63,858 nt of DNA. It comes from Nitrospirales bacterium (lineage in GTDB: Bacteria; Nitrospirota; Nitrospiria; Nitrospirales; UBA8639). Shown here one piece after another: positions 1 through 63,858 of the stretch. Position numbers and translations under genes: made by a program. Below the pieces are notes generated by a model. It was not told the origin of the DNA. It worked only from the letters and a program-made list of their open reading frames with translations, and ran no database searches. The stretch lies in the NCBI GenBank assembly GCA_029261255.1, contig JAJDBQ010000142.1, positions 1-63,858 of the forward strand, written 5' to 3'. How positions within the stretch are numbered: position 1 is the stretch's first letter; each line of letters starts with the position of its first letter.

Positions 1-55
1 CGTAAAATGACGGGTTCTCACTTACTTTATTTATTTTCGGAAAGGATTGACTGGT

Positions 56-472
56 ATGGCGGAGCGAACGTTAGCGATTATTAAGCCTGATGCGGTAGCG
101 AAGCATGCGATTGGTGATATTACTCGGCGGTATGAAGAGGCTGGGTTGCGTCCAATCGCGATACGCATGATGCAGTTGTCGAAGGCCTCCGCTGAAGGCT
201 TTTATGCGGTGCATCGAGAGCGCCCATTTTTTAATGATTTGACGACCTATATGTGTTCAGGCCCGGTTGTTGTTTTGGCCTTAGAGGGCACGAATGCAGT
301 GAAAACCAATCGTGATCTCATGGGCGCCACGGACCCCAAGAAGGCCGATGCCGGAACGATTCGCGCAGACCATGGTGCGTCGATTGAAGCGAATGCTGTT
401 CATGGGTCCGATTCAGTCGAAAATGGGCAAATTGAAATCCGGTATTTTTTTGCTGAATCAGAATTGAACTAG
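56..472 (+). CDS. ndk: nucleoside diphosphate kinase
   Basis: Transfers the terminal phosphate of ATP to nucleoside diphosphates through a phospho-histidine, in the cytoplasm. The 138-residue length is normal for bacterial Ndk. The N-terminus reads LAIIKPDAV and the catalytic histidine lies in NAVHGSDS (about residue 116). The ATG at 56 is preferred over the in-frame TTG at 47, because the ribosome site AAAGGA (41-46) lies 9 nt before the ATG but only 1 nt before the TTG. The stop codon is followed at once by the AGGAG of the next gene, so the two are probably co-transcribed. Identification is secure. Confidence 0.95.
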
Positions 473-482
473 GAGCGGTTCA

Positions 483-2057
483 TTGCGTATGTCGGTGTTG
501 TCTCACAAGTTTCAGCATTTCTTTCATATGGCAGTCGTCTGTCTGCTGTGTGTCGTGATGTTTGTGGCTTGTGGGCGTACGCGACCTGCACAGGTGCCGA
601 CGGGGACAGTGTCTTCGCCTCCGGTCGTCGAGATTTCGCCAGGTCAGGGGCCTCCCGTATCCAGGACGCAACGGTCTCAGAATATTCGCCAAATCCACGA
701 GCGCCTTTTGAAAAAAGCTCGAGACCATTTTGATGCGCGGCAATTTCAAGAGGCCATACGGGAGTTGACCCGAATGCTCGCGCTAGATCCTCAGGCCGAT
801 CTTGAGGGGGACGGGCATTGGTGGTTGGGGAAATCCTATGATCAAGTGAAGGATTGGGAGTCTGCTCAGCAGGAGTATCGCTGGTTGGCTTCCGCGCCAA
901 TGGGGCAGCGCTATCGATCTCATTCATCTCAGCGGCTGAATGAAATTAAAGGGTTGCTTGAAGAAAGAAAGGCGCCTCCCCTAGATACACAAGCGATCCG
1001 GTTTGCTCTGAATCAGTTGCCGGTGGCTGAAGGATTTGAAGAAGGTATCACAAAGATGAAGCACGATGGGGTTACCACGTTGCTGATTGATCTGGGGTGT
1101 GAACGATCGGCGTTGAATCAAGCGGAATTGCAAAATTCGGAGAAGCGTCCGGACATTGGTGGACTCCAATCATTATTGCGCTCATATGCTGTTCGGAGTC
1201 ATCGCGCGGGTTTGTTGATGTATGTTGGGGTTAATCTTCGCTGCCTCGGAAATTGGGCTCCTACCGAGCATCAGGTATGGCATGATCGGGCGTATCATAT
1301 CGATACCAAGTCATTTCGAGCCACCCAATGGTTTGATCTGTTTCACCCAGCCTATCAGGAATTCGTGTCACGGTTTTTAATGCGAATCTGCAAAGAAGGT
1401 GTGGATGGTGTGGTGTTCCTGAATGATCATCCTCTTGGTCCTGTTGATGGGGTAACACAAATCGGGCTGAAGCGATTTGAGAAGCAGTTTGGCGTCACGT
1501 TCGATTCATCTCAGGTTTTTTATGAAGGATTCGAACCGTTACGCATGGCCAATGTTTCACGCGGAGGCTCCGTTCAGTTGGGGTCGAAAACGAATGATAC
1601 GCTGTTTTGGCGATGGGCCGGTTGGAAAGCTCGTCAACGACTGGCAATTCTCGAAGCCGTGGTCGAGCGTCTTCGTTCGCATTATCCTGCTGTTCAATTT
1701 GGGTTAGAATTGCATCCTCATGCTTTAACCAACCCGGTTGGAGCCTTGGTGAAATTTGCTGAAGATGCCATGGATGCGACACGCCGACCGTTTTCATTTT
1801 TCTTTGTGCGACCAGAAATTGATCGACATTCGACCTATACCGAGCAGGCGGTGATTGAAAAGTTGCGACGCATTTCTACCAAGGCGGTGCTTGATCGTTT
1901 GCTACCTGTGGTCGATGATCCTCGGCGTGTGTGGGTCAGCATGCCGGCAAAAGGCGGAAAGCGTTTGCGTTCGACAACCGCAGCAAGCGATGCGTCTCCG
2001 CTGCAAAATTTTCCTTCTGGCATAGGTGTGGTTCACGATCTTCGTGCATTTTCCTAA
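483..2057 (+). CDS. lipoprotein with TPR-like region and PgaB-like glycoside hydrolase domain
   Basis: The product is about 524 residues. It begins with a lipoprotein signal peptide whose lipobox ends VACG (Cys about 30), so it should be an envelope lipoprotein. Residues about 65-165 look like a tetratricopeptide-type helical repeat. The remainder resembles the C-terminal glycosidase domain of PgaB-type poly-N-acetylglucosamine hydrolases, including a DGVVFLNDH segment comparable to the DGILFHDD stretch of PgaB. No polysaccharide deacetylase domain is visible, so only the hydrolase half is represented. TTG at 483 sits 7 nt after AGGAG; ATG at 489 is the alternative. The gene directly follows ndk. 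The substrate is unknown and the family call is from memory of PgaB. Confidence 0.6.
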   Translation: MRMSVLSHKFQHFFHMAVVCLLCVVMFVACGRTRPAQVPTGTVSSPPVVEISPGQGPPVSRTQRSQNIRQIHERLLKKARDHFDARQFQEAIRELTRMLALDPQADLEGDGHWWLGKSYDQVKDWESAQQEYRWLASAPMGQRYRSHSSQRLNEIKGLLEERKAPPLDTQAIRFALNQLPVAEGFEEGITKMKHDGVTTLLIDLGCERSALNQAELQNSEKRPDIGGLQSLLRSYAVRSHRAGLLMYVGVNLRCLGNWAPTEHQVWHDRAYHIDTKSFRATQWFDLFHPAYQEFVSRFLMRICKEGVDGVVFLNDHPLGPVDGVTQIGLKRFEKQFGVTFDSSQVFYEGFEPLRMANVSRGGSVQLGSKTNDTLFWRWAGWKARQRLAILEAVVERLRSHYPAVQFGLELHPHALTNPVGALVKFAEDAMDATRRPFSFFFVRPEIDRHSTYTEQAVIEKLRRISTKAVLDRLLPVVDDPRRVWVSMPAKGGKRLRSTTAASDASPLQNFPSGIGVVHDLRAFS

Positions 2058-2058
2058 T

Positions 2059-2214
2059 GGGAATGTTGAAAAAAGCCCTCAGCGTCGTTCCCGCCATAGT
2101 GCCGTGCTCACGTACTGGAGCTACACTCCGCGCGTCGAGCCTACTCCGCCGAAGTGAGCTACGAAGGCCGGGAATGGCTACGGCCTTGCTGGGCGAACTT
2201 TTTTGAACATTCCG
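2059..2214. repeat. palindromic intergenic repeat, copy 1 (REP/MITE-like)
   Basis: The element starts GGGAATGTTGAAAAAAG and ends CTTTTTTGAACATTCC. The ends are inverted complements with one or two mismatches. The inside holds CCGTGCTCACGTACT and CTCCGCGCGTC, both also present in copy 2 at 10.8 kb. It starts two bases after a stop codon, so it may also act as a bidirectional terminator. No open frame for a transposase is inside, so it would be a non-autonomous element. Confidence 0.75.
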
Positions 2215-2438
2215 TCTAGCTCAAGATGCGTATCTGATCTTGAGTCTCTATGGGCTATTGGTGTGAAATATTCACTAGGTTCCTACCCAGTGGCAACAAT
2301 ATTTCCCAAGAGAGTTTTGCAGGGTTCTATTGCAGGTATATTTGACCGTCGTTTCAATAAACTTGATGAGTAAGAACAATATTCAGCATTCAGATTCTTA
2401 TTAGGGCCTATGATGATCTTGATCAAAAGGGGGTAGGG

Positions 2439-2822
2439 ATGGAACCACAGGATTTGCGTTATCACAAAGAACACGAATGGATTCGAGTTGATGGTCATAC
2501 CGCAAAATTGGGGATTAGTAATTTTGCTCAAGATGCGTTGGGTGATGTCGTCTTTATTGATCTTCCTGAAGTCGGAGCCACGCTCGCAGCCGAGGCTGAG
2601 CTGGGTGAAGTTGAATCAACCAAGGCGACATCGACCATCTATTCGCCGGTCAGCGGAACCGTCGTGAAAGTTAATCAGGAATTGGAGGAACACCCAGAAT
2701 TTTTGAATAAAGATCCGTATGGGCAGGGGTGGATTGCGGTGTTGGAATTATCGAATCCTGGAGAGGTTGATGCGTTGATGACTGCTGAGCAATATGAAGC
2801 TTTTCTGACATCTGAAGAATAA
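2439..2822 (+). CDS. gcvH: glycine cleavage system H protein
   Basis: This lipoyl-carrying shuttle of the glycine cleavage complex moves the methylamine group between the P, T and L proteins. The 127 residues match the family. The lipoylation motif VESTKATS places the modified lysine at residue 62. The ATG follows a purine-rich AAGGGGG site. Its last base overlaps the first base of the downstream lpdA start (TAATG), so the two are translationally coupled. That pairing makes sense because the L protein reoxidises the H-protein lipoate. No gcvT or gcvP is present in the window. Confidence 0.95.
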   Translation: MEPQDLRYHKEHEWIRVDGHTAKLGISNFAQDALGDVVFIDLPEVGATLAAEAELGEVESTKATSTIYSPVSGTVVKVNQELEEHPEFLNKDPYGQGWIAVLELSNPGEVDALMTAEQYEAFLTSEE

Positions 2823-4225
2823 TGACTTCTCTCAAGCGTATCATTGTTATCGGTGCGGGACCCGGTGGGTATGTCGCGGCCATTCGTGCTGCGCAACTCG
2901 GCGCACAGGTCACCATTGTTGAAGAGGAAGCCGTCGGAGGCGTCTGTCTCAATTGGGGATGTATTCCGAGTAAAACCTTATTGAATCTCGTGGATCTTGG
3001 CGAACGGGCGCGACATGCTGAAAGCTGGGGATTAACATTTGAAGGCCCGATTGGGTTTGATCTCAAGCGAATGATGACTCGAAAAAATGAGGTCGTGAAC
3101 TCGTTAGTCAAAGGCATCACCACGTTGTTTAAGCAATGGAAAATTCAGCATGTCGTTGGTCGAGGAGAATTAGTCAGTGATCGACAGGTCCGTGTCACCC
3201 ATTCTGAAGGTGCAAGCAGTCTCTTGGATGGTGACGCGATTGTCTTGGCCACTGGGTCGTCCTGGCCGCAGCTCCCGCAATTTCCAATTGATGGCAAGAG
3301 CGTTCTTTCGAGCAAGGATGCGTTGGATCTGACAGAGATTCCGCGGAGTCTCCTGATTGTCGGTGGGGGAGTGGAGGGCTGTGAGTTTGCGTGTTTGTTC
3401 AGTGGACTGGGGAGTCAGGTGACGTTGGTTGAAATGATGCCCACATTGTTGCCCATGGAAGATGCCGATACGGTGGCCATTCTGACACGCGAATGTAAAA
3501 AGAGAAAAATCAAGCTAGCCATGCAGACGACCATACAAGATTGGCAAAGCACGGCAGAGGGCATTCACGCAACACTGAGTTCAGGAGAGACGGTCGTTGC
3601 GGAGAAGATGCTCATATCCGTCGGGCGCCGCATGAATTCGCGTGGGCTGGGCTTGGAAGCGGTGGGTGTGAAGACAGGAGCTCGAGAAGAAATCCTGGTC
3701 GATGAACATATGCAAACCACAGTTCCTGGTGTCTATGCCATAGGTGATGTGACGGGGAAATCTATGCTAGCCCACGTTGCATCCGCGCAAGGGAAAGTCG
3801 CGGCAGCAAATGCAATGGGGACCACCCAGTCTATTAATTATGACGTGATCCCTGCAGGAATCTTTACACTCCCCGAGATAGGGCGCGTCGGATTGACGGA
3901 ACAACAGGCGACAGAACAGGGACTGCAGACCACAGTTGGGCGGTTTCGGTATGGTGGTTTGGGTAAAGCGCAAGCTGTCGGAGAAACAACGGGGCAGTTT
4001 AAAATTATTGCCGATCAACACTCCAAGCAAATTGTTGGGGTTCATATTATTGGATCGCATGCGGCTGATCTGATTCACGAAAGTGCGTTGGCGATGCAAG
4101 GTGGTGTCACCGTGACGGATGTGGCCGATATGATTCATGCTCATCCGACGTTATCTGAAGGAATGATGGAAGCGGCAGAAGATATTGAGAGCCTGGCCAT
4201 TCATCAAGCTCGCAAACGACCATAA
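2822..4225 (+). CDS. lpdA: dihydrolipoyl dehydrogenase
   Basis: This flavoprotein reoxidises dihydrolipoyl groups with NAD+. The 467-residue product has the FAD-binding GAGPGGYVAA at residues 11-20 and the redox disulfide in CLNWGC (Cys42 and Cys47). It has a second nucleotide-binding GGGVEG stretch, the AIGDVTG motif, and the C-terminal HAHPTLSE that supplies the active-site His-Glu pair. Its start codon overlaps the gcvH stop. It can serve the glycine cleavage system and possibly 2-oxoacid dehydrogenases encoded elsewhere. All catalytic residues are present. Confidence 0.95.
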   Translation: MTSLKRIIVIGAGPGGYVAAIRAAQLGAQVTIVEEEAVGGVCLNWGCIPSKTLLNLVDLGERARHAESWGLTFEGPIGFDLKRMMTRKNEVVNSLVKGITTLFKQWKIQHVVGRGELVSDRQVRVTHSEGASSLLDGDAIVLATGSSWPQLPQFPIDGKSVLSSKDALDLTEIPRSLLIVGGGVEGCEFACLFSGLGSQVTLVEMMPTLLPMEDADTVAILTRECKKRKIKLAMQTTIQDWQSTAEGIHATLSSGETVVAEKMLISVGRRMNSRGLGLEAVGVKTGAREEILVDEHMQTTVPGVYAIGDVTGKSMLAHVASAQGKVAAANAMGTTQSINYDVIPAGIFTLPEIGRVGLTEQQATEQGLQTTVGRFRYGGLGKAQAVGETTGQFKIIADQHSKQIVGVHIIGSHAADLIHESALAMQGGVTVTDVADMIHAHPTLSEGMMEAAEDIESLAIHQARKRP

Positions 4226-4255
4226 TCATAGACCCGGAAAACGAGAAGATTGATC

Positions 4256-4753
4256 ATGGTAGCTGAGAATACAGATGGTGGCGCCTGGTCTTGGGGAAAG
4301 TCGCTGCTTCTGAAAAGTGGCATCTTGGGGACCAGTGTGTTGGCTGTGTTGTGGGTTGGTTGGCCTCAACCTCCAATTGTTCATCATGATCGTGAATCAG
4401 TGTTCTCTGCGCCGGATCAGTTTCGCGTGAGTCAGTTATCTTTGGCTCCAACCACGGAGGTATTCACTCCTAATGGGGCGCAACGTTCAGCGGTTGAACG
4501 GGAAGCGAATAATCCTCAGCTAGCTCATGGATCAGTCTTGATTGACCTCAATCTCGGATCTCGTCGGGAATTGGAATCGCTTCCTGGGATTGGAACAAAA
4601 TTAGCTGATCGAATTGTGTCCTATCGATCGATCCATGGGGTCTTCAAGCATGTGGATGACGTCGTGAAGGTCTCCGGCATTGGCAAGAAACGCCTCCAAC
4701 AACTAGAGCCCTTTGTCACAGTCACAGCACGAATTGAAAAGAGAGTGAGTTAA
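4256..4753 (+). CDS. ComEA-like helix-hairpin-helix DNA-binding protein
   Basis: The roughly 165-residue protein has one N-terminal membrane segment (around residues 15-38), a variable linker and a C-terminal ComEA-type double helix-hairpin-helix. The [16 protein letters not shown] and [12 protein letters not shown] hairpins are about 20 residues apart. ComEA proteins bind double-stranded DNA at the envelope during natural transformation. Here only the fold is certain, and no other competence gene is adjacent. ATG 4256 is preferred because GAGAAG (4243-4248) is properly spaced from it, and not from the in-frame TTG at 4250. It lies between lpdA and tyrS on the same strand. Confidence 0.75.
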
Positions 4754-4779
4754 ATGACGAACAGATTGCGAATCTGCAT

Positions 4780-6006
4780 ATGACCACATCAGAACTTGAC
4801 CGACAATTAGAGCTCATTCTTCGAGGAACGGTTGAAGTGATTCAGCTTGATGAGCTGAAAGCGAAGCTTACTGCATCGCTGAAGGAGCAACGTCCGCTGA
4901 AGATCAAAGCGGGGTTTGATCCGACGGCTCCAAATTTACATCTTGGCCATACCGTTCTAATACAGAAGCTGAGGCATTTTCAAGATTTAGGTCACCAGGT
5001 GATTTTCCTCATCGGAGATTTTACTGGAATGATTGGGGATCCTAGTGGTGTGTCCGAAACGCGGAAGGCACTCACCAAGGAGCAAGTGCTGGCCAACGCC
5101 AAAACCTATGAGCAGCAAATTTTCAAAATTTTAGATCCTAAAAAAACTCGTATTGAGTTTAATAGTCGCTGGATGAGTGCGATGCCCACTGAAAAAATGG
5201 TGGAAATATGTTCTCATTATAGCGTCGCGCGGATGTTGGAGCGTGATGATTTCTCGAAGCGGTATCGGGATCAAAAGCCTATTAGCATCCATGAGTTTCT
5301 CTATCCTCTCGTGCAGGGTTATGATTCTGTGGCCTTGGAAGCAGATGTGGAGCTTGGTGGCACTGATCAAAAGTTCAATCTCTTAGTTGGGCGAGACTTG
5401 CAGCGTAACTATGGACAAAAACCCCAGGTCGTCCTGACGATGCCGTTATTAGAGGGAACAGATGGTGTTCGAAAGATGAGCAAGAGTTTTGGAAACGTGA
5501 TTGCGCTAGAAGATCGTCCCGCAGATATGTATGGAAAATTCATGTCGATCAGTGACGATCTCATGTTGCGATATTATGAGTTGCTCACCGTTTCGAATTT
5601 AGACGATGTGAAGCAACAGCATCCTATGGAGGCAAAAAAAACGTTGGCAGAACAACTCGTTCGTCAATACCATGGGGAAGCTGGGGCAGAGGAAGCCAAA
5701 GCGGATTTCCAGCAACGCTTTCAAAAACGAGATTTCCCGGATGAACCTGACGCGCACATCGTCCTCAAGACAGAAGACTTCGTGAATAGTGATGATCCCT
5801 CGATGTTACTCGTGGATGTTTTGATGAGGACGGGTTTAGTCTCTAGCAAGGGCGAGGCACGTCGGTTGATCTCTCAGAATGCCATCCAAGCAGATGGAGC
5901 AAAAATTGATGACATTAATGCTTCACTGAGTTTTAAGCCCACGCAAAAAATTTCTATGAAAATTGGAAAGCGTAAATTTGCCGTCATCGAAATGGCAAGA
6001 GAATAA
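4780..6006 (+). CDS. tyrS: tyrosyl-tRNA synthetase
   Basis: This class I synthetase charges tRNA-Tyr. The 408-residue product has the HIGH-type signature as HLGH (within [11 protein letters not shown]), the KMSKS loop exactly as KMSKS, and an S4-like RNA-binding domain at the C-terminus. The [12 protein letters not shown] form is that of the TyrRS subgroup found in many Gram-negatives. The start has almost no Shine-Dalgarno site. A 9-codon frame (4754-4783) immediately after the ComEA-like stop ends in TGA overlapping the tyrS ATG (ATGA), so ribosomes may be delivered by coupling. Confidence 0.93.
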
Positions 6007-6085
6007 CGCGTCGGCTTTCTCCTGAACGAGTGAATTCTTGACTACGCTCAAGAACGAACCTAGAATGCCTAGTCTAACCTGATGA

Positions 6086-6160
6086 GCGGGCGTAACTCAG
6101 TGGTAGAGTTCTTGCTTCCCAAGCAAGCTGTCGGGGGTTCAAATCCCCTCGCCCGCTCCA
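6086..6160 (+). tRNA. tRNA-Gly(CCC)
   Basis: A full cloverleaf can be drawn. The acceptor stem GCGGGCG pairs with CGCCCGC. The D arm has GTGGTA, the anticodon stem CTTGC/GCAAG encloses loop TTCCCAA (anticodon CCC), and the T arm has TTCAAAT. The discriminator is T followed by an encoded CCA. It reads codon GGG. It lies just after tyrS, possibly as an independent unit. Confidence 0.95.
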
Positions 6161-6397
6161 ATTAAATGAACCAGCTCTGGTTCCATTACCTATTCAATGA
6201 GTTGCTTGCAGTTCTGCTCGTAGTGGATTCGTTCTGCGTGCCAATGATTTACGGGTGCTCAGATTATGAGACGTCATTGGGCATCGTGTTGGATGAAGGA
6301 TTATGCTCATGGTGGATGAAGTGAGTACCTTCATAATGATGGTCATATTGGTAATCTCGTGTGAGAGCAATCCGTGAGGTGAATGGGAGGGACAAAT

Positions 6398-8692
6398 CTA
6401 CCAAGCAGGGAGATTCCATTGCGCCTCATCTTTTAGTATGGTCACCTTGATATCTTGCACAATGGGATGAGGTTGAACGATCATACCATTGGGCCTGATC
6501 AGCTTGGTAATTTGTAGTGTCGCGGTGGCCCTAGCAGCAGTTCTGATCACATCTCCTATTGAAACTTCAACAGTCCGATACCGTGAAAAAAGATCGTTGA
6601 GCATTCGATACCGGCTTTCAGACATTGTGCTCAGTCGCTTTAGCGCTGATAGATCTTTTTTGACTACCGATCCACGTAGTTCTTCTAGCAAACGCATCAA
6701 TGCTTGTGTTTCTGCTGCCTCAGCTTGAGCTTGTCGGGCACGTTCAGCGGCTTGAGTCTTGGCAGCGACTTGAGTTTGTCGGGCACGTTCAGCGGCTTGA
6801 GCGTTGGCAGTAGCTTGGGCTTGTTTGGCGAGTTCTGCAGCGCGAGCCTCAGTGGCCGCTTTGGCCTGTTGGTAGAGTTCTTCAGCCTGAGCTTTGGCGG
6901 CTTGAGCATCTGCACCAGCCTGATCCTGTTCGCTGATTTTTGACGTTTGAATGTCTGCATCTATCTGAGCAGCGGCAGTAGCTTGAGCCTGTTTGGTTCG
7001 TATAGCAGCTTCTGCGGCAGCGGCTTGGGCTTCTTTAGCGCGTTGGGCCGCTTGAGCGTCGGCAGCAGCTTGGGTTTGTTTTGCACGTTCATCAGCCTGC
7101 GCCTCAGCAATAACGTTTGCTTGTTTCGCGAGGTCTTCAGTTTGAACATTGGTCGCAGCCGGGGTCTGCTGCGAAAGTTTGGTGGCCTGAATGTCATCAG
7201 CAACCGTGGCTTGTTGAGCCACATCTGCCGCTTGGATATCCGGCAGCGCCTTGGTCTGTTGAGCGATCTCTGTTATTTGGGTGCTTGAAGTGGTTGTCGT
7301 CTGTTGATTGAGGTCAGAAGTTAGGGTCTCTGTAAAATTCTGCTCATTTATTTCTTGAAATTCTCTGTTTTCTGTTTCTTGAAAAACTAACTTTTCCTGT
7401 GATGGCTGAGATGGTGAGAAAAATGCCTGGTTCCAGTATAGCGCCGCTCCAACAAGAAAAATGAATGCGATGCCAAGCATTTTTTTTATCGTAAAAAAAG
7501 AATGTGATGAATGAGGATTCGGTGCTGGAAATTGATCTGAGAAGAGGGGTTTTTTAGCTTCGGTCTCTTCCCGATGTTTGTTAAACGAATGTGAATCATC
7601 AACAAAATAGTAGGGTTTTGCCGGGTCCTTGGCTTTTTCCGCTGGATCATCTTCAAGATGTTGCAAAGGAGGGGATGGGTTATCAGATGTCTGTTTCGTG
7701 ACTGAACCTTTCAATGGTACTGAGGGTGCCTGAGTGGATGTTGGATTCGTGGGTGCCCGATGAATTTCCTCAGTGGTATCGTCTCCTTGTCGAACGGGAG
7801 CTTCTATTGGAACTCTGACTAGAGTTATATCGGAATCTTCCTCTTGCTTGCTCAATGGGGCATTGCTCGATATTGGTTCGAGATTCTCTAGTCGACTGAT
7901 CAAGGATTGTGCATTTTGCACGCGTTTCAATGGATCAAACCTGAGCAGATCTTTAATGATTTCTTGTATTTCTTGTGGCACACCCGGCGGGAAATGTAGT
8001 GGAGGGACGGTTTTTTCGGTTTGGAGTTGACCGTAGATCGTGAGGTTAGGAATATGATTCCAGAGATTCTTTCCAGTGACCAGTTCATAAAAAACCATAC
8101 CCAGTGAATAGAGATCTGTTCTTTCATCCAATTTCAAATGACCAGCTTGCTCTGGCGACATATATTTGAGCGTGCCAATTAATTGGCCTGTCGCGGTGAG
8201 TGGTGCGTCGCTCATCGCTTTGGCAATGCCGAAATCGGTCAACTTGGCCTGTTGGTTATTGTCAAGAAGGATGTTGGAGGGTTTAATGTCGCGATGAAGA
8301 AGGTCGCAGGAATGAGTATGAGACAAGGCCTCACCAATTTGACGAATGACGTGCGTGGCATCCTGGATACGGAACTTGCCGTGGGTTTGTATACAGTCGC
8401 GAAGATTGGTTGATGGGAAATATTCCATGACCAGATAGTCGATTCCATGATCATGTTCTACATCCAAAATTTTTATAATATTCGGATGTGTCTGAAGTTG
8501 CATGGTCTTTCGGGCTGCATCGCGGAATCGTTCGATGAAGCTCGCATCACTACTGAGATGTGAGTGGATGACGTGTAACGCGACCATGTGATCGAAGCTG
8601 GTATTATCCCATGCTTTATGCACAGCTCCCATCTCACCATCGGCGATGAATTCTTGGACTTCATAGCGCCCGGAATATAATCTTTTTGACAT
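6398..8692 (-). CDS. membrane-anchored Ser/Thr kinase-like protein (probable pseudokinase)
   Basis: The 764-residue protein has a bacterial Ser/Thr kinase fold at residues about 8-270, a Pro/Ser/Thr-rich linker, one membrane segment near 405-420, and an Ala/Gln-rich repetitive coiled coil (about 440-660). A roughly 100-residue C-terminal domain that looks NTF2/SnoaL-like follows. The kinase retains HRDIKPSN (Asp135), DFG (153-155) and SPE (179-181). However, the VAIK lysine is His40 (VALHVI), the alpha-C glutamate position is Ala59 (FRDAAR), and the first glycine of the P-loop is Ala17. Both partners of the ATP-positioning salt bridge are therefore missing. The coding DNA of the coiled coil is internally repetitive (about 6.70-7.26 kb). 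It may be a signalling scaffold rather than an enzyme. Target unknown. Confidence 0.8.
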   Translation of the reverse strand: MSKRLYSGRYEVQEFIADGEMGAVHKAWDNTSFDHMVALHVIHSHLSSDASFIERFRDAARKTMQLQTHPNIIKILDVEHDHGIDYLVMEYFPSTNLRDCIQTHGKFRIQDATHVIRQIGEALSHTHSCDLLHRDIKPSNILLDNNQQAKLTDFGIAKAMSDAPLTATGQLIGTLKYMSPEQAGHLKLDERTDLYSLGMVFYELVTGKNLWNHIPNLTIYGQLQTEKTVPPLHFPPGVPQEIQEIIKDLLRFDPLKRVQNAQSLISRLENLEPISSNAPLSKQEEDSDITLVRVPIEAPVRQGDDTTEEIHRAPTNPTSTQAPSVPLKGSVTKQTSDNPSPPLQHLEDDPAEKAKDPAKPYYFVDDSHSFNKHREETEAKKPLFSDQFPAPNPHSSHSFFTIKKMLGIAFIFLVGAALYWNQAFFSPSQPSQEKLVFQETENREFQEINEQNFTETLTSDLNQQTTTTSSTQITEIAQQTKALPDIQAADVAQQATVADDIQATKLSQQTPAATNVQTEDLAKQANVIAEAQADERAKQTQAAADAQAAQRAKEAQAAAAEAAIRTKQAQATAAAQIDADIQTSKISEQDQAGADAQAAKAQAEELYQQAKAATEARAAELAKQAQATANAQAAERARQTQVAAKTQAAERARQAQAEAAETQALMRLLEELRGSVVKKDLSALKRLSTMSESRYRMLNDLFSRYRTVEVSIGDVIRTAARATATLQITKLIRPNGMIVQPHPIVQDIKVTILKDEAQWNLPAW

Positions 8693-9255
8693 AAATAACA
8701 GGGAAAAATTATGAGAAAGCGAATAGTCTAAAGAGGAGATTGCCTATTCCGTGTCAGAAAGCCAAAGGCCGTACGCATGGGATCCTTCGGGGGAATGTGG
8801 GCTCATCAGCGAGGCGGTCGATGGCATTGATCACGTTAGAATTTTTCGGATCAGCAAGCAAGGCAACCCTTACTCTAGTACATCGTTGCGCGTTTTAAGG
8901 AGAAAGTCAAGAACAGACTTTGACGGTAGGAATAAAGTGTTTCAGGCGAGGTCGTCTTCAGCAGAAATATATGTAGATGGGAATTGATGCGCTTGTTTAT
9001 AGGTGGAAAGCGTAAGGAGCAAAAAGAGGAAGAATCTGTAAGATCACGCCAAGTTTCACAATCAATTTATTGAGAATCATGGCTGAAGATTCACCCCAGG
9101 CCATATTTTCTGCGTCATATTGATATCCGCATCAACACCTTCTTCACAGTTTTATTGATACGTCATCATCTATTTATCAATCCACTGAAGATCGAATGGT
9201 CGCTGATCTGTTGATGTACCTCGAAAGTGTGTCAGGAAGGCGGGCTGCTGGAAGC
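8693..9255. other. intergenic region without a convincing gene
   Basis: This 563-base stretch separates the starts of the kinase-like gene and the end of rqcH, both on the minus strand. A 78-codon plus-strand frame (8751-8987, GTG start) has no recognisable domain and no clear ribosome site. I do not call it. No terminator or repeat was evident. Confidence 0.4.
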
Positions 9256-10722
9256 TTAAGAGGGGGTTCCTTTGAGGCGTTCTAGGCGGTCATCTTTGCA
9301 TTCGATCCACAGGGCTTTATCTCGGGTGACTTGCACGGCGCCGGGTTTTTGGCCTTTGGCTTTTTTGACGAACTTCCGTAGTGTATAAATCACTTCTCCT
9401 TTGCCACTTTTTCTCAAATCACTAAACCAAAGCGTTAAGGTCGCGGCGTCTTTTAATGTTTCGTGCGGGATGGTTTGGCCTTTTTCTAATCGAACGATGA
9501 CATGGGAGCCCGGCATGCCCCGGGCATGTAACCACAGATCATCGGGCTTGCCGACTTTAAAGGTCAGGTGATCATTGTCCTTCGCGCTTTTTCCGACCAA
9601 GATATCTATCCCATCCTCCGATGTGTATGTGCGATAGCCTTGCGCAGGTGCTGGTTTAACCTTTGCGGAACGAGGCATCGGTGGGGGCTGACTTTTCTTT
9701 GTTGATTGAGGTGAATACGTTGGATCCATGATTCCTTCTTCTATTTGAGTAAGCTGTTCTTCCAATTTCGCGACTGTCTGTTCTTGGGTCTCAATTCTAG
9801 GGAGGAGATGTTCTTGGGCTCCAAGGTATTTGTGATGTTTCCGAAAATAGTCTTCCATGTTTCTGACGGGATCTTTTGCGGGATCAAGGGGAAGGGTCAA
9901 CGTGGGTAACGCTGGATCAAAATAATCGGTGAGGGTGGCGGTCTCCTGGCCTTTATGCATGTCGTGAAGCTTGCTTTTCATTAACTCGCCATAGCGCCCA
10001 TGTTCACGATAACGCTCAGCTTTTTTTAAATCATCCCGTAATCCACCGAGCTTTCCTTTTGCGGCCTTCAGTGATTTTCTTGCATGGGTCAATTGTTGGT
10101 CGTGGAGTGTGCGTTGATTGTCCTCACACTCTCTTTTCTCATAGTACTTTTCCAGTGCAGCTGATACTGGATAGAGCGATGCAAAACATTCTTCTGTCTG
10201 TGTTGGCTTTTCAATTATTTCTGTCTTCCAAGGAGAAGACAGTTGGGTCGATGCAGATGGACGTATTGTCGGTGGAACAAATCGCTCTCCAATTTTTACG
10301 CGAGATTCTTTCAACGAGCGTAAAAGCAGGTCTTTCCCATTGAGCAATAAGACATTGGCTCTATTCCCCCAAAGCGCAATCGCCAACTTATAGGCCGCTT
10401 CATCTTTTCTCATGGTCATAGAGACGAGACGATCTCCTGGTTGTTGAGTGATTTCCTGAATTCGCCCTCCTTCGAGATGTGAGCGTAAGAATTGACAAAA
10501 GGGTGGGGGAGTCAGCGGATTAGGGAATTTCTTGGAGACGAAATGCAGTCTGGCCAACTTAGGTTCAGTGCAAATATAGACCACGACACTGGTCCCTTGA
10601 GAGCGAATGTCTAAAGTCAAAGAGAAATCATGAGGTTGATGGATTTTTTGAATGAATCCACCTGTCAGAATTGGCTGAATTTCCGCTAGGACAGTTGAAA
10701 GGTCTATGAGGTTTAGCGACAT
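9256..10722 (-). CDS. rqcH: NFACT-family ribosome quality control factor RqcH
   Basis: RqcH binds stalled 50S subunits and recruits tRNA-Ala to add C-terminal alanine tails. The 488-residue product has the NFACT-N domain, a central coiled coil (about 200-330), and an NFACT-R domain near the C-terminus (WLHARGMPGSHVIV). Asp97-Arg98, the pair reported as essential for tailing in the Bacillus enzyme, is present at the same numbering in PGDRLV. The protein is shorter than Firmicutes homologues but has all the main parts. It stands alone on the minus strand, with a palindromic repeat about 75 bases upstream of its start. Confidence 0.88.
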   Translation of the reverse strand: MSLNLIDLSTVLAEIQPILTGGFIQKIHQPHDFSLTLDIRSQGTSVVVYICTEPKLARLHFVSKKFPNPLTPPPFCQFLRSHLEGGRIQEITQQPGDRLVSMTMRKDEAAYKLAIALWGNRANVLLLNGKDLLLRSLKESRVKIGERFVPPTIRPSASTQLSSPWKTEIIEKPTQTEECFASLYPVSAALEKYYEKRECEDNQRTLHDQQLTHARKSLKAAKGKLGGLRDDLKKAERYREHGRYGELMKSKLHDMHKGQETATLTDYFDPALPTLTLPLDPAKDPVRNMEDYFRKHHKYLGAQEHLLPRIETQEQTVAKLEEQLTQIEEGIMDPTYSPQSTKKSQPPPMPRSAKVKPAPAQGYRTYTSEDGIDILVGKSAKDNDHLTFKVGKPDDLWLHARGMPGSHVIVRLEKGQTIPHETLKDAATLTLWFSDLRKSGKGEVIYTLRKFVKKAKGQKPGAVQVTRDKALWIECKDDRLERLKGTPS

Positions 10723-10796
10723 CGTTTATGGATGATGGATAGAACGTGAAAGAATTGAGGCTATGTATGTAGCAAGTGATATGCCTGAGATCAACC

Positions 10797-10923
10797 AAGG
10801 GCATGTTGAAAAAAGCCACCAGCCGCGTTCTCGCCCTTTTGCCGTGCTCACGTACTGAGAGTACGCTCCGCGCGTCAAAAAGGTTGCGGTCATGCTGGGC
10901 GGACTTTTTTGACCATGCCCTTC
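10797..10923. repeat. palindromic intergenic repeat, copy 2 (REP/MITE-like)
   Basis: The left end reads AAGGGCATGTTGAAAAAAG and the right end CTTTTTTGACCATGCCCTT, near-perfect inverted complements of about 19 bases. The interior shares CCGTGCTCACGTACT and CTCCGCGCGTC with copy 1 at 2.06-2.21 kb but is shorter. It lies between the starts of rqcH and the MBL gene. No target duplication is obvious. Confidence 0.75.
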
Positions 10924-11106
10924 AGCTAATCATGCCGGTTTCCTCCAGGCGATTTGTGGACCACTGGAATAAAAAATTCAAAAGTCCCTCTAAATGCCTG
11001 CGAATGTCTTGAGTCATTGAGAGCCATTGACAAAATTTCGCACTTTGACTAGAGATAGACTATGTCTGTTTCGATCATCTGAGACGGGAAAGCAGGGAGG
11101 CAAATC

Positions 11107-12618
11107 ATGGCCATGATTCGGTATGCAAAAGGTCCCGTGGTCTATCTGTACGATGCAAAGAATCTCAAAACGAAGAAGAAGGAATTACTTTGGGGTGATT
11201 GGCTTCGTATTGGCAAGGATCTCAACACGAAATGGTCAGAAGTGACATGGGGGAAAGAGATATTTGCCATTAAGAAAACCGACTATCAAGAAGAACGTAT
11301 TCTCGAAATGATTTTCCTCGATGTCGGACAAGGAGATGGGTGTATTCTCACGATTCCTCAAGTGGGTACCAAAGAAAAGATTATGATCATTGATGCAGGC
11401 CTTGGCGATCATATGAAAGGCTACCTAAATTATCGATTCAGGGATTTCAAGAAAAAATTTTCCTTTCATGCAGCCATAATCACACACCCTGATAGTGATC
11501 ATTACCAAGGATTTCAGGATGTGTTCGACAATGAACAAATTTCATTTAAGCATGTGTATCATAATGGGTTGTTGGAACGGACGGGGAAAAAGTCGTTGGG
11601 TGCAGTGGATAAAGGTTTTCTGACAGATCTTCGTGCGAGTAAAACTTCGGCGCGTACCCTCTATGCTCAGGCGGCTGTGCGTGGACGGAAGCGGTACCCC
11701 AAGCTCCTGTGGACCGCGTTGAATAGTGATCGATTTGACGATATCTCCATGCTCTCTACTGAACATGGTCAGCAGGAAGATGGGCGCACGTGGATGCCGG
11801 GTTTTGCCCCTTCACATAACGCCGAATTTACCATTGAAGTGCTAGGCCCAGTGGTTGAGGAAGCGCCGAACGGCAAGCCGGGGCTTCGTACATTTGCCAG
11901 TTCACTCACGGGGAAAGCGATGAATGTGGGCAAAACGAAGAATGGGCATTCGGTGTTGTTACGTCTACAGTATCGAGACTTTTCTGTGCTCTTTGGTGGT
12001 GATCTCAACACGCCTGCCGAACATTTTTTGATGCGACATTATGGTAACCATGGTCGTGCGCCAAGCACGATTGCAGAAACCATTGCGATGATTGAGCGTG
12101 CGAGAACTCGATTTACCGTTGATCTTATGAAGTCTTGTCATCATGGGGCGTCGGACGTGACGGACGAATTTTTGGAGGCCACGCGTCCTGCGGCATTCGT
12201 GGTGTCATCAGGGGACGAAGAGAGCCATGTGCATCCTCGTCCTGATCTCCTAGGTTTACTCGGCAAGAAGGGAAGAGGACATCGACCTTTGGTGCTGTGT
12301 ACTGAATTGCTCCGGTCGACACGGGAAAAGGAGGATCTGACGCTCAGAGGCAAGCTTAATACAATCGTGCGAAAGCTTGCCAAGGAAACCGATCAAGCAA
12401 AAAAGAAAGGCCTTCAACAAGAGCGGGAGGAAATTCTTGACGAACTGTTCAAGCGGAATGTGGGTGTCTATGGGGCAATCAATCTTCGGACAGATGGTCG
12501 GCGAGCGGTGGTGGCGTTTCGGCGAGAACAATCGAAAGGGGTTAAGCGTTGGTTCGCTTATGAACTTGAGAAAGATTCACAAGGCATTTTTCAAGTCCAG
12601 AATGTGGGTGGACATTGA
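11107..12618 (+). CDS. ComEC/Rec2-like metallo-beta-lactamase hydrolase
   Basis: The 503-residue cytoplasmic protein has no signal peptide. Residues about 11-60 look like a small SH3-type beta domain. The MBL core starts at about 68 (MIFLDVGQGDG). Metal-binding residues are THPDSDH (His127, Asp129, Asp131, His132), a GGDLN segment, and SCHHGAS. About 90 Lys/Glu-rich residues follow the HHG motif and may form a coiled coil. A strong GGGAGG site precedes the ATG. Related DNA-internalisation-type MBL domains often occur in nucleic-acid or defence contexts, but the substrate here is not deducible. It is monocistronic, facing a convergent methyltransferase gene. Two further MBL proteins lie at 57-61 kb and are only distantly similar. 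Confidence 0.75.
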   Translation: MAMIRYAKGPVVYLYDAKNLKTKKKELLWGDWLRIGKDLNTKWSEVTWGKEIFAIKKTDYQEERILEMIFLDVGQGDGCILTIPQVGTKEKIMIIDAGLGDHMKGYLNYRFRDFKKKFSFHAAIITHPDSDHYQGFQDVFDNEQISFKHVYHNGLLERTGKKSLGAVDKGFLTDLRASKTSARTLYAQAAVRGRKRYPKLLWTALNSDRFDDISMLSTEHGQQEDGRTWMPGFAPSHNAEFTIEVLGPVVEEAPNGKPGLRTFASSLTGKAMNVGKTKNGHSVLLRLQYRDFSVLFGGDLNTPAEHFLMRHYGNHGRAPSTIAETIAMIERARTRFTVDLMKSCHHGASDVTDEFLEATRPAAFVVSSGDEESHVHPRPDLLGLLGKKGRGHRPLVLCTELLRSTREKEDLTLRGKLNTIVRKLAKETDQAKKKGLQQEREEILDELFKRNVGVYGAINLRTDGRRAVVAFRREQSKGVKRWFAYELEKDSQGIFQVQNVGGH

Positions 12619-12633
12619 CCGTTGTGCCCTATG

Positions 12634-13488
12634 TTAGGCGGACGGTGTGTGTCCAACCAGATAGGCAATCCATGCTAGATCTGCATCTCCTTTTTCAGTC
12701 CGTTCATAAATAGCTGTCCCTTCCTTTGTGTCGGGATCCGTGCCCTCCCAGAGCACATGACAATCCTGAAACCCAGCCTCGGTCATGATCTCTATGACTT
12801 CGGGGATGGTCCATAATCGCCAATCGTACACAAAAGCATCGCGTATTTCGCTGTCGTCACTAAAGGAAAAATGAATGCGCGTCGTATACAAATGGGTCAT
12901 GGGGTCAAATGTGTCTTGATCCCATGTAAAAATGAAATCCCCAATATTGTCGTCTTCTGAGTTTTCAATTTCTCGTGCTTCTTCCTGAAGAACCTGACTT
13001 TCGCTTCCTCCCCAAATATCCATGACCATCACCCCGCCGGGCTGAAGCGACTCCTTCGCGTTCGTCAAGTATTGAAGCAACGTGGCGCGGTCATGAAAGA
13101 CCATATACGAAAAATTCAATGCGGCAATCATTTGCGAGCGTGGCGGTTGAACGTCTAAGACATTCTCATTTAACAATGATATACGCTGCTGTTGATCTGG
13201 TGCCAAGGTTGAAATGTTGTGTTTGATTCCCCAATTCAATGTTGGCCAATCCAAGTCCACGCCAATTGCATGATTTTTTACATGTTGCGTCACAAAATAG
13301 GCAGACAGATAGGCGGTCCCACAAAAGTCTTCACGGAAATGACGAAGAGCTTCGCCCGTGTATTCCTTGAAATAATTGGACAAAAAATTCATATCATTGT
13401 CTGGACTTTGCACACTCTTTTGATAGAGATCATGCGGGTCGGCCAAATCAGCCATGCTAGAGGAAGGATTTTGGTTTCGTCGTGTCAT
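12634..13488 (-). CDS. class I SAM-dependent methyltransferase
   Basis: The 284-residue product has a Rossmann methyltransferase fold. It contains a motif I-like stretch (HFREDFCGTAYLSAYF), the acidic strand end AIGVDLDW that should bind the SAM ribose, a post-motif with ALNFSYMVFHD, and LQPGGVMVMDIWGG near motif III. The substrate is unknown. An internal ATG (MADLADPHD) is an alternative start that would remove 11 residues. The gene converges on the MBL gene, with 15 bases between stop codons. Confidence 0.75.
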   Translation of the reverse strand: MTRRNQNPSSSMADLADPHDLYQKSVQSPDNDMNFLSNYFKEYTGEALRHFREDFCGTAYLSAYFVTQHVKNHAIGVDLDWPTLNWGIKHNISTLAPDQQQRISLLNENVLDVQPPRSQMIAALNFSYMVFHDRATLLQYLTNAKESLQPGGVMVMDIWGGSESQVLQEEAREIENSEDDNIGDFIFTWDQDTFDPMTHLYTTRIHFSFSDDSEIRDAFVYDWRLWTIPEVIEIMTEAGFQDCHVLWEGTDPDTKEGTAIYERTEKGDADLAWIAYLVGHTPSA

Positions 13489-13723
13489 GCGGACCTCATT
13501 AATGCAGTTTGTACAGTCAATGCGTTCAAGCCTAAGTCGACGGTATGCTATCGTATTGCGGGTGAGGAGAACAATGAGAAATTACAAAAAAATTGTTCAA
13601 TCTGAGATGGAATGGATACGGCATTCTGTTGTAATATTTAGGCGTGATGTATGCACATGCTTGCCTATACGAAAAGAATGATTTCTTTCGGCCTGCTTGT
13701 TACTTTCGTGGAGAACATGGCAC

Positions 13724-14152
13724 ATGAAGTGTTGGTGTATTCTGTTATTGCTGCTGATTTTGCCTGCGTGTGATTCAACAACGCCAACGATCACAGAAGA
13801 AATTACCAGGCAATTTCAATCTTCGGGTCGAACATTTGTGAACCTGGAAAAAGTCGTACCGAATGCCTGGGACAAAGTTTGTATCTTAGGGCCGTATTCG
13901 ACACTCAAACATGTGTATGACACATTAGGTTTTGACTGGCCGCTTGAAATGCTCTCATCCATTTCTACCGACGATAGCATCGCCCTGCTTCTTTTTGTGG
14001 AGAACCAGGAAGTCATACAATTTGTTGAACACCCAAGGCGCGATGGCGATTTCGCGAACTTATCACGTCAATGTGTCGCTCGCAATAAGTCTACGTTCTA
14101 TCATCTCACTAATCCCCCCAAAGGTTGGCCTGGTTTATTTCCGAAAGAATAG
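13724..14152 (+). CDS. small hypothetical lipoprotein
   Basis: From the ATG at 13724 the 142-residue product begins with a lipoprotein signal (CILLLLLILPACDS, Cys about 16). This start has a GTGGAGA site 9 bases upstream. An upstream TTG (13697) would add nine residues before the signal and is less likely. The mature part has two further cysteines and no domain I recognise. No operon partner. Confidence 0.6.
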   Translation: MKCWCILLLLLILPACDSTTPTITEEITRQFQSSGRTFVNLEKVVPNAWDKVCILGPYSTLKHVYDTLGFDWPLEMLSSISTDDSIALLLFVENQEVIQFVEHPRRDGDFANLSRQCVARNKSTFYHLTNPPKGWPGLFPKE

Positions 14153-14642
14153 CTTCTTCCGGTCTATAGATTGAGGCTAGCCGGTCTTTGTATTGATTCT
14201 TCCTGCCATTCTTGCAGTATCACCTGATTAAGCTCTCAGTGCGTCCTGACTGACCGATTACTTCGTTGCGCTATCCGCAAGCCAATTTCCGTCAGCCATC
14301 GGGAAGGGGGAATCTGCGGGTATGGAATGCTCCTACTAGATAAATCTGTGGGTTTTTCGCACCTAACGAGAGTGAATCGAACATAGTGAGTCAACAGTAT
14401 GACCTTGTGAGTCTGACTTTGTGCCTTGGCACAATGCTCGTTTCCCTCCTTTTCTTACGCTTTCTCGTCCATTGCGTTTCAAAAAATCTCTAAAAAGAAC
14501 ACATCGTTTGATCTCGTTATTACTCGTTTTAATGGTGTTAGTGGAGTCATGACGGAATTTTCTTAACGATGGACTTTTCATGGCCGAAAAATTCAGAACA
14601 CATTTACACTAATGATTTCTTGATGAGGAGCGTCGACATCAT
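14153..14642. other. intergenic region, no gene seen
   Basis: This roughly 490-base stretch between the small lipoprotein gene and the exported protein gene contains only short, uncharacteristic frames. A GAGGAG site near its end is about 14 bases before the next ATG. It probably carries the promoter of the 14.6-17.2 kb gene pair, but no clear consensus was found. Confidence 0.4.
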
Positions 14643-15053
14643 ATGAACAATGTACGGTTGCCCCAGATGGCTATTCACGCAGGGATCCTCGCGGCATCGC
14701 TCTTCCTGAGCATGGCGTCCACGTCTTTTGGGGAGCTTGTCGCACCTGCTCAAGTGAATACGAATACGGCACAGATCGAATCGTTGCATCAGCAGAATGA
14801 GAGTAGGGGAAGAGCGTTTCCTTCTGAATCTATGGGTTTTCGTTCAGCAGAGTCTGAGGGAGCATCCACAGTAGCACCTCTTGTCCCTCTACAGCGGTCG
14901 TTGAGTGTTAAGGAGCCGGAACTCGTGGAAACGACGGATGCGAGTGGAGGCACGATGATTCAGTTGCAAGGAAAATTCCAATGTGGGCTGAAGGTTCCAC
15001 AAAAACAGATGGATACGGTTGTCGCTCCTCCGTTGTCACCGGCTATTCCTTAG
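14643..15053 (+). CDS. exported hypothetical protein
   Basis: The 136-residue product has a Sec-type signal peptide ending about residue 30 (SMASTSFGE). The mature region is low in complexity and rich in Ser, Gln and Pro, with a single cysteine near the end (KFQCGLKV). No family is recognised. It lies 39 bases upstream of the zinc protease gene on the same strand and may be co-expressed with it. Confidence 0.5.
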   Translation: MNNVRLPQMAIHAGILAASLFLSMASTSFGELVAPAQVNTNTAQIESLHQQNESRGRAFPSESMGFRSAESEGASTVAPLVPLQRSLSVKEPELVETTDASGGTMIQLQGKFQCGLKVPQKQMDTVVAPPLSPAIP

Positions 15054-15092
15054 TTGAAGTGGATATTATTTTGAAAAAGAGGATGCCCTAAT

Positions 15093-17168
15093 ATGTATAT
15101 GAGCGTGTCTCAATTTTTTCGGTTTATTACTGTCGCTGTCGTGATCATTTCGAGTGGATGGTTCGTGCCTATGCACACGTTGGCTGCTGCAACCGTTACC
15201 GTGGTGAATAGAGACGGCGCGAACGAAGGGTTGAATGATCCGACACCATTTACCCCAATCGGAGGGAATGCTGCGACGACAGTGGGGCAAGCTCGCTTGA
15301 AGGCATTCGAATATGCCGCCACTATTTGGGGGGATCTCTTGAATAGCTCAGTCGCGATTACTGTTGACGCGAATGTGGATCCTTTAGGTGCAGGAATTTT
15401 AGCTCAGGCTGGACCAACCACCGTTCATCGAAATTTTTCGAATACGCCCGTGGCCAATACCTGGTATGTGCAAGCGCTGGCTAATAAATTTTCCGGCATG
15501 GATTTGGCCCCTTCCATCAGCGATATGAGTATCACCTTCAGTAGCGATTTTGCGTTTTACTTTGGACTTGATGGTAACCCCCCTGAGGGGCAATATGATT
15601 TTGTGAGCGTAGTGTTACATGAAATCGGGCATGGGTTAGGGTTTCTCTCTCTCGTGAATCCATCAACTGGCGAAAAATTCTTTGGCATTGATGATGTCTA
15701 TTCTCGTTATGTAGAACAACACAATGCTCTTCCTGCTGACTATCCAACGATGACAAACGGTCAACGAGTACAGGCCAGTACATCCCAGTCACACTTACAT
15801 TTCACTGGGCCAGAAACAGTCGCCAACAGTGGACAGTTAACGGCTGGTCATGATGCAGGCAGTGGACACGTTCAATTGTATGCACCGAGGAATCCTTCCC
15901 CGGGATCTTCTGTCTCGCATTTCAACAAGGTGATAAAGCCGGATCAATTAATGGAGCACTCCATAAGCAATGGGGAAGCGATTCATCAGATAGGGTTAGC
16001 AGGGGAGTTGCTTGCTGACCTAGGCTGGGAGCTCAATTTGGAACCGACGTTGATCAGTCCTTTGCTCAATGCAACGTTGGATAGCTCTGCCGTGACGTTT
16101 GCATGGACGGCCCATAATCAACCAGTGACGGAATGGTGGCTGTATGTTGGGTCAACTGAGGGTGCGCGGGATGTCTATAATAGTCAGAGCTTAGGCGTTA
16201 CGACATCGCTTTTGGTTTCGCGTTTGCCGACAGATGGTCGGTCCCTGTATGTGCGGTTGTGGTATCGCATAGGCGGCTTCTGGGAGTTTACTGATGAACA
16301 GTTTACAGCGGCGAGGTTCGCCGCTCCATCACTCACGAGTCCTTTGCCTCAGAGTACGTTAGAGAGTTCCAATGCCGGGTTCGAATGGACCAATAATGGG
16401 CATGCTGTTGATGACTGGTGGTTGTATCTTGGATCGAATCGAGGTGCCTCAGATCTATATTCGAGTGGGAACTTAGGGATCCAGACCTCGGTGAGTGTCT
16501 CAGAGTTGCCCACAGATGGTCGAGTCCTGTACGTCCGTCTATGGTATCGAATAGGAGGGCTGTGGAGCTTCGTCGATGAACAGCTGACTGCTGCCACTCT
16601 TGTGGAGCCTGGAATGATTAGCCCACTGCCTTTCAGTACCTTAGACAGCTCCGAGCTCTTGCTCAGGTGGTCGGCCAACAATCAGCCAGTGAGCAACTGG
16701 TGGTTGTATATTGGGTCAACGCAAGGAGCTCGCGATGTTTATAACAGCTCCGATCTAGGTGTGAATCTGGAACACCTTGTTTCTGGTTTACCGACCGATG
16801 GTCGGATTTTGCATATCCGACTCTGGTATCGAATTGGAGAAATCTGGCAGTTTGTTGATCAACAGTTGACCGCTTCGTCCTTCGTGGTTCCGGTGGTTAT
16901 GGATCCGATTGCTGGCAGCGCATTGGGTGAGGCGAACATCACATTTCAATGGACGGCCAATGAACAGCCTGTCACCAATTGGTGGTTTTTTATTGGTTCG
17001 AGTCCTGGTGCAAGGGATATCTATAATAGTGGTGATTTAGGCACCAACCTCTCGCAACATGTTATGGGGCTACCGACTGATGGTCGAATGCTTCACGTCC
17101 GCTTGTGGTATCGCAGTCGTGCAGTATGGCGGTTCGTCGATGTTCAGTACACGGCTGTCAATTCATAA
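15093..17168 (+). CDS. secreted HEIGH-type zinc metalloprotease with four C-terminal repeats
   Basis: The 691-residue product has a signal peptide to about residue 32. A peptidase region carries the zinc motif HEIGHGLGF (His176, Glu177, His180). The usual metzincin third histidine is replaced (Ser186), so the third ligand must lie elsewhere. LMEHS (about 290) could be a Met-turn. From about residue 317 to the end come four copies of a 94-residue beta-rich module with signatures WWLYxGSxxGARDVYNS, LPTDGR and RLWYRIG. Copies are more alike in their second half. It is likely a cell-surface or secreted protease whose repeats bind a partner. Substrate unknown. Confidence 0.75.
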   Translation: MYMSVSQFFRFITVAVVIISSGWFVPMHTLAAATVTVVNRDGANEGLNDPTPFTPIGGNAATTVGQARLKAFEYAATIWGDLLNSSVAITVDANVDPLGAGILAQAGPTTVHRNFSNTPVANTWYVQALANKFSGMDLAPSISDMSITFSSDFAFYFGLDGNPPEGQYDFVSVVLHEIGHGLGFLSLVNPSTGEKFFGIDDVYSRYVEQHNALPADYPTMTNGQRVQASTSQSHLHFTGPETVANSGQLTAGHDAGSGHVQLYAPRNPSPGSSVSHFNKVIKPDQLMEHSISNGEAIHQIGLAGELLADLGWELNLEPTLISPLLNATLDSSAVTFAWTAHNQPVTEWWLYVGSTEGARDVYNSQSLGVTTSLLVSRLPTDGRSLYVRLWYRIGGFWEFTDEQFTAARFAAPSLTSPLPQSTLESSNAGFEWTNNGHAVDDWWLYLGSNRGASDLYSSGNLGIQTSVSVSELPTDGRVLYVRLWYRIGGLWSFVDEQLTAATLVEPGMISPLPFSTLDSSELLLRWSANNQPVSNWWLYIGSTQGARDVYNSSDLGVNLEHLVSGLPTDGRILHIRLWYRIGEIWQFVDQQLTASSFVVPVVMDPIAGSALGEANITFQWTANEQPVTNWWFFIGSSPGARDIYNSGDLGTNLSQHVMGLPTDGRMLHVRLWYRSRAVWRFVDVQYTAVNS
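16041..17165 (+). repeat. four tandem coding repeats of about 283 bases
   Basis: Copies begin near 16041, 16322, 16605 and 16888. Each encodes a module with a conserved WW pair, a LPTDGR turn and a RLWYR strand. The constant period and the reading frame kept throughout indicate duplication of a folded domain, probably Ig- or fibronectin-like. Confidence 0.85.
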
Positions 17169-17681
17169 AATCGAGGCAGGATGGTCTGGATTTGAGTGAT
17201 CTCCTCTCAAGTTGATCCTCTATTATTTCAACAGTATCTTCTCCGGCTTAGCGATTTTCTTTTCACAGTCTCCTCTTAAAGTGTTCATCAACCACTAGTC
17301 TCAGCGCGAGATGTAGATTAATTGACATCATCGTGGTGGGATAATCCTGCGATGTTCGTCACGTATTTCTGTCTCGTTCTATTGCAGAACGACGACTTCG
17401 GTTTCTCCGGCAGTCAAGGGGAAATCATACGGTTTCATGCTTAGAGCGTAAGGCTATGGGTCGATGCGGTAGCGGCCAGGCGACATCTTCAGGAGAGTCG
17501 TCTGTGACTTATCTGTCCTAATCGGTTTCTGCCCACTGAGTGGTACTAAGGTGGCCCGGTCAGGCGTGTGCTCGTCATCGCCTGGGTCGTAGTCGTGCTG
17601 ACGTTTGCTGTTGGCTTGGTGGTCAATGCAGCGGCAACTGGTTTGCCGTGCTCCACATGAAAATCTGCCGGATCGAAATCC
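17169..17681. other. intergenic region between convergent genes, nothing recognised
   Basis: About 510 bases between the stop codons of the protease gene (plus) and the esterase gene (minus). I see no gene, no strong terminator and no repeat copy. Confidence 0.35.
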
Positions 17682-18395
17682 CTATTCGGACTTCATCTTA
17701 ATCAGTTGGATGGCTTTATCAGCAAAGCGCTGGCCTAGAATATTATATCCTTCTACAGAATAGTGCAGGTTGTTTTCAATCTCGTGCCCTTCCCAGTTTC
17801 GGCCGTCATTCAAATCATCCGTGTCTACCCATTCGGTATGGGGATCAGCCGTGGCAACTTCCACCTGAGCGTTGCGTATCATTGTCCAATGTTCAGACCT
17901 CCTCCTACTGAGTCCGTCGTAGTCGCTAAGACGTCCAATAACAACATTGATATCTTGACGGCTTAAATCGTGTCTGAGTTGGTCAATCAGCCCCTTCAAG
18001 TTGACCGCATAGATTTCACCATGTTCTTCAAATGCATCCTCTTCACCTTGCATCCAGACGAAGGTGACGGTCCTAATCGTCTCGGGCTTGATGACCTGAC
18101 GAACTTTAGTCATCAACCTGTCGTAGAGGTCCCCAATCAGTTGTCCTTCATCTGGGATTGGGAGTTTCATGCCCTTGTACCAACGGCGGATGGGTCGACC
18201 TCCTTCCGCGTCTTTAACAATGAGGATATTGTCTGGCCCTAAGAATTTTTTCACTGTTGGAGTAAATGATGTATGCGGCTGAAGACCCTCCATATTTGAT
18301 TGACCGGAAAGGATGAACAGATGTTTGCCCGGTTCGTTGAAAGTGCTACAGGCCGAGGTAAAAATTGCAAAAAACGCAAGGGCTATGATCGTCAT
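17682..18395 (-). CDS. lipoprotein, sialate O-acetylesterase/SGNH-like domain
   Basis: The 237-residue product starts with a lipoprotein signal (FTSACS, Cys16). It then shows the SASA-type SGNH-hydrolase pattern: ILSGQSNMEG with nucleophile Ser33, the WMQGEEDA block, and a C-terminal LHYSVEGY that supplies the catalytic histidine. Such enzymes remove acetyl groups from carbohydrates. Envelope location is inferred from the lipobox. It is monocistronic, on the opposite strand from its neighbours. The substrate is not deducible. Confidence 0.75.
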   Translation of the reverse strand: MTIIALAFFAIFTSACSTFNEPGKHLFILSGQSNMEGLQPHTSFTPTVKKFLGPDNILIVKDAEGGRPIRRWYKGMKLPIPDEGQLIGDLYDRLMTKVRQVIKPETIRTVTFVWMQGEEDAFEEHGEIYAVNLKGLIDQLRHDLSRQDINVVIGRLSDYDGLSRRRSEHWTMIRNAQVEVATADPHTEWVDTDDLNDGRNWEGHEIENNLHYSVEGYNILGQRFADKAIQLIKMKSE

Positions 18396-18875
18396 TTTTT
18401 ATTCTCTGCCTGACAGGATAATGAGCGCGGTCATCTACATATACGATAGCAATGGGCTTCACAATGGATGGTCGGTAGCAAAGATTATTTGGCCAGCTGT
18501 CGCGTTGCTCCGGTCACCCCATGAAGGGGAAATCTCGCTGTCACCACAATCTGTTCTTCGCGAATGCTCGGCCTGAAGCAGTTTCGAGGTAGCGTTCGAA
18601 GGCCAGGGCCTAGGAGTCATTAGAAAAAGTCAGACTAGCTATGAGTTTCCAAGGTTTGAACTTCGAAGTGTGGATAGAGTCACCGCTGTTATGAACGATC
18701 AATCGTTTTTTAAGTCGGAAGTGCCACTGATATAATTTTGGTTAGGATGTGAATGGCTTCTGATGAGATAGACGTATTTCATGAGAGAGAAATACGGAAG
18801 TCCGCTTTCGTCACGATGTCGTAATCGTTACTAAAGAACGTCATTTATGTTGAAGGTTCTCTGAGTATTTAATTG

Positions 18876-18955
18876 CCGGCTGCGAGACTTCGGCGGACAG
18901 CCTTCGCATTCTAAAAAGCTGGCTTGCCAGCCGAAGTCTTTGCGAAGGCTGGCGG
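18876..18955. repeat. crossing inverted repeats with pseudoknot-like order
   Basis: Arm A AGACTTCGGC (18885-18894) is complementary to GCCGAAGTCT (18930-18939). Arm B CAGCCTTCGCA (18898-18908) is complementary to TGCGAAGGCTG (18941-18951). The order A-B-A'-B' cannot form one nested hairpin. A separate small hairpin, GCTGGC-TT-GCCAGC (18918-18931), and a GCCAGCC/GGCTGGC stem overlap it. All pairings are perfect. Confidence 0.7.
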
Positions 18956-19078
18956 TGTGTGTAGTCAGCAGCGAATTTCTCTCCCATGTTATCTAAGATT
19001 ACCTATTAAATCTACCAGTTATCTCTGACTTGCCGCCTACCGGTTAGTCAATACCTTCCCATTATCCTTTCCGTCTTT

Positions 19079-19219
19079 AACAGGGAAAATACAGGGAAAA
19101 TATTCTTTTTGAAAGGGAGTGATTTTAATGAAATAGCCGTATACCCAATCAAAATAGGTTGTTTAGAGGTGTCCATTTCTCATTTGGTTTTCAATAACAG
19201 GGAATTAACAGGGAATAAG
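19079..19219. repeat. four copies of ACAGGGAA in two pairs
   Basis: Two units (AACAGGGAAAATACAGGGAA) sit at 19079-19098 and two more (AACAGGGAATTAACAGGGAA) at about 19196-19215. Spacing inside each pair is 11-12 bases. The purpose is unknown. They may be ends of a decayed mobile element or protein-binding iterons. Confidence 0.4.
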
Positions 19220-19496
19220 TGTCTTGAGGCAATGTGCTTTATGTTGTGACGTAAATAGGAGTCCGAACGAGGGGATTGTTGAGAGGGGAACTCTGAAGCT
19301 AGAAGGTAAGTCTTTGAAAAATGTTGGCGATTGATGGATATGACGCTACGGGGCATAAGGCAAATGATGTCATTTTGAAGCTGTTGTGCATTGAAATATT
19401 TTGAAAGTAACAGTTGAGAGCGGTTTTTAGTGTGTTGTTAGATTTAAAAAAGAATACAACAATCTTGTCCTTAGGATGTTCAGTCGTGAGGAAAAC

Positions 19497-20525
19497 TTAA
19501 AGTGTTTTGAGGGCGTAGGTGATAGGTAAGAGGAGAACTATGTATGATCGGTTAATATTGTGTTTGAGAGTAAGAGGAAATGCTTTTTTCACGGTTTCAA
19601 GAGCATCCTGATCGAGGAGCCGATGACCGGAAGGTGATTCGACAGTGAGGGTACTGAGTACACCATTCTTTTTGACCGTCGCTCGTAACACGACCTTTCC
19701 TTCCATACTCCGTAACTTGGCCTGGTACGGATATCGTTTGAGTCCTTGAACTTTTTTATTGAGGGCAGTGGTCAGCCAACCAAAATCTTCTTCTTGCAGC
19801 TGAGCAGCATGCCTCGGTGCTTCGTCGAGGATCTGTCGTTCTGCTGCAGATGCGATCATTTCTCGCCCATTCACGGAAAAATCGTGTTTCTTGTGTAATG
19901 TGTGTTGAACGCCCTCTTGCCACATAGCTTTACCACTAGTTGTGTGAGAATTGGAGTGAGGTTTGTCTAGATAGGCAGGGCGGAGTTGAGAAAATCGAGG
20001 CAATGAGCGGTTCGGAACAGAAGCCAGGAGATCAGCGGTGACGTCAGATTCTTCATGTTGTGAGGTACGCGGCGTCAGCTGCGTGGTTTGGCGTAAAGGC
20101 GGTGATTGAGAAGAAGAGGCACGAATCATGTTGGGCCGTACAGATCGGGTTTGCACAGGACCCTGTTTAGCCATCCGAGCTTGTAACTCACGAAGTCGGT
20201 GTTCGGTTCCTCGTTTGACTTGCGCTAATGGTTGAGGAGGAGGGGCTGCCTCCACGATACTTTTTAGAACCTGTTGCTGTTCAGGTGGCGGTGTGTGTTC
20301 CGGTAGCTGGACAGATTTGGCCTGGACAAGCCGGACTTTCCATGCAAATGATGATTGCGGACTCTGACTCCATTCCGCGCTAGAGAAGATGGCAATCACA
20401 GCCAGCACGAAGCCATGGCCAAGAATGGAGAGCAGCCAGCCGTTCTCCATACGACGCCGAGCTCTGGAGCGAGCGATGATTCTCTTCTGTTCTTTGGTCA
20501 GAGATGATTGAAGAGAAGTCTTCAT
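19497..20525 (-). CDS. tonB: energy transducer TonB (first copy)
   Basis: TonB spans the periplasm and transmits energy from ExbB-ExbD to outer-membrane receptors. The 342-residue product has an N-terminal membrane anchor (about 29-48), a Pro/Gln-rich central spacer, and a TonB C-terminal domain (LKRYPYQAKLRSMEGKVVLR, then SPSGHRLLDQDALETVKKA). It is the second gene of a minus-strand operon behind the TPR lipoprotein gene, with a 52-base gap. A Fur-box-like palindrome lies upstream of that operon. It probably serves the receptors encoded at 25-41 kb. Confidence 0.88.
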   Translation of the reverse strand: MKTSLQSSLTKEQKRIIARSRARRRMENGWLLSILGHGFVLAVIAIFSSAEWSQSPQSSFAWKVRLVQAKSVQLPEHTPPPEQQQVLKSIVEAAPPPQPLAQVKRGTEHRLRELQARMAKQGPVQTRSVRPNMIRASSSQSPPLRQTTQLTPRTSQHEESDVTADLLASVPNRSLPRFSQLRPAYLDKPHSNSHTTSGKAMWQEGVQHTLHKKHDFSVNGREMIASAAERQILDEAPRHAAQLQEEDFGWLTTALNKKVQGLKRYPYQAKLRSMEGKVVLRATVKKNGVLSTLTVESPSGHRLLDQDALETVKKAFPLTLKHNINRSYIVLLLPITYALKTL

Positions 20526-20577
20526 GCAGAGCCTTCATGCTTTTCAACCGCAAGAGCCCATATCTGAATGCTTGTCG

Positions 20578-21780
20578 TCATGGGTTTGTTACGAGTTGCA
20601 TGGAGCGAGCCCGCGCTTCATAGGACCGTGCCTGATCCTCCTGCCCCATCCGTCTGAAGAGATTGGCGGCATCGGCCAACAATTGGCCAACGTCAGCATG
20701 ATGAGGGCCTAGCGCGTTCTCATAGATCGGTAACGCTCGTTCATAGGCATCTTGAGCCAATGCATGTTGCCCACGGTCTCGATAGAGTTCAGCAAGAGTG
20801 TTGAGAGTCTGCCCAATCTGTATGGCGTCATTACCGAGTGCATGCTCATAGGCCGTCATCGCATCGCGATAAGACAATTCAGCTTCGTCATAATGACCTA
20901 AGAGATGATGTGTTTCTCTAAGTACAATGAGTCTGTGCCCGGCTTCTAAGCTCTTTAACCCAAAGACCTGTTGTGTAATCGTCAGGGCCTGTTCTATGAC
21001 AGGAAGTGCGTCGGAAAAAGCCCCTTGTTGCTGATACAGCGTAGTTAAGCCCTCTAGTGTCTTGAGGCGTTGAGGGTTGGCTAAGTTTAAGCTGTCTTGT
21101 GGCAACTGTAGTGCTCGACGATAAAGGGATTCAGCACGAGGTAAATAGCCTTGCGCACGATGAACAATAGCGAGGTTGGATAAGGCAACAATGATGGCTG
21201 GATGATCGGATGAGGAAGAGGGTTCCCAAATAATTAATGCTCTTTCAAAGAAGGGTTTAGCCTCTGCATAGCGTTGTTGCCGGACCAGCAACGTACCTAA
21301 ATTGTTCAGGGTGCTGGCAACAGTCGGATGCCTCTTGCCTAGTGCCGCCTCCCAAACGAGTAGGGTTTCTCTCAAGTACTGTTCGGCTTCGCTCAGGGAT
21401 TTTTCTGCTTGAGATACCTCAGCTAAGTCAGTCAAGCTCTCTGCGACGCTCTGGCTTTGTGGGTCAAGATGCTGAGCAATGGTAAGCGCTTTCTGAAAAT
21501 GACGTGCGGCTTCATTGTATCGTGTGGCCCTCAAGGCCTCTTTGCCTTTTTGTGTTGAACGCTGCCATTCCAGTTCCTCGTTGCCATCGTTATTGTTAGC
21601 TATGGGTAAAGTAGCCTTCGAGTCTGTGCGACTTTCTGAGACTTCGGTTGGAGAGGGAGATTGAATTTCCCGAGAAGTGGCGCAGCTGATGACCAGCGTG
21701 CTAAACGCGAAGATCATGAGGAGGCAAATTGGAATGTGTCGAATCTGCCGAGTATCAGTATAGGCTTGAACGAGAATCAT
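20578..21780 (-). CDS. TPR-repeat lipoprotein
   Basis: The 400-residue product has a lipoprotein signal (LVISCATS, Cys33). It is then almost entirely made of about seven tetratricopeptide repeats of the long kinesin-light-chain type (for example HPTVASTLNNLGTLLVRQQR). Such proteins are usually scaffolds. It precedes tonB in the same operon, so it may assemble TonB or receptor complexes in the periplasm. That role is inference. A candidate Fur box lies 100 bases upstream of its start. Confidence 0.75.
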   Translation of the reverse strand: MILVQAYTDTRQIRHIPICLLMIFAFSTLVISCATSREIQSPSPTEVSESRTDSKATLPIANNNDGNEELEWQRSTQKGKEALRATRYNEAARHFQKALTIAQHLDPQSQSVAESLTDLAEVSQAEKSLSEAEQYLRETLLVWEAALGKRHPTVASTLNNLGTLLVRQQRYAEAKPFFERALIIWEPSSSSDHPAIIVALSNLAIVHRAQGYLPRAESLYRRALQLPQDSLNLANPQRLKTLEGLTTLYQQQGAFSDALPVIEQALTITQQVFGLKSLEAGHRLIVLRETHHLLGHYDEAELSYRDAMTAYEHALGNDAIQIGQTLNTLAELYRDRGQHALAQDAYERALPIYENALGPHHADVGQLLADAANLFRRMGQEDQARSYEARARSMQLVTNP

Positions 21781-21879
21781 AGATCAGTTGTATGAATATT
21801 TGGTGAATCATAGTAAAAAGTATAAATGATTGAATGAAAAGTGAGACTAGTATTGCACGAGTTGCCCGGCAGTTACAAT

Positions 21880-21898
21880 GAGAATGCGAATCTTTCTC
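21880..21898 (-). promoter_or_regulatory. candidate Fur box upstream of the TPR-tonB operon
   Basis: GAGAATGCGAATCTTTCTC matches 14 of 19 positions of the classical GATAATGATAATCATTATC Fur consensus and is itself palindromic at its ends. It lies 100 bases upstream of the TPR gene start, in a position suited to iron-dependent repression. Confidence 0.5.
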
Positions 21899-21940
21899 AA
21901 GAAAAATGAATGAAACTTTCACTGTGGAGATAGTTCAGGT

Positions 21941-22294
21941 CTACAAGGGGAGGTGTTTAGCAACGGTTGTGGTAGCAGATTCTGATGAACGATTTGTATA
22001 GGAAATGCCTGACTGTCGTCGCTTCCAGACATGACGGGAGGCGTGCTTCTTCCGCCAGATGATCACGCCGGTGATCGAGAGAAGGGCTACCACAATCCCC
22101 ATCACACTAATAAAAATCTGAAAGAGCAGTCCGCCGATCCTCGCCATGTGCAGGGTAAAGAGCCAGTTGCTCGCGGTATCCAGTTCCTCGTAAAAGGCGA
22201 GTAGGCTGCCTGTCAGTCCAGCGACCAGGAGGAAAAAGGCCATCACCAACCCCACGTATCGATGGACGAGAAGCCATGTTTGGCGAGGTATCAT
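21941..22294 (-). pseudogene. internally deleted PepSY-associated membrane protein
   Basis: The 117-codon frame begins like a PepSY-TM protein (VHRYVGLVMAFFLLVAGLTG, then FYEELD). It continues directly with sequence typical of the family's far C-terminal membrane helix (LHMARIGGLLFQIF, then LLSITGVIIWRKK). Compared with the 435-residue homologue at 52.7 kb, about 300 residues, including both PepSY domains and the middle helices, are missing without a frameshift. The start codon, frame and an upstream ECF-type promoter motif remain. It may be a remnant or a very reduced two-helix protein. Confidence 0.7.
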
Positions 22295-22368
22295 GAATCA
22301 GACACGCATAGATTTTTTCTGTCGGTCATGAATTTCAGTGCCGTGGCACACCAATCCCTATAAGATAG

Positions 22369-22394
22369 GACGAATAAGAAGAGAAATTCCCTAC
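22369..22394 (-). promoter_or_regulatory. ECF-type promoter motif upstream of the PepSY remnant
   Basis: On the minus strand the site reads GTAGGG-N14-TTCGTC. It is identical in both hexamers and spacing to the site upstream of exbB. It lies 75 bases upstream of the 22294 start codon and points towards it. Confidence 0.6.
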
Positions 22395-22716
22395 CCTAAG
22401 GTCGATGGAAAATGCAGCAGCCCTCTCATCAGACGACGAACAGAGAACATGATCAGTTAGGTTGAAGTCTTGTTCTTTTCCATGGCTGGTAGCGGGAGAA
22501 GTATCGAAATCGGCGAGACCTTCATTTCCGCAGTTTTTTGGGGTGGGAGCAAACTGTCTAAGGAGAACAGCGCCTTGACGTCGCTGTCATGATTATACTA
22601 ATACTCAGCATCAGCATTGAGACAGAAAAATATAGAGCTGTGGCTAATAACGCAACATTCCAGGAAATCGATCTATTCAGATAATAAGAATTACCCCAAT
22701 CCCATTCCCTAAAGGC

Positions 22717-22789
22717 TAGAGCCCTCAGAGACCAGAGCCCTCAGAGACCAGAGCCCCCAGATGTGATGCGCATCTGAGGGCTTTTTTTT
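22717..22789 (+). terminator. intrinsic terminator with three competing left arms
   Basis: A run of eight T (22782-22789) follows the right arm CATCTGAGGGCT. Upstream, AGAGCCCTCAG occurs twice and AGAGCCCCCAG once, in 16-base steps. The nearest copy gives a long stem with one mismatch, while the two upstream copies match the AGCCCTCAG part exactly. The structure ends 36 bases before fecI1. Confidence 0.7.
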
Positions 22790-22824
22790 GACTGTGATCA
22801 AACCTACAAGCTGAAAACTCCTCT

Positions 22825-23337
22825 ATGTCTGACACCACGACCAGAGTTGCCTTTTCCCAGTTTCGTCAGTATTACGATGAACTCCTGACGTTTCTAACCA
22901 GGAAATTAGGCTCACATGACCAAGCCTTAGACGTCACCCAAGAGACATTCCTACGAGTCTTGAATCAAAAATCATCACGGCCAATCGACAATCCACGAGC
23001 GTTTCTCTATCGAACAGCCACGAATTTAACCATTGATATTTTTCGGCGAAAAAAGAAGCAACCGCACACGTCATTGGAATCCGACGATATTCAAGCTCTC
23101 CTCACCGTCGCGCCGACACAGGAGACGGAGGTCGAGGGCAGGGAAAAAATACAACGGCTGTATGAAGCAATTCAAGAGCTACCTCCAAAATGCCGCCATG
23201 TGTTTCTGTTGCATAAATTTAAAGAACGATCGCAAAAAGACATTGCCATTCACTTGGGAATTTCCAAGAATATGGTTGAAAAACATGTCATGAAAGCGTT
23301 GGCCCATTGTAAACGACGAATAGAAGAGGCCTCGTAA
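22825..23337 (+). CDS. fecI: FecI-type ECF RNA polymerase sigma factor 1
   Basis: The 170-residue sigma factor has region 2 (residues about 12-80, with LDVTQETFLRVL and ATNLTIDIFRRKK) and region 4 (about 115-165, with ELPPKCRHVFLLHKFKERS and the helix-turn-helix IAIHLGISKNMVEKH). The IAxHLGIS and MVEKHVMKAL forms are typical of iron-starvation sigma factors. It is followed by fecR1, the zinc-ribbon gene and receptor 1. A terminator lies just upstream. A half-match to a Fur box (GATAATAAGAAT, 22679-22690) is weak. It should direct transcription from the GTMAGG/TTCGTC sites, by inference. Confidence 0.9.
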   Translation: MSDTTTRVAFSQFRQYYDELLTFLTRKLGSHDQALDVTQETFLRVLNQKSSRPIDNPRAFLYRTATNLTIDIFRRKKKQPHTSLESDDIQALLTVAPTQETEVEGREKIQRLYEAIQELPPKCRHVFLLHKFKERSQKDIAIHLGISKNMVEKHVMKALAHCKRRIEEAS

Positions 23338-23392
23338 TGGAATCTGAGGAATCAAAGTATGGTTGAGATAGAGGGCACAGAGCCATGGCACA

Positions 23393-23418
23393 GTAAGGTT
23401 GCGAGCTCGACATTCGTC
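23393..23418 (+). promoter_or_regulatory. ECF-type promoter motif upstream of fecR1
   Basis: GTAAGG (23393-23398), 14 bases, then TTCGTC (23413-23418). It is 79 bases before the fecR1 start and in the same orientation. It lies in the fecI1-fecR1 gap, so fecR1 can be expressed apart from fecI1. Confidence 0.7.
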
Positions 23419-23496
23419 TTTACGTGTAAGGCCAATAGCAAATAAGGTCATTGTGCCGTTTTGTGAAAGTCCCCTAGGGAAAGAAGGAAATCGCGG

Positions 23497-24405
23497 ATGA
23501 GTCTACAGGGAAAAGACGATCCCATCCCGTCAGCGTTTCAGGAGGTGTGGAAAGACCTTGATGCGACGAGACCTCTTCTGAGCAAGGAATTAGAAGCAGC
23601 TGAGGTGTATTGGGATACCCAGACACGCAGGTCGCATCCTGCTCCCATAACGCGTTGGTCGTCTGTCATGCCGATGGCCATGGGAGCTGTAGCCGCGGTG
23701 ATGGTCATGAGCATCTGGTGGTGGTTTGCAATGGGAGTCACGCCGAGCCAGTACCACACAGCAAAAGGCGAACAACAAACGATCACGTTGAATGATGGCT
23801 CAACGGTAATGTTGAATACCAACACCAAGCTGTCGGTTCGATTATCTGATCATGAACGATTGATCGAGCTCGAACAGGGTGAAGCTTGGTTTCGCGTGAC
23901 CCATGACAGTAATCGTCCGTTTCAGGTTGAAGCAGGGAATGGGAGGATTGTAGACCTTGGTACGCAGTTTATCGTGAAGAAGACGATAGAAAAAGTGGAC
24001 GTCTCGGTCTTAGAAGGAAGAGTAGAAGTGGATGTCACAGATTTGCCCAATTCATCGCTGAGCGCAAGTCCACGTATGCTCCAGAAAGGCGACCAAGTGT
24101 GGTACACCTCCAAAGGACACCTCTCAGCAATCGAATCGTTTAATGAGCAAGCTGCAAGCGCCTGGAGGGAAGGGAAGCTGATTTTTCATGCCAAACCCCT
24201 CGATGAAGTGCTGAAAGAACTGGCTCGCTATACAACAGGAAAAATTGAACTGCTTGATCCAACCTTGGCCGAACTGCCGATTAGCGGAATCTTCAATATT
24301 CAGGATCTCGAAAGTTTCCCCCAAGCCCTGCAAGAAGCCTTTCCCATCAAAGCCACACCGCTCAACCCCACACATGTTGTATTGGAACGCAGCACGAAAT
24401 CGTAG
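23497..24405 (+). CDS. fecR: FecR-like sensor lacking the N-terminal cytoplasmic domain
   Basis: FecR relays the receptor-occupied signal to FecI across the inner membrane. The 302-residue product has one membrane helix (about 65-82, AVAAVMVMSIWWWF), a FecR domain (TAKGEQQTITLNDGSTVMLN onwards), and a C-terminal STN-like segment (LDEVLKELARY). Relative to fecR2, it begins at the equivalent of residue 48. The DUF4880-type N-terminal part that contacts sigma in known FecR proteins is absent. The ATG has a good site (GAAGGA), so this is not a wrong start choice, and I found no remnant upstream. It may be unable to act as a normal sigma regulator. Confidence 0.85.
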   Translation: MSLQGKDDPIPSAFQEVWKDLDATRPLLSKELEAAEVYWDTQTRRSHPAPITRWSSVMPMAMGAVAAVMVMSIWWWFAMGVTPSQYHTAKGEQQTITLNDGSTVMLNTNTKLSVRLSDHERLIELEQGEAWFRVTHDSNRPFQVEAGNGRIVDLGTQFIVKKTIEKVDVSVLEGRVEVDVTDLPNSSLSASPRMLQKGDQVWYTSKGHLSAIESFNEQAASAWREGKLIFHAKPLDEVLKELARYTTGKIELLDPTLAELPISGIFNIQDLESFPQALQEAFPIKATPLNPTHVVLERSTKS

Positions 24406-24558
24406 GCTCCACAGGCACAATCTGAGAAGGGCAATTTCCTTGTTGTCTCACTGACGCGTCATGCCGACAGTAGGGCCGCGAGTATCACTCTCCGTACGTT
24501 CCGAGCAGGAAACCGCAGGGGTTCTGCAGCCAATCGCTCAAACAAAAATTATCAGAAG

Positions 24559-24584
24559 GTCAGGCGAGTAGAAAGTGTTTCGTC
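24559..24584 (+). promoter_or_regulatory. ECF-type promoter motif upstream of zinc-ribbon gene and receptor 1
   Basis: GTCAGG (24559-24564), 14 bases, then TTCGTC (24579-24584). It is 75 bases before the 24659 start codon and in the same direction. The predicted transcript would run through the small gene into the terminator at 24949 and, by read-through, into receptor 1. Confidence 0.7.
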
Positions 24585-24658
24585 ATAGAGGATGAGTGAG
24601 GCGGAAAGAACTTGGAACCAAGTAACGAGTAGAGCTCGACAGAACAGAACAGGTAGGA

Positions 24659-24877
24659 ATGAGAGAAGGCATGAACTGGGAGAGACCGCGAGAAGAGAAT
24701 GGACGACAGAGATTGAACCAGGCGTCAGAAGATATCCGATGTCAATGTGGAAAACTGATTGCTCGCTGGGAACGCGATGGGATCTCGATCAAATGTGCAC
24801 GGTGTCAACGATTGGTGTTGATTTCTTTTCAACAGATGAGAGGGAAGCGACCAGAGTCATTCTCGAAAGGATCATAG
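24659..24877 (+). CDS. small Com-like zinc-ribbon protein 1
   Basis: The 72-residue product contains CQCGKLIARWERDGISIKC followed by ARCQRLV, a CxC...CxxC metal-binding ribbon. It resembles the Com family known from phage Mu, where Com acts on mRNA translation. A paralogue with the same spacing lies at 41411. Both sit next to TonB-receptor sequences. ATG 24659 or 24671 may be the start, and neither has ideal site spacing. Located between fecR1 and receptor 1, downstream of an ECF-type promoter motif. A role in receptor expression is inference. Confidence 0.6.
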   Translation: MREGMNWERPREENGRQRLNQASEDIRCQCGKLIARWERDGISIKCARCQRLVLISFQQMRGKRPESFSKGS

Positions 24878-24948
24878 AGGGAAGCGAAGAAACAAGATAA
24901 GTCGGATAGTTCGTCGAATTTAGAGGACAGAGGATTTGAAATCCGGAG

Positions 24949-24980
24949 CCCACAGTTGCCCGAGCAATTGTGGGTTTTTT
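24949..24980 (+). terminator. intrinsic terminator in the receptor 1 leader
   Basis: CCCACAGTTG (24949-24958) pairs with CAATTGTGGG (24965-24974), with one G-T wobble and a six-base loop, followed by six T. It lies 37 bases before the receptor ATG at 25017, so it must be bypassed for receptor expression. A conserved GAGGACAGAG precedes it, as in the leader of receptor 2. Confidence 0.8.
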
Positions 24981-25016
24981 ATTGCTGATTTTATAGACAG
25001 AGAAAGGGCTATGTGC

Positions 25017-27866
25017 ATGCAGCAGAAACAAGTGAATCGTCCCGTACGAAATAAGCACATCAAAAGCAGAGGAGCAGATATCTCATCGATCGCGATCAAC
25101 ACTGCGCGAGCAGTGATGGGATATTATCGAAACAGCGTAAATCACGCTGGCCGTTCTTGTGAGGATTCATGCCTGTGTTTGCCTCCGCAACGATTCGTAT
25201 GGGGGTTTATTGTGGGACTCTCATCCTTGGCGTTGACTGCCTACAATCCGGCCTTGGCGCAAGAAGGATGGGAGTCACTAGACGGAGAGCAACGAGAGCA
25301 TGATTCAGAAAAGAAAGTGACGGCACATCGTCAATTCATAGATAACCGCGCTGCCCAGTCCATGTATGGGCGGGAGAGTGGGGCGAATCAGCATACGCGA
25401 CGACAAGCGGTGGCTCTTCGTGTAGCCGCGAACAACAACTCAGCGGAAACGTCAAGACAGGTTGTGAAAATTCCTGCGGGAGATCTGCATGTCGCCTTAC
25501 TAGCTTTGGGCCAGCAGACCAATCTGCAACTTCTGTATCCTCCTGAGTTAATCGCGGGGATCCAGACCAAGGGGGTGCACGGCACATTGACACCGAAACA
25601 GGCGTTAGAAGAACTCCTTGTCGACACCAGTTTGCAATTTCGATTCTCTGATGCGGCAACAGTGACTCTTCAATCGACGAGTACTTCCCAGCAAACCGGT
25701 AATGGCCAGAATTCGGGCGTGAGCCAGAAAGGCGACAACACCGTGATTCAGGCCGACCCGATTGTGATCGAAGAGACCATTACACGTTCAACAATATCCC
25801 TGCCTTCCGTCGACGGGTACAAAGCCGATCAAACAACGAGTGTCACACGTACGGCGTTGCCCATCAAAGAGACGCCCACGTCCATTGGGGTCGTGACCCG
25901 CGATCTTATTCGTGATACGGGTGCTCGAACACAGAACGATGCGTTTGAGGCGGTCAGTGGCGTCTCACGAGAAATCACTCGTTTTTCAAGAGCCGAAGCT
26001 TTTTCGATTCGTGGCTTTTCGGTTAATGGAACCGGTGGGGAGTCCCTTTCGGGCTTGAAGTCCAATGGCCTGCCCACCGATGGAGTGTGGGCTCCTGACC
26101 CCGCGATCATTGAACGCTATGAAATTGTGAAAGGGCCGGCCTCCATCACGGGTGGGGCCGCAAACCCTGGCGGAATCGTGAATCGCATTACCAAGAGTCC
26201 ACAAGACGCTAATTTTGCCACGTCTGAGTTTCAAGTGGGGTCCTATGGTTTGTATCGCGGGAATATTGATGTCAATGGCGTGCTGCCGCAGAACAAGAAC
26301 CTGCGGGGGCGATTGATTTTTGCGGTGGAAGAGGGTGGGGAGTTTGTGGATGATGTCGATGTCCGGCAATATACCGTAGCGCCGTCGCTCGAACTGGGCC
26401 TGTTTGGCGGAGACGGTACCTTGTTGCTGACTGGCCATTACCAGCATTTCAAGGGGGGGAGCGATCCTGGATTTCCCCTTATTTTTGAGAATGGTGATGC
26501 TCCCGACATTTCCCGCACGAGCAATATCGGAGGAGGCAGCGCGAACGGAGCCGAGACCACCTTCGAGGGACAAAACTATGAAGCCCACTACCTCCATCGG
26601 TTTGTGGAGAATTTGACCTTGTCGGTGAAAGGCAAATATTCGAAGTCGGATCGAGACGGTGAGGAGATCTATGCGTACAATTATTCTTATCAACCATTGA
26701 CGGCGACGAATGGGTCGACGGAGATCAATGCGGTCGATAGAGCCGATGAATTTGCGACCTATGCCGGGGAGGTGTTTCTCAGCAAGAAGCTCGACCTGTT
26801 CGGACAGCAGCATGATGTTTTGCTGGGTGTGGATTTTCGTGATGAACGATCGGACACATGTTGGGCTTATACGATTCTGGGGAACGACGATATTTTCAAT
26901 CCCGCGAATCAATTTAAATTTGTGTCCAATAAGACCTGCTCTTCCTTTAATCGTTCTAGCCAGTTGGTTCAGACCGGGGGTTTCGGGCAGCTTGTGGTGC
27001 GGCCAACTGAGCGTCTGACTCTGGTGGGGGCGCTCCGACACGATTGGGCAGATACGCAATTGGATCTTCGGAATAGTAACGAGAGACAGCAGGATTTTGC
27101 GACTGATCTGACGGGTCGCATCGGGGCCACGTTTGCACTCTTTCCCTGGTTGAATGTGTATGGCGGGTATCAGGAGTCCTTTGTTCCGCAATTGGCAACG
27201 ACAGTGGATGGGGATCTTCTGCCTCCTGAAACCGGAAAAAGCTACGAGGTGGGCGCCAAGCTCAATCTCTTTGAGGGTCGACTGCTCATGACCACGGCCT
27301 TCTACCGAACCTACCGACAGAATGTGGCGGTTTTCACTCCAAACCAAGGGGGCTTTGTCTTTGTCAATGCCGGTGAGCAACGGCATCAGGGGGTGGAATT
27401 TGACATCAATGGTCAGCCGTTTCCCGGGTTGAACGTGAATGGCCAGTTTTCCTATCTGGATGCCGAGGTAACGAAAACTTCGTCTGCCTCAGGTTTTGTC
27501 GAGGGGAAAGCCCCGCAGTTTCTCCCGGTGTCGTACATTGGGCGGATTTTTGCCACCTATGAGTTACAGACCGGCTCACTCCAGGGACTGGGCTTTGGGG
27601 TTGGGGCGTATTTTCATAGTGGGTATAGGATAGACAACAATGAAAAGATTTCCACCGATGCCTTTCAGCGGGTCGATGCCGTGGCGTTTTATCGTCCGAC
27701 CCGGAAAGCGTATGAATTTAGGGTTAACGTGCGCAATCTCTTGGACGCGACCTATATCAACTCCCTTGCCTATCGAGGTTCGAGCAATCATTTCGGCGCA
27801 CCGGTCAGTGTCTTTGGGACCTTGCGCGTGACGTTTTCGCCAGATCTGGATTGGTCGTTGTGGTAG
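25017..27866 (+). CDS. TonB-dependent siderophore receptor 1 with signalling domain
   Basis: This outer-membrane receptor is of the FpvA/FhuE type, about 950 residues. Signal region first, then an STN signalling domain (GDLHVALLALGQQTNLQLLYPPELI). A plug follows (TQNDAFEAVSGVSREIT, KGPASITGGAANPGGIVNRITK), then a 22-strand barrel ending DLDWSLW. The terminal aromatic is Trp rather than the usual Phe, as in receptor 2. The frame is open further upstream, but a terminator lies there. ATG 25017 has AGAAAGG 9 bases before it, and ATG 25011 is too close to it. The STN domain is what contacts FecR. The ligand is not deducible. Confidence 0.9.
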   Translation: MQQKQVNRPVRNKHIKSRGADISSIAINTARAVMGYYRNSVNHAGRSCEDSCLCLPPQRFVWGFIVGLSSLALTAYNPALAQEGWESLDGEQREHDSEKKVTAHRQFIDNRAAQSMYGRESGANQHTRRQAVALRVAANNNSAETSRQVVKIPAGDLHVALLALGQQTNLQLLYPPELIAGIQTKGVHGTLTPKQALEELLVDTSLQFRFSDAATVTLQSTSTSQQTGNGQNSGVSQKGDNTVIQADPIVIEETITRSTISLPSVDGYKADQTTSVTRTALPIKETPTSIGVVTRDLIRDTGARTQNDAFEAVSGVSREITRFSRAEAFSIRGFSVNGTGGESLSGLKSNGLPTDGVWAPDPAIIERYEIVKGPASITGGAANPGGIVNRITKSPQDANFATSEFQVGSYGLYRGNIDVNGVLPQNKNLRGRLIFAVEEGGEFVDDVDVRQYTVAPSLELGLFGGDGTLLLTGHYQHFKGGSDPGFPLIFENGDAPDISRTSNIGGGSANGAETTFEGQNYEAHYLHRFVENLTLSVKGKYSKSDRDGEEIYAYNYSYQPLTATNGSTEINAVDRADEFATYAGEVFLSKKLDLFGQQHDVLLGVDFRDERSDTCWAYTILGNDDIFNPANQFKFVSNKTCSSFNRSSQLVQTGGFGQLVVRPTERLTLVGALRHDWADTQLDLRNSNERQQDFATDLTGRIGATFALFPWLNVYGGYQESFVPQLATTVDGDLLPPETGKSYEVGAKLNLFEGRLLMTTAFYRTYRQNVAVFTPNQGGFVFVNAGEQRHQGVEFDINGQPFPGLNVNGQFSYLDAEVTKTSSASGFVEGKAPQFLPVSYIGRIFATYELQTGSLQGLGFGVGAYFHSGYRIDNNEKISTDAFQRVDAVAFYRPTRKAYEFRVNVRNLLDATYINSLAYRGSSNHFGAPVSVFGTLRVTFSPDLDWSLW

Positions 27867-28463
27867 ATCAAAGACATGAAGTGCAAAGGTTGAAGCGATT
27901 CGCGAGAACGTGACAGACGAGAGCCGGTGGGTTGCCAATAAGGCAAAGAGGAATCTGTCGAAGGAGCGATGGCGTCATGATGGGTATTCGTATGCCCGAC
28001 AGGTTTGTTGCACCTCACGACAATTCAACGGCTCTTGCATCAATCTACAGAGAAAGCTTTTCGAGTGCTGTTCTATTCCACGTAAGGTGGAGCGGAGCAC
28101 TTCCTCGAAGTGGCCAACGTTTAATGAACTGGTTTTTTTAAGGCCGCTTCCAGGCCTTTGGCAGGAATGGATTCCCCAACGAGCTTTCTCCCCTTTGCGG
28201 TTGATATGAGGTGAGCAATCCGTTTGTTCTGCCGATCTTGTCGCTTGTGCAATGAGCTCTTTTGCTCGAGGACTTTCAGCGATTGAGAGACTCTTCCTTT
28301 TGTCAGTCCTAAATCCTCTCGATTGGCCCATCCCGAACATCGTCTTTTTGAAAAAACCTAGCGAGCAAACATGTTTCTCTTGCATTTGAACATATTATTT
28401 GGGGGCGAGTGGCGAGTTTGGTCTAAATACCTAACATGGCGTTGACGCTGAAAATTATATTAT
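27867..28463. other. intergenic region before fecI2
   Basis: About 600 bases after receptor 1. Short frames on both strands (up to 136 codons on the minus strand) show no domain and no clear ribosome sites. The stretch becomes AT-rich near 28450, where the Fur box lies. It may hold decayed coding sequence, but nothing could be matched to the neighbours. Confidence 0.35.
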
Positions 28464-28482
28464 GATAATAGTTTTCATTATC
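28464..28482 (+). promoter_or_regulatory. Fur box upstream of fecI2
   Basis: GATAATAGTTTTCATTATC matches the 19-base Fur consensus at 15 positions, with both outer hexamers perfect. It sits in an AT-rich stretch 174 bases before the fecI2 ATG. This predicts iron repression of the sigma gene. Confidence 0.7.
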
Positions 28483-28637
28483 ATTTTTTATTCTGTGCAG
28501 GAGAGAGGAAAGTCAGGTCTAGACAGTCAACAACAAGCGTTGTTTGTGTCACTGTTGAGTCAGACTTGGCGAGTTTCTTTTCTTCCTCATTCATTTGGTG
28601 TCATCCCGTGTCTGAACCTCTGAGCCCAAGTCCCTCA

Positions 28638-29126
28638 ATGAGCACACTCGTTCGTGAGCACTACGACGAGCTATTGTCGTTTTTAACAGTTCGACTGAGA
28701 TCACGTGATCAAGCCTCGGATGTCGTTCAGGAGACGTTCCTGCGAGTCTGTTCTTTGCCAGCTTCCCGACCCATTCTGAATCCCCGGGCCTTTTTGTATA
28801 AAACGGCGACGAACATCACCATTGACTTCTTTCGCAGACAACAGAAACACACCCCTCGATTTGTCGATTTAGAAGAGGCAGAGGTCTTTCCCTCTGTTCA
28901 GCCGAACCAGGAAAGGATTCTTACCGGAAAAGAAGATATTGCACGATTGAGTCAGGCCATTGCTGACTTGCCGCCAAAATGTCGGCATGTGTTTTTACTT
29001 CATAAGGTGAAAGGCAAATCCCATAGGGAAATCGCCGAGCGCCTCGGTATTTCGCAAAACATGGTCGAAAAACATATCATGAAAGGCTTGAATCACTGTC
29101 GGCAGCGACTCGAAGAATCCGCATAA
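28638..29126 (+). CDS. fecI: FecI-type ECF RNA polymerase sigma factor 2
   Basis: The 163-residue sigma factor is closely similar to FecI1. Region 2 carries SDVVQETFLRVC and ATNITIDFFRRQQ; region 4 carries DLPPKCRHVFLLHKVKGKS and IAERLGISQNMVEKH. The start is uncertain. ATG 28638 lacks a clear ribosome site, GTG 28608 would add ten residues, and homology with FecI1 fits 28638. It is preceded by a strong Fur box and followed by fecR2 and receptor 2. The near-identical region 4 recognition helices (GISKNMVEKH and GISQNMVEKH) suggest both sigmas share promoters. Confidence 0.9.
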   Translation: MSTLVREHYDELLSFLTVRLRSRDQASDVVQETFLRVCSLPASRPILNPRAFLYKTATNITIDFFRRQQKHTPRFVDLEEAEVFPSVQPNQERILTGKEDIARLSQAIADLPPKCRHVFLLHKVKGKSHREIAERLGISQNMVEKHIMKGLNHCRQRLEESA

Positions 29127-29382
29127 CCCCGCTAGACCAACAATCCAATAATCCTACCGATCACATCTCAGCAAGTATGGCCTAGTCCTTTTTGCCCAAC
29201 AGTCCTAGAAAGACATATGAGTCTGACGCTGAACGTCGTCGCTCGTAAAAACTTCTTCGTTTTTCTTTATAAGAGTGTAGGAGAGAAGCACAACACATCA
29301 TGTAGATGGTTCTGAGTCATGTAGGTGACGTATGGTTCGAACTCTCAAACCTTAGTGATGAGGCGACATCATATTGTCGAAG

Positions 29383-29408
29383 GTCAGGGTTTTGATTTAC
29401 CATTCGTC
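29383..29408 (+). promoter_or_regulatory. ECF-type promoter motif upstream of fecR2
   Basis: GTCAGG (29383-29388), 14 bases, then TTCGTC (29403-29408). It is 50 bases before the fecR2 ATG in the 331-base fecI2-fecR2 gap. It corresponds to the site in the fecI1-fecR1 gap. Confidence 0.7.
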
Positions 29409-29457
29409 TCATCCTCATTGATTCTATAACGTTCCATTATAGGAAGATCTTTCGGGT

Positions 29458-30486
29458 ATGACGGAAGAGACGAACAAATCTTCATCCTCCTTGCCGCGTG
29501 AACAAGCACTGAAATGGGTCGTTCGTCTGCAGTCAGGTGAATCGACGGAGGAGGATCGACAAAATCTTGAACATTGGTTACGTGAGAGCCCCAGTCATCG
29601 GCAAGAGTTTGAACACTTCACGAAAGTCTGGTCAACACTCGACGCAACCCCCCCACAACTCACGGTAGAACTCTCGCAGGCAGAGGACTATTGGGAACAA
29701 CATGCACCGATACCATCATCGTCATGGCTAGGAAGTTTCCTGCATTGGGGACAGACAGGCGCTGCTATAGGCGCTATGGCAGCCATGATCATGTGTATCT
29801 TGTGGTGGTGGCCCGAGACGCCCGGACCGACGCAGTATTACCAAACAGCCAAAGGGGAACAACAATCCATCACGTTGGTCGATGGGTCTACCATCATCAT
29901 GAATACGGACTCCAAGCTGTCCGTTCAAATGTCCGACCATGAACGAATCGTCATTCTTCAACAGGGGGAAGCCGTATTCACGGTCGCGCATGAGAAAGAA
30001 CGTTCCTTCGACGTCCATGCAGACAACGGGATTATTCACGACATTGGTACGCAATTTCTCGTTCAGACATTCCCGAGGAAGGTCCGGGTTGCCGTCCTTG
30101 AGGGAATGGTTGAGGTGGGCTTGAATTCAGGGAAAATTGATGAGATCGTTCCGCGATCGAAAGTCCTCAGAAAAGGGGAGCAGGTGTTTTACACAGCGGA
30201 GGCTCACATTTCGGCGATCAAAGAATTCGCCGCACAGAGCGCCATGGCGTGGATCGACGGCAAACTTGTGTTCGTGGAAAAGCCCTTAGCGGATGTGCTG
30301 AAAGAATGGGCGCGGTACCGATCCGGAGAGATTCGGTTGCGGGATGAAAACCTGGGCGCCATCCCAATCAGCGGGGTTTTTCGTATAGACAATGTCGAGA
30401 GTTTTTTTCAGGCCCTGCAAAGTGCCCTTCCCATTAGACTCACCCACGTGAGTCCTCAACTCGTCCTCCTAGAGCGCAAGTCGTAG
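29458..30486 (+). CDS. fecR: FecR anti-sigma/sensor protein 2
   Basis: The 342-residue product is complete. It has an N-terminal DUF4880-type cytoplasmic domain (ALKWVVRLQSGESTEEDRQN, then HRQEFEHFTKVW), a membrane helix near residues 102-120, a FecR domain (YYQTAKGEQQSITLVDGST) and a C-terminal STN-like part (LADVLKEWARYRSGEIRL). It is about 60 percent identical by eye to FecR1 over the shared part. It should bind the STN domain of receptor 2 in the periplasm and FecI2 in the cytoplasm. Confidence 0.92.
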   Translation: MTEETNKSSSSLPREQALKWVVRLQSGESTEEDRQNLEHWLRESPSHRQEFEHFTKVWSTLDATPPQLTVELSQAEDYWEQHAPIPSSSWLGSFLHWGQTGAAIGAMAAMIMCILWWWPETPGPTQYYQTAKGEQQSITLVDGSTIIMNTDSKLSVQMSDHERIVILQQGEAVFTVAHEKERSFDVHADNGIIHDIGTQFLVQTFPRKVRVAVLEGMVEVGLNSGKIDEIVPRSKVLRKGEQVFYTAEAHISAIKEFAAQSAMAWIDGKLVFVEKPLADVLKEWARYRSGEIRLRDENLGAIPISGVFRIDNVESFFQALQSALPIRLTHVSPQLVLLERKS

Positions 30487-30732
30487 CCTACAGTCTTTCG
30501 TACATTCTCCCCAAACATTCAGCACGGGCTTATTCTCGCGCGTTGGTTTCTTATACATGAACCATCCTTGTGGTTTTTTCTTGTCTCTTTAGGTTACGTA
30601 AGCAAGAAAAAAGAAATTCTTTCTTATTTCCTTGCACAACATAAGCAAGGACGAAGGTGGTGATGATCTTTGCAGTAAGTTGAGTTTGTCTTCGCTAAGT
30701 TGTGGGGAACGAAAGGAAATGGCAATCACCAC

Positions 30733-30758
30733 GTCAGGTTTTGTGCGGACGATTCGTC
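30733..30758 (+). promoter_or_regulatory. ECF-type promoter motif upstream of receptor 2
   Basis: GTCAGG (30733-30738), 14 bases, then TTCGTC (30753-30758). It is 243 bases before the receptor 2 ATG and in the same orientation. The long leader it implies contains a terminator at 30945. Confidence 0.7.
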
Positions 30759-30764
30759 TTATCC

Positions 30765-30944
30765 TGGAATTTTGCATAGACGTTTGCCTGAATAGGTTGC
30801 AATGAGTTCAACATTCTCATGCCAGCGTGCAGACAAATTAGGGCTGTACCTTGTGAGTGTTGAAGAGGAATGCCATAGGTAGTCATACATCATATCAGTC
30901 TTCATAAATTCTCATCTCGAGGACAGAGAGCCAAGATTCCAGAT
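30765..30944 (+). other. leader region of receptor 2 with possible 26-codon peptide
   Basis: A short frame (30802-30882, ATG to TAG) encodes 26 residues with two cysteines and no known motif. It occupies the place where receptor 1 has the zinc-ribbon gene. The leader also has GAGGACAGAG just before the terminator, as in receptor 1. It may be an attenuator leader or a separate small RNA of about 200 bases. Neither is proven. Confidence 0.35.
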
Positions 30945-30978
30945 CCCACAACTACAGACGTAGTTGTGGGTTTTTTTT
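30945..30978 (+). terminator. intrinsic terminator in the receptor 2 leader
   Basis: CCCACAACTA (30945-30954) pairs perfectly with TAGTTGTGGG (30961-30970) across a six-base loop and is followed by eight T. It ends 23 bases before the ATG of receptor 2. Position and shape match the terminator before receptor 1. Confidence 0.88.
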
Positions 30979-31001
30979 GAGTAGACGAAAGGAATGTTAG
31001 C

Positions 31002-33752
31002 ATGAGGCAGAAGAAACTGAAGCAGGGGTTACGAAAAAAAACGCATCCAGCCACAACCGAACTGGTTGATGTTTATCATCCATCTAGTTTGGTCTTGGGC
31101 TTTATCGCCGGACTTTCTTCCTTCGCATTGGGTGTCGATAATCCCGTGTTAGCAAAGGATAACTCATCCCAATCTCAGGAGGGAAATCAAGAAGAACAGG
31201 AGCCAGGCACAGGTCTTCCCCTTCGAACCCACCAATCGGATTTCCGACAGGCGCTGGATCTTTCGAACCGTTCAATGGGACGCCAGAGAAGACAGGATGC
31301 CAATCTCACTCATCGCTTTGTCGCACAACTCACCGACCTCCAAGACCTTTCCGATGGGTCGAGAAATCGCCTGGACATCCCATCCGGTGATTTGCAATCA
31401 GCGTTGCTGATCCTGTCAGAGCAAGCAGGCTTGCAACTCCTTTACTCTTCTGAATTAATCGCTGATTTGCAAACTCAGGGTGTTCAAGGAACCTATTCGT
31501 CTGACGAGGCTCTCAAGGAATTACTCAATGGAACGGACTTAGATTATCGTTTCTCAGATTCTTCGACCGCGACTTTACAACAGGCTGGCAGTACACAAGC
31601 AGTTGGTAAAGGACAGAGCGACGACACCATTATCCAAGCCAACCCCATTGTGATCGAAGAGACCATCACACGGTCTAAGGTGTTCTTGCCTCCCGTTGAC
31701 GGGTATAAAGCGGATCAGACGACCGTTAGCACGCGCACCGCCTTACCCATTAGTGAAACGCCGACGTCCATCGGAGTGGTGACTCGCGATATCATTAAGG
31801 ACACCGATTCTCGTTCGCAAAACGATGCCTTCGAACATGTTAGTGGGGTGGCGCGGGGCAATACCAGTCGTGGGGGACGGACAGAATCGTTCAGTATCCG
31901 AGGTTTCGCAGGTAGTAATAGAGAAGGTTCGTTTGGTGCCATCAGGTCGAATGGGTTACCAACAGACACGTCATTTGCCCCAGATCCGGCCCTTGTCGAG
32001 CGGTACGAGATTATTAAGGGCCCGGCCTCGATTGCCGGAGGGACGTCCTCACCTGGCGGTCTCGTGAATCGTATTACGAAGACTCCGCAGGATACGAACT
32101 TTCTTACGTCTGATTTTCAAGTCGGCTCCTTTGACCTCTACCGCGGCGTGGTGGATGTCAATGGGGTGTTGCCGCAACACAAGAACGTGCGCGGACGGAT
32201 GATCTTTGCGATCGAGGAAGGTGGCCATTTTGTCGATGATATCGATGTCCGGCAATATTCCGCGGCGCCGTCGTTAGAAGTCGACCTGTTTAATGGAGCT
32301 GGCACGTTATTACTCACCGGCCATTATCAGAAATTTGATGGCGCAAGCTATCCAGGGTTCCCCTTGTTGACGAATGGTGAAGTCCCCGATATTCCGCGTA
32401 CTCGCTCCATAGGAGGCGGAAGCTCGAACGGGGCTAAGTTTACTTTCGAAGGGGAAAACTATGAATTGCACTATAATCACGAGTTTGTCGATAACTTAAC
32501 ACTCTCGATGAAAGGGAAGTATTCGAAAGCCGATCAATCTGATAAGTACCTGTATGCTTACGGCTTTGGTCCAGGATTAACGTCAGGGATGCAAGCGCCT
32601 ATTTACGGATCGTTGCGTACGATTGATTGGGAAACGTGGGCGGGAGAGATGTTTCTCAGCAAAGAATTCGAGATGCTGGGCCAGAACCATGAGGTCTTGC
32701 TTGGAGTTGACCATCGCGACCAGACTCAAGGCGTTTCTGCCTCGTATGTAGGTTTGGGATATGATAATCCCTTTAATCCAGATAATAACTTTCAGCTACC
32801 ATCAGATGCTGTGGTGGAGGCCAATTTGTTTGCGACCTCCCCTCGAACGAGTAAGATTAAACAAACTGGCCTGTTTGGCCAGGCGGTGGTTCGACCCATT
32901 GAGCGGCTCACACTTGTGGCGGGCGGCCGATATGACTGGGCGGAGGCGTCCAGGGAGACTCGGAGGGCGCGTTCCAACGGGAGTGAGAACTATTCCGAAT
33001 TTACCGGCCGCGTGGGAGCGACCTATGAATTGCTTCCTGATTTGCGAGTCTATGCGGGCTATTCGCAGTCGTTTCAAGCCAATATTCTCTCAACGACTGT
33101 AGGTGGCAACTTGGTCCCGGCCGAGACAGGAGAGAGTTATGAGGTTGGGGCAAAGCTCGACCTCCTGGATGGGCGGCTCCGGCTGACCACGGCCTTGTTT
33201 CGCACCTTTCGGCAGAATGTCGCAACCACGGATCCCGACAATCCGAGATTTTCGATTGCGGTGGGCGAGCAGCGCCATCAGGGAGTGGAGTTTGATGTCA
33301 ACGGTCAACCGTGGCCGGGTCTCAATTTGACGGCAAATTTTTCGTATCTCGACGCGGAGATTACTGAAAGTAACCTTGCCGGAACGGTTGGGGATACTCC
33401 TACTCTAATTCCACGGTCGTATATCGGGAAGGTCTTCGCGACCTACGAATTGCAATCGGGTTTGCTGCAGGGAGTGGGATTTGGTGGCGGGGTATTCTTC
33501 CAGAGTGGGTACGAACTGAACTTGCCCAACCGATTTAAGACCGATGGTTATGAGCGAGTGGATGCAGTGGTGTTTTATCGTCCGCCAAGGAAGGCCTATG
33601 ACTTTACAATCAATGTGCGCAATCTGTTGGATGCCACCTATATAGAAAGTCCTAGTTTTTTAGAATTTGGAAACCAATTTGGTGCACCACTGAGCGTGTT
33701 CGGCACCTTGCGTGTGAAATTTTCCCCGGACCTGGATTGGTCGCTGTGGTAA
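31002..33752 (+). CDS. TonB-dependent siderophore receptor 2 with signalling domain
   Basis: The 916-residue outer-membrane receptor is closely related to receptor 1. The STN domain is IPSGDLQSALLILSEQAGLQ onward. The plug contains QNDAFEHVSGVARGN and KGPASIAGGTSSPGGLVNR. The barrel ends DLDWSLW. The start has AAAGGA 8 bases upstream. Differences from receptor 1 concentrate in the extracellular loops, which suggests a different siderophore. It forms a cassette with fecI2 and fecR2. Confidence 0.92.
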   Translation: MRQKKLKQGLRKKTHPATTELVDVYHPSSLVLGFIAGLSSFALGVDNPVLAKDNSSQSQEGNQEEQEPGTGLPLRTHQSDFRQALDLSNRSMGRQRRQDANLTHRFVAQLTDLQDLSDGSRNRLDIPSGDLQSALLILSEQAGLQLLYSSELIADLQTQGVQGTYSSDEALKELLNGTDLDYRFSDSSTATLQQAGSTQAVGKGQSDDTIIQANPIVIEETITRSKVFLPPVDGYKADQTTVSTRTALPISETPTSIGVVTRDIIKDTDSRSQNDAFEHVSGVARGNTSRGGRTESFSIRGFAGSNREGSFGAIRSNGLPTDTSFAPDPALVERYEIIKGPASIAGGTSSPGGLVNRITKTPQDTNFLTSDFQVGSFDLYRGVVDVNGVLPQHKNVRGRMIFAIEEGGHFVDDIDVRQYSAAPSLEVDLFNGAGTLLLTGHYQKFDGASYPGFPLLTNGEVPDIPRTRSIGGGSSNGAKFTFEGENYELHYNHEFVDNLTLSMKGKYSKADQSDKYLYAYGFGPGLTSGMQAPIYGSLRTIDWETWAGEMFLSKEFEMLGQNHEVLLGVDHRDQTQGVSASYVGLGYDNPFNPDNNFQLPSDAVVEANLFATSPRTSKIKQTGLFGQAVVRPIERLTLVAGGRYDWAEASRETRRARSNGSENYSEFTGRVGATYELLPDLRVYAGYSQSFQANILSTTVGGNLVPAETGESYEVGAKLDLLDGRLRLTTALFRTFRQNVATTDPDNPRFSIAVGEQRHQGVEFDVNGQPWPGLNLTANFSYLDAEITESNLAGTVGDTPTLIPRSYIGKVFATYELQSGLLQGVGFGGGVFFQSGYELNLPNRFKTDGYERVDAVVFYRPPRKAYDFTINVRNLLDATYIESPSFLEFGNQFGAPLSVFGTLRVKFSPDLDWSLW

Positions 33753-33903
33753 TTCAAAGGAGAGACGTGTTCCGGAAAAGGACAGCACACTCGAAGATCG
33801 CAATCCGGAACAAGCGCTCCTCATCTGAGGTTTCAAGAAGACCATATGGCACGGCTCGTTAGAACAACGTCTCAATTTTGACGAGTCCGTCTCGTTTTCT
33901 GTT

Positions 33904-34158
33904 GTGGGCCTTCGTTACGAGGTCCCTTGCGAATGTGGCTTTGACCTATTCAGGGTTCAAGCTCAACGGTCCTTGGCCCACTTACCATTCGTATCTCTTC
34001 GAAACGAACCTTGCCAGAAATGTGGGGCACTGGCCTACCACCCAATGCAACATGAATCAACGTTACTCACGAGATTCTTTCCACAAGTTGGGCATGCATT
34101 TGCTCAGAGAATTCGTACTTGGAAAACTGTTCCTGTCCGATTCGATCAAGAGCCATAA
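33904..34158 (+). CDS. small CxC/CxxC zinc-ribbon-like protein
   Basis: From the GTG at 33904 the 84-residue frame contains VPCECGFDLFRV and EPCQKCGALAYHP, two cysteine pairs suited to a zinc ribbon. The spacing differs from the Com-like proteins at 24.7 and 41.4 kb. The frame is open upstream without a better start, so the N-terminus is uncertain. It lies between receptor 2 and a PepSY gene. No family recognised. Confidence 0.4.
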   Translation: MGLRYEVPCECGFDLFRVQAQRSLAHLPFVSLRNEPCQKCGALAYHPMQHESTLLTRFFPQVGHAFAQRIRTWKTVPVRFDQEP

Positions 34159-34278
34159 ATCTTCAGTGTCTGCTCACCATCATGAATAATGACTCGGGTG
34201 TCTCCCATGAACATGGGAATGTCACGACGTGGCTACTGATTGGTGTGTCTGTTTATCGATGTTGCGACGTGAGTAAAT

Positions 34279-36006
34279 ATGGGTCGTCTTTCCCCTTCCT
34301 ATAGAAAACGACTTTTCGCCCTCCATGGCTGGTTGGGGCTGCACTTCGGTCTCTGGTTGTGTGTGGTCTGTTTGACCGGGGCGATCGCCTCACTGACTGA
34401 GGAAATCGAATGGCTCACGGATCCCGCCTTACGAATTCAACCTCTGGGCCCGATTCAATGGCAACAGACCTATGAGACCCTGACCCAAACGTATCCGGAC
34501 GCAGAAGTCGATGGATTTCGTGTAGGCGAAGCCACGGTCTTGGCGTCGCTGGCGTGGAAGTCGACGGTCAGCTATCCGGATGGCCGGTTTGGGCGTACCC
34601 GAGTCGATCCGTATCAGGCGACCATTGTCCGTCCGCGCCAACTCCTGACGCTCACGCATTTTATCCGGCAGCTGCATTACAATGTGCATTCGGACCTCGG
34701 GTTCTATCTGATTGGCTTCCTCGCGCTTCCCCTCTTCTTGTCTGCGGTCAGCGGGCTGCTGTTCTACAAAAATTGGTGGCGCAGTTTCTTGACCTTGCGA
34801 ACGGGCCAAGGCTGGCGTGTGTTCTGGTCGAGTGCGCATTCGTGCATCGGGGTGTGGGCATTACTTTTTGCCCTCCTCATGGCGATCACGGGCATCTGGT
34901 ATTTGACGGAATCCTTTCTTGCGCAAGACCTGGTGTTTCCCGAAGGACCGACGCTGTCGGCTAAACAACTCGAGGCCCATGGACCAACGCCCAAGAAGTT
35001 GTCCTTGGATCAGTATATTGCCTCGGCCAAAAGGGCATTTCCAGAGCTCGACCCGACGGGCATCGGGTTGCCGTACAGTCCCGACGAAACGGTGAGCGTG
35101 TCGGGGCGAACCGGTGGATGGCTCACCCGGGATCGCGCCAATACGGTGTATCTGGATCCCTACTCGGGTGATGTGATCGCGATTCGCAAGCACGATGACA
35201 GCGAGCTGTTGACCTGGTGGATCAATAGTGTGGACGCATTACATTTTGGCTATTGGGGCGGATTGGCTGGGAAGGTGGTGTGGTGTGTGTTGGGCCTGAG
35301 CCTGCCGGTCTTGATGCTCAGTGGTGCGTATTTGTCCTTTCGACGCTCCGGGCTTATCGGCGGCAATCGCACAACGGCGCATCCAGACCGACGCCCACTC
35401 TGGCAACGAATTCCGTTGCGTTCTGTCATCACGCTTGTCTTATTCTGTGCCATCGTGATGACCACCACCTATTCCTGTGAATTGAGACGCCATGTTGCGG
35501 CTCCTCAGCAACACACGCTGGGTTCCGCTTCGATCGGCCCGTGGGCAGCCTCGTTGTCTCGTCCTGCCACAGTGAATGTAGGTGGAACAACGCCTTACTC
35601 TCTTCGTGTCGAAGCCGGAGCGGGCAGGACCGCAAATTTCAAAAAGGCCACGTTACACTTGTCCGACGCTCGACTGACACCGCAACCTGTTGAGGCCATT
35701 GGTCAGGTTCACGCGATGACCGCATGGGCACCGACGCCAGAGCATGGGGAAAAGAGTGTCAACATGGTCCTCACCATACAAACCTGGGACGGCACCCGAC
35801 ACGTCGCCGAGTTTCCCGACTCATGGAGCGCGGCCTCACACACTTCATTGAATGGGGAGTTAGGGCCCTCTGAACGTATTCCCGATACGACGCCACTCTC
35901 GAACACCTTCGTGGCCGTAATGACGTTGTTCTGGGTGGTCACTGTGATCATGGGCACCGTCTGGCTCTGGTTTGATCGTCGACTTGAAGCAAAGCAAATT
36001 TTATAG
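34279..36006 (+). CDS. PepSY-associated membrane protein (candidate siderophore-iron reductase)
   Basis: The 575-residue inner-membrane protein has a first helix preceded by HGWLGLHFGLWLCVVCLTGA and a PepSY domain with DPYQATIV and FIRQLHYNVHS. Central helices follow, then a second PepSY-like part (ANTVYLDPYSGDVIAI), and C-terminal helices. Periplasmic His residues next to helices could bind haem, as proposed for bacterial siderophore reductases of this family. It follows receptor 2 in the same direction. It is larger than the homologue at 52.7 kb because of a C-terminal beta-rich insertion (about 410-540). Confidence 0.75.
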   Translation: MGRLSPSYRKRLFALHGWLGLHFGLWLCVVCLTGAIASLTEEIEWLTDPALRIQPLGPIQWQQTYETLTQTYPDAEVDGFRVGEATVLASLAWKSTVSYPDGRFGRTRVDPYQATIVRPRQLLTLTHFIRQLHYNVHSDLGFYLIGFLALPLFLSAVSGLLFYKNWWRSFLTLRTGQGWRVFWSSAHSCIGVWALLFALLMAITGIWYLTESFLAQDLVFPEGPTLSAKQLEAHGPTPKKLSLDQYIASAKRAFPELDPTGIGLPYSPDETVSVSGRTGGWLTRDRANTVYLDPYSGDVIAIRKHDDSELLTWWINSVDALHFGYWGGLAGKVVWCVLGLSLPVLMLSGAYLSFRRSGLIGGNRTTAHPDRRPLWQRIPLRSVITLVLFCAIVMTTTYSCELRRHVAAPQQHTLGSASIGPWAASLSRPATVNVGGTTPYSLRVEAGAGRTANFKKATLHLSDARLTPQPVEAIGQVHAMTAWAPTPEHGEKSVNMVLTIQTWDGTRHVAEFPDSWSAASHTSLNGELGPSERIPDTTPLSNTFVAVMTLFWVVTVIMGTVWLWFDRRLEAKQIL

Positions 36007-36150
36007 GGTTTCCCAAGAAGCAGTATGGCCGATGAATATCGTTTGATTTCTTGATGTCACTCGAATGAAAGAAAATCAGCCACGAATGACATCCAAACGG
36101 TGAGGCAGAATTCTCGGGCGTGCCCGTTACTCTATTGCGCTCTATCAGTA

Positions 36151-36204
36151 TTCAGCACGTTGTGTGTGCACTGTTCCCCTGACCTGGATAAGACGTTGTG
36201 GTAA
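36151..36204 (+). pseudogene. degraded C-terminal tail of a TonB-dependent receptor
   Basis: The 17 sense codons followed by TAA read FSTLCVHCSPDLDKTLW. This aligns without gaps to FGTLRVTFSPDLDWSLW, the last residues of receptors 1 and 2, with the stop at the same place. Upstream sequence is only dimly similar (a possible F-G-P-V remnant near 36112). No start or barrel is present. It marks where a receptor gene once ended, between the PepSY gene and fecI3. The rest of the 36.0-36.6 kb gap holds nothing else I recognise. Confidence 0.6.
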
Positions 36205-36598
36205 GGAAACAGGTTAAACCAGCAGGCCTGAGGGGGAAGGGAATAAGAATCCATACGCCTTTATTCCAGCGTTGGATGACGTAACTGGCTTTACTGTCGC
36301 GAAGTTGGAGTCTGCTTGTCCCAACCTGTTTGGATAGGAAAACATGTCAAGCTTCCGCCTTGTTTTTTTTGCTCAACTGTGACTTGAGTCGCCCTTCATA
36401 CAGAGTTGCCTAATCACTCACTCGCTTTGTATCTATCACCTGATTTCTTATTACTTGCAGTCAGTTATTGATGCCTGGGATGCGGCTCCTTCATTGATGT
36501 GGTGGTGGATATTTGCAGTCACGATCTGGTGAATGAACATGGTGTTTTGACAATTGCCCACGGTATGCTCCGCTTTTGCCTTCATTCAGGTCACGATT

Positions 36599-37096
36599 AT
36601 GAGCGTCAATATTCTCTCTGTGTTTGAAAGCTATACTCAGGAGCTTCGTCGGTTTCTGACCGGACGAGTTCGGTGTGCGGTGACGGCTGAGGATCTGATG
36701 CAAGAGACATATGTGCGTCTTCAGCGGATCGAACAGCCTCATTTGATCCAAGATTTGCGGACGTATATGTTCCGCATCGCTTCGAATTTAGCGACCGATC
36801 ATCTTCGGGCGCAGGGGCGTCGTTCAGAACTCATTGATCACGGAGCGGATTGTTTGTCTATTGAAGATACCCGATCGACTCCCGATCACATGCTTCTCGC
36901 CAAAGAAGAGCTCGAGATCGTGACCGTAGCCCTGCAAGACCTGTCTCCCCTGTGTCAGCAGATATTTTTACTGAATCGGTTTGAGGGGATGAAGCACAGT
37001 GTCATTGCGGCTCGATTGGCTATCAGTCGCAGTACAGTGGAGAAGAATATTGCTAGAGCCCTGAATCACTGTCGACGTCGATTAAACCATTCGTAA
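36599..37096 (+). CDS. fecI: FecI-type ECF RNA polymerase sigma factor 3
   Basis: The 165-residue sigma factor has region 2 (AEDLMQETYVRLQRI, ASNLATDHLRAQG) and region 4 (LSPLCQQIFLLNRFEGMKHSVIAARLAISRSTVEKNI). It is clearly diverged from FecI1 and FecI2, and its recognition helix (ISRSTVEKN) differs, so it may use another promoter. I found no GTMAGG/TTCGTC site in its cassette. ATG 36599 fits the family alignment; the upstream in-frame start at 36554 would add 15 residues. Followed by fecR3 and receptor 3. Confidence 0.9.
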   Translation: MSVNILSVFESYTQELRRFLTGRVRCAVTAEDLMQETYVRLQRIEQPHLIQDLRTYMFRIASNLATDHLRAQGRRSELIDHGADCLSIEDTRSTPDHMLLAKEELEIVTVALQDLSPLCQQIFLLNRFEGMKHSVIAARLAISRSTVEKNIARALNHCRRRLNHS

Positions 37097-37212
37097 CAAT
37101 CCCGTCCGGTTTTTCCATTTCCATTCGTGTTTGCAGTAGGTCCCGGAGGTGTGATGACATCGGACGTGGATTGTCCGACAAATCATGTCGAACGATCTTC
37201 ACGGAGAGCGTT

Positions 37213-38196
37213 ATGCAGAACCAGCTGAACAATCAGGATAGGGAGGACGCCATTGAAGAGGAAGCGGTAGCCTGGATTGCCCGCTTGGCCTCAGGCGAGG
37301 TGACCCCGTTGGAGAGGAGCCAAGCTCATGAATGGTGCCAGCGTAGCCCAGAGCATGAACAGGCGTTCCAAAAGGCCAGGCGGTTATGGCTGGGAATGGA
37401 AGGCGTGCGTGAAGCAATCGCGGTACCTGAGGGTTCAACATATGTTGCTCCGGCTGCATTGAGACAGCCTGTCTGGCGAAGGTGGGCATTGGCCGCCGTG
37501 CTGGCTCTGGTCGCTCTTGGGGCAGTTCTGCAGGAACAGAGACTGGATATTTGGTTGGCGGATTATCGCACCACCACGGGCGAACAGACCAGTCTGACGT
37601 TGGCCGATGGGAGTGTGATTCATTTGAATACGAACACGGCGCTTTCGGTGGAATATACGCCTGCAATGCGACGGATTGAGCTTCTCACCGGCGAAGCACA
37701 ATTTATCGTGGCCAAAGATGAAGAGCGCCCCTTCGTGGTCCATGCCGCCGAAGGACAGACCAAAGCCATTGGAACGGAATTTGTCGTTCGAGATTACGGG
37801 CAAGGCGCTACGGTGACCTTGCTTGAAGGACTTGTCGACGTCATGGTTGATCGCTCACTCCCGGGTGAGGTTTCGCACATTCAACTCCATCCTGGTGAAC
37901 AAGTGATCTACAATGCGACTGAAGGATTAGCGCAACCCCAAGCAGCCAATCTTCAGTTGGCCACGGCTTGGCAACGAGGGCTGCTCATCTTTGAAGGGAC
38001 TACCCTGGGGACTGTGGTTGAAGAAATAAATCGATACAGAACGGGGTATGTTGTCCTGGCGACGGACGAAATCGCCGATTATCGAGTCAGTGGAGTGTTT
38101 GACCTCGACAATCTTGATCAAGCATTGATCACGATTCGCTCTCAATTACATCTTTACGCATTACGCATTACAGACTTTATTGTTTTCCTTCAGTAG
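37213..38196 (+). CDS. fecR: FecR anti-sigma/sensor protein 3
   Basis: The 327-residue protein is complete. It has a DUF4880-type N-terminal domain (EEAVAWIARLASGEVTPLER, HEQAFQKARRLW), a membrane helix (about 92-108) and a FecR domain (DYRTTTGEQTSLTLADGSVIHLN, then RPFVVHAAEGQTKAIGTEF). A C-terminal STN-like part (LGTVVEEINRYRTGYVVLA) follows. ATG 37213 has GGAGAG four bases before it. Its receptor partner should be the gene at 38.5 kb, unless that gene was replaced (see receptor 3). Confidence 0.92.
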   Translation: MQNQLNNQDREDAIEEEAVAWIARLASGEVTPLERSQAHEWCQRSPEHEQAFQKARRLWLGMEGVREAIAVPEGSTYVAPAALRQPVWRRWALAAVLALVALGAVLQEQRLDIWLADYRTTTGEQTSLTLADGSVIHLNTNTALSVEYTPAMRRIELLTGEAQFIVAKDEERPFVVHAAEGQTKAIGTEFVVRDYGQGATVTLLEGLVDVMVDRSLPGEVSHIQLHPGEQVIYNATEGLAQPQAANLQLATAWQRGLLIFEGTTLGTVVEEINRYRTGYVVLATDEIADYRVSGVFDLDNLDQALITIRSQLHLYALRITDFIVFLQ

Positions 38197-38467
38197 CGGG
38201 ACTGTAGGTCCTCCTCCAAGACGCTCTGCGGACTGGTAACAAATTCCCTCCCTGCCGTCCTGTGGACAGATTCAAGCCTTGCCATTGAGCATCTGAACAG
38301 ATGTTAGTTGGGCACAACGATTTTCATTTTTTCCATTTCATTGAAAAAAATCATCCGGTTTTTCCCCTCACCGTCGTGTTGTAGGTACAGATGAATGTGA
38401 CGGCTATCGCTCTGGTCTTAAAACTTCCCTCGTCATTGCGCAGTGTGAGGAGTAAAGGAGAATGTGC

Positions 38468-40984
38468 ATGAAAGTAAGTTGGTCAGCAATCTATGTTCCA
38501 TGTGTTGGGATGGTGTTGAACCTGATGGTCTTCGGCACGGTCATAGCCAGCGAACCCATGACAAGTTCGTCGAACAAGGACGATTCCTCTGCGTACCTTG
38601 ATGTCGCCCAAACCAATATAAAACATTTTCAGATGTTCCCCGGTCCACTTCAATCAGCCTTAACCACGTTCGCTGAACAAAGTGGGCTAGAGCTTTTTTA
38701 TCCCTCGGAATTGACTGATGGATTACAGACGAAAGGTGTATCCGGAGAACTGTCCGTTGAGCAAGCCTTGGATGAATTATTGAAGGAGACTAGCGTCATC
38801 TATGAGTTAAGTCCAAGTGGCATCATTCAATTAAAGGAATCTCAGAGTAAAAATTTAACAGACGAGAAACAAATTTCTATGAAGGAGTCTCAGGATCAAA
38901 GAGATCTAGAACAGGATCGGGAACCGGTTGTGGTGAACGCGCCAGAAGTCGTGATTAAGGATATCCGGAAGACTGGGTACGTCTCATTAGACTCAACGAC
39001 AGGGACGAAAACAGATACACCATTGATTGAGACGCCACAATCGATTTCAGTCGTTACACGCAAAGAAATGGATATACGTAGCGTGCAGACTATTAACGAA
39101 GCGTTACGCTATGTGCCTGGGGTCGTTGTTGATCAATTCGGGTTTGAACCTCGTGGATACGAATACCTATTGCTGCGCGGATTCAATGCACTGACAACTT
39201 CTAATTTTCGGGATGGGTTGAGTAATGCGGCATCTGGTTTGTTTAATGGCGCTTTTATAACAGACGCCTATTCCTTGGAACGTGTTGATGTACTGCGCGG
39301 GCCTACTTCGGTAACGTTTGGCCGTGGTGATGCAGGTGGTATTGTGAATAGTATTACTAAACGCCCTAATGCAACCCCGATACGAGAAATTGAGCTGCAG
39401 TATGGTAATTTCGATCGTAAGCGTGTCGCTGCTGATCTAGGTTACGCAAATGAAGAAGGAACGTTGATGTTTCGTTTGGTGACAAGTGCATTAGATTCGG
39501 ACACGCAAGTCAGGTATCCAAATACAGGTGGGGATCGTGCAGGTTTTAAGCGATTTCATATTGCACCATCGGTAACTTTTCGCCCTACAGTGAACACAAC
39601 GATCACATTCATGGGTGAAGTACTCAATAATCGTAGTGATGGTCTCGGTTTTTTCGCTAGTGCGCCGGATGGAAGTTTTACGAACGTATTGAGTCAGGAC
39701 CCCAGTTTTACCAAATATGACACCAATCAGTCCTCATTCACCTACCAGTTTGAGCATCATTTCAACGAGATTTTTACAGTGCGGCAGAATTTTCGTTATG
39801 CGCGGCAGAAAGGTGATTTTAATGATCTTTTCACCGGAGGGTTTGATACACCATCTCAGCCATTTCTACTGAGTCGTTCTGCATATTCTACAAGAGAGCG
39901 ATTAAGTCAAACTGTAGTCGATACACATTTGGAAGCAAAGTTTGATACAGGCCCAGTTCAACACACGATGTTGTATGGCGTGGACTGGAATAGTACTGAT
40001 GCGACCCTCGAATTCTTTGAAGGAAGTGCCGACGGTTCTGTTACTCCAGGTATTGATCTTCTCAATCCAGTGTATCCACAGAATATTCCTCGACCTGATA
40101 TTTTAGTTGAAGATTCTCAGCAGAGAATTGATCAGCTTGGTTTTTATGTTCAAGATCAGATTCGTTATGATGAGAATTGGACTTTAACTTTGAGCGGCCG
40201 TTACGACAGGGTTAAGACTACGGATACTGATCTTCTGGCCGACTCAAAAGCACGAACTCATGATAGTGCATTTACCGGGCGCGCGGGTTTAACGTATCTT
40301 TTTTCCAATGGTATAGCGCCTTATGTGAGCTATTCACAGTCATTTCTGCCACAAGCAGGTATGGATGCAAGTGGCAATACGTTCGATCCGACCCGTGGTA
40401 CTCAGTATGAAGTTGGGGTTAAGTTTCAACCGGCGAATGGAAGGGGCTTGTATACAGTGGCTTTATTTGATTTGACCAAGTCCAATGTGCAGACACCGGA
40501 TCCACGTAACCCTTTGTTCAGTGTGCAAACAGGTGAGATCAGGTCGCGCGGTGCTGAAGTTGAAGCAAAGGTAGAGCTGTTGGAGGGTTTGAATTTTATT
40601 GGTGCATTTACCTATCATGATGTCGAAGTCACCAAGAGTAATGATGGGAACGAAGGCAACTCACCGATTCAAGTGCCCACTACCATTACATCTGGCTGGT
40701 TACATTATTCTATGAGAAATCTTGGGGGGGATTGGTTGAAAGGACTCAGTCTTGGAGGTGGTATTCGCTATGTTGGCCGAGTATTTGATGATGAAGAAAA
40801 TACGAGTAGGACACCAGCGTTTACATTATATGATGCCACACTTGGTTATGACTATGGCCCTATGCTGTTTACTATCACTGCCAACAATATATTCAATAAA
40901 AAATACGTATCTTCGAGAGCCTTTGGTGGTTTTTGGTTGGGTTCGCGACGGACTGTCGTGGGCACCTTGAAGTACAGGTTCTAG
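38468..40984 (+). CDS. TonB-dependent siderophore receptor 3 (FhuA/FhuE-like) with signalling domain
   Basis: The roughly 838-residue receptor has an STN domain (PGPLQSALTTFAEQSGLELFYPSEL). The plug contains TINEALRYVPGVVVDQ and LRGPTSVTFGRGDAGGIVNSITK. The barrel ends GTLKYRF, with the usual terminal Phe, unlike receptors 1 and 2. From about 39.0 kb the DNA looks more AT-rich and uses codons such as TTA, GAT and AAT more than its neighbours. The STN part looks native. About 85 bases downstream lies the tail of a receptor-1-type gene (41061-41183), so this gene probably replaced an older receptor. ATG 38468 has AAAGGAG 7 bases upstream; ATG 38462 is too close to it. Confidence 0.9.
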   Translation: MKVSWSAIYVPCVGMVLNLMVFGTVIASEPMTSSSNKDDSSAYLDVAQTNIKHFQMFPGPLQSALTTFAEQSGLELFYPSELTDGLQTKGVSGELSVEQALDELLKETSVIYELSPSGIIQLKESQSKNLTDEKQISMKESQDQRDLEQDREPVVVNAPEVVIKDIRKTGYVSLDSTTGTKTDTPLIETPQSISVVTRKEMDIRSVQTINEALRYVPGVVVDQFGFEPRGYEYLLLRGFNALTTSNFRDGLSNAASGLFNGAFITDAYSLERVDVLRGPTSVTFGRGDAGGIVNSITKRPNATPIREIELQYGNFDRKRVAADLGYANEEGTLMFRLVTSALDSDTQVRYPNTGGDRAGFKRFHIAPSVTFRPTVNTTITFMGEVLNNRSDGLGFFASAPDGSFTNVLSQDPSFTKYDTNQSSFTYQFEHHFNEIFTVRQNFRYARQKGDFNDLFTGGFDTPSQPFLLSRSAYSTRERLSQTVVDTHLEAKFDTGPVQHTMLYGVDWNSTDATLEFFEGSADGSVTPGIDLLNPVYPQNIPRPDILVEDSQQRIDQLGFYVQDQIRYDENWTLTLSGRYDRVKTTDTDLLADSKARTHDSAFTGRAGLTYLFSNGIAPYVSYSQSFLPQAGMDASGNTFDPTRGTQYEVGVKFQPANGRGLYTVALFDLTKSNVQTPDPRNPLFSVQTGEIRSRGAEVEAKVELLEGLNFIGAFTYHDVEVTKSNDGNEGNSPIQVPTTITSGWLHYSMRNLGGDWLKGLSLGGGIRYVGRVFDDEENTSRTPAFTLYDATLGYDYGPMLFTITANNIFNKKYVSSRAFGGFWLGSRRTVVGTLKYRF

Positions 40985-41060
40985 GGGTTCATATCTTTAC
41001 TTTATCTAACTAAATCGAAACCAAAAAAATTGTATTTCTTACCTTGGCAAGTATTTCTGG

Positions 41061-41183
41061 TTTTGCGCCTATGTCGAAGCTACCAATGCGCTTTCAGGCG
41101 TTAATCTATTCGGAGCCCCGGTCAGTGTGTTCGGCACGTTGCGTGTGAAGTTTGATCCGAATCTTGATTGGAGCCTTTGGTAG
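41061..41183 (+). pseudogene. C-terminal remnant of a receptor-1/2-type TonB receptor
   Basis: Forty sense codons and TAG read ...AYVEATNALSGVNLF, then GAPVSVFGTLRVKFDPNLDWSLW split across the rest of the frame. This matches the ends of receptors 1 and 2 almost residue for residue. The frame is intact but has no start or barrel. The boundary to unrelated sequence is near 41060. It is the tail of the receptor that receptor 3 seems to have displaced. Confidence 0.8.
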
Positions 41184-41317
41184 GTTTAGGAGGTGAAGCG
41201 GCAAGCAAAAAACTTACGTACGTTGGGTTGCGCTTCGGATATTTACTTTATTCCGACCTGCCGTTTGTAGGTTTAACTACCCCTATGTCTGATTTGAGAG
41301 GGCTCAAGAAAATTCCT

Positions 41318-41341
41318 TCCCCAAGGTGGGGATTTGTCTTT
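41318..41341 (+). terminator. possible weak intrinsic terminator
   Basis: TCCCCA-AGG-TGGGGA forms a six-base-pair stem with a three-base loop, followed by TTTGTCTTT. It lies 70 bases before the second Com-like gene. The T tract is interrupted, so it is weaker than the terminators before receptors 1 and 2. Confidence 0.35.
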
Positions 41342-41410
41342 CTCAATCGTCTTATCTATAGAGGCATGTGATATGCGCAATGCAGGCAAGAATTCGAGAA
41401 AGGGAGTTGT

Positions 41411-41602
41411 TTGAATATGCAAGATACCCAAAATCATCGATCAGTTCGACGTCGGGCTCAGGATCAAGACGAAAAGGATCTTCGCTGTCACTGCGGAAAG
41501 CTTGTGGCTCGATGGGAAGCCCATGCTCTTTCAATCAAGTGTGTCCGATGTCATCGTTTAGTGTCGATTCCCTATCAAGATATTGAAGGCTTTAGTTTCT
41601 AG
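41411..41602 (+). CDS. small Com-like zinc-ribbon protein 2
   Basis: The 63-residue product has DLRCHCGKLVARWEAHALS followed by IKCVRCHRLVSIPYQ, with the same CxCGKLxARWE...SIKCxRCxRLV pattern as the protein at 24659. The charged N-terminus (RRRAQDQDEKD) could bind nucleic acid. It lies between a receptor remnant and the TPR-sulfotransferase gene. The paralogue pair implies this gene was part of the ancestral receptor cassette. Function unknown; Com of phage Mu is only a fold-level guide. Confidence 0.65.
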   Translation: MNMQDTQNHRSVRRRAQDQDEKDLRCHCGKLVARWEAHALSIKCVRCHRLVSIPYQDIEGFSF

Positions 41603-41691
41603 TTTATGCGGGAATGAAGCCTGCCGACCCTTCTTTTTCATAATGTAAAATTTTTACTCGCCTACGTTTCTTTCTCGTTAGAGGTTACTCG

Positions 41692-43536
41692 ATGAGTGTC
41701 CCTACTAGTTTTGAGCCCAAGCCGAGCGATTCCAGCCCGTCTTTACTGGATGCTGTGATGACGGCCCTTGAAGGGCAAGATGGTCTCGCGGCGAAACGGA
41801 TATGTCAGGAACGGTTGAACACCGACTCAAATGATCCAGATGCACACCGGTATCTGGGACAGGTCCATTCCCTCTTAGGTGAAAACCAGTCAGCTCTGCT
41901 CGCCGCCCAACGGTCAACGAATCTTGCTCCACAGGACCCGCGCACGTGGTCGGATTTAGGACGTGTGCATGTGCGAGTTCGGGAATGGTCTCAAGCCATC
42001 AAGTGTTTTGCCCACGCGGTGGATCTTGATGCCTCTCATGCCGATAGCTGGCATAATCTCGGTACTGCCCTCAAAAAGATTGATGCTCGCGAACGTGCTT
42101 TTGCGGCGCTTAAGCGGGCTCTGCAGATTGATCCCACTCGTGCCGAGACGTATCTCACGCTTGGAAATTTACTGGTAGAAGCCGAGCAACTGGAAGACGC
42201 CATTCAATGTTTTCAGTTTGCTGCAACGCACGATCCCACCCTCGCCCGTGCTCGCAGTCGATTGGCGCAAGAGCTGTCCCAACAAGGTAAAGTGAAACAA
42301 GCTGAATCCTTATTTCGGCAATCCCTTGGATTGGATTCCGATGATGTGGCTAGCTGGTTTGGGTTGGGTCGTACGATGGAAGATCTTGGTCAAGCCGAAG
42401 CTGCACTTGGTTGTTATCGCAATGTCTTGCGTCGGCAACCCGGGAATGGGATGGCATTGGGGCAATACATGAGCCTCGTCAAAGATGACGAGGAAGAGAC
42501 TATGTGGCAAGCCCATGCGCAGACGGCACTCGAAAGCGTTGATACTCCGGACAAAGCAAAATCCCTTCTAGGCTATGGGTTAGCGAAATATCACTCTCGC
42601 CGTAAAGAGTATGCCCAGTCGGCTCATGCCGGACGCGTGGCCAATGCGGCGCGGCGCCAGAAGTCCGGGGTTCTGGATCGAGCCGCGTTGACGGCACGAA
42701 TAGATCATCTCATAGAGACCTACACTCCTGATTTTTTTCGGCAACGTGGACACTTTGGTGTGGGCACGGATCAACCAGTCTTTATCGTCGGTTTACCACG
42801 TTCCGGTACAACCTTAACCGAGCAAATTTTGTCGGCACATCCACAGTTGCATGGGGCAGGCGAATTACCGACGCTCTCTCGGTTGGCCGGGTGGGCGTTA
42901 TGTGATGAGGATGCGGTGCCGTGGCAGGCCGCCGCGCAGCTAGAAGAGCAAAGTAGTCTTGAACATGCCCATCAGTACCTAGAGGCCTTGCGCGTTGGAG
43001 CCCCTCCGTGGCCGCGGCGCATTAGTGATAAACAGCCGCTCAATTTTTTTCAATTAGCCTTTGCCGCTTTGCTGTTTCCCAACGCGCGGGTGGTGTATTG
43101 CCACCGTGAAGCACGGGACAACGCTCTGTCGATCTGGCTGGAGAATTTCAATCAGGACCAACGCTACGCGACCGACTTCGATGACTTAGCCTTCTTCACT
43201 GCAGAGTCGCGCCGATTGATGCAACATTGGCGTACGGCATTGCCATTGTCCGTCTTGTCTTTTAAGTATGAGGATACGGTGGCAGATCTAGAGGGACAGG
43301 CAAAACGCTTGATAGCTTTTCTGGATGTGCCTTGGGATGATCGTTGTTTGGACTTTCACCAAGTTGAACGTGCGGTCCAGACCCCCAGTCGTTGGCAAGT
43401 GCGGCAACCCATCTACACAAAATCTGTGGGCCGATGGAAGAATTATTGTGAGTTCCTGCCTGAGTTAGATACGGCGTTTGCTGGGCTATGCGACCAGGAA
43501 ACTGTCTTGACCAAACTCAGTCATGCTGAGCCTTAA
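41692..43536 (+). CDS. TPR-domain sulfotransferase
   Basis: The 614-residue protein has about eight TPR units (residues 15-270) and then a sulfotransferase domain. The 5'-phosphosulfate loop is FIVGLPRSGTTLTEQIL (about 362), and a 3'-phosphate motif is likely at YCHREARDNALSIWLENF. It transfers sulfate from PAPS to an acceptor, probably a protein tyrosine or a sugar; bacterial TPR-sulfotransferases of this kind include tyrosylprotein-type enzymes. The APS kinase gene immediately downstream would supply PAPS. It has no signal peptide. Its place in an iron-uptake cluster is unexplained. Confidence 0.85.
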   Translation: MSVPTSFEPKPSDSSPSLLDAVMTALEGQDGLAAKRICQERLNTDSNDPDAHRYLGQVHSLLGENQSALLAAQRSTNLAPQDPRTWSDLGRVHVRVREWSQAIKCFAHAVDLDASHADSWHNLGTALKKIDARERAFAALKRALQIDPTRAETYLTLGNLLVEAEQLEDAIQCFQFAATHDPTLARARSRLAQELSQQGKVKQAESLFRQSLGLDSDDVASWFGLGRTMEDLGQAEAALGCYRNVLRRQPGNGMALGQYMSLVKDDEEETMWQAHAQTALESVDTPDKAKSLLGYGLAKYHSRRKEYAQSAHAGRVANAARRQKSGVLDRAALTARIDHLIETYTPDFFRQRGHFGVGTDQPVFIVGLPRSGTTLTEQILSAHPQLHGAGELPTLSRLAGWALCDEDAVPWQAAAQLEEQSSLEHAHQYLEALRVGAPPWPRRISDKQPLNFFQLAFAALLFPNARVVYCHREARDNALSIWLENFNQDQRYATDFDDLAFFTAESRRLMQHWRTALPLSVLSFKYEDTVADLEGQAKRLIAFLDVPWDDRCLDFHQVERAVQTPSRWQVRQPIYTKSVGRWKNYCEFLPELDTAFAGLCDQETVLTKLSHAEP

Positions 43537-43592
43537 CTTGACTAGCCCCTTCTCACTCCACCTTGTTCGGCAGTCTGTTCGGAGATAAAAAA

Positions 43593-44123
43593 ATGCAGGG
43601 CAAAACTGGATTCACCGTTTGGTTTACAGGCCTTCCAGGAGCGGGCAAAACGACCCTTGCAAAATTATTAGAAGCCTCCCTCAGACAACAACGGCTCTCA
43701 GTAGAAAGGCTTGATGGCGATGAGATGCGGCATCATCTCACGCAGGGGTTGGGCTTCACTCGTGAAGATCGGGAGGAAAATATTCGACGCATCGCCTATG
43801 TGGCCGCGAGCGTGACTCGAGTTGGAGGTGCGGCGATTGTGGCCGTCATTTCTCCCTATTCACAATCGAGGAATGACGCCCGTGGCCAAATTGGAAATTT
43901 TGTGGAAATATTTGTTCGATGTCCTCTATCTGTCTGTGCAGAGCGAGATCCTAAGGGGTTGTATGCTCAAGCCTATCGAGGTGAAATTCTCAATTTCACG
44001 GGCGTATCCGATCCGTACGAAGATCCTTTGAAGCCTGAAGTCATTGTCGACACGGATCAAGAATCACCTCAACACAGCCTGGGAAAAATTATTGGATATT
44101 TACAGGCAAAACATTTCCTGTAG
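43593..44123 (+). CDS. cysC: adenylyl-sulfate (APS) kinase
   Basis: This enzyme phosphorylates APS to PAPS, the sulfate donor. The 176-residue product has Walker A GLPGAGKTT, the DGDEMR APS-binding stretch, GFTREDREENIRR, and the ISPYSQSR segment. ATG 43593 follows GGAGAT by 7 bases; the frame is open ten codons further upstream without a site. It lies 57 bases after the sulfotransferase stop, so the pair forms a dedicated PAPS and sulfate-transfer unit. No sulfate adenylyltransferase is in the window. Confidence 0.93.
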   Translation: MQGKTGFTVWFTGLPGAGKTTLAKLLEASLRQQRLSVERLDGDEMRHHLTQGLGFTREDREENIRRIAYVAASVTRVGGAAIVAVISPYSQSRNDARGQIGNFVEIFVRCPLSVCAERDPKGLYAQAYRGEILNFTGVSDPYEDPLKPEVIVDTDQESPQHSLGKIIGYLQAKHFL

Positions 44124-44183
44124 TTTTCTTGTTGAGCAATTCCATCATTTGCTTCATAAAAGTTATTTCTTGATTTAGATAAG

Positions 44184-44208
44184 GTGCGGTTTTGTTTGTT
44201 GATTCGTC
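44184..44208 (+). promoter_or_regulatory. weaker ECF-type promoter motif upstream of the exporter genes
   Basis: GTGCGG (44184-44189), 13 bases, then TTCGTC (44203-44208), so one base shorter than the other sites and with two hexamer changes. It is 76 bases before the MacB-type permease start. Its surroundings (GGTTTTGT, GATTCGTCTTATC) closely resemble the receptor 2 site. Confidence 0.5.
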
Positions 44209-44283
44209 TTATCTTTTGGATAGGTTTGCCGTCTGCAGGCGATCGTCGGACTTTGAACATTAGACTGGTGGGGCGTGACTCTC

Positions 44284-45525
44284 GTGTCGATGATGCGGCT
44301 GGCTGATCATTGGGAAGATATTTTTGACAGTGTGCGCCGACACAAGCTCCGTGCGTTTCTCACGGCATTTGGGGTGTTCTGGGGCATTTTCATGGTCGTG
44401 CTGCTTCTTGGCGTGGGAACGGGTTTAGAGCGTGGTGTGACTCAGATTTTCAAAGACGATGCGTTTAACAGTGTCTGGATTGAGGGGGGAGGGAAGACTT
44501 CGGTTCCCTTCGACGGGTTGCCGCCTGGGAGACAGATCAGCTTGACCCTTAGAGACCTTGAACTTCTTCGTTCCGGTCTTCCTGGCATTGAAAATCTCAC
44601 ACCTCGTATCTCGGTCAAGACCACGGAGCCGGTGACTTTTGACCGTCAGAGTGGGGCTTTTCCCATTTGGGCCATTGCGCCTGGAAATCAGGTGGTAGAA
44701 CGGACGCAGTTACTCGCCGGTCGTCTGATGAATCAATTGGATATATCAGAGGCAAGGCGGGTTGCCGTCATAGGTTCTCGAGTGGCACAGCTTCTCTTTG
44801 GCGAAGAGCATGATCCAATTGGACAGCGAATCCAAATCCAGGGCACGAACTTTCTTGTCGTGGGAACCTTCACCGATGTAGGAGGGGAGGGCGAGTTGCG
44901 TCGGATCTATATCCCTTATACGGCCCATCTGCGTTCTTTTGATTCGAATCCAGAAGTCACGTTTCTTATTTTTACCGTTAAGGACGGTTTTCATGCTGTA
45001 GATTTCGACAAACAGATTCGAACGTTATTGGCTGCGAGTCACCGCTTTGCCGTCACGGATTATGGCGCAGTGTACGTCTGGAATTCGCTCGAGACGTATC
45101 GCAAATTCCAAGCCCTCTTTTTAGGCATTCATTTCTTTGTGGGCATCGTCGGATTTGGCACACTCTGCGCGGGCCTCATTGGGGTCACGAATGTCATGTT
45201 CATCGCGGTAAAGGAACGAACACGAGAAATCGGTATCCGGAAGGCGATTGGGGCCACGCCTCGGAAGATTTTGACCATGATTCTGTCGGAATCCTTAGCG
45301 CTCACGATTGTATCCGGGTATCTTGGGTTGCTCGCGGGTGTCGGGACCATTGAGCTTATTCGTTCGTTCGGAGTGGAGTCAGAGTATTTTCGAGATCCTG
45401 AGGTTGATCTTGGTGTCGCCGTATGGGCGCTTGTGGCACTCGTGCTTGGTGGTGTGGTCGCTGGCTATGTTCCCGCGCAGCATGCTGCCCGGGTGAACAT
45501 CATTGAGGCGCTCCGGCATGAATGA
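44284..45525 (+). CDS. MacB-type ABC transporter permease (without ATPase domain)
   Basis: The roughly 413-residue inner-membrane protein has one N-terminal helix (LTAFGVFWGIFMVVLLLG), a large periplasmic domain, and three C-terminal helices with the FtsX-like FIAVKERTREIGIRKAIGA motif. This is the MacB membrane part without its fused ATPase. The ATPase is probably the separate gene at 49885. The periplasmic adaptor follows at 45586. The start is uncertain between GTG 44275, GTG 44284 and ATG 44290; the GGTGGGG site favours 44284. A role in siderophore secretion is inferred from context. Confidence 0.82.
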   Translation: MSMMRLADHWEDIFDSVRRHKLRAFLTAFGVFWGIFMVVLLLGVGTGLERGVTQIFKDDAFNSVWIEGGGKTSVPFDGLPPGRQISLTLRDLELLRSGLPGIENLTPRISVKTTEPVTFDRQSGAFPIWAIAPGNQVVERTQLLAGRLMNQLDISEARRVAVIGSRVAQLLFGEEHDPIGQRIQIQGTNFLVVGTFTDVGGEGELRRIYIPYTAHLRSFDSNPEVTFLIFTVKDGFHAVDFDKQIRTLLAASHRFAVTDYGAVYVWNSLETYRKFQALFLGIHFFVGIVGFGTLCAGLIGVTNVMFIAVKERTREIGIRKAIGATPRKILTMILSESLALTIVSGYLGLLAGVGTIELIRSFGVESEYFRDPEVDLGVAVWALVALVLGGVVAGYVPAQHAARVNIIEALRHE

Positions 45526-45585
45526 TCATGTCGCACACTTAACATTGTTGTCCGAGCTACAGAAAAAATCCACAGAGGTACAGCT

Positions 45586-46662
45586 GTGAAAAAAGTCGCG
45601 TTCCCCATCGTTCTGGTTCTCTTCTTCATTTCGATGTCGGGATATTTTCTGTATACACGATCCGTAGGCACGGCTGCGGAGTATCAAACGTCCTCGCCGT
45701 TTCGCACGGATATCGAAAAGACAATTATCGCTAACGGAAGCATCACTCCGCGTAAACAGATCATCATCAAACCTCAAATTTCTGGAGTGATCAATGCCGT
45801 GTCGGTGAAGCCTGGTGATGCGGTCAAAAAGGACGACCTTCTTGTTCTCATCCAGCCCTATCCAGAGCCCATCATCGTGAGCGAGGCGGAAAGCAAACTC
45901 CGGGATGCTCGTATTCGTGTCGAGTATCAGGACCGTGAGTACACACGGTCCAAGCAATTATTTTATCAACGTTTTATCCCTCGCGTTGAATTTGAACGAT
46001 CTCAAATGGAGCTTAAGTTGGCGGAGCAGAATCTTGCGACGGCCCAACGCAACGTGGAAATCGTGCAGTCTGGCGCTTCTACCGAATTAGCACGAAGTGC
46101 CTCTGAAGTCCGAGCCACGGTCAGTGGCTTGGTGCTTGAACGACCCGTCGAATTAGGAACCTTCGTCATCGAGTCCAATACGTTTAATGAAGGGACGACG
46201 ATTGTGACGATTGCCGATATGACCGATTTGATGTTTAAAGGGCAAGTTGACGAACCGGATGCCGGCTTGCTGTCAACCAATAGACCGACAACGATGACCG
46301 TGGGCGCATTTCCAGGCACCATGTTCACGGGCAAGATTGAATTTATTGCGCCGAAGGCGACGGTGAAAGATGGTCGGATTACCTTCGAAGTCCGGAGTAG
46401 TTTAGACCTACGGGAAGATTTCTTTGTCCGTGCGGGCTATAGCGCTGTTGCCACGATTGTGATTGAACGCCGTGAACAGGTGTTGGCTATTGCTGAACGC
46501 TATCTTCAGTTTGAAAATTCGCAGCCATTTGTCTCTGTTGAAGTTGCGCCAAATGTCTTTGAAAATCGTCCCCTGACTCTTGGTCTCTCGAATGGTCTAG
46601 CGGTTGAAGTCACGGACGGAATAGAGGAAGGCGATCAGTTCCGAATTATGGTAACTGAGTAA
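45586..46662 (+). CDS. MacA/HlyD-type periplasmic adaptor protein
   Basis: The 358-residue product has an N-terminal membrane anchor (PIVLVLFFISMSGYFLY) and a biotinyl-lipoyl-like hairpin split around a coiled coil (KPQISGVINAVSVKPGDAV, then RATVSGLVLERPVELGTFV). Beta-barrel and membrane-proximal domains follow. It bridges the MacB-type permease and the outer-membrane channel at 50734. GTG start at 45586, 60 bases after the permease stop. The three exporter parts are split by the tonB operon. Confidence 0.85.
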   Translation: MKKVAFPIVLVLFFISMSGYFLYTRSVGTAAEYQTSSPFRTDIEKTIIANGSITPRKQIIIKPQISGVINAVSVKPGDAVKKDDLLVLIQPYPEPIIVSEAESKLRDARIRVEYQDREYTRSKQLFYQRFIPRVEFERSQMELKLAEQNLATAQRNVEIVQSGASTELARSASEVRATVSGLVLERPVELGTFVIESNTFNEGTTIVTIADMTDLMFKGQVDEPDAGLLSTNRPTTMTVGAFPGTMFTGKIEFIAPKATVKDGRITFEVRSSLDLREDFFVRAGYSAVATIVIERREQVLAIAERYLQFENSQPFVSVEVAPNVFENRPLTLGLSNGLAVEVTDGIEEGDQFRIMVTE

Positions 46663-47064
46663 GAGACCGCTTGAAATAGTCGGTTGTCAACTTAATGGAT
46701 ATTTTTCTGCATTTTTCTGTCATTTCGAGGCTCACCGCCCTTAACCGTCTGGTTGTTTCGTTATGTATTGATCCCTTTAATTATCTAACCTAGGACCTGG
46801 GCAGTTCAGGTTGTATGATCCTCTGCTCTTTTCCTTTTTTCTGGCGTCGCCACAGAATTTGATTATTCGCTACTAGATCAATCAATTGAGTAATGCAAAC
46901 TGTTTCTCTCTGTGTTCAACTCCTGGGTGAGAGGTGCGATTTCTTAGTCATCGAAGAGCTGGACAAATTCCCCTAAGCATTTCAATGGTCTGTACTTGTA
47001 TTCTTCCTCCGATCATGCCTCTTTGTAGGATGCTTCCCAAAAATTAAGATTTTTTTTCTTCAGG
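46663..47064. other. intergenic region before the exbB promoter motif
   Basis: About 400 bases with no supported gene on either strand. Pyrimidine-rich stretches are present but no strong hairpin. The stretch ends at the ECF-type motif of the exbB operon. Confidence 0.35.
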
Positions 47065-47090
47065 GTAGGGAAAATTGATTCTCGTTCGTC
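47065..47090 (+). promoter_or_regulatory. ECF-type promoter motif upstream of exbB-exbD-tonB
   Basis: GTAGGG (47065-47070), 14 bases, then TTCGTC (47085-47090). It is 159 bases before exbB and in the same direction. This ties the energising complex to the same sigma factors as the receptors. Confidence 0.65.
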
Positions 47091-47248
47091 TTACATAGAG
47101 AAGACGTGTTAGGCGAGGTGTGCGTGTTTTATGTGGCGCCATTTCTTCTTGGAGATTAGGAGCGTGAGCCAATCAATACTCCTCGGATTTCTTTATATTT
47201 TTAGACAGTCGATCTTGGCCTAGTCCATCAACTTAGGGGCAGACACTT

Positions 47249-47689
47249 GTGGATTATTTAAAAGACATTATTGATTATGGCGTGATCGGCTTATTGATTT
47301 TACTGAGTTTGTGGGCATTTTCCGTGGCCATTGAACGGTGGATGTTTTACCGTCGAATTGATCTTACACGATTTACCTCTCTAAAAAATCTTGAAATGAC
47401 CTTAACCAAACGTTTGGTGGTGATTGGAACTGTTGCCGCGAATGCTCCGTACATTGGGTTATTAGGTACGGTGCTTGGCATTATGCTGACATTTCAAACG
47501 ATGGGTACGTCGAAAACGATGGCGGTGAGTGTCATTATGGTTGGACTGAGTTTAGCCCTCAAAGCGACGGCGATGGGGTTGCTCGTGGCCATTCCGTGTG
47601 TCGTACTCAATAATGGGTTGAGGCGTCGTGTCACGGAATTAACGCTTCAATGGGAAGATCAATGTGGAACGCGAACTGAATCAAATTAA
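47249..47689 (+). CDS. exbB: biopolymer transporter ExbB (short form)
   Basis: ExbB forms the proton-channel ring that drives TonB. The 146-residue product has helix 1 (IIDYGVIGLLILLSLWAF) and helices 2-3 (ANAPYIGLLGTVLGIML, LSLALKATAMGLLVAIPC) with the conserved LLGTVLGIM motif. It is shorter than the enterobacterial protein, as in ExbB2-type versions. It starts with GTG, with AGGGG nine bases upstream. Its 3' end overlaps exbD by 26 bases. Confidence 0.9.
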   Translation: MDYLKDIIDYGVIGLLILLSLWAFSVAIERWMFYRRIDLTRFTSLKNLEMTLTKRLVVIGTVAANAPYIGLLGTVLGIMLTFQTMGTSKTMAVSVIMVGLSLALKATAMGLLVAIPCVVLNNGLRRRVTELTLQWEDQCGTRTESN

Positions 47690-48038
47690 CGTTATTCCCT
47701 TAGTGGACGTGATGCTGGTGCTCTTGGTGATTGTGCTCACGACAGCAACGTTTATCACCACTGGGCAGATTCCTGTCAATTTAGCTAAGGCAGAGGCAGC
47801 GAGTGATCGTCAAGAAACTCCTGTTGTGATTACGCTGAAGAAAGAGAACGTTCTATACATTAATGACCAACTTTGTACGAAGGAGCAGCTTATTCCTCTG
47901 TTGCTGAAATATCCTCGAGAGACGGTCATTGTGGTTCGAGCGGATCGTACAATCATTCTCGAACGGTTTGTTGAAGTGGTCGATAACGTGCGTGGAGAGG
48001 GATACGATCAGGTTAGTCTTGAGGTGGCGAGGTTATGA
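47664..48038 (+). CDS. exbD: biopolymer transporter ExbD
   Basis: The 124-residue product has a short N-terminus (NQINVIPLVDVMLVLLVIV) with the conserved membrane aspartate of ExbD in PLVDVMLVLL, then the periplasmic domain. It overlaps exbB upstream and tonB downstream (ATGA), so the three are translated as a coupled operon. Confidence 0.93.
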   Translation: MERELNQINVIPLVDVMLVLLVIVLTTATFITTGQIPVNLAKAEAASDRQETPVVITLKKENVLYINDQLCTKEQLIPLLLKYPRETVIVVRADRTIILERFVEVVDNVRGEGYDQVSLEVARL

Positions 48039-49144
48039 CGAATGGACTGGCCGCAGTCTGGGAGAATCGACGTGAGGCCGTGCATGGGTGGTCCCTCTCG
48101 CTCATGCTCCACGGTGTGGTGGGGGCGGCAGTACTCTTCCCCATGACGACTATCTTCGTTGTGCCAACCCCCGAGCCCTTCAGATTGAATATGTCGCTTC
48201 TTACACCTCCACCAGTTGAACAGCAGATGGTTGCTCATACTCCAGTGTCCGATCCAATCGTGCAAGAACAACGCGTGGAACGTCCGCCAGTCGAACAACA
48301 AGTGGTGCATAAGGTCGAAGCCCTCAAGACGCCCTTACCACAGCGCCAATCCATTCAATCTCAGCCTGTGCAGTCAATGCCAACACCTGTGCCTGCTCAG
48401 ACTTCAGTGAAACGCGAGATGGTTAAGGAGCAACGCTCGGAGCGTCCTTCGGTCACTCAACAGGTTGTCCAAACAACTGAGATTGTTGCCACTCCAACAC
48501 CAGTGCAACAATCAGTGACGTCTCTGTCTCAACCCAAGGCTGTGCACCAGGCTGTTACTGGTGTGGCCCAACCGACTGCGGTGGCTGACCGTCAGACGAA
48601 AAAGCGCACGGTGATTCAACCGGTGGCTGTGGTTTCAAGTCATGAAGAACGTGTCGTTGAATCAGTGCCGCAGCGCTTTGAACATATATCAGCCATTGTG
48701 ACGGGAGCAATGAGCCGGTCTGCGTCACGTATGCAACAGCCTCCTGTTCAATCGTTAGTCGCTTCACATACCGTCGCGCCTGTGCAAGCAGTCTCACGTC
48801 GAGTGATACACCGTACCGTCGTCAGGCGTGATGTGAAACAGGACCCAACTCCAACAACTGATTATTCATGGGTAGCAAATACTCTTTTGGAAAAGGTTCA
48901 ACGGTTAAAACGTTATCCTTCTCGTGCAAGAAAAAGAGAATGGGAAGGCACCGTTGAATTGAGAGTGTCGATTCGAGCTGATGGTGAGATTCATGATATT
49001 CGCGTTCTCGAAAGCTCTGGCCATCAAGCGTTGGATGAAGAAGCGCTCAACACGGTCGCCATGGCGTCTCCTTTGGCCTTGGCCTATCCCCTCGGTCGTT
49101 CGATTGTCATGGTCGACCTTCCAATTAGGTATAAATTGAACTAA
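48035..49144 (+). CDS. tonB: energy transducer TonB (second copy)
   Basis: The 369-residue product has an N-terminal anchor (about 18-40), a very long Pro/Gln/Val-rich spacer (about 50-270) and a TonB C-terminal domain (VQRLKRYPSRARKREWEGTV, then SSGHQALDEEALNTV). The spacer is long enough to cross the periplasm. Its start overlaps the exbD stop. It is clearly a paralogue of the 19.5-kb TonB, with the same RYPxxAxxRxxEG motif. Confidence 0.9.
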   Translation: MTNGLAAVWENRREAVHGWSLSLMLHGVVGAAVLFPMTTIFVVPTPEPFRLNMSLLTPPPVEQQMVAHTPVSDPIVQEQRVERPPVEQQVVHKVEALKTPLPQRQSIQSQPVQSMPTPVPAQTSVKREMVKEQRSERPSVTQQVVQTTEIVATPTPVQQSVTSLSQPKAVHQAVTGVAQPTAVADRQTKKRTVIQPVAVVSSHEERVVESVPQRFEHISAIVTGAMSRSASRMQQPPVQSLVASHTVAPVQAVSRRVIHRTVVRRDVKQDPTPTTDYSWVANTLLEKVQRLKRYPSRARKREWEGTVELRVSIRADGEIHDIRVLESSGHQALDEEALNTVAMASPLALAYPLGRSIVMVDLPIRYKLN

Positions 49145-49307
49145 CTCCGATACGAAGCTGAAGCCTTTATTCTCACGACTGTACAGGAGTGTCTTCAGCC
49201 ATCGCGTGCATTCTATTCGCGGAAAAATTATACATCTCATCTCTCACACTTACTGATTATGTTATGCCCAACCAACTCGAAACTTGGTTGTGTATGAAGG
49301 AGGAATT

Positions 49308-49760
49308 ATGAGAAACGTTATTCAACTCCGGTTTGTGCGTAGCAAGAATCTTCTTGGAATGCTCATGGTTTTTTGTAGTTTACTCAGTCTTCCATACCTC
49401 GCAGAGGGAGCTCAGCTATTTCATGCCACTGTGGTTGATACCGACGGAATTGAAAGTCAGATCAAAAATTTTCGGTTTTATTGGGAAGAACGGCTGGACG
49501 ACACCTCATTTGTTCCTCATGAATTACACCATGTGCCTGTGAAAAATGGTGCGTCAACGATTAATGTCCAATTTTCCACGATTAAAGAAATTCATATTAG
49601 TTCGAAAGGCAAGGTTTCTGAACTGACCATTCATTTAGCAAATGGGAAAACTGGAAAATTCCCTTTGAGCATTAAAGGGAGTTTTCGGGGGGATTCAGAT
49701 TTTGGGGAAGCTGACTTTCCTCCGTCTAGTATCAAAACAATCATCCTAAAGAAAGGATAA
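49308..49760 (+). CDS. exported hypothetical protein
   Basis: From ATG 49308, behind a perfect AAGGAGG site, the 150-residue product has a signal peptide ending near AEGA (about 36). The mature domain is beta-rich, with alternating hydrophobic and polar segments (IKEIHISSKGKVSELTIH). No cysteines and no family recognised. It lies between tonB and the ABC ATPase gene on the same strand, so a periplasmic role in the exporter or uptake system is possible. Confidence 0.6.
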   Translation: MRNVIQLRFVRSKNLLGMLMVFCSLLSLPYLAEGAQLFHATVVDTDGIESQIKNFRFYWEERLDDTSFVPHELHHVPVKNGASTINVQFSTIKEIHISSKGKVSELTIHLANGKTGKFPLSIKGSFRGDSDFGEADFPPSSIKTIILKKG

Positions 49761-49884
49761 ATACAGGGTACTCAGAGCTATTCTTTGTATGGTTCGAGGT
49801 TGTATCTGGGAGGCTAGCTCCTAGATGATACACAGCACGTTGGCTATCAATCATTGGAATAATTAGGGATACGAAGGTGATGTT

Positions 49885-50586
49885 TTGGCTGGTCCTATTA
49901 TTCAACTTCAGCAAGTCAATAAATCGTACAGGAATCATGCCACAACGGTTCCGGTGTTATGTGGAATTGATCTTACCATTGAACAAGGTGAATTCGTTTC
50001 CATTATGGGATCGTCAGGGTCCGGGAAATCGACGTTACTCAATGTGTTGGGCATGCTTGATGACTATGATTCAGGATCGTACACGTTGGCTGGGACACTC
50101 ATTAAAAATCTTTCACAAGCGGAGGCTGCCGTCTATCGCAATCGATTTTTAGGATTTGTTTTTCAGTCATTTCATCTTCTTCCACTGAAAACGGCATTAG
50201 AAAATGTTGCCCTTCCCTTATCCTACCAAGATGTCCCGCGAGCCTCTCGCCATGATCGTGCTTGGGACTATTTAGAACGAGTGGGTCTGAGGCATCGAGC
50301 CACCCATTTTCCTAATGATATGTCGGGTGGGGAACGGCAACGTGTGGCCATCGCACGAGCGCTTATCACCGATCCCAAAGTGATCTTGGCTGACGAGCCG
50401 ACAGGAAATCTTGATACAAAGACTTCCTCGGAAGTGATGGAGCTTTTCACTAAAGTGCACCAGTCTGGCACGACTATCGTGCTTGTTACTCACGAATCAG
50501 AAATTGCTAGCCACACTGAACGTCTTATCCGAGTAAAAGATGGCATCATTGACACTTCTTCACAACCGACTTCTGTCATGACCTAA
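49885..50586 (+). CDS. LolD/MacB-type ABC transporter ATPase
   Basis: The 233-residue ATPase has Walker [10 protein letters not shown], the Q-loop region [10 protein letters not shown], signature [15 protein letters not shown], Walker [10 protein letters not shown] and the H-loop VTHE. It starts with TTG, nine bases after GAAGG. This subfamily pairs with MacB/LolCE permeases, and the only such permease nearby is at 44284. Together with the adaptor (45586) and the channel (50734) it would complete a tripartite exporter. Confidence 0.9.
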
Positions 50587-50733
50587 AAGCAAAACATGAC
50601 GAGGAAGTATTCTGTCGACCCATGGCAGTCTTGACGTCTAGTATTAACGATTTTGTCGGGAGGCGAATAGTGAGCAGGCCCGTTTTGTTTTTCTTGAGAA
50701 CGGGATGCATAGAATTTATACCGGAGCCTCAGC

Positions 50734-52368
50734 ATGAAACTCCAGAGTAGGCCAACAGGGTCTGGTCGTTCTGTGATTGGCCGAAAGATTTGGTTGTTCT
50801 GCCATTTCAGTGTGCTGGGTTTCCTTTGGATGGGACTGCTGCTTTCTCACGTTTGGGGAGCCATGCCTATTCCGGACTCAGGAGGTCTTGATCCACAAGG
50901 ACGGACGATGAGTTTATCGCTGGAAGAGGCCATTCTTGAAGCTTTGAAGCGTAACACCGATATTGCCGTCAGCCGCTATACCCATGATGTGCAGGTCACG
51001 GACATTCTTTTCGAACAAGCCAAATTTGATCCTACGGTTATGTTCTCAAGTCGTTACGATCGCAGCGTCGAACCACTGAATCGACCAATATTTGGCCTTG
51101 GAGGTTCTGGAACGAGCTCTGAACCAGATACCCTTGATCAAAATACGACGACTTTTGGTTTAGGCTTTTCTCACCCGTTAAGAAGTGGGGGGCTCATCGA
51201 TCTCAAGCTAGACACAGGACGTACGTCCGTAGCTGGGGATACGTCCGGATTTTTATTTAATCCAGGTTATTTGGGAAATCTTCGTCTGGGCCTTACTCAC
51301 CCACTCTTGCGAAATTTTGGTGAAGATGTGAATCAAACGCGGATTCGTGTGGCTAAAAATTCTGCGAAAATTGAGGGATTTGTTGTTCTTGATCAAGTGT
51401 TGAAGATCGTGGCACAAGTCGAGCAAGCCTATTGGGAGTTGATCTTTGCGCAGGAAACTCTACAGGTAGCTCAAGCCAATCAGCGTGCGGCACACCAACT
51501 TCTTATCAGTAATCGAGCGAAAATGGAGAGTGGAGTGCTGGCAGAAGTTGACGTGTTGCAAGCGCAAGCTTCTGTGGCCTCACGCGTTGAGGACGTCCTG
51601 ATTGCGCAACGTCGTATTGGGGATCAAGAAGACCAACTGCGTCGATTATTATTGGACTCTGACGATGGCCTCCATGAGCAGGTAACAGTATTACCCAAAG
51701 ATGATCCAGTGCAGGTATTGCACTCAATCACGTTTCAAGAAGCGATTCAGCTCGCCCTGAAACAGAGGCCGGAAGTGTTACAGGCGAAGAAAATTCTTGA
51801 ATCACGTGATCTTGATCTCAATTTTGCGGAAAATCAATTACTTCCGAATCTAGAGCTTCAGAGTACGATAGGACTTACTGGAATAGGCGATGACCTTGGG
51901 AGCTCTGCTGATCGTCTGTCGAGTCGTGATTTTTATAATGTTGGGGTGGGACTCGTCTTAAGTTACCCCTTAGGGAATCGGTCGGCGACGAGTCAGACTC
52001 TTCGGCAAAAATTGGAAGTGAGAAAAGCTCAGGTGTCCTTTCAGAATATTCGACAGCAAGTTGTCGTTAATGCGAAAGAGGCTGTTCGTCGCCTCAAGAC
52101 AGATTTTAAGCGCATTGAATCAACGCAAGTTGCGAGGAAACTTGCCAAGAAACAATTAACCGTTGAACAGAAACGGCTTAATGTTGGCCTCAGTACCACA
52201 AGAATTGTTCTCGATTTCCAGAGTGATCTGGCCGAAGCTCGTGGGAATGAATTACGCGCCATTGTTGATTATAACCAGTCGCTTGCTAATTTATACTTGG
52301 CCACCGGGACAAACTTAGACCGTTATCATATTCAGCTTGAGACGGTCACTGGTCCACAATCTTCATGA
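50734..52368 (+). CDS. TolC-family outer-membrane efflux protein
   Basis: The 544-residue product has a signal peptide (LGFLWMGLLLSHVWGA) and two OEP repeats. These have long coiled-coil helices (AQVEQAYWELIFAQETLQVAQ; LKQRPEVLQAKKILESRDLD) and barrel strands between them. It should form the trimeric outer-membrane duct for the MacA/MacB-like exporter. It follows the ATPase gene by about 150 bases. Export of a siderophore is the simplest reading of the context but is not proven by sequence. Confidence 0.88.
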   Translation: MKLQSRPTGSGRSVIGRKIWLFCHFSVLGFLWMGLLLSHVWGAMPIPDSGGLDPQGRTMSLSLEEAILEALKRNTDIAVSRYTHDVQVTDILFEQAKFDPTVMFSSRYDRSVEPLNRPIFGLGGSGTSSEPDTLDQNTTTFGLGFSHPLRSGGLIDLKLDTGRTSVAGDTSGFLFNPGYLGNLRLGLTHPLLRNFGEDVNQTRIRVAKNSAKIEGFVVLDQVLKIVAQVEQAYWELIFAQETLQVAQANQRAAHQLLISNRAKMESGVLAEVDVLQAQASVASRVEDVLIAQRRIGDQEDQLRRLLLDSDDGLHEQVTVLPKDDPVQVLHSITFQEAIQLALKQRPEVLQAKKILESRDLDLNFAENQLLPNLELQSTIGLTGIGDDLGSSADRLSSRDFYNVGVGLVLSYPLGNRSATSQTLRQKLEVRKAQVSFQNIRQQVVVNAKEAVRRLKTDFKRIESTQVARKLAKKQLTVEQKRLNVGLSTTRIVLDFQSDLAEARGNELRAIVDYNQSLANLYLATGTNLDRYHIQLETVTGPQSS

Positions 52369-52636
52369 AAAACCTTATTGGCGAATGGCGTGAGATCCAT
52401 CGCTGCCTTACGTTATTACGAAATCGTGGGAATGTACGTGAACTCAAAACCTATATGACATAGGTCCTCTATGAATCGTTGAGTATATTCTCCAAGCGAG
52501 CCTGCTGAGGTGATCCCCTTAGGGTTCTTTGGGGAATGTCACCGAAATTCACGTGAGACTGTTTGAGTTTCTCCCATCGGTGTCTTTGGAGACACAATGT
52601 CTTAACTCTCTCGTTCGGACAAATTGTGATCAGTAA

Positions 52637-52662
52637 GTATGAGTTTGTCTTTTTAATTCGTC
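52637..52662 (+). promoter_or_regulatory. weaker ECF-type promoter motif upstream of PepSY gene
   Basis: GTATGA (52637-52642), 14 bases, then TTCGTC split across 52657-52662. The downstream hexamer and spacing are perfect and the upstream hexamer has two changes. It is 76 bases before the PepSY ATG at 52738. Confidence 0.45.
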
Positions 52663-52737
52663 TATATAGAAGAGACATTATTCTTGCCGTTTTTCAAGGT
52701 GAATTGGACGTTACGTAGGCTACGGAGTAGGGAGTCA

Positions 52738-53991
52738 ATGCATCAAATCTCCATCTGGCTTCATCGATGGGTGGGACTGGTCATTGCCGGTTTTTTAATC
52801 ATTTCTGGATTAACCGGCGCGGTGATCTCCTGGGATCACGAGCTAGATGATTGGTTAAATCCGCACTTAACTCATGTGGACAGTCGAGGCGAGTACCTCT
52901 CTTCGCTTGATCTTGTTCAGGCGATTGAAGCACGGGACCCCCGTGGCAGAGTGACCTTTGTGCCGCTTTCACCGAAGACAGGCGAGGCCTTCGCTTTCAG
53001 CGTTGCTCCTCGTGTGAATCCTGCTACGAGTAAGTTGTATGACCTTGGCTATAATCAGGTTTTCATTGACCCTGTCACGGGCGAAGAGTTGGGTAAGCGT
53101 GAGTGGGGTGCCGTTTGGCCGTTAACCCAGGAAACCCTGGTTTCCTTTCTCTACAAATTACACTTTTCGCTTCATCTCCCTGAGATGTGGGGTATTGACC
53201 GATGGGGTGAATGGCTGTTGGGAGGAATCGCCATTCTCTGGACGTTCGACTGCTTTGTCGGCTTTTACTTGACTTTGCCGCGACGCGCATCTTATTCAAG
53301 TTCCTCAACTACGAGTTGGCGGGCTCGCTGGACTCCTGCCTGGAAGATCAAAGCCTCGGGAACGATTAAACGTATCAATTTCGATATCCACCGCGCCTTT
53401 GGCCTTTGGGCGTGGGGGTTGCTGTTCATGCTCGCTTTCACCGCTGTTTCGCTTAACCTCTCACGGGAAGTCTTTCATCCCATCATATCGCTGGTTGCCG
53501 AGGTTACGCCAACGCCTTTTGATTCGCGGACTCCTACGGCTCTCAATGAACCAATCAGTCCTAAAGTTGGCTATGGCTTGGTTATAGAGAGTGCAGTTCG
53601 GGTTGCCCAAACACACGGTTGGTCTGAACCGATAGGGGATGTGTTTTATTCGGAGGCCTTTGGTATCTACGGAGTCCGATTTTATGATCTTGGCGATGAT
53701 CACGGTGTCGCAGGGGTTGGCCCGCCCGAGCTCTATTTCGATGCAAACGATGGGCGATATCTGGGCGAAAGGCAACCATGGAAAGAAACTGTCGCTGACA
53801 TATTTGTCCAGGCACAATTTCCGTTGCATTCGGGTCGTATCTTGGGTCTGCCCGGTCGAATCCTGGTGTCCATCATGGGCTTAGGCACGGCTATTCTCTC
53901 GGTTACTGGTGTGGTTATTTGGTGGCGGAAGCAGTTAGTGAAAAGCCAGTGCAGACGGACGGATCAGTCCTTGCCTATTCAGACAGCATAG
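52738..53991 (+). CDS. PepSY-associated membrane protein
   Basis: The 417-residue inner-membrane protein has four main helices: LHRWVGLVIAGFLIISGLTGA, GGIAILWTFDCFVGFYL, FGLWAWGLLFMLAFTAV and SIMGLGTAILSVTGVVIWW. Two periplasmic PepSY segments carry conserved histidines (LHFSLHLPEMWG; FPLHSG). It is probably a siderophore-iron reductase or accessory to receptor uptake. ATG 52738 has GTAGGGAG close upstream; a TTG at 52684 would add 18 basic residues and overlap the predicted transcript start. It shares the ECF-type promoter motif. Confidence 0.8.
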   Translation: MHQISIWLHRWVGLVIAGFLIISGLTGAVISWDHELDDWLNPHLTHVDSRGEYLSSLDLVQAIEARDPRGRVTFVPLSPKTGEAFAFSVAPRVNPATSKLYDLGYNQVFIDPVTGEELGKREWGAVWPLTQETLVSFLYKLHFSLHLPEMWGIDRWGEWLLGGIAILWTFDCFVGFYLTLPRRASYSSSSTTSWRARWTPAWKIKASGTIKRINFDIHRAFGLWAWGLLFMLAFTAVSLNLSREVFHPIISLVAEVTPTPFDSRTPTALNEPISPKVGYGLVIESAVRVAQTHGWSEPIGDVFYSEAFGIYGVRFYDLGDDHGVAGVGPPELYFDANDGRYLGERQPWKETVADIFVQAQFPLHSGRILGLPGRILVSIMGLGTAILSVTGVVIWWRKQLVKSQCRRTDQSLPIQTA

Positions 53992-54077
53992 CGTCTCACG
54001 CAAACAGTTCATTCATACATATTCAATGTCCATTTGTCTTACTGCCTGATGAACATGCTCATTTGCCAAAACTCATA

Positions 54078-54108
54078 GGGGGTCTGTTGAAAAAATCCGC
54101 CAGCGCCA
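54078..54108. repeat. half-copy of the palindromic intergenic repeat
   Basis: GGTCTGTTGAAAAAATCC and CGCCAGCG resemble the left arm of the repeat at 2.06 and 10.80 kb. The right arm with CTTTTTTGAAC is not found downstream, so this copy is truncated. The rest of the 54.0-54.45 kb gap has no gene or other feature I can support. Confidence 0.4.
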
Positions 54109-54455
54109 TTCCGATGGTCGGAGGTCTCCATCAGCGATATACTCGACGTGCGGTGTGAGGACTTGATGCCCGTTGGAAGATGATGGATGAATAAATAAAG
54201 GACAATCCCCTGAATCCAGAGAATTCCGAGTTTTCACACAGCCTCGGCCACAAGCAGACATCTAAGTCCCAGTTAGATTAAGCTATTTTGACTGCTCGAT
54301 TTGCCCACTTGATCCAAGCCTGACTTCCGGATTCGGATGATACCCGGTTAGCGTTTCGTGGTCTTCGATGCTTATTTTTTGCTGAAAGGGCAGATCCGTG
54401 GCACAGTATCCGGAAACTCTATAATCACTGGTTATGCCGTCATAAAGGAAATTCA

Positions 54456-54920
54456 ATGAGAAAATTTTATATTAGAAAGGCACAAGTTGACGATCTACCA
54501 ACAATGCAAGAAATCGCCAGACGTACTATAGACAAGTGCTACCGATCATTTTTGGGAGATGAGGGAGTCGATTGGTTCATTAATAGCGGCGAATCCGACA
54601 AAGAGCTCGAAAAGCATATATCCAATTGCGACGTACTGCTACGAGAAGAGAATATTTTGGCCTTCACCATCTACTTCGACGATCTTATCCACCTAATGAT
54701 GGTTGATGTAGATCTTCAACGCACAGGCATTGGGTCACAGCTTCTTGCGCATTCTGAGCAACGTTTGTTCGCCAGCGGGAAGACGGTCATTCGACTTGAG
54801 ACTTTTGAAGGGAGTGAGCAGGCAACCGGCTTCTACCTGAAGAATGGTTGGTCCTTGACCAGAAAGCAGGAAGATGAGAAGCACGGTTTCATTAGGCTGT
54901 TTTTAGAGAAAGGTGCATAA
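54456..54920 (+). CDS. GNAT-family N-acetyltransferase
   Basis: The 154-residue product has the GNAT fold with the acetyl-CoA loop motif A as DLQRTGIGSQLLAHSEQRLF and a C-terminal YLKNGWSLTRKQ. It is an acetyl-CoA-dependent acetyltransferase of unknown substrate. It lies in an accessory region, with no partner. Its DNA looks unlike the iron cluster in style (more AAA, GAA, ATT codons). Confidence 0.8.
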   Translation: MRKFYIRKAQVDDLPTMQEIARRTIDKCYRSFLGDEGVDWFINSGESDKELEKHISNCDVLLREENILAFTIYFDDLIHLMMVDVDLQRTGIGSQLLAHSEQRLFASGKTVIRLETFEGSEQATGFYLKNGWSLTRKQEDEKHGFIRLFLEKGA

Positions 54921-55111
54921 TAATTCCATGCACTCTGACGGGAATTCCGCTGCGCTCCATTCCTGCCGGTGCTGGCCATGTTATCCACGCTTCGGTATGT
55001 CCGCTGTGGGTCGTGAACGGTCATGTCTGCAGTCGGCCAAAAGTGGACTGTTAACGCGCGAGCTGCACTGAAATTGTCTGTATAGTCGAATCTATGCTTT
55101 AACCATAGTTG

Positions 55112-55681
55112 TTAGAGCGCAGAACTTTCGATTTCATATTCGTACTCTTCCTCGGGTTTGCCCTGTTTTCGGAAACCACAAGGATTTTTGCCCGTATATC
55201 GAAACCCTAACTTTTCTATCACTCTTTTGCTTCGTATATTCCAAATAGCATGTGCAGTGACAAGCTTGGAGGCGTGAAGCGCCGAAAATCCGAAATCCAA
55301 TACGGCACGTGCAGCCTCAGTCGCATACCCCTGTCCCCAGAATTCAGGATGGATCCAAAACCCAACATTCCACACGCGCAACGCATTCGTCTGCTTGATT
55401 GCCACGCGACCTATGGGAGTGCTGGCATCAACGAGCTCGACCGTATAGGTAAACAAGGAACCCTCTTTCCACAGGCTAAGACTCTCTTGGGTTCTATCAA
55501 CAAGTTGACCTCTTGTCTTAGGACGATCCCAAATCATTCCGTCGTTAAATCCATCAAAGCGAGTTGCAGACCAAGTCATTTCAACATCTGACAAAGCCAC
55601 TGCTCGTAAGCATAGCCGTTCTGTTATCAGTCTTGTATCTACGGAAATCTCTCTCATGAAAGGTATGCTTTTGTCAGCCAT
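55112..55681 (-). CDS. GNAT-family N-acetyltransferase, RimJ/RimL type
   Basis: The 189-residue product shows RimJ/RimL features: TERLCLRAVALSDVEM near the N-terminus, WIHPEFWGQGYATEAARAVLDFGF as the acetyl-CoA motif, and IEKLGFRYTG. Its start overlaps the end of the alpha/beta hydrolase gene by eight bases, so it is the last gene of a three-gene minus-strand operon. The substrate could be a small molecule or a protein N-terminus. Confidence 0.85.
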   Translation of the reverse strand: MADKSIPFMREISVDTRLITERLCLRAVALSDVEMTWSATRFDGFNDGMIWDRPKTRGQLVDRTQESLSLWKEGSLFTYTVELVDASTPIGRVAIKQTNALRVWNVGFWIHPEFWGQGYATEAARAVLDFGFSALHASKLVTAHAIWNIRSKRVIEKLGFRYTGKNPCGFRKQGKPEEEYEYEIESSAL

Positions 55682-56567
55682 CGGCCAACTGCTGTCCCTC
55701 TTCTTGGCTCTGTGCTCTTAAAAAATCAAGAAGGATGTCAGACCACTGAGTGGGGTTTTCAAGATGCGCAAAATGGCCACATTTTTCAAATATTTTGACG
55801 CGAATATTCTTCCCCTGTGCGATATCCGGAACCGGAAAGCACATATCGTGTTGTCCGTGGAGAACAAGAACCGGGAAATCCTGCCCCATCAGCCAGGGCG
55901 TGTAATTCGTGTGATCGGGTGCGAGTAAACCGGCTTGCCAGGCCATTCCCCACTCACCGGAGAAGTCCACGTTTTGCACGATCTTCTCAATCTTACCGAC
56001 TTTTTCCAGATCATAAACATTCAGTGGCAGCTGTTTGATCGCTAGTGTTTTCGTTTTTTCAGCCAGTGAGAGATCTGAGCTGGCGAACACATCCTGCATT
56101 GAGGGCGTACTGTCCGGTCGAATCTGTTGTTCGGGTGATATCGTTATTTCTCTTTTCGGTGAGTCTACGAGGAGGGTCGAAGCGAGGACCAGAGCCTTCA
56201 CTCTGTGAGGATACTTTTTAGCAAAACGCAGCAGGATCCTTCCACCAAATGAAAATCCCAGTAACCACGCCTTCGAAATACCTTCTTTATCTAGGAGTTG
56301 TACTAAATCTTCAACAACCTGCTCAATGCTATATTTTTCTGGAATACCGAATTTGGTTGACCCACCGCAACCCCGGATATCAAACAACAGCACGGGATAA
56401 TGATCGGCAATCATTTCAAACGGAGGGATCAGGTAATGATGATCCCAATCGGGTCCGCCGTGAATGACAAGCAAAGGGTTTTTACCGTTTCCCAATCTTC
56501 GCACTAACAGTTCTACTTCATCTAGCTGGACTTTCTCACGCCCATTGGTTTTTCCAGTGCTCATCAT
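55674..56567 (-). CDS. alpha/beta hydrolase (proline iminopeptidase-like)
   Basis: From ATG 56567 the 297-residue product has an oxyanion-loop HGGPDWDHH, the nucleophile elbow GFSFGG, an acid in HGQHDM and the catalytic histidine in CGHFAHLE. The HGGPG-like motif suggests the prolyl iminopeptidase branch, but substrate assignment is not secure. The start overlaps the stop of a 73-codon gene (ATGA), favouring this start over the longer frame beginning at 56612. Confidence 0.85.
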   Translation of the reverse strand: MMSTGKTNGREKVQLDEVELLVRRLGNGKNPLLVIHGGPDWDHHYLIPPFEMIADHYPVLLFDIRGCGGSTKFGIPEKYSIEQVVEDLVQLLDKEGISKAWLLGFSFGGRILLRFAKKYPHRVKALVLASTLLVDSPKREITISPEQQIRPDSTPSMQDVFASSDLSLAEKTKTLAIKQLPLNVYDLEKVGKIEKIVQNVDFSGEWGMAWQAGLLAPDHTNYTPWLMGQDFPVLVLHGQHDMCFPVPDIAQGKNIRVKIFEKCGHFAHLENPTQWSDILLDFLRAQSQEEGQQLADG

Positions 56568-56785
56568 TGTTCGATCATACGTTCGGGAATATATAACCAA
56601 TGTGAACGCCAACTTAGATCTTCTCCCGTGCCTTCAGGTCCTCCCCAGCTATGTAAAAACAAATCGTTCAGATCCGTTGTTACGAGACACGACTGCTGTT
56701 CTCCGTCATTCTTCAGAAAATTCACCAGTACACCATGATCGTTCAATACGATCGTCCGTGTTGCGATTGCACAGGGTTTATCCAT
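56564..56785 (-). CDS. small hypothetical protein coupled to alpha/beta hydrolase
   Basis: The 73-residue frame (ATG at 56785) contains ATRTIVLNDHGVLVNFLKND and LNDLFLHSWGGPEGTG. It ends with a TGA that overlaps the hydrolase ATG. Codon use and the exact four-base overlap argue that it is real. No family recognised. It heads the operon with the hydrolase and the RimJ-like acetyltransferase. Confidence 0.5.
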   Translation of the reverse strand: MDKPCAIATRTIVLNDHGVLVNFLKNDGEQQSCLVTTDLNDLFLHSWGGPEGTGEDLSWRSHWLYIPERMIEQ

Positions 56786-57239
56786 ATCTACATCATATCA
56801 ACTTAGCGCAAGACATAAACCTGGGTCGAAGGCTGACATCTAAGATGATGCGGCTGTCAGAGTCGCCGAATGCGCCTCATTTCGTCCATATCTCAGCTGT
56901 ATCGAGTTTGATGGCAAGCACTCTGACAAAGGCGAAGGCTAATGAAGAGCCCCGATCTCATCTATGGCTGAATGGTCTTTCCGTTGTTATTCGCGTGCTT
57001 AATTGAGGAGCTGATCGGAAATGAGGATTACATCCCTGTGAACTATGTAAAGTCCACTAAGAATTAGAGCAGCTGATTCATAGTCAGTGGGCCTGCGGTA
57101 GAAAAGTCCTTGTCAGTGAAGCTGTTGAGGGGGCACGCTATGTCGTTAAACCTGTTTTGTGACCTGTTCGGACTGCCTGGGTTAGGACGAGAAGAAGGTC
57201 AGATGAGTTTTTTGACCATACGAGTCCTGTTCGGCGCGT
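56786..57239. other. intergenic region with a possible 35-codon gene
   Basis: The one frame with a good ribosome site (GAGGGGG, 57127-57133) runs from ATG 57140 to TAA 57247 on the plus strand. It encodes about 35 hydrophobic residues, starts MSLNLFCDLFGLPGLG, and overlaps the stop of the convergent MBL gene. It may be a remnant or a small peptide. Nothing else recognised here. Confidence 0.3.
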
Positions 57240-58019
57240 TTAGCTAATAGTCCAAGTGAGTGAGCCATCATTTCGAGTCGATAGAACGTAACGTGTAGTT
57301 CCGTTAAAAGAAATTCCTTGTGCATGGTTTGCATAAGTCTGCGCCATCTCCTGGGTTGCATGTTGAATATTACTATCTGAAAAAATTACAACCTTTGGAC
57401 TGCAAACGTCGAATACTTCCCTGCAATAGCCATTCTCTCTACCATGATGTGATGCAATAAAAATATTGACGCCCTCCAGTTCTGATACAAAAGATTCACT
57501 CCGAAGCAAAACTTCCCAGCCATCCTTTTCTAAATCACCTGGAATGATAAATTTATTTGCGCCACATTCCAGAAAAGTAACAAGGCTGATATTGTTGGTG
57601 TCAGAGAAATCTATTCCATACGAGTTATTAAATGTTTCAAAACGCACATCAGGGAATTCTGGTGCAGGGTTTAGTGCCCCCCCAGTATAGGAACCAATCA
57701 TAGCCAGCATAGATTCCATGGCAGAACTTATCGGGCCAGTTTGACGTTTTAATGCTCTAAGCTGTTCAACCGAAATACTTTTGTTTCTATACATTGACCT
57801 GAGTTTAACTTTGTCTCGCAAATTGGGGAGGTCGCTAATATGATCCTCGTCATAATTTGAAACAAAAAAATAATCGACCTCAAATATGCCCTGTGATGGG
57901 AGAAATTCGGAAGGTCGGCAACCATCTTGATGCCCGCAGTCCCAAAGCATGACCTTCCCATTATGATGTATCAAGCTCACGCAGAGGCCATGTCCTACGT
58001 TATGAATGGTTAACTTCAT
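57240..58019 (-). CDS. metallo-beta-lactamase fold protein with altered metal motif
   Basis: The 259-residue protein is an MBL-only version of the ComEC type. Its first metal motif is NYDEDH (55-60) instead of HxDxDH, so the leading histidine is Asn55. Other ligands remain: PGDLE (Asp162), ASHHGRE (His191, His192) and a FSDS segment. The ATG overlaps the stop of the upstream membrane protein gene by four bases, so the pair is coupled. The DNA is AT-rich compared with the iron cluster, suggesting transfer. The substrate could be a nucleotide or nucleic acid. Confidence 0.75.
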   Translation of the reverse strand: MKLTIHNVGHGLCVSLIHHNGKVMLWDCGHQDGCRPSEFLPSQGIFEVDYFFVSNYDEDHISDLPNLRDKVKLRSMYRNKSISVEQLRALKRQTGPISSAMESMLAMIGSYTGGALNPAPEFPDVRFETFNNSYGIDFSDTNNISLVTFLECGANKFIIPGDLEKDGWEVLLRSESFVSELEGVNIFIASHHGRENGYCREVFDVCSPKVVIFSDSNIQHATQEMAQTYANHAQGISFNGTTRYVLSTRNDGSLTWTIS

Positions 58020-58549
58020 TGTGGACTATCCGTGTCATGCTGTTCTTGGATGTTTTGGTGTTTAATCGTTTTCGCTATCCTTTTCCTCATAAAATTAGTC
58101 TGTTTTCTGTATGAATAAATAAACAAAACAGCCAGAAAGCAAATGGCTATGGTGAATGAATATTCGGAAGGTATGGGAAAAATATTGGCTAGAAATTCTA
58201 ATGCTTTTAGAAACAATGCACACATGCATACCGAAATCAATGTTCGGTACATGTTGTTTGATTCAGATAGCACCTTTAGATCGTTGTCAATTTTGGAAGC
58301 TGCTACGAAATCTTCATAAGGCTCAAATTGAATGATATCAATCCACTTGAGGAAGGGTTCGATTAAAAGGGACCCGATACGGCTGATTATTATCCCATAG
58401 AAATAATAGAGAAAAGCACCAATGACGACGTCATTGTGAAGCAAGGAGTACGAAGTTAAGAGCTCTCCGATCGCTGCAAATAATACCCCCGGAAATAAAT
58501 AGTTAAAGATGTTGTAAGAGGACAGCTTATCTAATAGATCTTTCATCAT
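58016..58549 (-). CDS. small membrane protein coupled to the MBL gene
   Basis: The 177-residue product has an N-terminal amphipathic piece (DKLSSYNIFNYLFPGVLFAA) and probably four helices in two pairs (about 14-35, 40-62; about 103-122, 128-147). A cytoplasmic acidic loop separates the pairs, and the tail is polar and basic. No enzymatic motif is seen. Two-pair topologies of this sort are common for membrane-acting effectors in defence pairs, but I cannot name a family. It is the first gene of the coupled pair. Confidence 0.65.
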   Translation of the reverse strand: MMKDLLDKLSSYNIFNYLFPGVLFAAIGELLTSYSLLHNDVVIGAFLYYFYGIIISRIGSLLIEPFLKWIDIIQFEPYEDFVAASKIDNDLKVLSESNNMYRTLISVCMCALFLKALEFLANIFPIPSEYSFTIAICFLAVLFIYSYRKQTNFMRKRIAKTIKHQNIQEQHDTDSPQ

Positions 58550-58789
58550 ATTTTTTGTCCTCCGAAATACTGAATTATCTTAGGGCTCCAACTTCTAATG
58601 AATCAAAATGTCGAAGCGTCACTAACCTTTGGTAGCTTGAAGAACATCATGGAATTTTCATACCCTATGAAATACGGTCAATTAAGTAAACTTGATATGG
58701 GTTCAAGACTATTTAGTGCGCCCAAATTTCCATCCACGCATAAGATAGCTGCATTACGAGAGTGAAGTTTTGATGCTCTGACAAGTTTA

Positions 58790-59686
58790 CTAACTGGCTG
58801 CCTCTAGGTAAGGCTCGATCTCATCACGATTGGCGAGAACGATTTGTTGAGCTTGTGGCGATGTACTGTTTTTCTTTTCTAATCCGAGCCGCTTGAGCAG
58901 GTAAAACAGCAAGGCCTGCTTCGACTCGATTATCACCTTCCCATTCATCATGCCGTAATCGAGTTCAATCGCATGCTTTTGCTCTATGGGCAAATCTGGG
59001 TTGGGCTTTAATGTCAATCTTAGGACGGTGTGCCAAGCACTATCTTGTGCTGAGTCGCTGTCTGAGGGCGACTCATTTGCGATTTGAAGTATTCGAGCAA
59101 ATACAAAATCTCTGAAGTCTTGATGTTCGTGACAGTAGGCTCGGGTATGCCAGCGAAACCCATCATAGGCAATTGCATGTGGGCTAATGGTTCTCTCTGT
59201 GGCATTGGGACGATTCAAGGATTGGTAAGTGATCTCGATCGCACGACCATAACGAATGGCCTGCAGGACGCGAAAGAGAATTGATTTATTGATCTTTCGG
59301 CTTGGGGAAAGCACGGCTGCAAACGGCGGGTACCATCCCAAAAAACTCATTTCCTGCGACATCATTCCTGACTGCACGGCAAGTAGCTGATTCAAACAAT
59401 GACTTGAATCAGGTGCAGCCATGATTGGAGCGAATTTATCTGTAACCACATACACTTTCTTGCTTTGGTTGTACTCGACATTTTCTGGGGCTATTTCCAT
59501 ATACCGCGCGAGGTCCAGCGATGCTTGGGGAATCGAGATTCTAAAAAACCCCGTTAGATCCGAGCGGTTTATTCGACCCTCCCAAAGCAATCTGAAATCA
59601 ATAAACTCCAGACGACGGTCTTGCCCCCATCGTGTCACGCGGCCATTTTTTTCGAGTATTTCCTTTGAATTTGTAGGTTTTTTCAT
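58790..59686 (-). CDS. WYL-domain transcriptional regulator, BrxR/CapW-like
   Basis: The 298-residue product has an N-terminal winged helix (RLEFIDFRLLWEGRINRSDL, then FRISIPQASLDLARYM) typical of BrxR/CapW regulators. A WYL domain follows (SPHAIAYDGFRWHTRAYC, then FRDFVFARI) and a C-terminal WCX-type extension. Known members repress BREX and CBASS operons and are thought to release on a nucleic-acid or nucleotide signal. It is divergent from the MBL and E2-E1-JAB operon, with a 309-base gap to the MBL start, and is the likely repressor of it. Confidence 0.88.
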   Translation of the reverse strand: MKKPTNSKEILEKNGRVTRWGQDRRLEFIDFRLLWEGRINRSDLTGFFRISIPQASLDLARYMEIAPENVEYNQSKKVYVVTDKFAPIMAAPDSSHCLNQLLAVQSGMMSQEMSFLGWYPPFAAVLSPSRKINKSILFRVLQAIRYGRAIEITYQSLNRPNATERTISPHAIAYDGFRWHTRAYCHEHQDFRDFVFARILQIANESPSDSDSAQDSAWHTVLRLTLKPNPDLPIEQKHAIELDYGMMNGKVIIESKQALLFYLLKRLGLEKKNSTSPQAQQIVLANRDEIEPYLEAAS

Positions 59687-59719
59687 GTATTGCCTTAGGT
59701 ATTAGTATTCAGTATAAAA

Positions 59720-59753
59720 ACTAGATTGACATAATTACTAGTCGCAATGTAAC
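59720..59753 (+). promoter_or_regulatory. candidate promoter and operator of the MBL/E2-E1-JAB operon
   Basis: TTGACA (59726-59731), 16 bases, then TGTAAC (59748-59753) is a plausible housekeeping promoter. An inverted repeat ACTAG-N13-CTAGT (59720-59742) covers the -35 hexamer, a good place for repression by the divergent WYL protein. The -10 is weak. Confidence 0.4.
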
Positions 59754-59795
59754 CTAAGTGAGGCTGGTTAAACAACTATGTCAGAAGGAGCTCGG

Positions 59796-59870
59796 ATGGC
59801 TAAGAATCCCCATGATTTAGAGACGATTGCCAGTCCTGTGGAGTCTAGAGAATCAATTCCAAGACCGTAG
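59796..59870 (+). CDS. possible 24-residue peptide at the head of the operon
   Basis: An ATG (59796) with a perfect AAGGAG five bases upstream opens a frame of 24 codons (MAKNPHDLETIASPVESR...) ending in TAG at 59868. It is too short for a domain. It may be a leader peptide or the broken start of a lost gene, since 125 bases without a clear frame follow before the MBL gene. Confidence 0.35.
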   Translation: MAKNPHDLETIASPVESRESIPRP

Positions 59871-59995
59871 GAAGACAGCTGAGGGCAATGGGTATCCCGA
59901 CAACGGGCATTTCATGGTTCAGCAAGCTGATCCCAGTTTCTGCAAAGTTGTACGTCAGGAGCTGAGGAAACAGGAAAATAGAATGGAGACCAAAA

Positions 59996-61108
59996 ATGGC
60001 TTTAAACAAATTGACTCATTTTCCAGTTGGGAACGGTGACACCACATTGATCGAGGTGGACAAGAAAACCATCCTGACAGACGTGAACTACCGTATGGAT
60101 GCGGCAGACCCGAATGAGGACGAATACGACTTTGCCCCAGATCTGCAAAAGACCTGCCTCGTGTCGTCTAAGAACTATCGACTGTCGGTTTTCGCTCTTA
60201 CTCACCCGGACGTGGACCACCTGCGTGGCTTCACGGAGCTCTTTTACTGCGGCGACCCGGACGTGTACAAGAATCGAAAAAGTGGTGACGAGAAATTAAT
60301 CCTGATCGAGGAGATGTGGATTAGTCCATATGCCGAGGCCCCTAATTACGAAACGGACGACTCGAAACTGATGTTTAAAGAGATTGATCGCCGTCTCGCT
60401 CTTCGGGGGACAACGAGTGGCGAAAAAGACGGTAATCGGATTAAGACGCTGGATACTAATGGGGACCATAAGGCCGGCTCGTTGACCCAAAACATTTCTT
60501 GGGAAGTACTTGCGCCAACGCCAGAGGAAGCAGATATTCAGGACGAGGAAGATTCCAAAGAACATGCTAGCAGCAATGACAGTAGTCTTGTGATTCGATG
60601 GACGTTGAAAGTGGATGGTGGGGTGACACGAGTTCTGATCGCAGGTGACGCTACAGTCGAGGTTTGGGATCGTATCTGGAATGACTATAAGAAAAATACT
60701 GACAGGCTCAAGAGACACATTTTACTCTCTGCCCACCATTGCTCACGCGGTGTGATGGCACGTAAGGAGGAAGACGATCGCTACGAGTTTTCTGATGAAG
60801 CTCTCAGTGCACTGGACCAGTTCGACGGCGACGGATTTGTTGTGTCTAGCAGCAAGAAGATCAAGCACAACGACGATAATCCTCCGAGTTGGGATGCCAA
60901 GCAGAAATATCTGGGCATGTTAAAAAAAGCTAACGAAAATGGTCACGAGAGTCGTTTCCTTAATCCTGATACCCATAAAGATGGTAAGTCAGAGCCGGTC
61001 GTGTTTGACTTAACCAAGTCCGGTCCCATATTGAAGACGGCAGGCACAGCCTCTGCCGAAAAAAGATTCTTGGGAGCTGGAGCTGTCATTTCTCCAACAT
61101 ACGGCTAA
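59996..61108 (+). CDS. metallo-beta-lactamase protein of a ubiquitin-like conjugation operon
   Basis: The 370-residue protein has a complete MBL metal site: THPDVDH (His70, Asp72, Asp74, His75), AGD (Asp218) and SAHHCS (His247, His248). The fold lacks the extra domains of the 11.1-kb protein. The last 25 residues (after TAGTASAEKRF) are low in complexity and end VISPTYG, a free C-terminal glycine. Stop and next start are three bases apart. MBL genes next to E2-E1-JAB fusions have been noted in comparative genomics of prokaryotic ubiquitin-like systems. The substrate is unknown. A role in phage defence is inferred. Confidence 0.85.
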   Translation: MALNKLTHFPVGNGDTTLIEVDKKTILTDVNYRMDAADPNEDEYDFAPDLQKTCLVSSKNYRLSVFALTHPDVDHLRGFTELFYCGDPDVYKNRKSGDEKLILIEEMWISPYAEAPNYETDDSKLMFKEIDRRLALRGTTSGEKDGNRIKTLDTNGDHKAGSLTQNISWEVLAPTPEEADIQDEEDSKEHASSNDSSLVIRWTLKVDGGVTRVLIAGDATVEVWDRIWNDYKKNTDRLKRHILLSAHHCSRGVMARKEEDDRYEFSDEALSALDQFDGDGFVVSSSKKIKHNDDNPPSWDAKQKYLGMLKKANENGHESRFLNPDTHKDGKSEPVVFDLTKSGPILKTAGTASAEKRFLGAGAVISPTYG

Positions 61109-61111
61109 TCT

Positions 61112-63409
61112 GTGTCGTGGATCGCCTCTCAGGCCGAGAGCCATCTCATACAGCCAGCAGACTTACCAGGCTACTTGCGCTCATTACACTCTGTTGTCAA
61201 CGCATGGCCCGCTATCGTCCAAGGTAGCGTTCAGTGCTTCCAGACTGAACGTGCCGACTGCAAATATGCCATTTGTTTCCAATTCAAATGGGACATACCC
61301 GCAGAATACATCGATTTCAGAATTCAACGTCCAGAGGCCATTTCTCTGTGGTTTAAAAAGGACGCTTCACCAGATGATGCGCCAAAAATTCGAGCTGATC
61401 GTAGCGACTTCCCGCTCGACCTTGCGCATTTAAATAGCATAAGTCAAGGTGAGCCAGCATCCCTTTGCCTTGCAAGAGAGTCTCTAAATGCAATCTACGC
61501 ACGTCGTGGAATCAGAGGTATACTAGAGCGGTTAAATACATGGTTGCGCGATGCCGCAGGGAGCAAACTTGACCATGATGGCTGGGAACCTACCCCGCGT
61601 TTATGTAGTCGTTCAGCAACACTCGACATCGGTGCATTTCAGCGATTCGCTCTCAGTTCGAAGCGTGAAAAACAGGGTTTTTCAGGCGGCTTCGCTCTGG
61701 CAGTTTTTGACGAACATACACCGGGGAACACTCGCCTTCATTTCCGGCTTCTTGCAAAGAGAAAGGAACTCGCAGACTTAAAGGACAAAACCCAAATCGC
61801 CGCCTTGAGGATCCAACGCGAGGTATATCCCGCCCACTGGTTCAGTGTTTGGGGTCCTCAAAATGAACCAACTGATTATCGATTTTGGGAATCTGTGTCA
61901 GATCGTGCTTCCTTGTTGAGGTATGCCAAAAATGCAGGCTGTAAGCAAATGGTGAAACTGATTCTAGATACAAGCCTGGAATTGGCCGATACAGGCGGCG
62001 TATATGCATTTGTCCTTCTTATAGGAACCTGGCGTCCAATACCTTTGATTGGAACGATTCCCGGCCTCGCTCAAGGTGAAGCAGCCAATCTTGAATTAGC
62101 GGGATTTGCGATTGAGCTGAAAAAGAAAAGCGGGCAAGGACATCGAGTAGACTCTGTTCGTGAGATCCAGCTGGTCTCTGAAGCCAATAGTCAGAACTTG
62201 AATCGATTTGCAGGATATCTGGAACAGCCCGGAGCTACTGTCTTAATTGGGTTGGGGGCGCTAGGATCAAAATTGGCTGAGCACATTGTGCGAGAAGGCG
62301 CCCCATCCTTGAAGGTCGTTGATCATGACCTACTAGCACCACACAACCTTGCGCGGCATTCCCTTACCTCGGAATCAATAAACTTACCCAAGGCGACAGA
62401 ACTGAGCAAACGATTGCTGTCCATAAATCCGTCCTGCCAGATAGAAGCATTTCGCAAGAACTTTGCCCTTCTCCCGACCGATGCAATAAAAAATGAAATA
62501 TGCGGGAGTGCTAAAGGTATCATCGTAGACGCAACAGCCGACATTTCCGTCATGCGGCGATTGTGCCGATCAGATAATGTCATGCGGGTTGCTAAAGTTG
62601 AATTGGCTCACGGTGGTCGCTTGGGGATTCTTTACAACGAAGGAAAAGGTAGGCTCCCGCGTATTGATGATCTCAAAGCCCTTATTCCAACCCTTGGACA
62701 ATCTGAGCAGGAGATTAAAGATTGGCTCTGTAGTGACGATGACTACAGCCTGAATACAGGTATAGGTTGTGCTTCGGCTTCGATGCAAATGTCTGATAGC
62801 CGTGTGGCCATTCATGCAGCAAACTTTATGGCTAGCCTCGGGAAAATTATCCGTTTCGGAGATCACCCACCTGGCATTGGAATCGCGGTTTTGTCCGAAA
62901 GTGGGCACCTCAAGGGGTGGCGGTGGATCGAGGAGGAGCCTCCTGAAGTGATGTTCACCAATGACGATGAAACCTTCTGGACGGTACGGATTCGAAAATC
63001 GATCCGCAAAGAAATCGAAAAGGAGCTCCAGAGGAACAAGCCCTTGGAGGCAGGAGGATATCTATATGGAGCCTATGACCTAAGGCTTTGCACGATATAC
63101 ATTACTGCGGCGATCCCAATACAGCCGCGCCTTGCGACCACGTCCCGAATTCGACTTCCGGAAGCTGGGAGAAGTGGTCGGGAGCTTGAGCTAAGGACAT
63201 TTTCAGGTGATCAGATTGACTTACTTGGGACGTGGCATACTCATCCCTGTGGAAGCCCAGACCCATCGCCAAGCGACATTGTACAGTTTAATGAATATAA
63301 GGGATCCCATGCCGAAACTCCCAATCCCCATCTCATGTTGATTCTTTCTGAGACAGGAATGACACTGAAGCTCACATTGCCCAAGGCGTGGAAGGGGAAT
63401 GAGCAATGA
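61112..63409 (+). CDS. E2-like / E1-like / JAMM-peptidase fusion protein
   Basis: The 765-residue protein joins three ubiquitin-pathway activities. Residues 1-165 look like a bacterial E2, with candidate catalytic Cys119 in ASLCLARES after a proline-rich strand region. Residues about 180-365 are of unknown fold. Residues about 372-600 are a ThiF/E1 adenylation domain: GLGALGS, VVDHDLLAPHNLARH (Asp404, Asp406, Asn412, Arg415), Lys427, and candidate catalytic Cys553 in GIGCASAS. Residues about 615-765 are a JAMM peptidase with Glu646 and HTHP-x6-SPSD (His709, His711, Asp722), complete. GTG start. No separate ubiquitin-like protein or CD-NTase gene is visible nearby. Confidence 0.88.
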   Translation: MSWIASQAESHLIQPADLPGYLRSLHSVVNAWPAIVQGSVQCFQTERADCKYAICFQFKWDIPAEYIDFRIQRPEAISLWFKKDASPDDAPKIRADRSDFPLDLAHLNSISQGEPASLCLARESLNAIYARRGIRGILERLNTWLRDAAGSKLDHDGWEPTPRLCSRSATLDIGAFQRFALSSKREKQGFSGGFALAVFDEHTPGNTRLHFRLLAKRKELADLKDKTQIAALRIQREVYPAHWFSVWGPQNEPTDYRFWESVSDRASLLRYAKNAGCKQMVKLILDTSLELADTGGVYAFVLLIGTWRPIPLIGTIPGLAQGEAANLELAGFAIELKKKSGQGHRVDSVREIQLVSEANSQNLNRFAGYLEQPGATVLIGLGALGSKLAEHIVREGAPSLKVVDHDLLAPHNLARHSLTSESINLPKATELSKRLLSINPSCQIEAFRKNFALLPTDAIKNEICGSAKGIIVDATADISVMRRLCRSDNVMRVAKVELAHGGRLGILYNEGKGRLPRIDDLKALIPTLGQSEQEIKDWLCSDDDYSLNTGIGCASASMQMSDSRVAIHAANFMASLGKIIRFGDHPPGIGIAVLSESGHLKGWRWIEEEPPEVMFTNDDETFWTVRIRKSIRKEIEKELQRNKPLEAGGYLYGAYDLRLCTIYITAAIPIQPRLATTSRIRLPEAGRSGRELELRTFSGDQIDLLGTWHTHPCGSPDPSPSDIVQFNEYKGSHAETPNPHLMLILSETGMTLKLTLPKAWKGNEQ

Positions 63410-63453
63410 AGGATTTTGTCTACATTGGCAACTTACTGAAAATTAGATGCTGA
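63406..63453 (+). pseudogene. truncated third cistron of the conjugation operon
   Basis: An ATG overlapping the stop of the fusion gene (ATGA) opens a frame reading MKDFVYIGNLLKIRC and then TGA. The overlap is the usual sign of a coupled gene, yet it ends after 15 codons. The following 200 bases to the tRNA scar show no continuation I can recognise in other frames. The third gene may have been lost by recombination. Confidence 0.45.
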
Positions 63454-63661
63454 ACATACAATTCCCTTGGCTACGATCCATGGAATTTTAATGAACCAAG
63501 TTGACGGTTCGATGTACAGACGAAGCCCGTATGGACAAAAAGCTCAACCCCCGCTGATGAAATACGGGTAAACCGAGCAGCCCGATTTCCAGAAACAGGT
63601 CTAAAACAGACTTTGCCCCGGACGGGGTACTGGCGCGGATGACTTAAGTTGTTGATTTAAT
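63454..63661. other. non-coding tail before the tRNA scar
   Basis: About 200 bases. I see no gene and no strong hairpin. The stretch GCCCCGGACGGGG (about 63613-63625) is a short GC-rich inverted repeat without a T run. Confidence 0.3.
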
Positions 63662-63718
<57 letters not shown>

Positions 63719-63858
63719 AATATACTCAATATTAGTTTTGTTCAGGTAGATATTTTTATGGTCTCTATAAAGGTTGAGCATGACTAGGGAACTTGTGAGC
63801 AGCGGACGGGGAAGTGGGGTAACGGGCACCATCTTAGTCACGATTTATGAGGGCCTAA
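63719..63858. other. sequence beyond the tRNA scar, incomplete
   Basis: The last 140 bases start AT-rich and show no gene start that can be followed before the window ends. This would be the left end of the integrated element. Confidence 0.3.

Follow-up and report, generated by a model that had tools for sequence, protein, structure and literature searches.

Organization of the locus

The operon under study lies close to the end of the window, by which we refer to the whole analysed stretch of 63,858 nucleotides. The following genes and features are found there:

57240–58019, minus strand: PDC-M48B, a neighbouring second protein of the metallo-beta-lactamase (MBL) fold (PADLOC PDLC04674, 1.9e-58)
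58016–58549, minus strand: PDC-M48A, a small neighbouring protein, possibly part of the module (PADLOC PDLC04670, 2.1e-62)
58790–59686, minus strand: WYL regulator of the CapW/BrxR family, 298 amino acids, divergent from the operon
59687–59995, no strand: divergent intergenic region, with a weak inverted repeat as possible operator (59727–59736 / 59774–59783)
59996–61108, plus strand: 6A-MBL metallo-beta-lactamase-fold protein, 370 amino acids, active-site residues intact, tail ending in SPTYG
61046–61105, plus strand: last 20 codons of the MBL, for a stretch predicted to be flexible whose final residue, Gly370, is the proposed site of conjugation
61112–63409, plus strand: 6A-MBL Cap2_3, the E2-E1-JAMM fusion, 765 amino acids, GTG start
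63662–63717, minus strand: 3′ segment of a tRNA-Lys gene, probably serving as attachment site at the island end

The stop codon of the MBL and the GTG of the fusion are separated by exactly 3 bases (61109–61111). The contig ends at position 63858, 449 bp past the fusion, so that genes beyond the fusion lie outside the view; on the plus strand after 63409 there is no frame of at least 60 amino acids before the contig end. Pfam analysis of the eight genes between 54456 and 63409 yielded neither a CD-NTase gene nor a gene for a ubiquitin-like beta-grasp protein. Pfam likewise gave no trypsin-like protease partner, the sole protease family being the JAMM domain of the fusion, and Rfam gave no match within 54000–63858. 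The original prediction, made from the sequence letters, had described a tight operon with three-base spacing and lacking both a CD-NTase and a ubiquitin-like gene; these statements hold, as do the positions of the residues it named and every other detail that could be checked.

The E2-E1-JAMM fusion

Pfam assigns Prok-E2_A (residues 71–164, 2.4e-17), ThiF (377–478, 3.7e-15) and Prok-JAB (630–738, 1.8e-8) to the fusion, which scores 393.5 bits against NCBIfam NF058523 (cut-off 320). Residues C119, G380, G382, G385, D404, R415, K427 and C553, together with E646, H709, H711, S719 and D722 of the JAMM region, are invariant in 59 of 59 aligned fusions; D406 and D473 are each kept in 54 of the 59. 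The domains and this conservation confirm the E2, E1 and JAMM sites that had been predicted to be intact. An origin of the fusion by chance or artefact can be ruled out, since both proteins of the operon exceed their profile cut-offs and the catalytic residues are conserved. As a control for the fusion model, 14 genomes were searched, of which 10 gave matches and none a match over the cut-off.

Structure prediction had been proposed for the E2 region and for residues 180–365. AlphaFold2, whose input of 33 MBLs and 35 fusions came solely from the window and the loci of the alignment-based search, models a helix (20–31), four strands (41–45, 52–58, 75–81, 92–95), Cys119 and a further helix (125–149), an order of elements that is E2-like (pLDDT of the block 62–90). 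In the middle region, residues 154–355 mostly have pLDDT below 50. Ranked by E-value, the fold matches of the fusion are led by Cap2 together with a CD-NTase (Cap2-CdnD02, 7to3).

The MBL protein

The MBL scores 269.7 bits against NCBIfam NF058524 (cut-off 220) and has no Pfam domain match. Residues D218, H247 and H248 are present in 58 of 58 aligned MBLs, and H70, D72, D74 and H75 in 57 of 58, with one gap. The AlphaFold2 model reaches a pTM of 0.74, with residues 350–370 below a pLDDT of 50. Profile matches connect the protein to the defence MBLs Avs1a (2.7e-8), RTasMBL (5.4e-8) and LmuA (7.4e-8), and related defence MBLs are described as gated DNases in PMC12799240. The protein is a ComEC/Avs1a-type hydrolase and probably a DNase or nucleotide hydrolase. 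DNase activity is put as likely rather than certain because, among fold matches, RNase J comes second to a phosphorylcholine esterase (1wra).

Regulator and intergenic region

Relatives of CapW repress the operon divergent from them and release it upon DNA damage or phage infection. The regulator found here matches 7tb5 (1.4e-71), CapW (7tb6, 4.1e-67) and BrxR (7t8k, 9.5e-45), the best structural match spanning residues 3–293 of 298, and carries a WYL domain (Pfam, 3e-16). By sequence, it is a member of the CapW/BrxR family, as had been predicted for the gene diverging from the operon. The intergenic inverted repeat is weak, with 10-nt arms that are 90% complementary; in the sister locus L033 one arm is identical and the other carries one change. 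Promoter-like sites in the intergenic region show no excess over shuffled sequences. Among 49 related operons with readable upstream sequence, a CapW-like regulator is divergent in 10 and an ImmA/IrrE-type regulator in 7, counts made by script that leave out L063 (WYL by Pfam) and L094 (WYL by annotation).

Distribution of related operons

Within the phylum, 5 of 295 genomes encode the fusion above its cut-off, and in 4 of these 5 the MBL also passes; in the fifth (G246) the MBL is split and scores below its cut-off. The four other passing genomes, which belong to the same taxonomic order, have fusion scores of 660–670 bits against 393.5 bits here. A search of genome contigs with a single protein gave no match; an alignment-based search of genome contigs gave 41 loci. 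Among 5426 complete E. coli genomes, 29 contain the set of CapW, MBL and fusion at no less than 80% of the query (2 of 37 matching E. coli records were examined); an intact E. coli operon of this kind is found on plasmid pSE11-2 of strain SE11 (L140). Plasmid records matching the fusion number 325 (11 examined), and those matching the E. coli MBL number 247 (8 examined), of which 140 are conjugative. Phage records gave no fusion match.

An MBL adjoins 58 of 60 fusions of at least 700 amino acids, the two fusions without an adjacent MBL being those of L045 and L051. Together with the divergent CapW-like regulators, this is the co-occurrence that the original prediction had proposed to look for. 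Shorter fusions were set aside (L060, L068, L070, L072, L105, L134–L137 and the weak rows L106–L117, the last being the ones examined among many weak ThiF-only matches); L073 has no fusion, and L133 has one that is truncated at the end. L101 repeats L058, L102 repeats L043, and the fusions of L064 and L065 are identical. Relatives of the operon carry added genes for either a patatin phospholipase or a second MBL with a small hydrophobic protein. In many of the operons the MBL and fusion genes share 1 or 4 bases, and fusions frequently overlap the next gene.

The C-terminal glycine of the MBL

A terminal glycine is present in 42 of the 58 MBLs adjoining fusions, and in the other 16 a motif glycine lies 1–8 residues before the end; these extended tails are weaker evidence, because the motif classes were named post hoc and because Gly, Ala and Ser abound in the tails. 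The motif is short (RAG, HG, TYG, GYG or TQG), with RAG as the commonest form among relatives and TYG in the window. For comparison, a terminal glycine is found in 2 of 59 fusions and in 0 of 27 patatins (including those of L060, with its short fusion, and of L073). Alignment by MAFFT without anchoring places the glycine in a single invariant column for 33 of 33 MBLs; in the MAFFT alignment of all 58, the divergent tails are not gathered in one column. Clustering of the 58 MBLs gives 47 groups at an identity of 90% and 19 groups at 70%; for L006 the MBL is represented by its C-terminal part alone. Another MBL over the family cut-off (L147), outside the 58, ends in KVGFGAE, with no clear motif.

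The glycine codons in 54 MBLs checked are GGC (22), GGT (13), GGA (10) and GGG (9). Enterobacterial alleles retain PRAG through synonymous changes, and the residues that follow differ (VSNQ, VINQ or VKG). The glycine is also kept where the genes do not overlap (+3 in the window, +6 in L035, +9 in L093). Where other operons have an M48B-like MBL in addition, it ends in glycine in 13 of 13 cases, invariably encoded as GGA-TGA within an ATGA overlap; this glycine was rejected as a further site of conjugation, being inseparable from the gene overlap.

According to PMC10097602, Cap2 conjugates the CD-NTase via a C-terminal Gly or Ala, and Cap3 cuts after that residue. The glycine rule of the MBL copies this C-terminal rule of the CD-NTase.

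Comparison with known systems

The operon type was described as row 6a of Table 1 by Iyer et al. in 2006 (PMC1779556), in line with the statement in the original prediction that MBL genes beside E2-E1-JAB fusions had been noted in comparative genomics. Its remark that no function had been assigned to this form gives way to the NCBIfam name 'anti-phage 6A-MBL system'; the name '6A-MBL' was not found in the literature searched. On sequence grounds the locus, which lies in a Nitrospirales-type genome, belongs to this known system as a divergent member, since both proteins exceed the NCBIfam cut-offs, row 6a matches and the regulator falls into the CapW/BrxR family. Shared with the system are the two proteins, their order and scores above both curated cut-offs; different here are the lower fusion score, the TYG tail and the absence of a third gene before the contig end.

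A CapW-type regulator and a patatin are features of some CBASS operons. Type II CBASS resembles the present operon in its E1, E2 and JAMM domains, in a partner with a conserved C-terminal glycine (here the MBL, Gly370), in the CapW-type regulator and, among relatives, in the patatin. However, here an MBL stands in place of the CD-NTase, E2, E1 and JAMM lie on one polypeptide, and the eight genes scanned include no cyclic nucleotide synthase. The MBL nucleases of HamM, Avs1, Lamassu and DRT systems (PMC12799240) are related to the MBL by profile, but HamM and Avs1 pair theirs with a trypsin-like protease instead of an E2-E1-JAMM fusion. Bil and Bub operons share the E1, E2 and JAMM domains; in contrast to them, none of the eight genes scanned here encodes a ubiquitin-like protein.

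Proposed mechanism and alternative explanations

Based on this dataset, we consider it likely that the locus is a 6A-MBL anti-phage operon working like type II CBASS, with the MBL-fold protein replacing the CD-NTase. The likeliest reading of the conserved tails is that the MBL itself may be the conjugated protein, which E1 and E2 would attach, and for which JAMM would trim precursors and reverse the bond. CapW would repress the divergent operon and release it upon DNA damage or phage infection. The E1 of the fusion may then activate the glycine of the flexible MBL tail and hand it over to Cys119 of the E2, so that the MBL would become conjugated to other proteins or complex partners. JAMM would trim MBLs with residues past the glycine and remove the MBL from its targets. 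Conjugation may switch the activity of the MBL, as with the CD-NTase, to the harm of the phage or the infected cell. With a somewhat lesser degree of confidence, we hypothesize that bacteria conjugate a second protein without ubiquitin fold in the manner of ubiquitin, namely the MBL of 6A-MBL systems; its glycine would be activated by E1-E2, JAMM would trim the precursors as which some MBLs are made, and conjugation would gate the MBL hydrolase. The original prediction of conjugation controlling an MBL hydrolase stands in outline; it omitted the conserved C-terminal glycine of the MBL itself.

The fusion might instead conjugate another protein, for instance a ubiquitin-like one encoded elsewhere, with the MBL as separate effector or signal hydrolase and its glycine serving another purpose. 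Such a partner could be encoded off the contig, the search for ubiquitin-like genes having covered eight genes, and other systems have MBL-fold effectors without conjugation (PMC12799240). Yet none of the eight genes is ubiquitin-like, the fusion-MBL pairing is nearly strict (58/60), and the glycine rule applies to the MBL as opposed to the fusions and patatins, which makes this explanation unlikely. We regard it as very improbable that the glycine merely results from the MBL stop codon overlapping the start or the ribosome-binding site of the fusion gene. Overlaps of 1 or 4 bases are indeed common among the operons, and the M48B-like second MBLs invariably end in this manner; the 6A-MBL glycine, however, uses all four codons and is kept without overlap and with residues following it, and the fusions often overlap the next gene yet seldom end in glycine.

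The operon might also serve a general response to DNA damage or plasmid competition rather than anti-phage defence. CapW-type regulators respond to DNA damage, the 140 conjugative records among the 247 plasmid matches would fit, the 'anti-phage' label rests on the NCBIfam name, and related Bub operons are not known to protect against phage (PMC13373217). On the other side, PDC-M48 candidates adjoin the operon, restriction-modification genes do so elsewhere, and type II CBASS, whose mechanism comes closest, is anti-phage (PMC10097602); we consider this alternative slightly less probable still than that of another conjugated protein.

The operon type had been named before; the contribution of this analysis is the proposed mechanism, for which we claim no priority. 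If conjugation of the MBL is correct, one polypeptide would carry out every step of writing and erasing for a single adjacent substrate gene, and conjugation would gate an MBL hydrolase, a DNase in related systems (PMC12799240). The C-terminal rule provides a concrete second candidate for such conjugation, whose precursor forms lend themselves to testing the JAMM domain, and offers a role for the MBL known beside E2-E1-JAB fusions since 2006 (PMC1779556).

Neighbouring genes and island end

Directly downstream of the fusion there is no patatin or second MBL; therefore, the role of effector in the window would fall to the MBL or else to the divergent pair of M48A and M48B. PADLOC places M48A and M48B side by side, and the pair is a possible effector module. 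M48B of the window is 38% identical to the second operon MBL of L037, and its relatives form the third gene in other 6A-MBL operons. The pair was rejected as a fixed partner of 6A-MBL: among 46 loci, M48A-like proteins occur in 2 (the window and L033), and M48B of L033 is a remnant.

L033 has no plus-strand frame of at least 60 amino acids between the fusion and an integrase at 11602. A search of L033 for the exact pattern of the tRNA-Lys piece, allowing up to 3 mismatches, found none; blastn found a diverged copy. The tRNA-Lys fragment is probably an attachment site at the island end. In L097, the gene annotated after the fusion has four hydrophobic stretches and is followed by an MBL that looks M48B-type.

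The locus and its family assignment

The locus consists of a divergent regulator and two closely spaced genes, all three at exactly the positions of the original prediction, and is flanked by a candidate defence pair and a tRNA fragment:

57240-58549, minus strand: PDC-M48A/PDC-M48B candidate defence pair, upstream of the operon
58790-59686, minus strand: WYL regulator, 298 aa (Pfam WYL)
59996-61108, plus strand: metallo-beta-lactamase-fold (MBL) protein, 370 aa (NCBIfam 6A-MBL_enzyme, 269.7 bits, cut-off 220)
61112-63409, plus strand: E2-E1-JAMM fusion, 765 aa, GTG start (NCBIfam 6A-MBL_cap2_3, 393.5 bits, cut-off 320)
63662-63717, minus strand: 3' part of a tRNA-Lys, downstream of the fusion

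The MBL and fusion genes are separated by 3 bases, lie both on the plus strand and diverge from the WYL gene. Pfam displays Prok-E2_A, ThiF and Prok-JAB in the fusion, which bears out the proposed E2, E1 and JAMM domains in one polypeptide. The regulator matches the solved structures of CapW (7tb6, 4.1e-67) and BrxR (7t8k, 9.5e-45) across most of the protein, as had been expected of a BrxR/CapW-like protein. The statement that no function was assigned to this form does not hold, as fusion and MBL both exceed the cut-offs of models labelled "anti-phage 6A-MBL system". The locus is a member of this named system, and its novelty is modest. Row 6a in Table 1 of Iyer et al. 2006 (PMC1779556) lists a triple E2-E1-JAB protein with a metallo-beta-lactamase neighbour in most operons; the name "6A-MBL" fits this row and may originate there.

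The window is a complete contig (C49) of a 4.36 Mb assembly. Among named organisms, Nitrospirales bacterium NPIRA04 (L033) is the closest at this locus, with a fusion identity of 84%; of its M48B, only a short remnant is left. DNA similarity between the two stops at the tRNA-Lys piece in both (window 63720, L033 10609), and L033 carries a tyrosine integrase (11602-12777) about 1 kb beyond this end. ARAGORN calls no tRNA gene at 63662-63717, and the diverged piece in L033 was missed by a pattern search allowing up to 3 mismatches; in the same assembly, contig C100 carries a complete tRNA-Lys and contig C122 another partial copy. The piece resembles an attachment site at which an island was integrated, and it probably marks the island boundary. 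Elsewhere in the window, 11107-12618 (plus strand) encodes another MBL-fold protein (503 aa) with a weak 6A-MBL model match (E 3.7e-4) and a Lactamase_B match below cut-off, and about 22825-40984 (plus strand) holds three consecutive sets of sigma factor, FecR-like protein and TonB-dependent receptor, judged by eye.

Gene pairing and distribution

Relatives were collected from 41 loci of an alignment scan, further genomes, 11 of 325 matching plasmid records and viral contigs, giving 60 fusions of at least 700 aa. Co-occurrence with MBL and WYL genes, on which the original prediction depended, is found: an MBL lies directly upstream of the fusion in 58/60, and a CapW-like regulator precedes the operon in 10/60. 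Upstream of the others are ImmA/IrrE proteins (7, of which 3 are Pfam-confirmed with an HTH gene alongside), neither type by automated count (32), or a sequence cut (11). The next gene after the fusion encodes a patatin phospholipase in 27; in 15, a second, M48B-type MBL and a small protein (hydrophobic by eye) form the third and fourth genes. In the remaining loci, the next gene has hydrophobic stretches (5) or is of another kind (2), none was found (9), or the sequence ends (2). Profile searches confirm the patatin assignment in L003 and the M48B assignment in L037 and L067. The small protein of the 15 operons differs from the M48A-type neighbour in the window.

Among 295 genomes drawn from the phylum of the window, 5 contain a fusion over cut-off and 4 of these an MBL over cut-off; the fifth (G246) has its MBL in two pieces. 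These lie about 1.2 kb apart on contig 1 (locus L006), and a minus-strand frame between them resembles a transposase by eye. A tree of 59 fusions places 14 rows on a branch supported at 100/100, among them the window, L033, three Bacteroidota rows and the rows with HG tails; the position of window and L033 inside this set is weakly supported (84/69). The four rows of the window's own order that carry a patatin lie outside the set, and the two fusion kinds of this order were probably acquired separately.

At L045, which has no MBL upstream of the fusion (start 2630), a frame that looks like acetate kinase by eye continues directly into PPRAG, the tail sequence preceding the fusion, either by deletion or as an assembly chimera. 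Annotation displays the operon in pieces on plasmids L144 and L148.

A C-terminal glycine in the MBL protein

According to PMC10097602, the CD-NTase of type II CBASS with full-length Cap2 and Cap3 ends in Gly or Ala after variable residues, whereas this terminus is not conserved in CD-NTases of other CBASS architectures. Among the 58 MBLs beside fusions, Gly is the last residue in 42, and in the other 16 the motif Gly lies 1-8 residues before the end. Motif contexts are RAG (44), HG (8), TYG (4), GYG (1) and TQG (1). Clustering the 58 proteins gives 47 groups at an identity threshold of 90% and 19 at 70%, and the Gly codons of the first 54 are GGC (22), GGT (13), GGA (10) and GGG (9). The NCBIfam MBL model stops short of the tail (last model position at residue 343 of 370 in the window). 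In an unanchored alignment of 33 MBLs, the glycine forms a single invariant column; when all 58 were aligned, the divergent tails did not fall into register, so that these were assigned by the motif, which was defined after inspection of the sequences. Eight more intact MBLs were read afterwards (L139-L143, L145-L147): RAG stands at the end or at most 4 residues from it in 7, some with identical tails, and the MBL of L147, over the family cut-off, ends KVGFGAE with no clear motif.

For comparison, C-terminal Gly occurs in 2/59 fusions and 0/27 patatins. A terminal Gly is also present in the second, M48B-like MBL, in 13/13 (L037, L043-L045, L048-L051, L053, L057, L058, L067, L071), always as GGA within an ATGA overlap with the next start; the overlap explains this equally well and makes it indistinguishable from protein selection. 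For the 6A MBL, the compared sequences establish a C-terminal glycine rule.

Residues beyond the glycine are the pattern of ubiquitin precursors. Those of the 16 extended MBLs include S, KSV, VTFDNV, SKPI, VSNQ and RK; L056 has RG after RAG, and a second RAG follows the first in L052, L053, L054 and L071. Among enterobacterial alleles, the codons of PRAG differ synonymously and the motif is unchanged, and the following residues vary (VSNQ, VINQ, VKG). Cap3 is described in PMC10097602 as cutting a tandem fusion behind the C-terminus of the CD-NTase. The 6A-MBL system carries its JAMM domain on the same chain as E2 and E1.

Predicted structures

AlphaFold2 models were computed from alignments of 33 MBLs and 35 fusions. 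The MBL model (mean pLDDT 65, pTM 0.74) falls below pLDDT 50 at residues 350-370, and its top PDB matches are phosphorylcholine esterase (1wra, TM 0.52 by query length) and RNase J. The fusion model (mean pLDDT 65.5, pTM 0.65) contains the anticipated E2-like domain around Cys119, and most residues in 154-355 score under pLDDT 50. By E-value, its best PDB match is Cap2 with its CD-NTase (7to3, 6.1e-12); the low overall TM-score of 0.23 is expected, because the middle of the model is unresolved. Other top matches are mostly E1 domains.

Possible mechanism

Domains, intact catalytic residues and near-strict pairing of fusion and MBL can be read from the sequences themselves. Among known relatives, CD-NTase is conjugated by Cap2 and deconjugated by Cap3 (PMC10097602), CapW represses until it meets ssDNA (PMC13373217), and Hachiman and AVAST contain MBL nucleases that act as gated DNases (PMC12799240). 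We hypothesize that the MBL would be conjugated by the neighbouring fusion, that the JAMM domain would trim the MBL and reverse the conjugation, and that this cycle may gate the MBL. Between the fusion and the contig end, the window encodes no dedicated effector, so damage would fall to the MBL itself or to the divergent M48 pair. A 2025 review names Cap2 as the sole known case of a non-beta-grasp substrate. No statement of MBL as the conjugated protein was found in the literature searched, the primary 6A-MBL description lying outside that search.

Counterparts in Escherichia coli

Of 5426 complete E. coli genomes, 31 contain matches to the CapW-MBL-fusion set, and in 29 of them the match covers no less than 80% of the query. 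Plasmids account for 24 of the places and chromosomes for 16. MBL and fusion of L096 both exceed the same NCBIfam cut-offs, and the E. coli set provides a tractable model. In AMSCJX02, M1, M3, CEC15, EcPF16 and XJW9B263, the set is present on a chromosome-sized and a plasmid-sized record with equal identity to the query, and a tyrosine recombinase lies close upstream in L096, L139 and L140 (the last being E. coli SE11 plasmid pSE11-2). The duplicate sets and nearby recombinases suggest recent movement between replicons.
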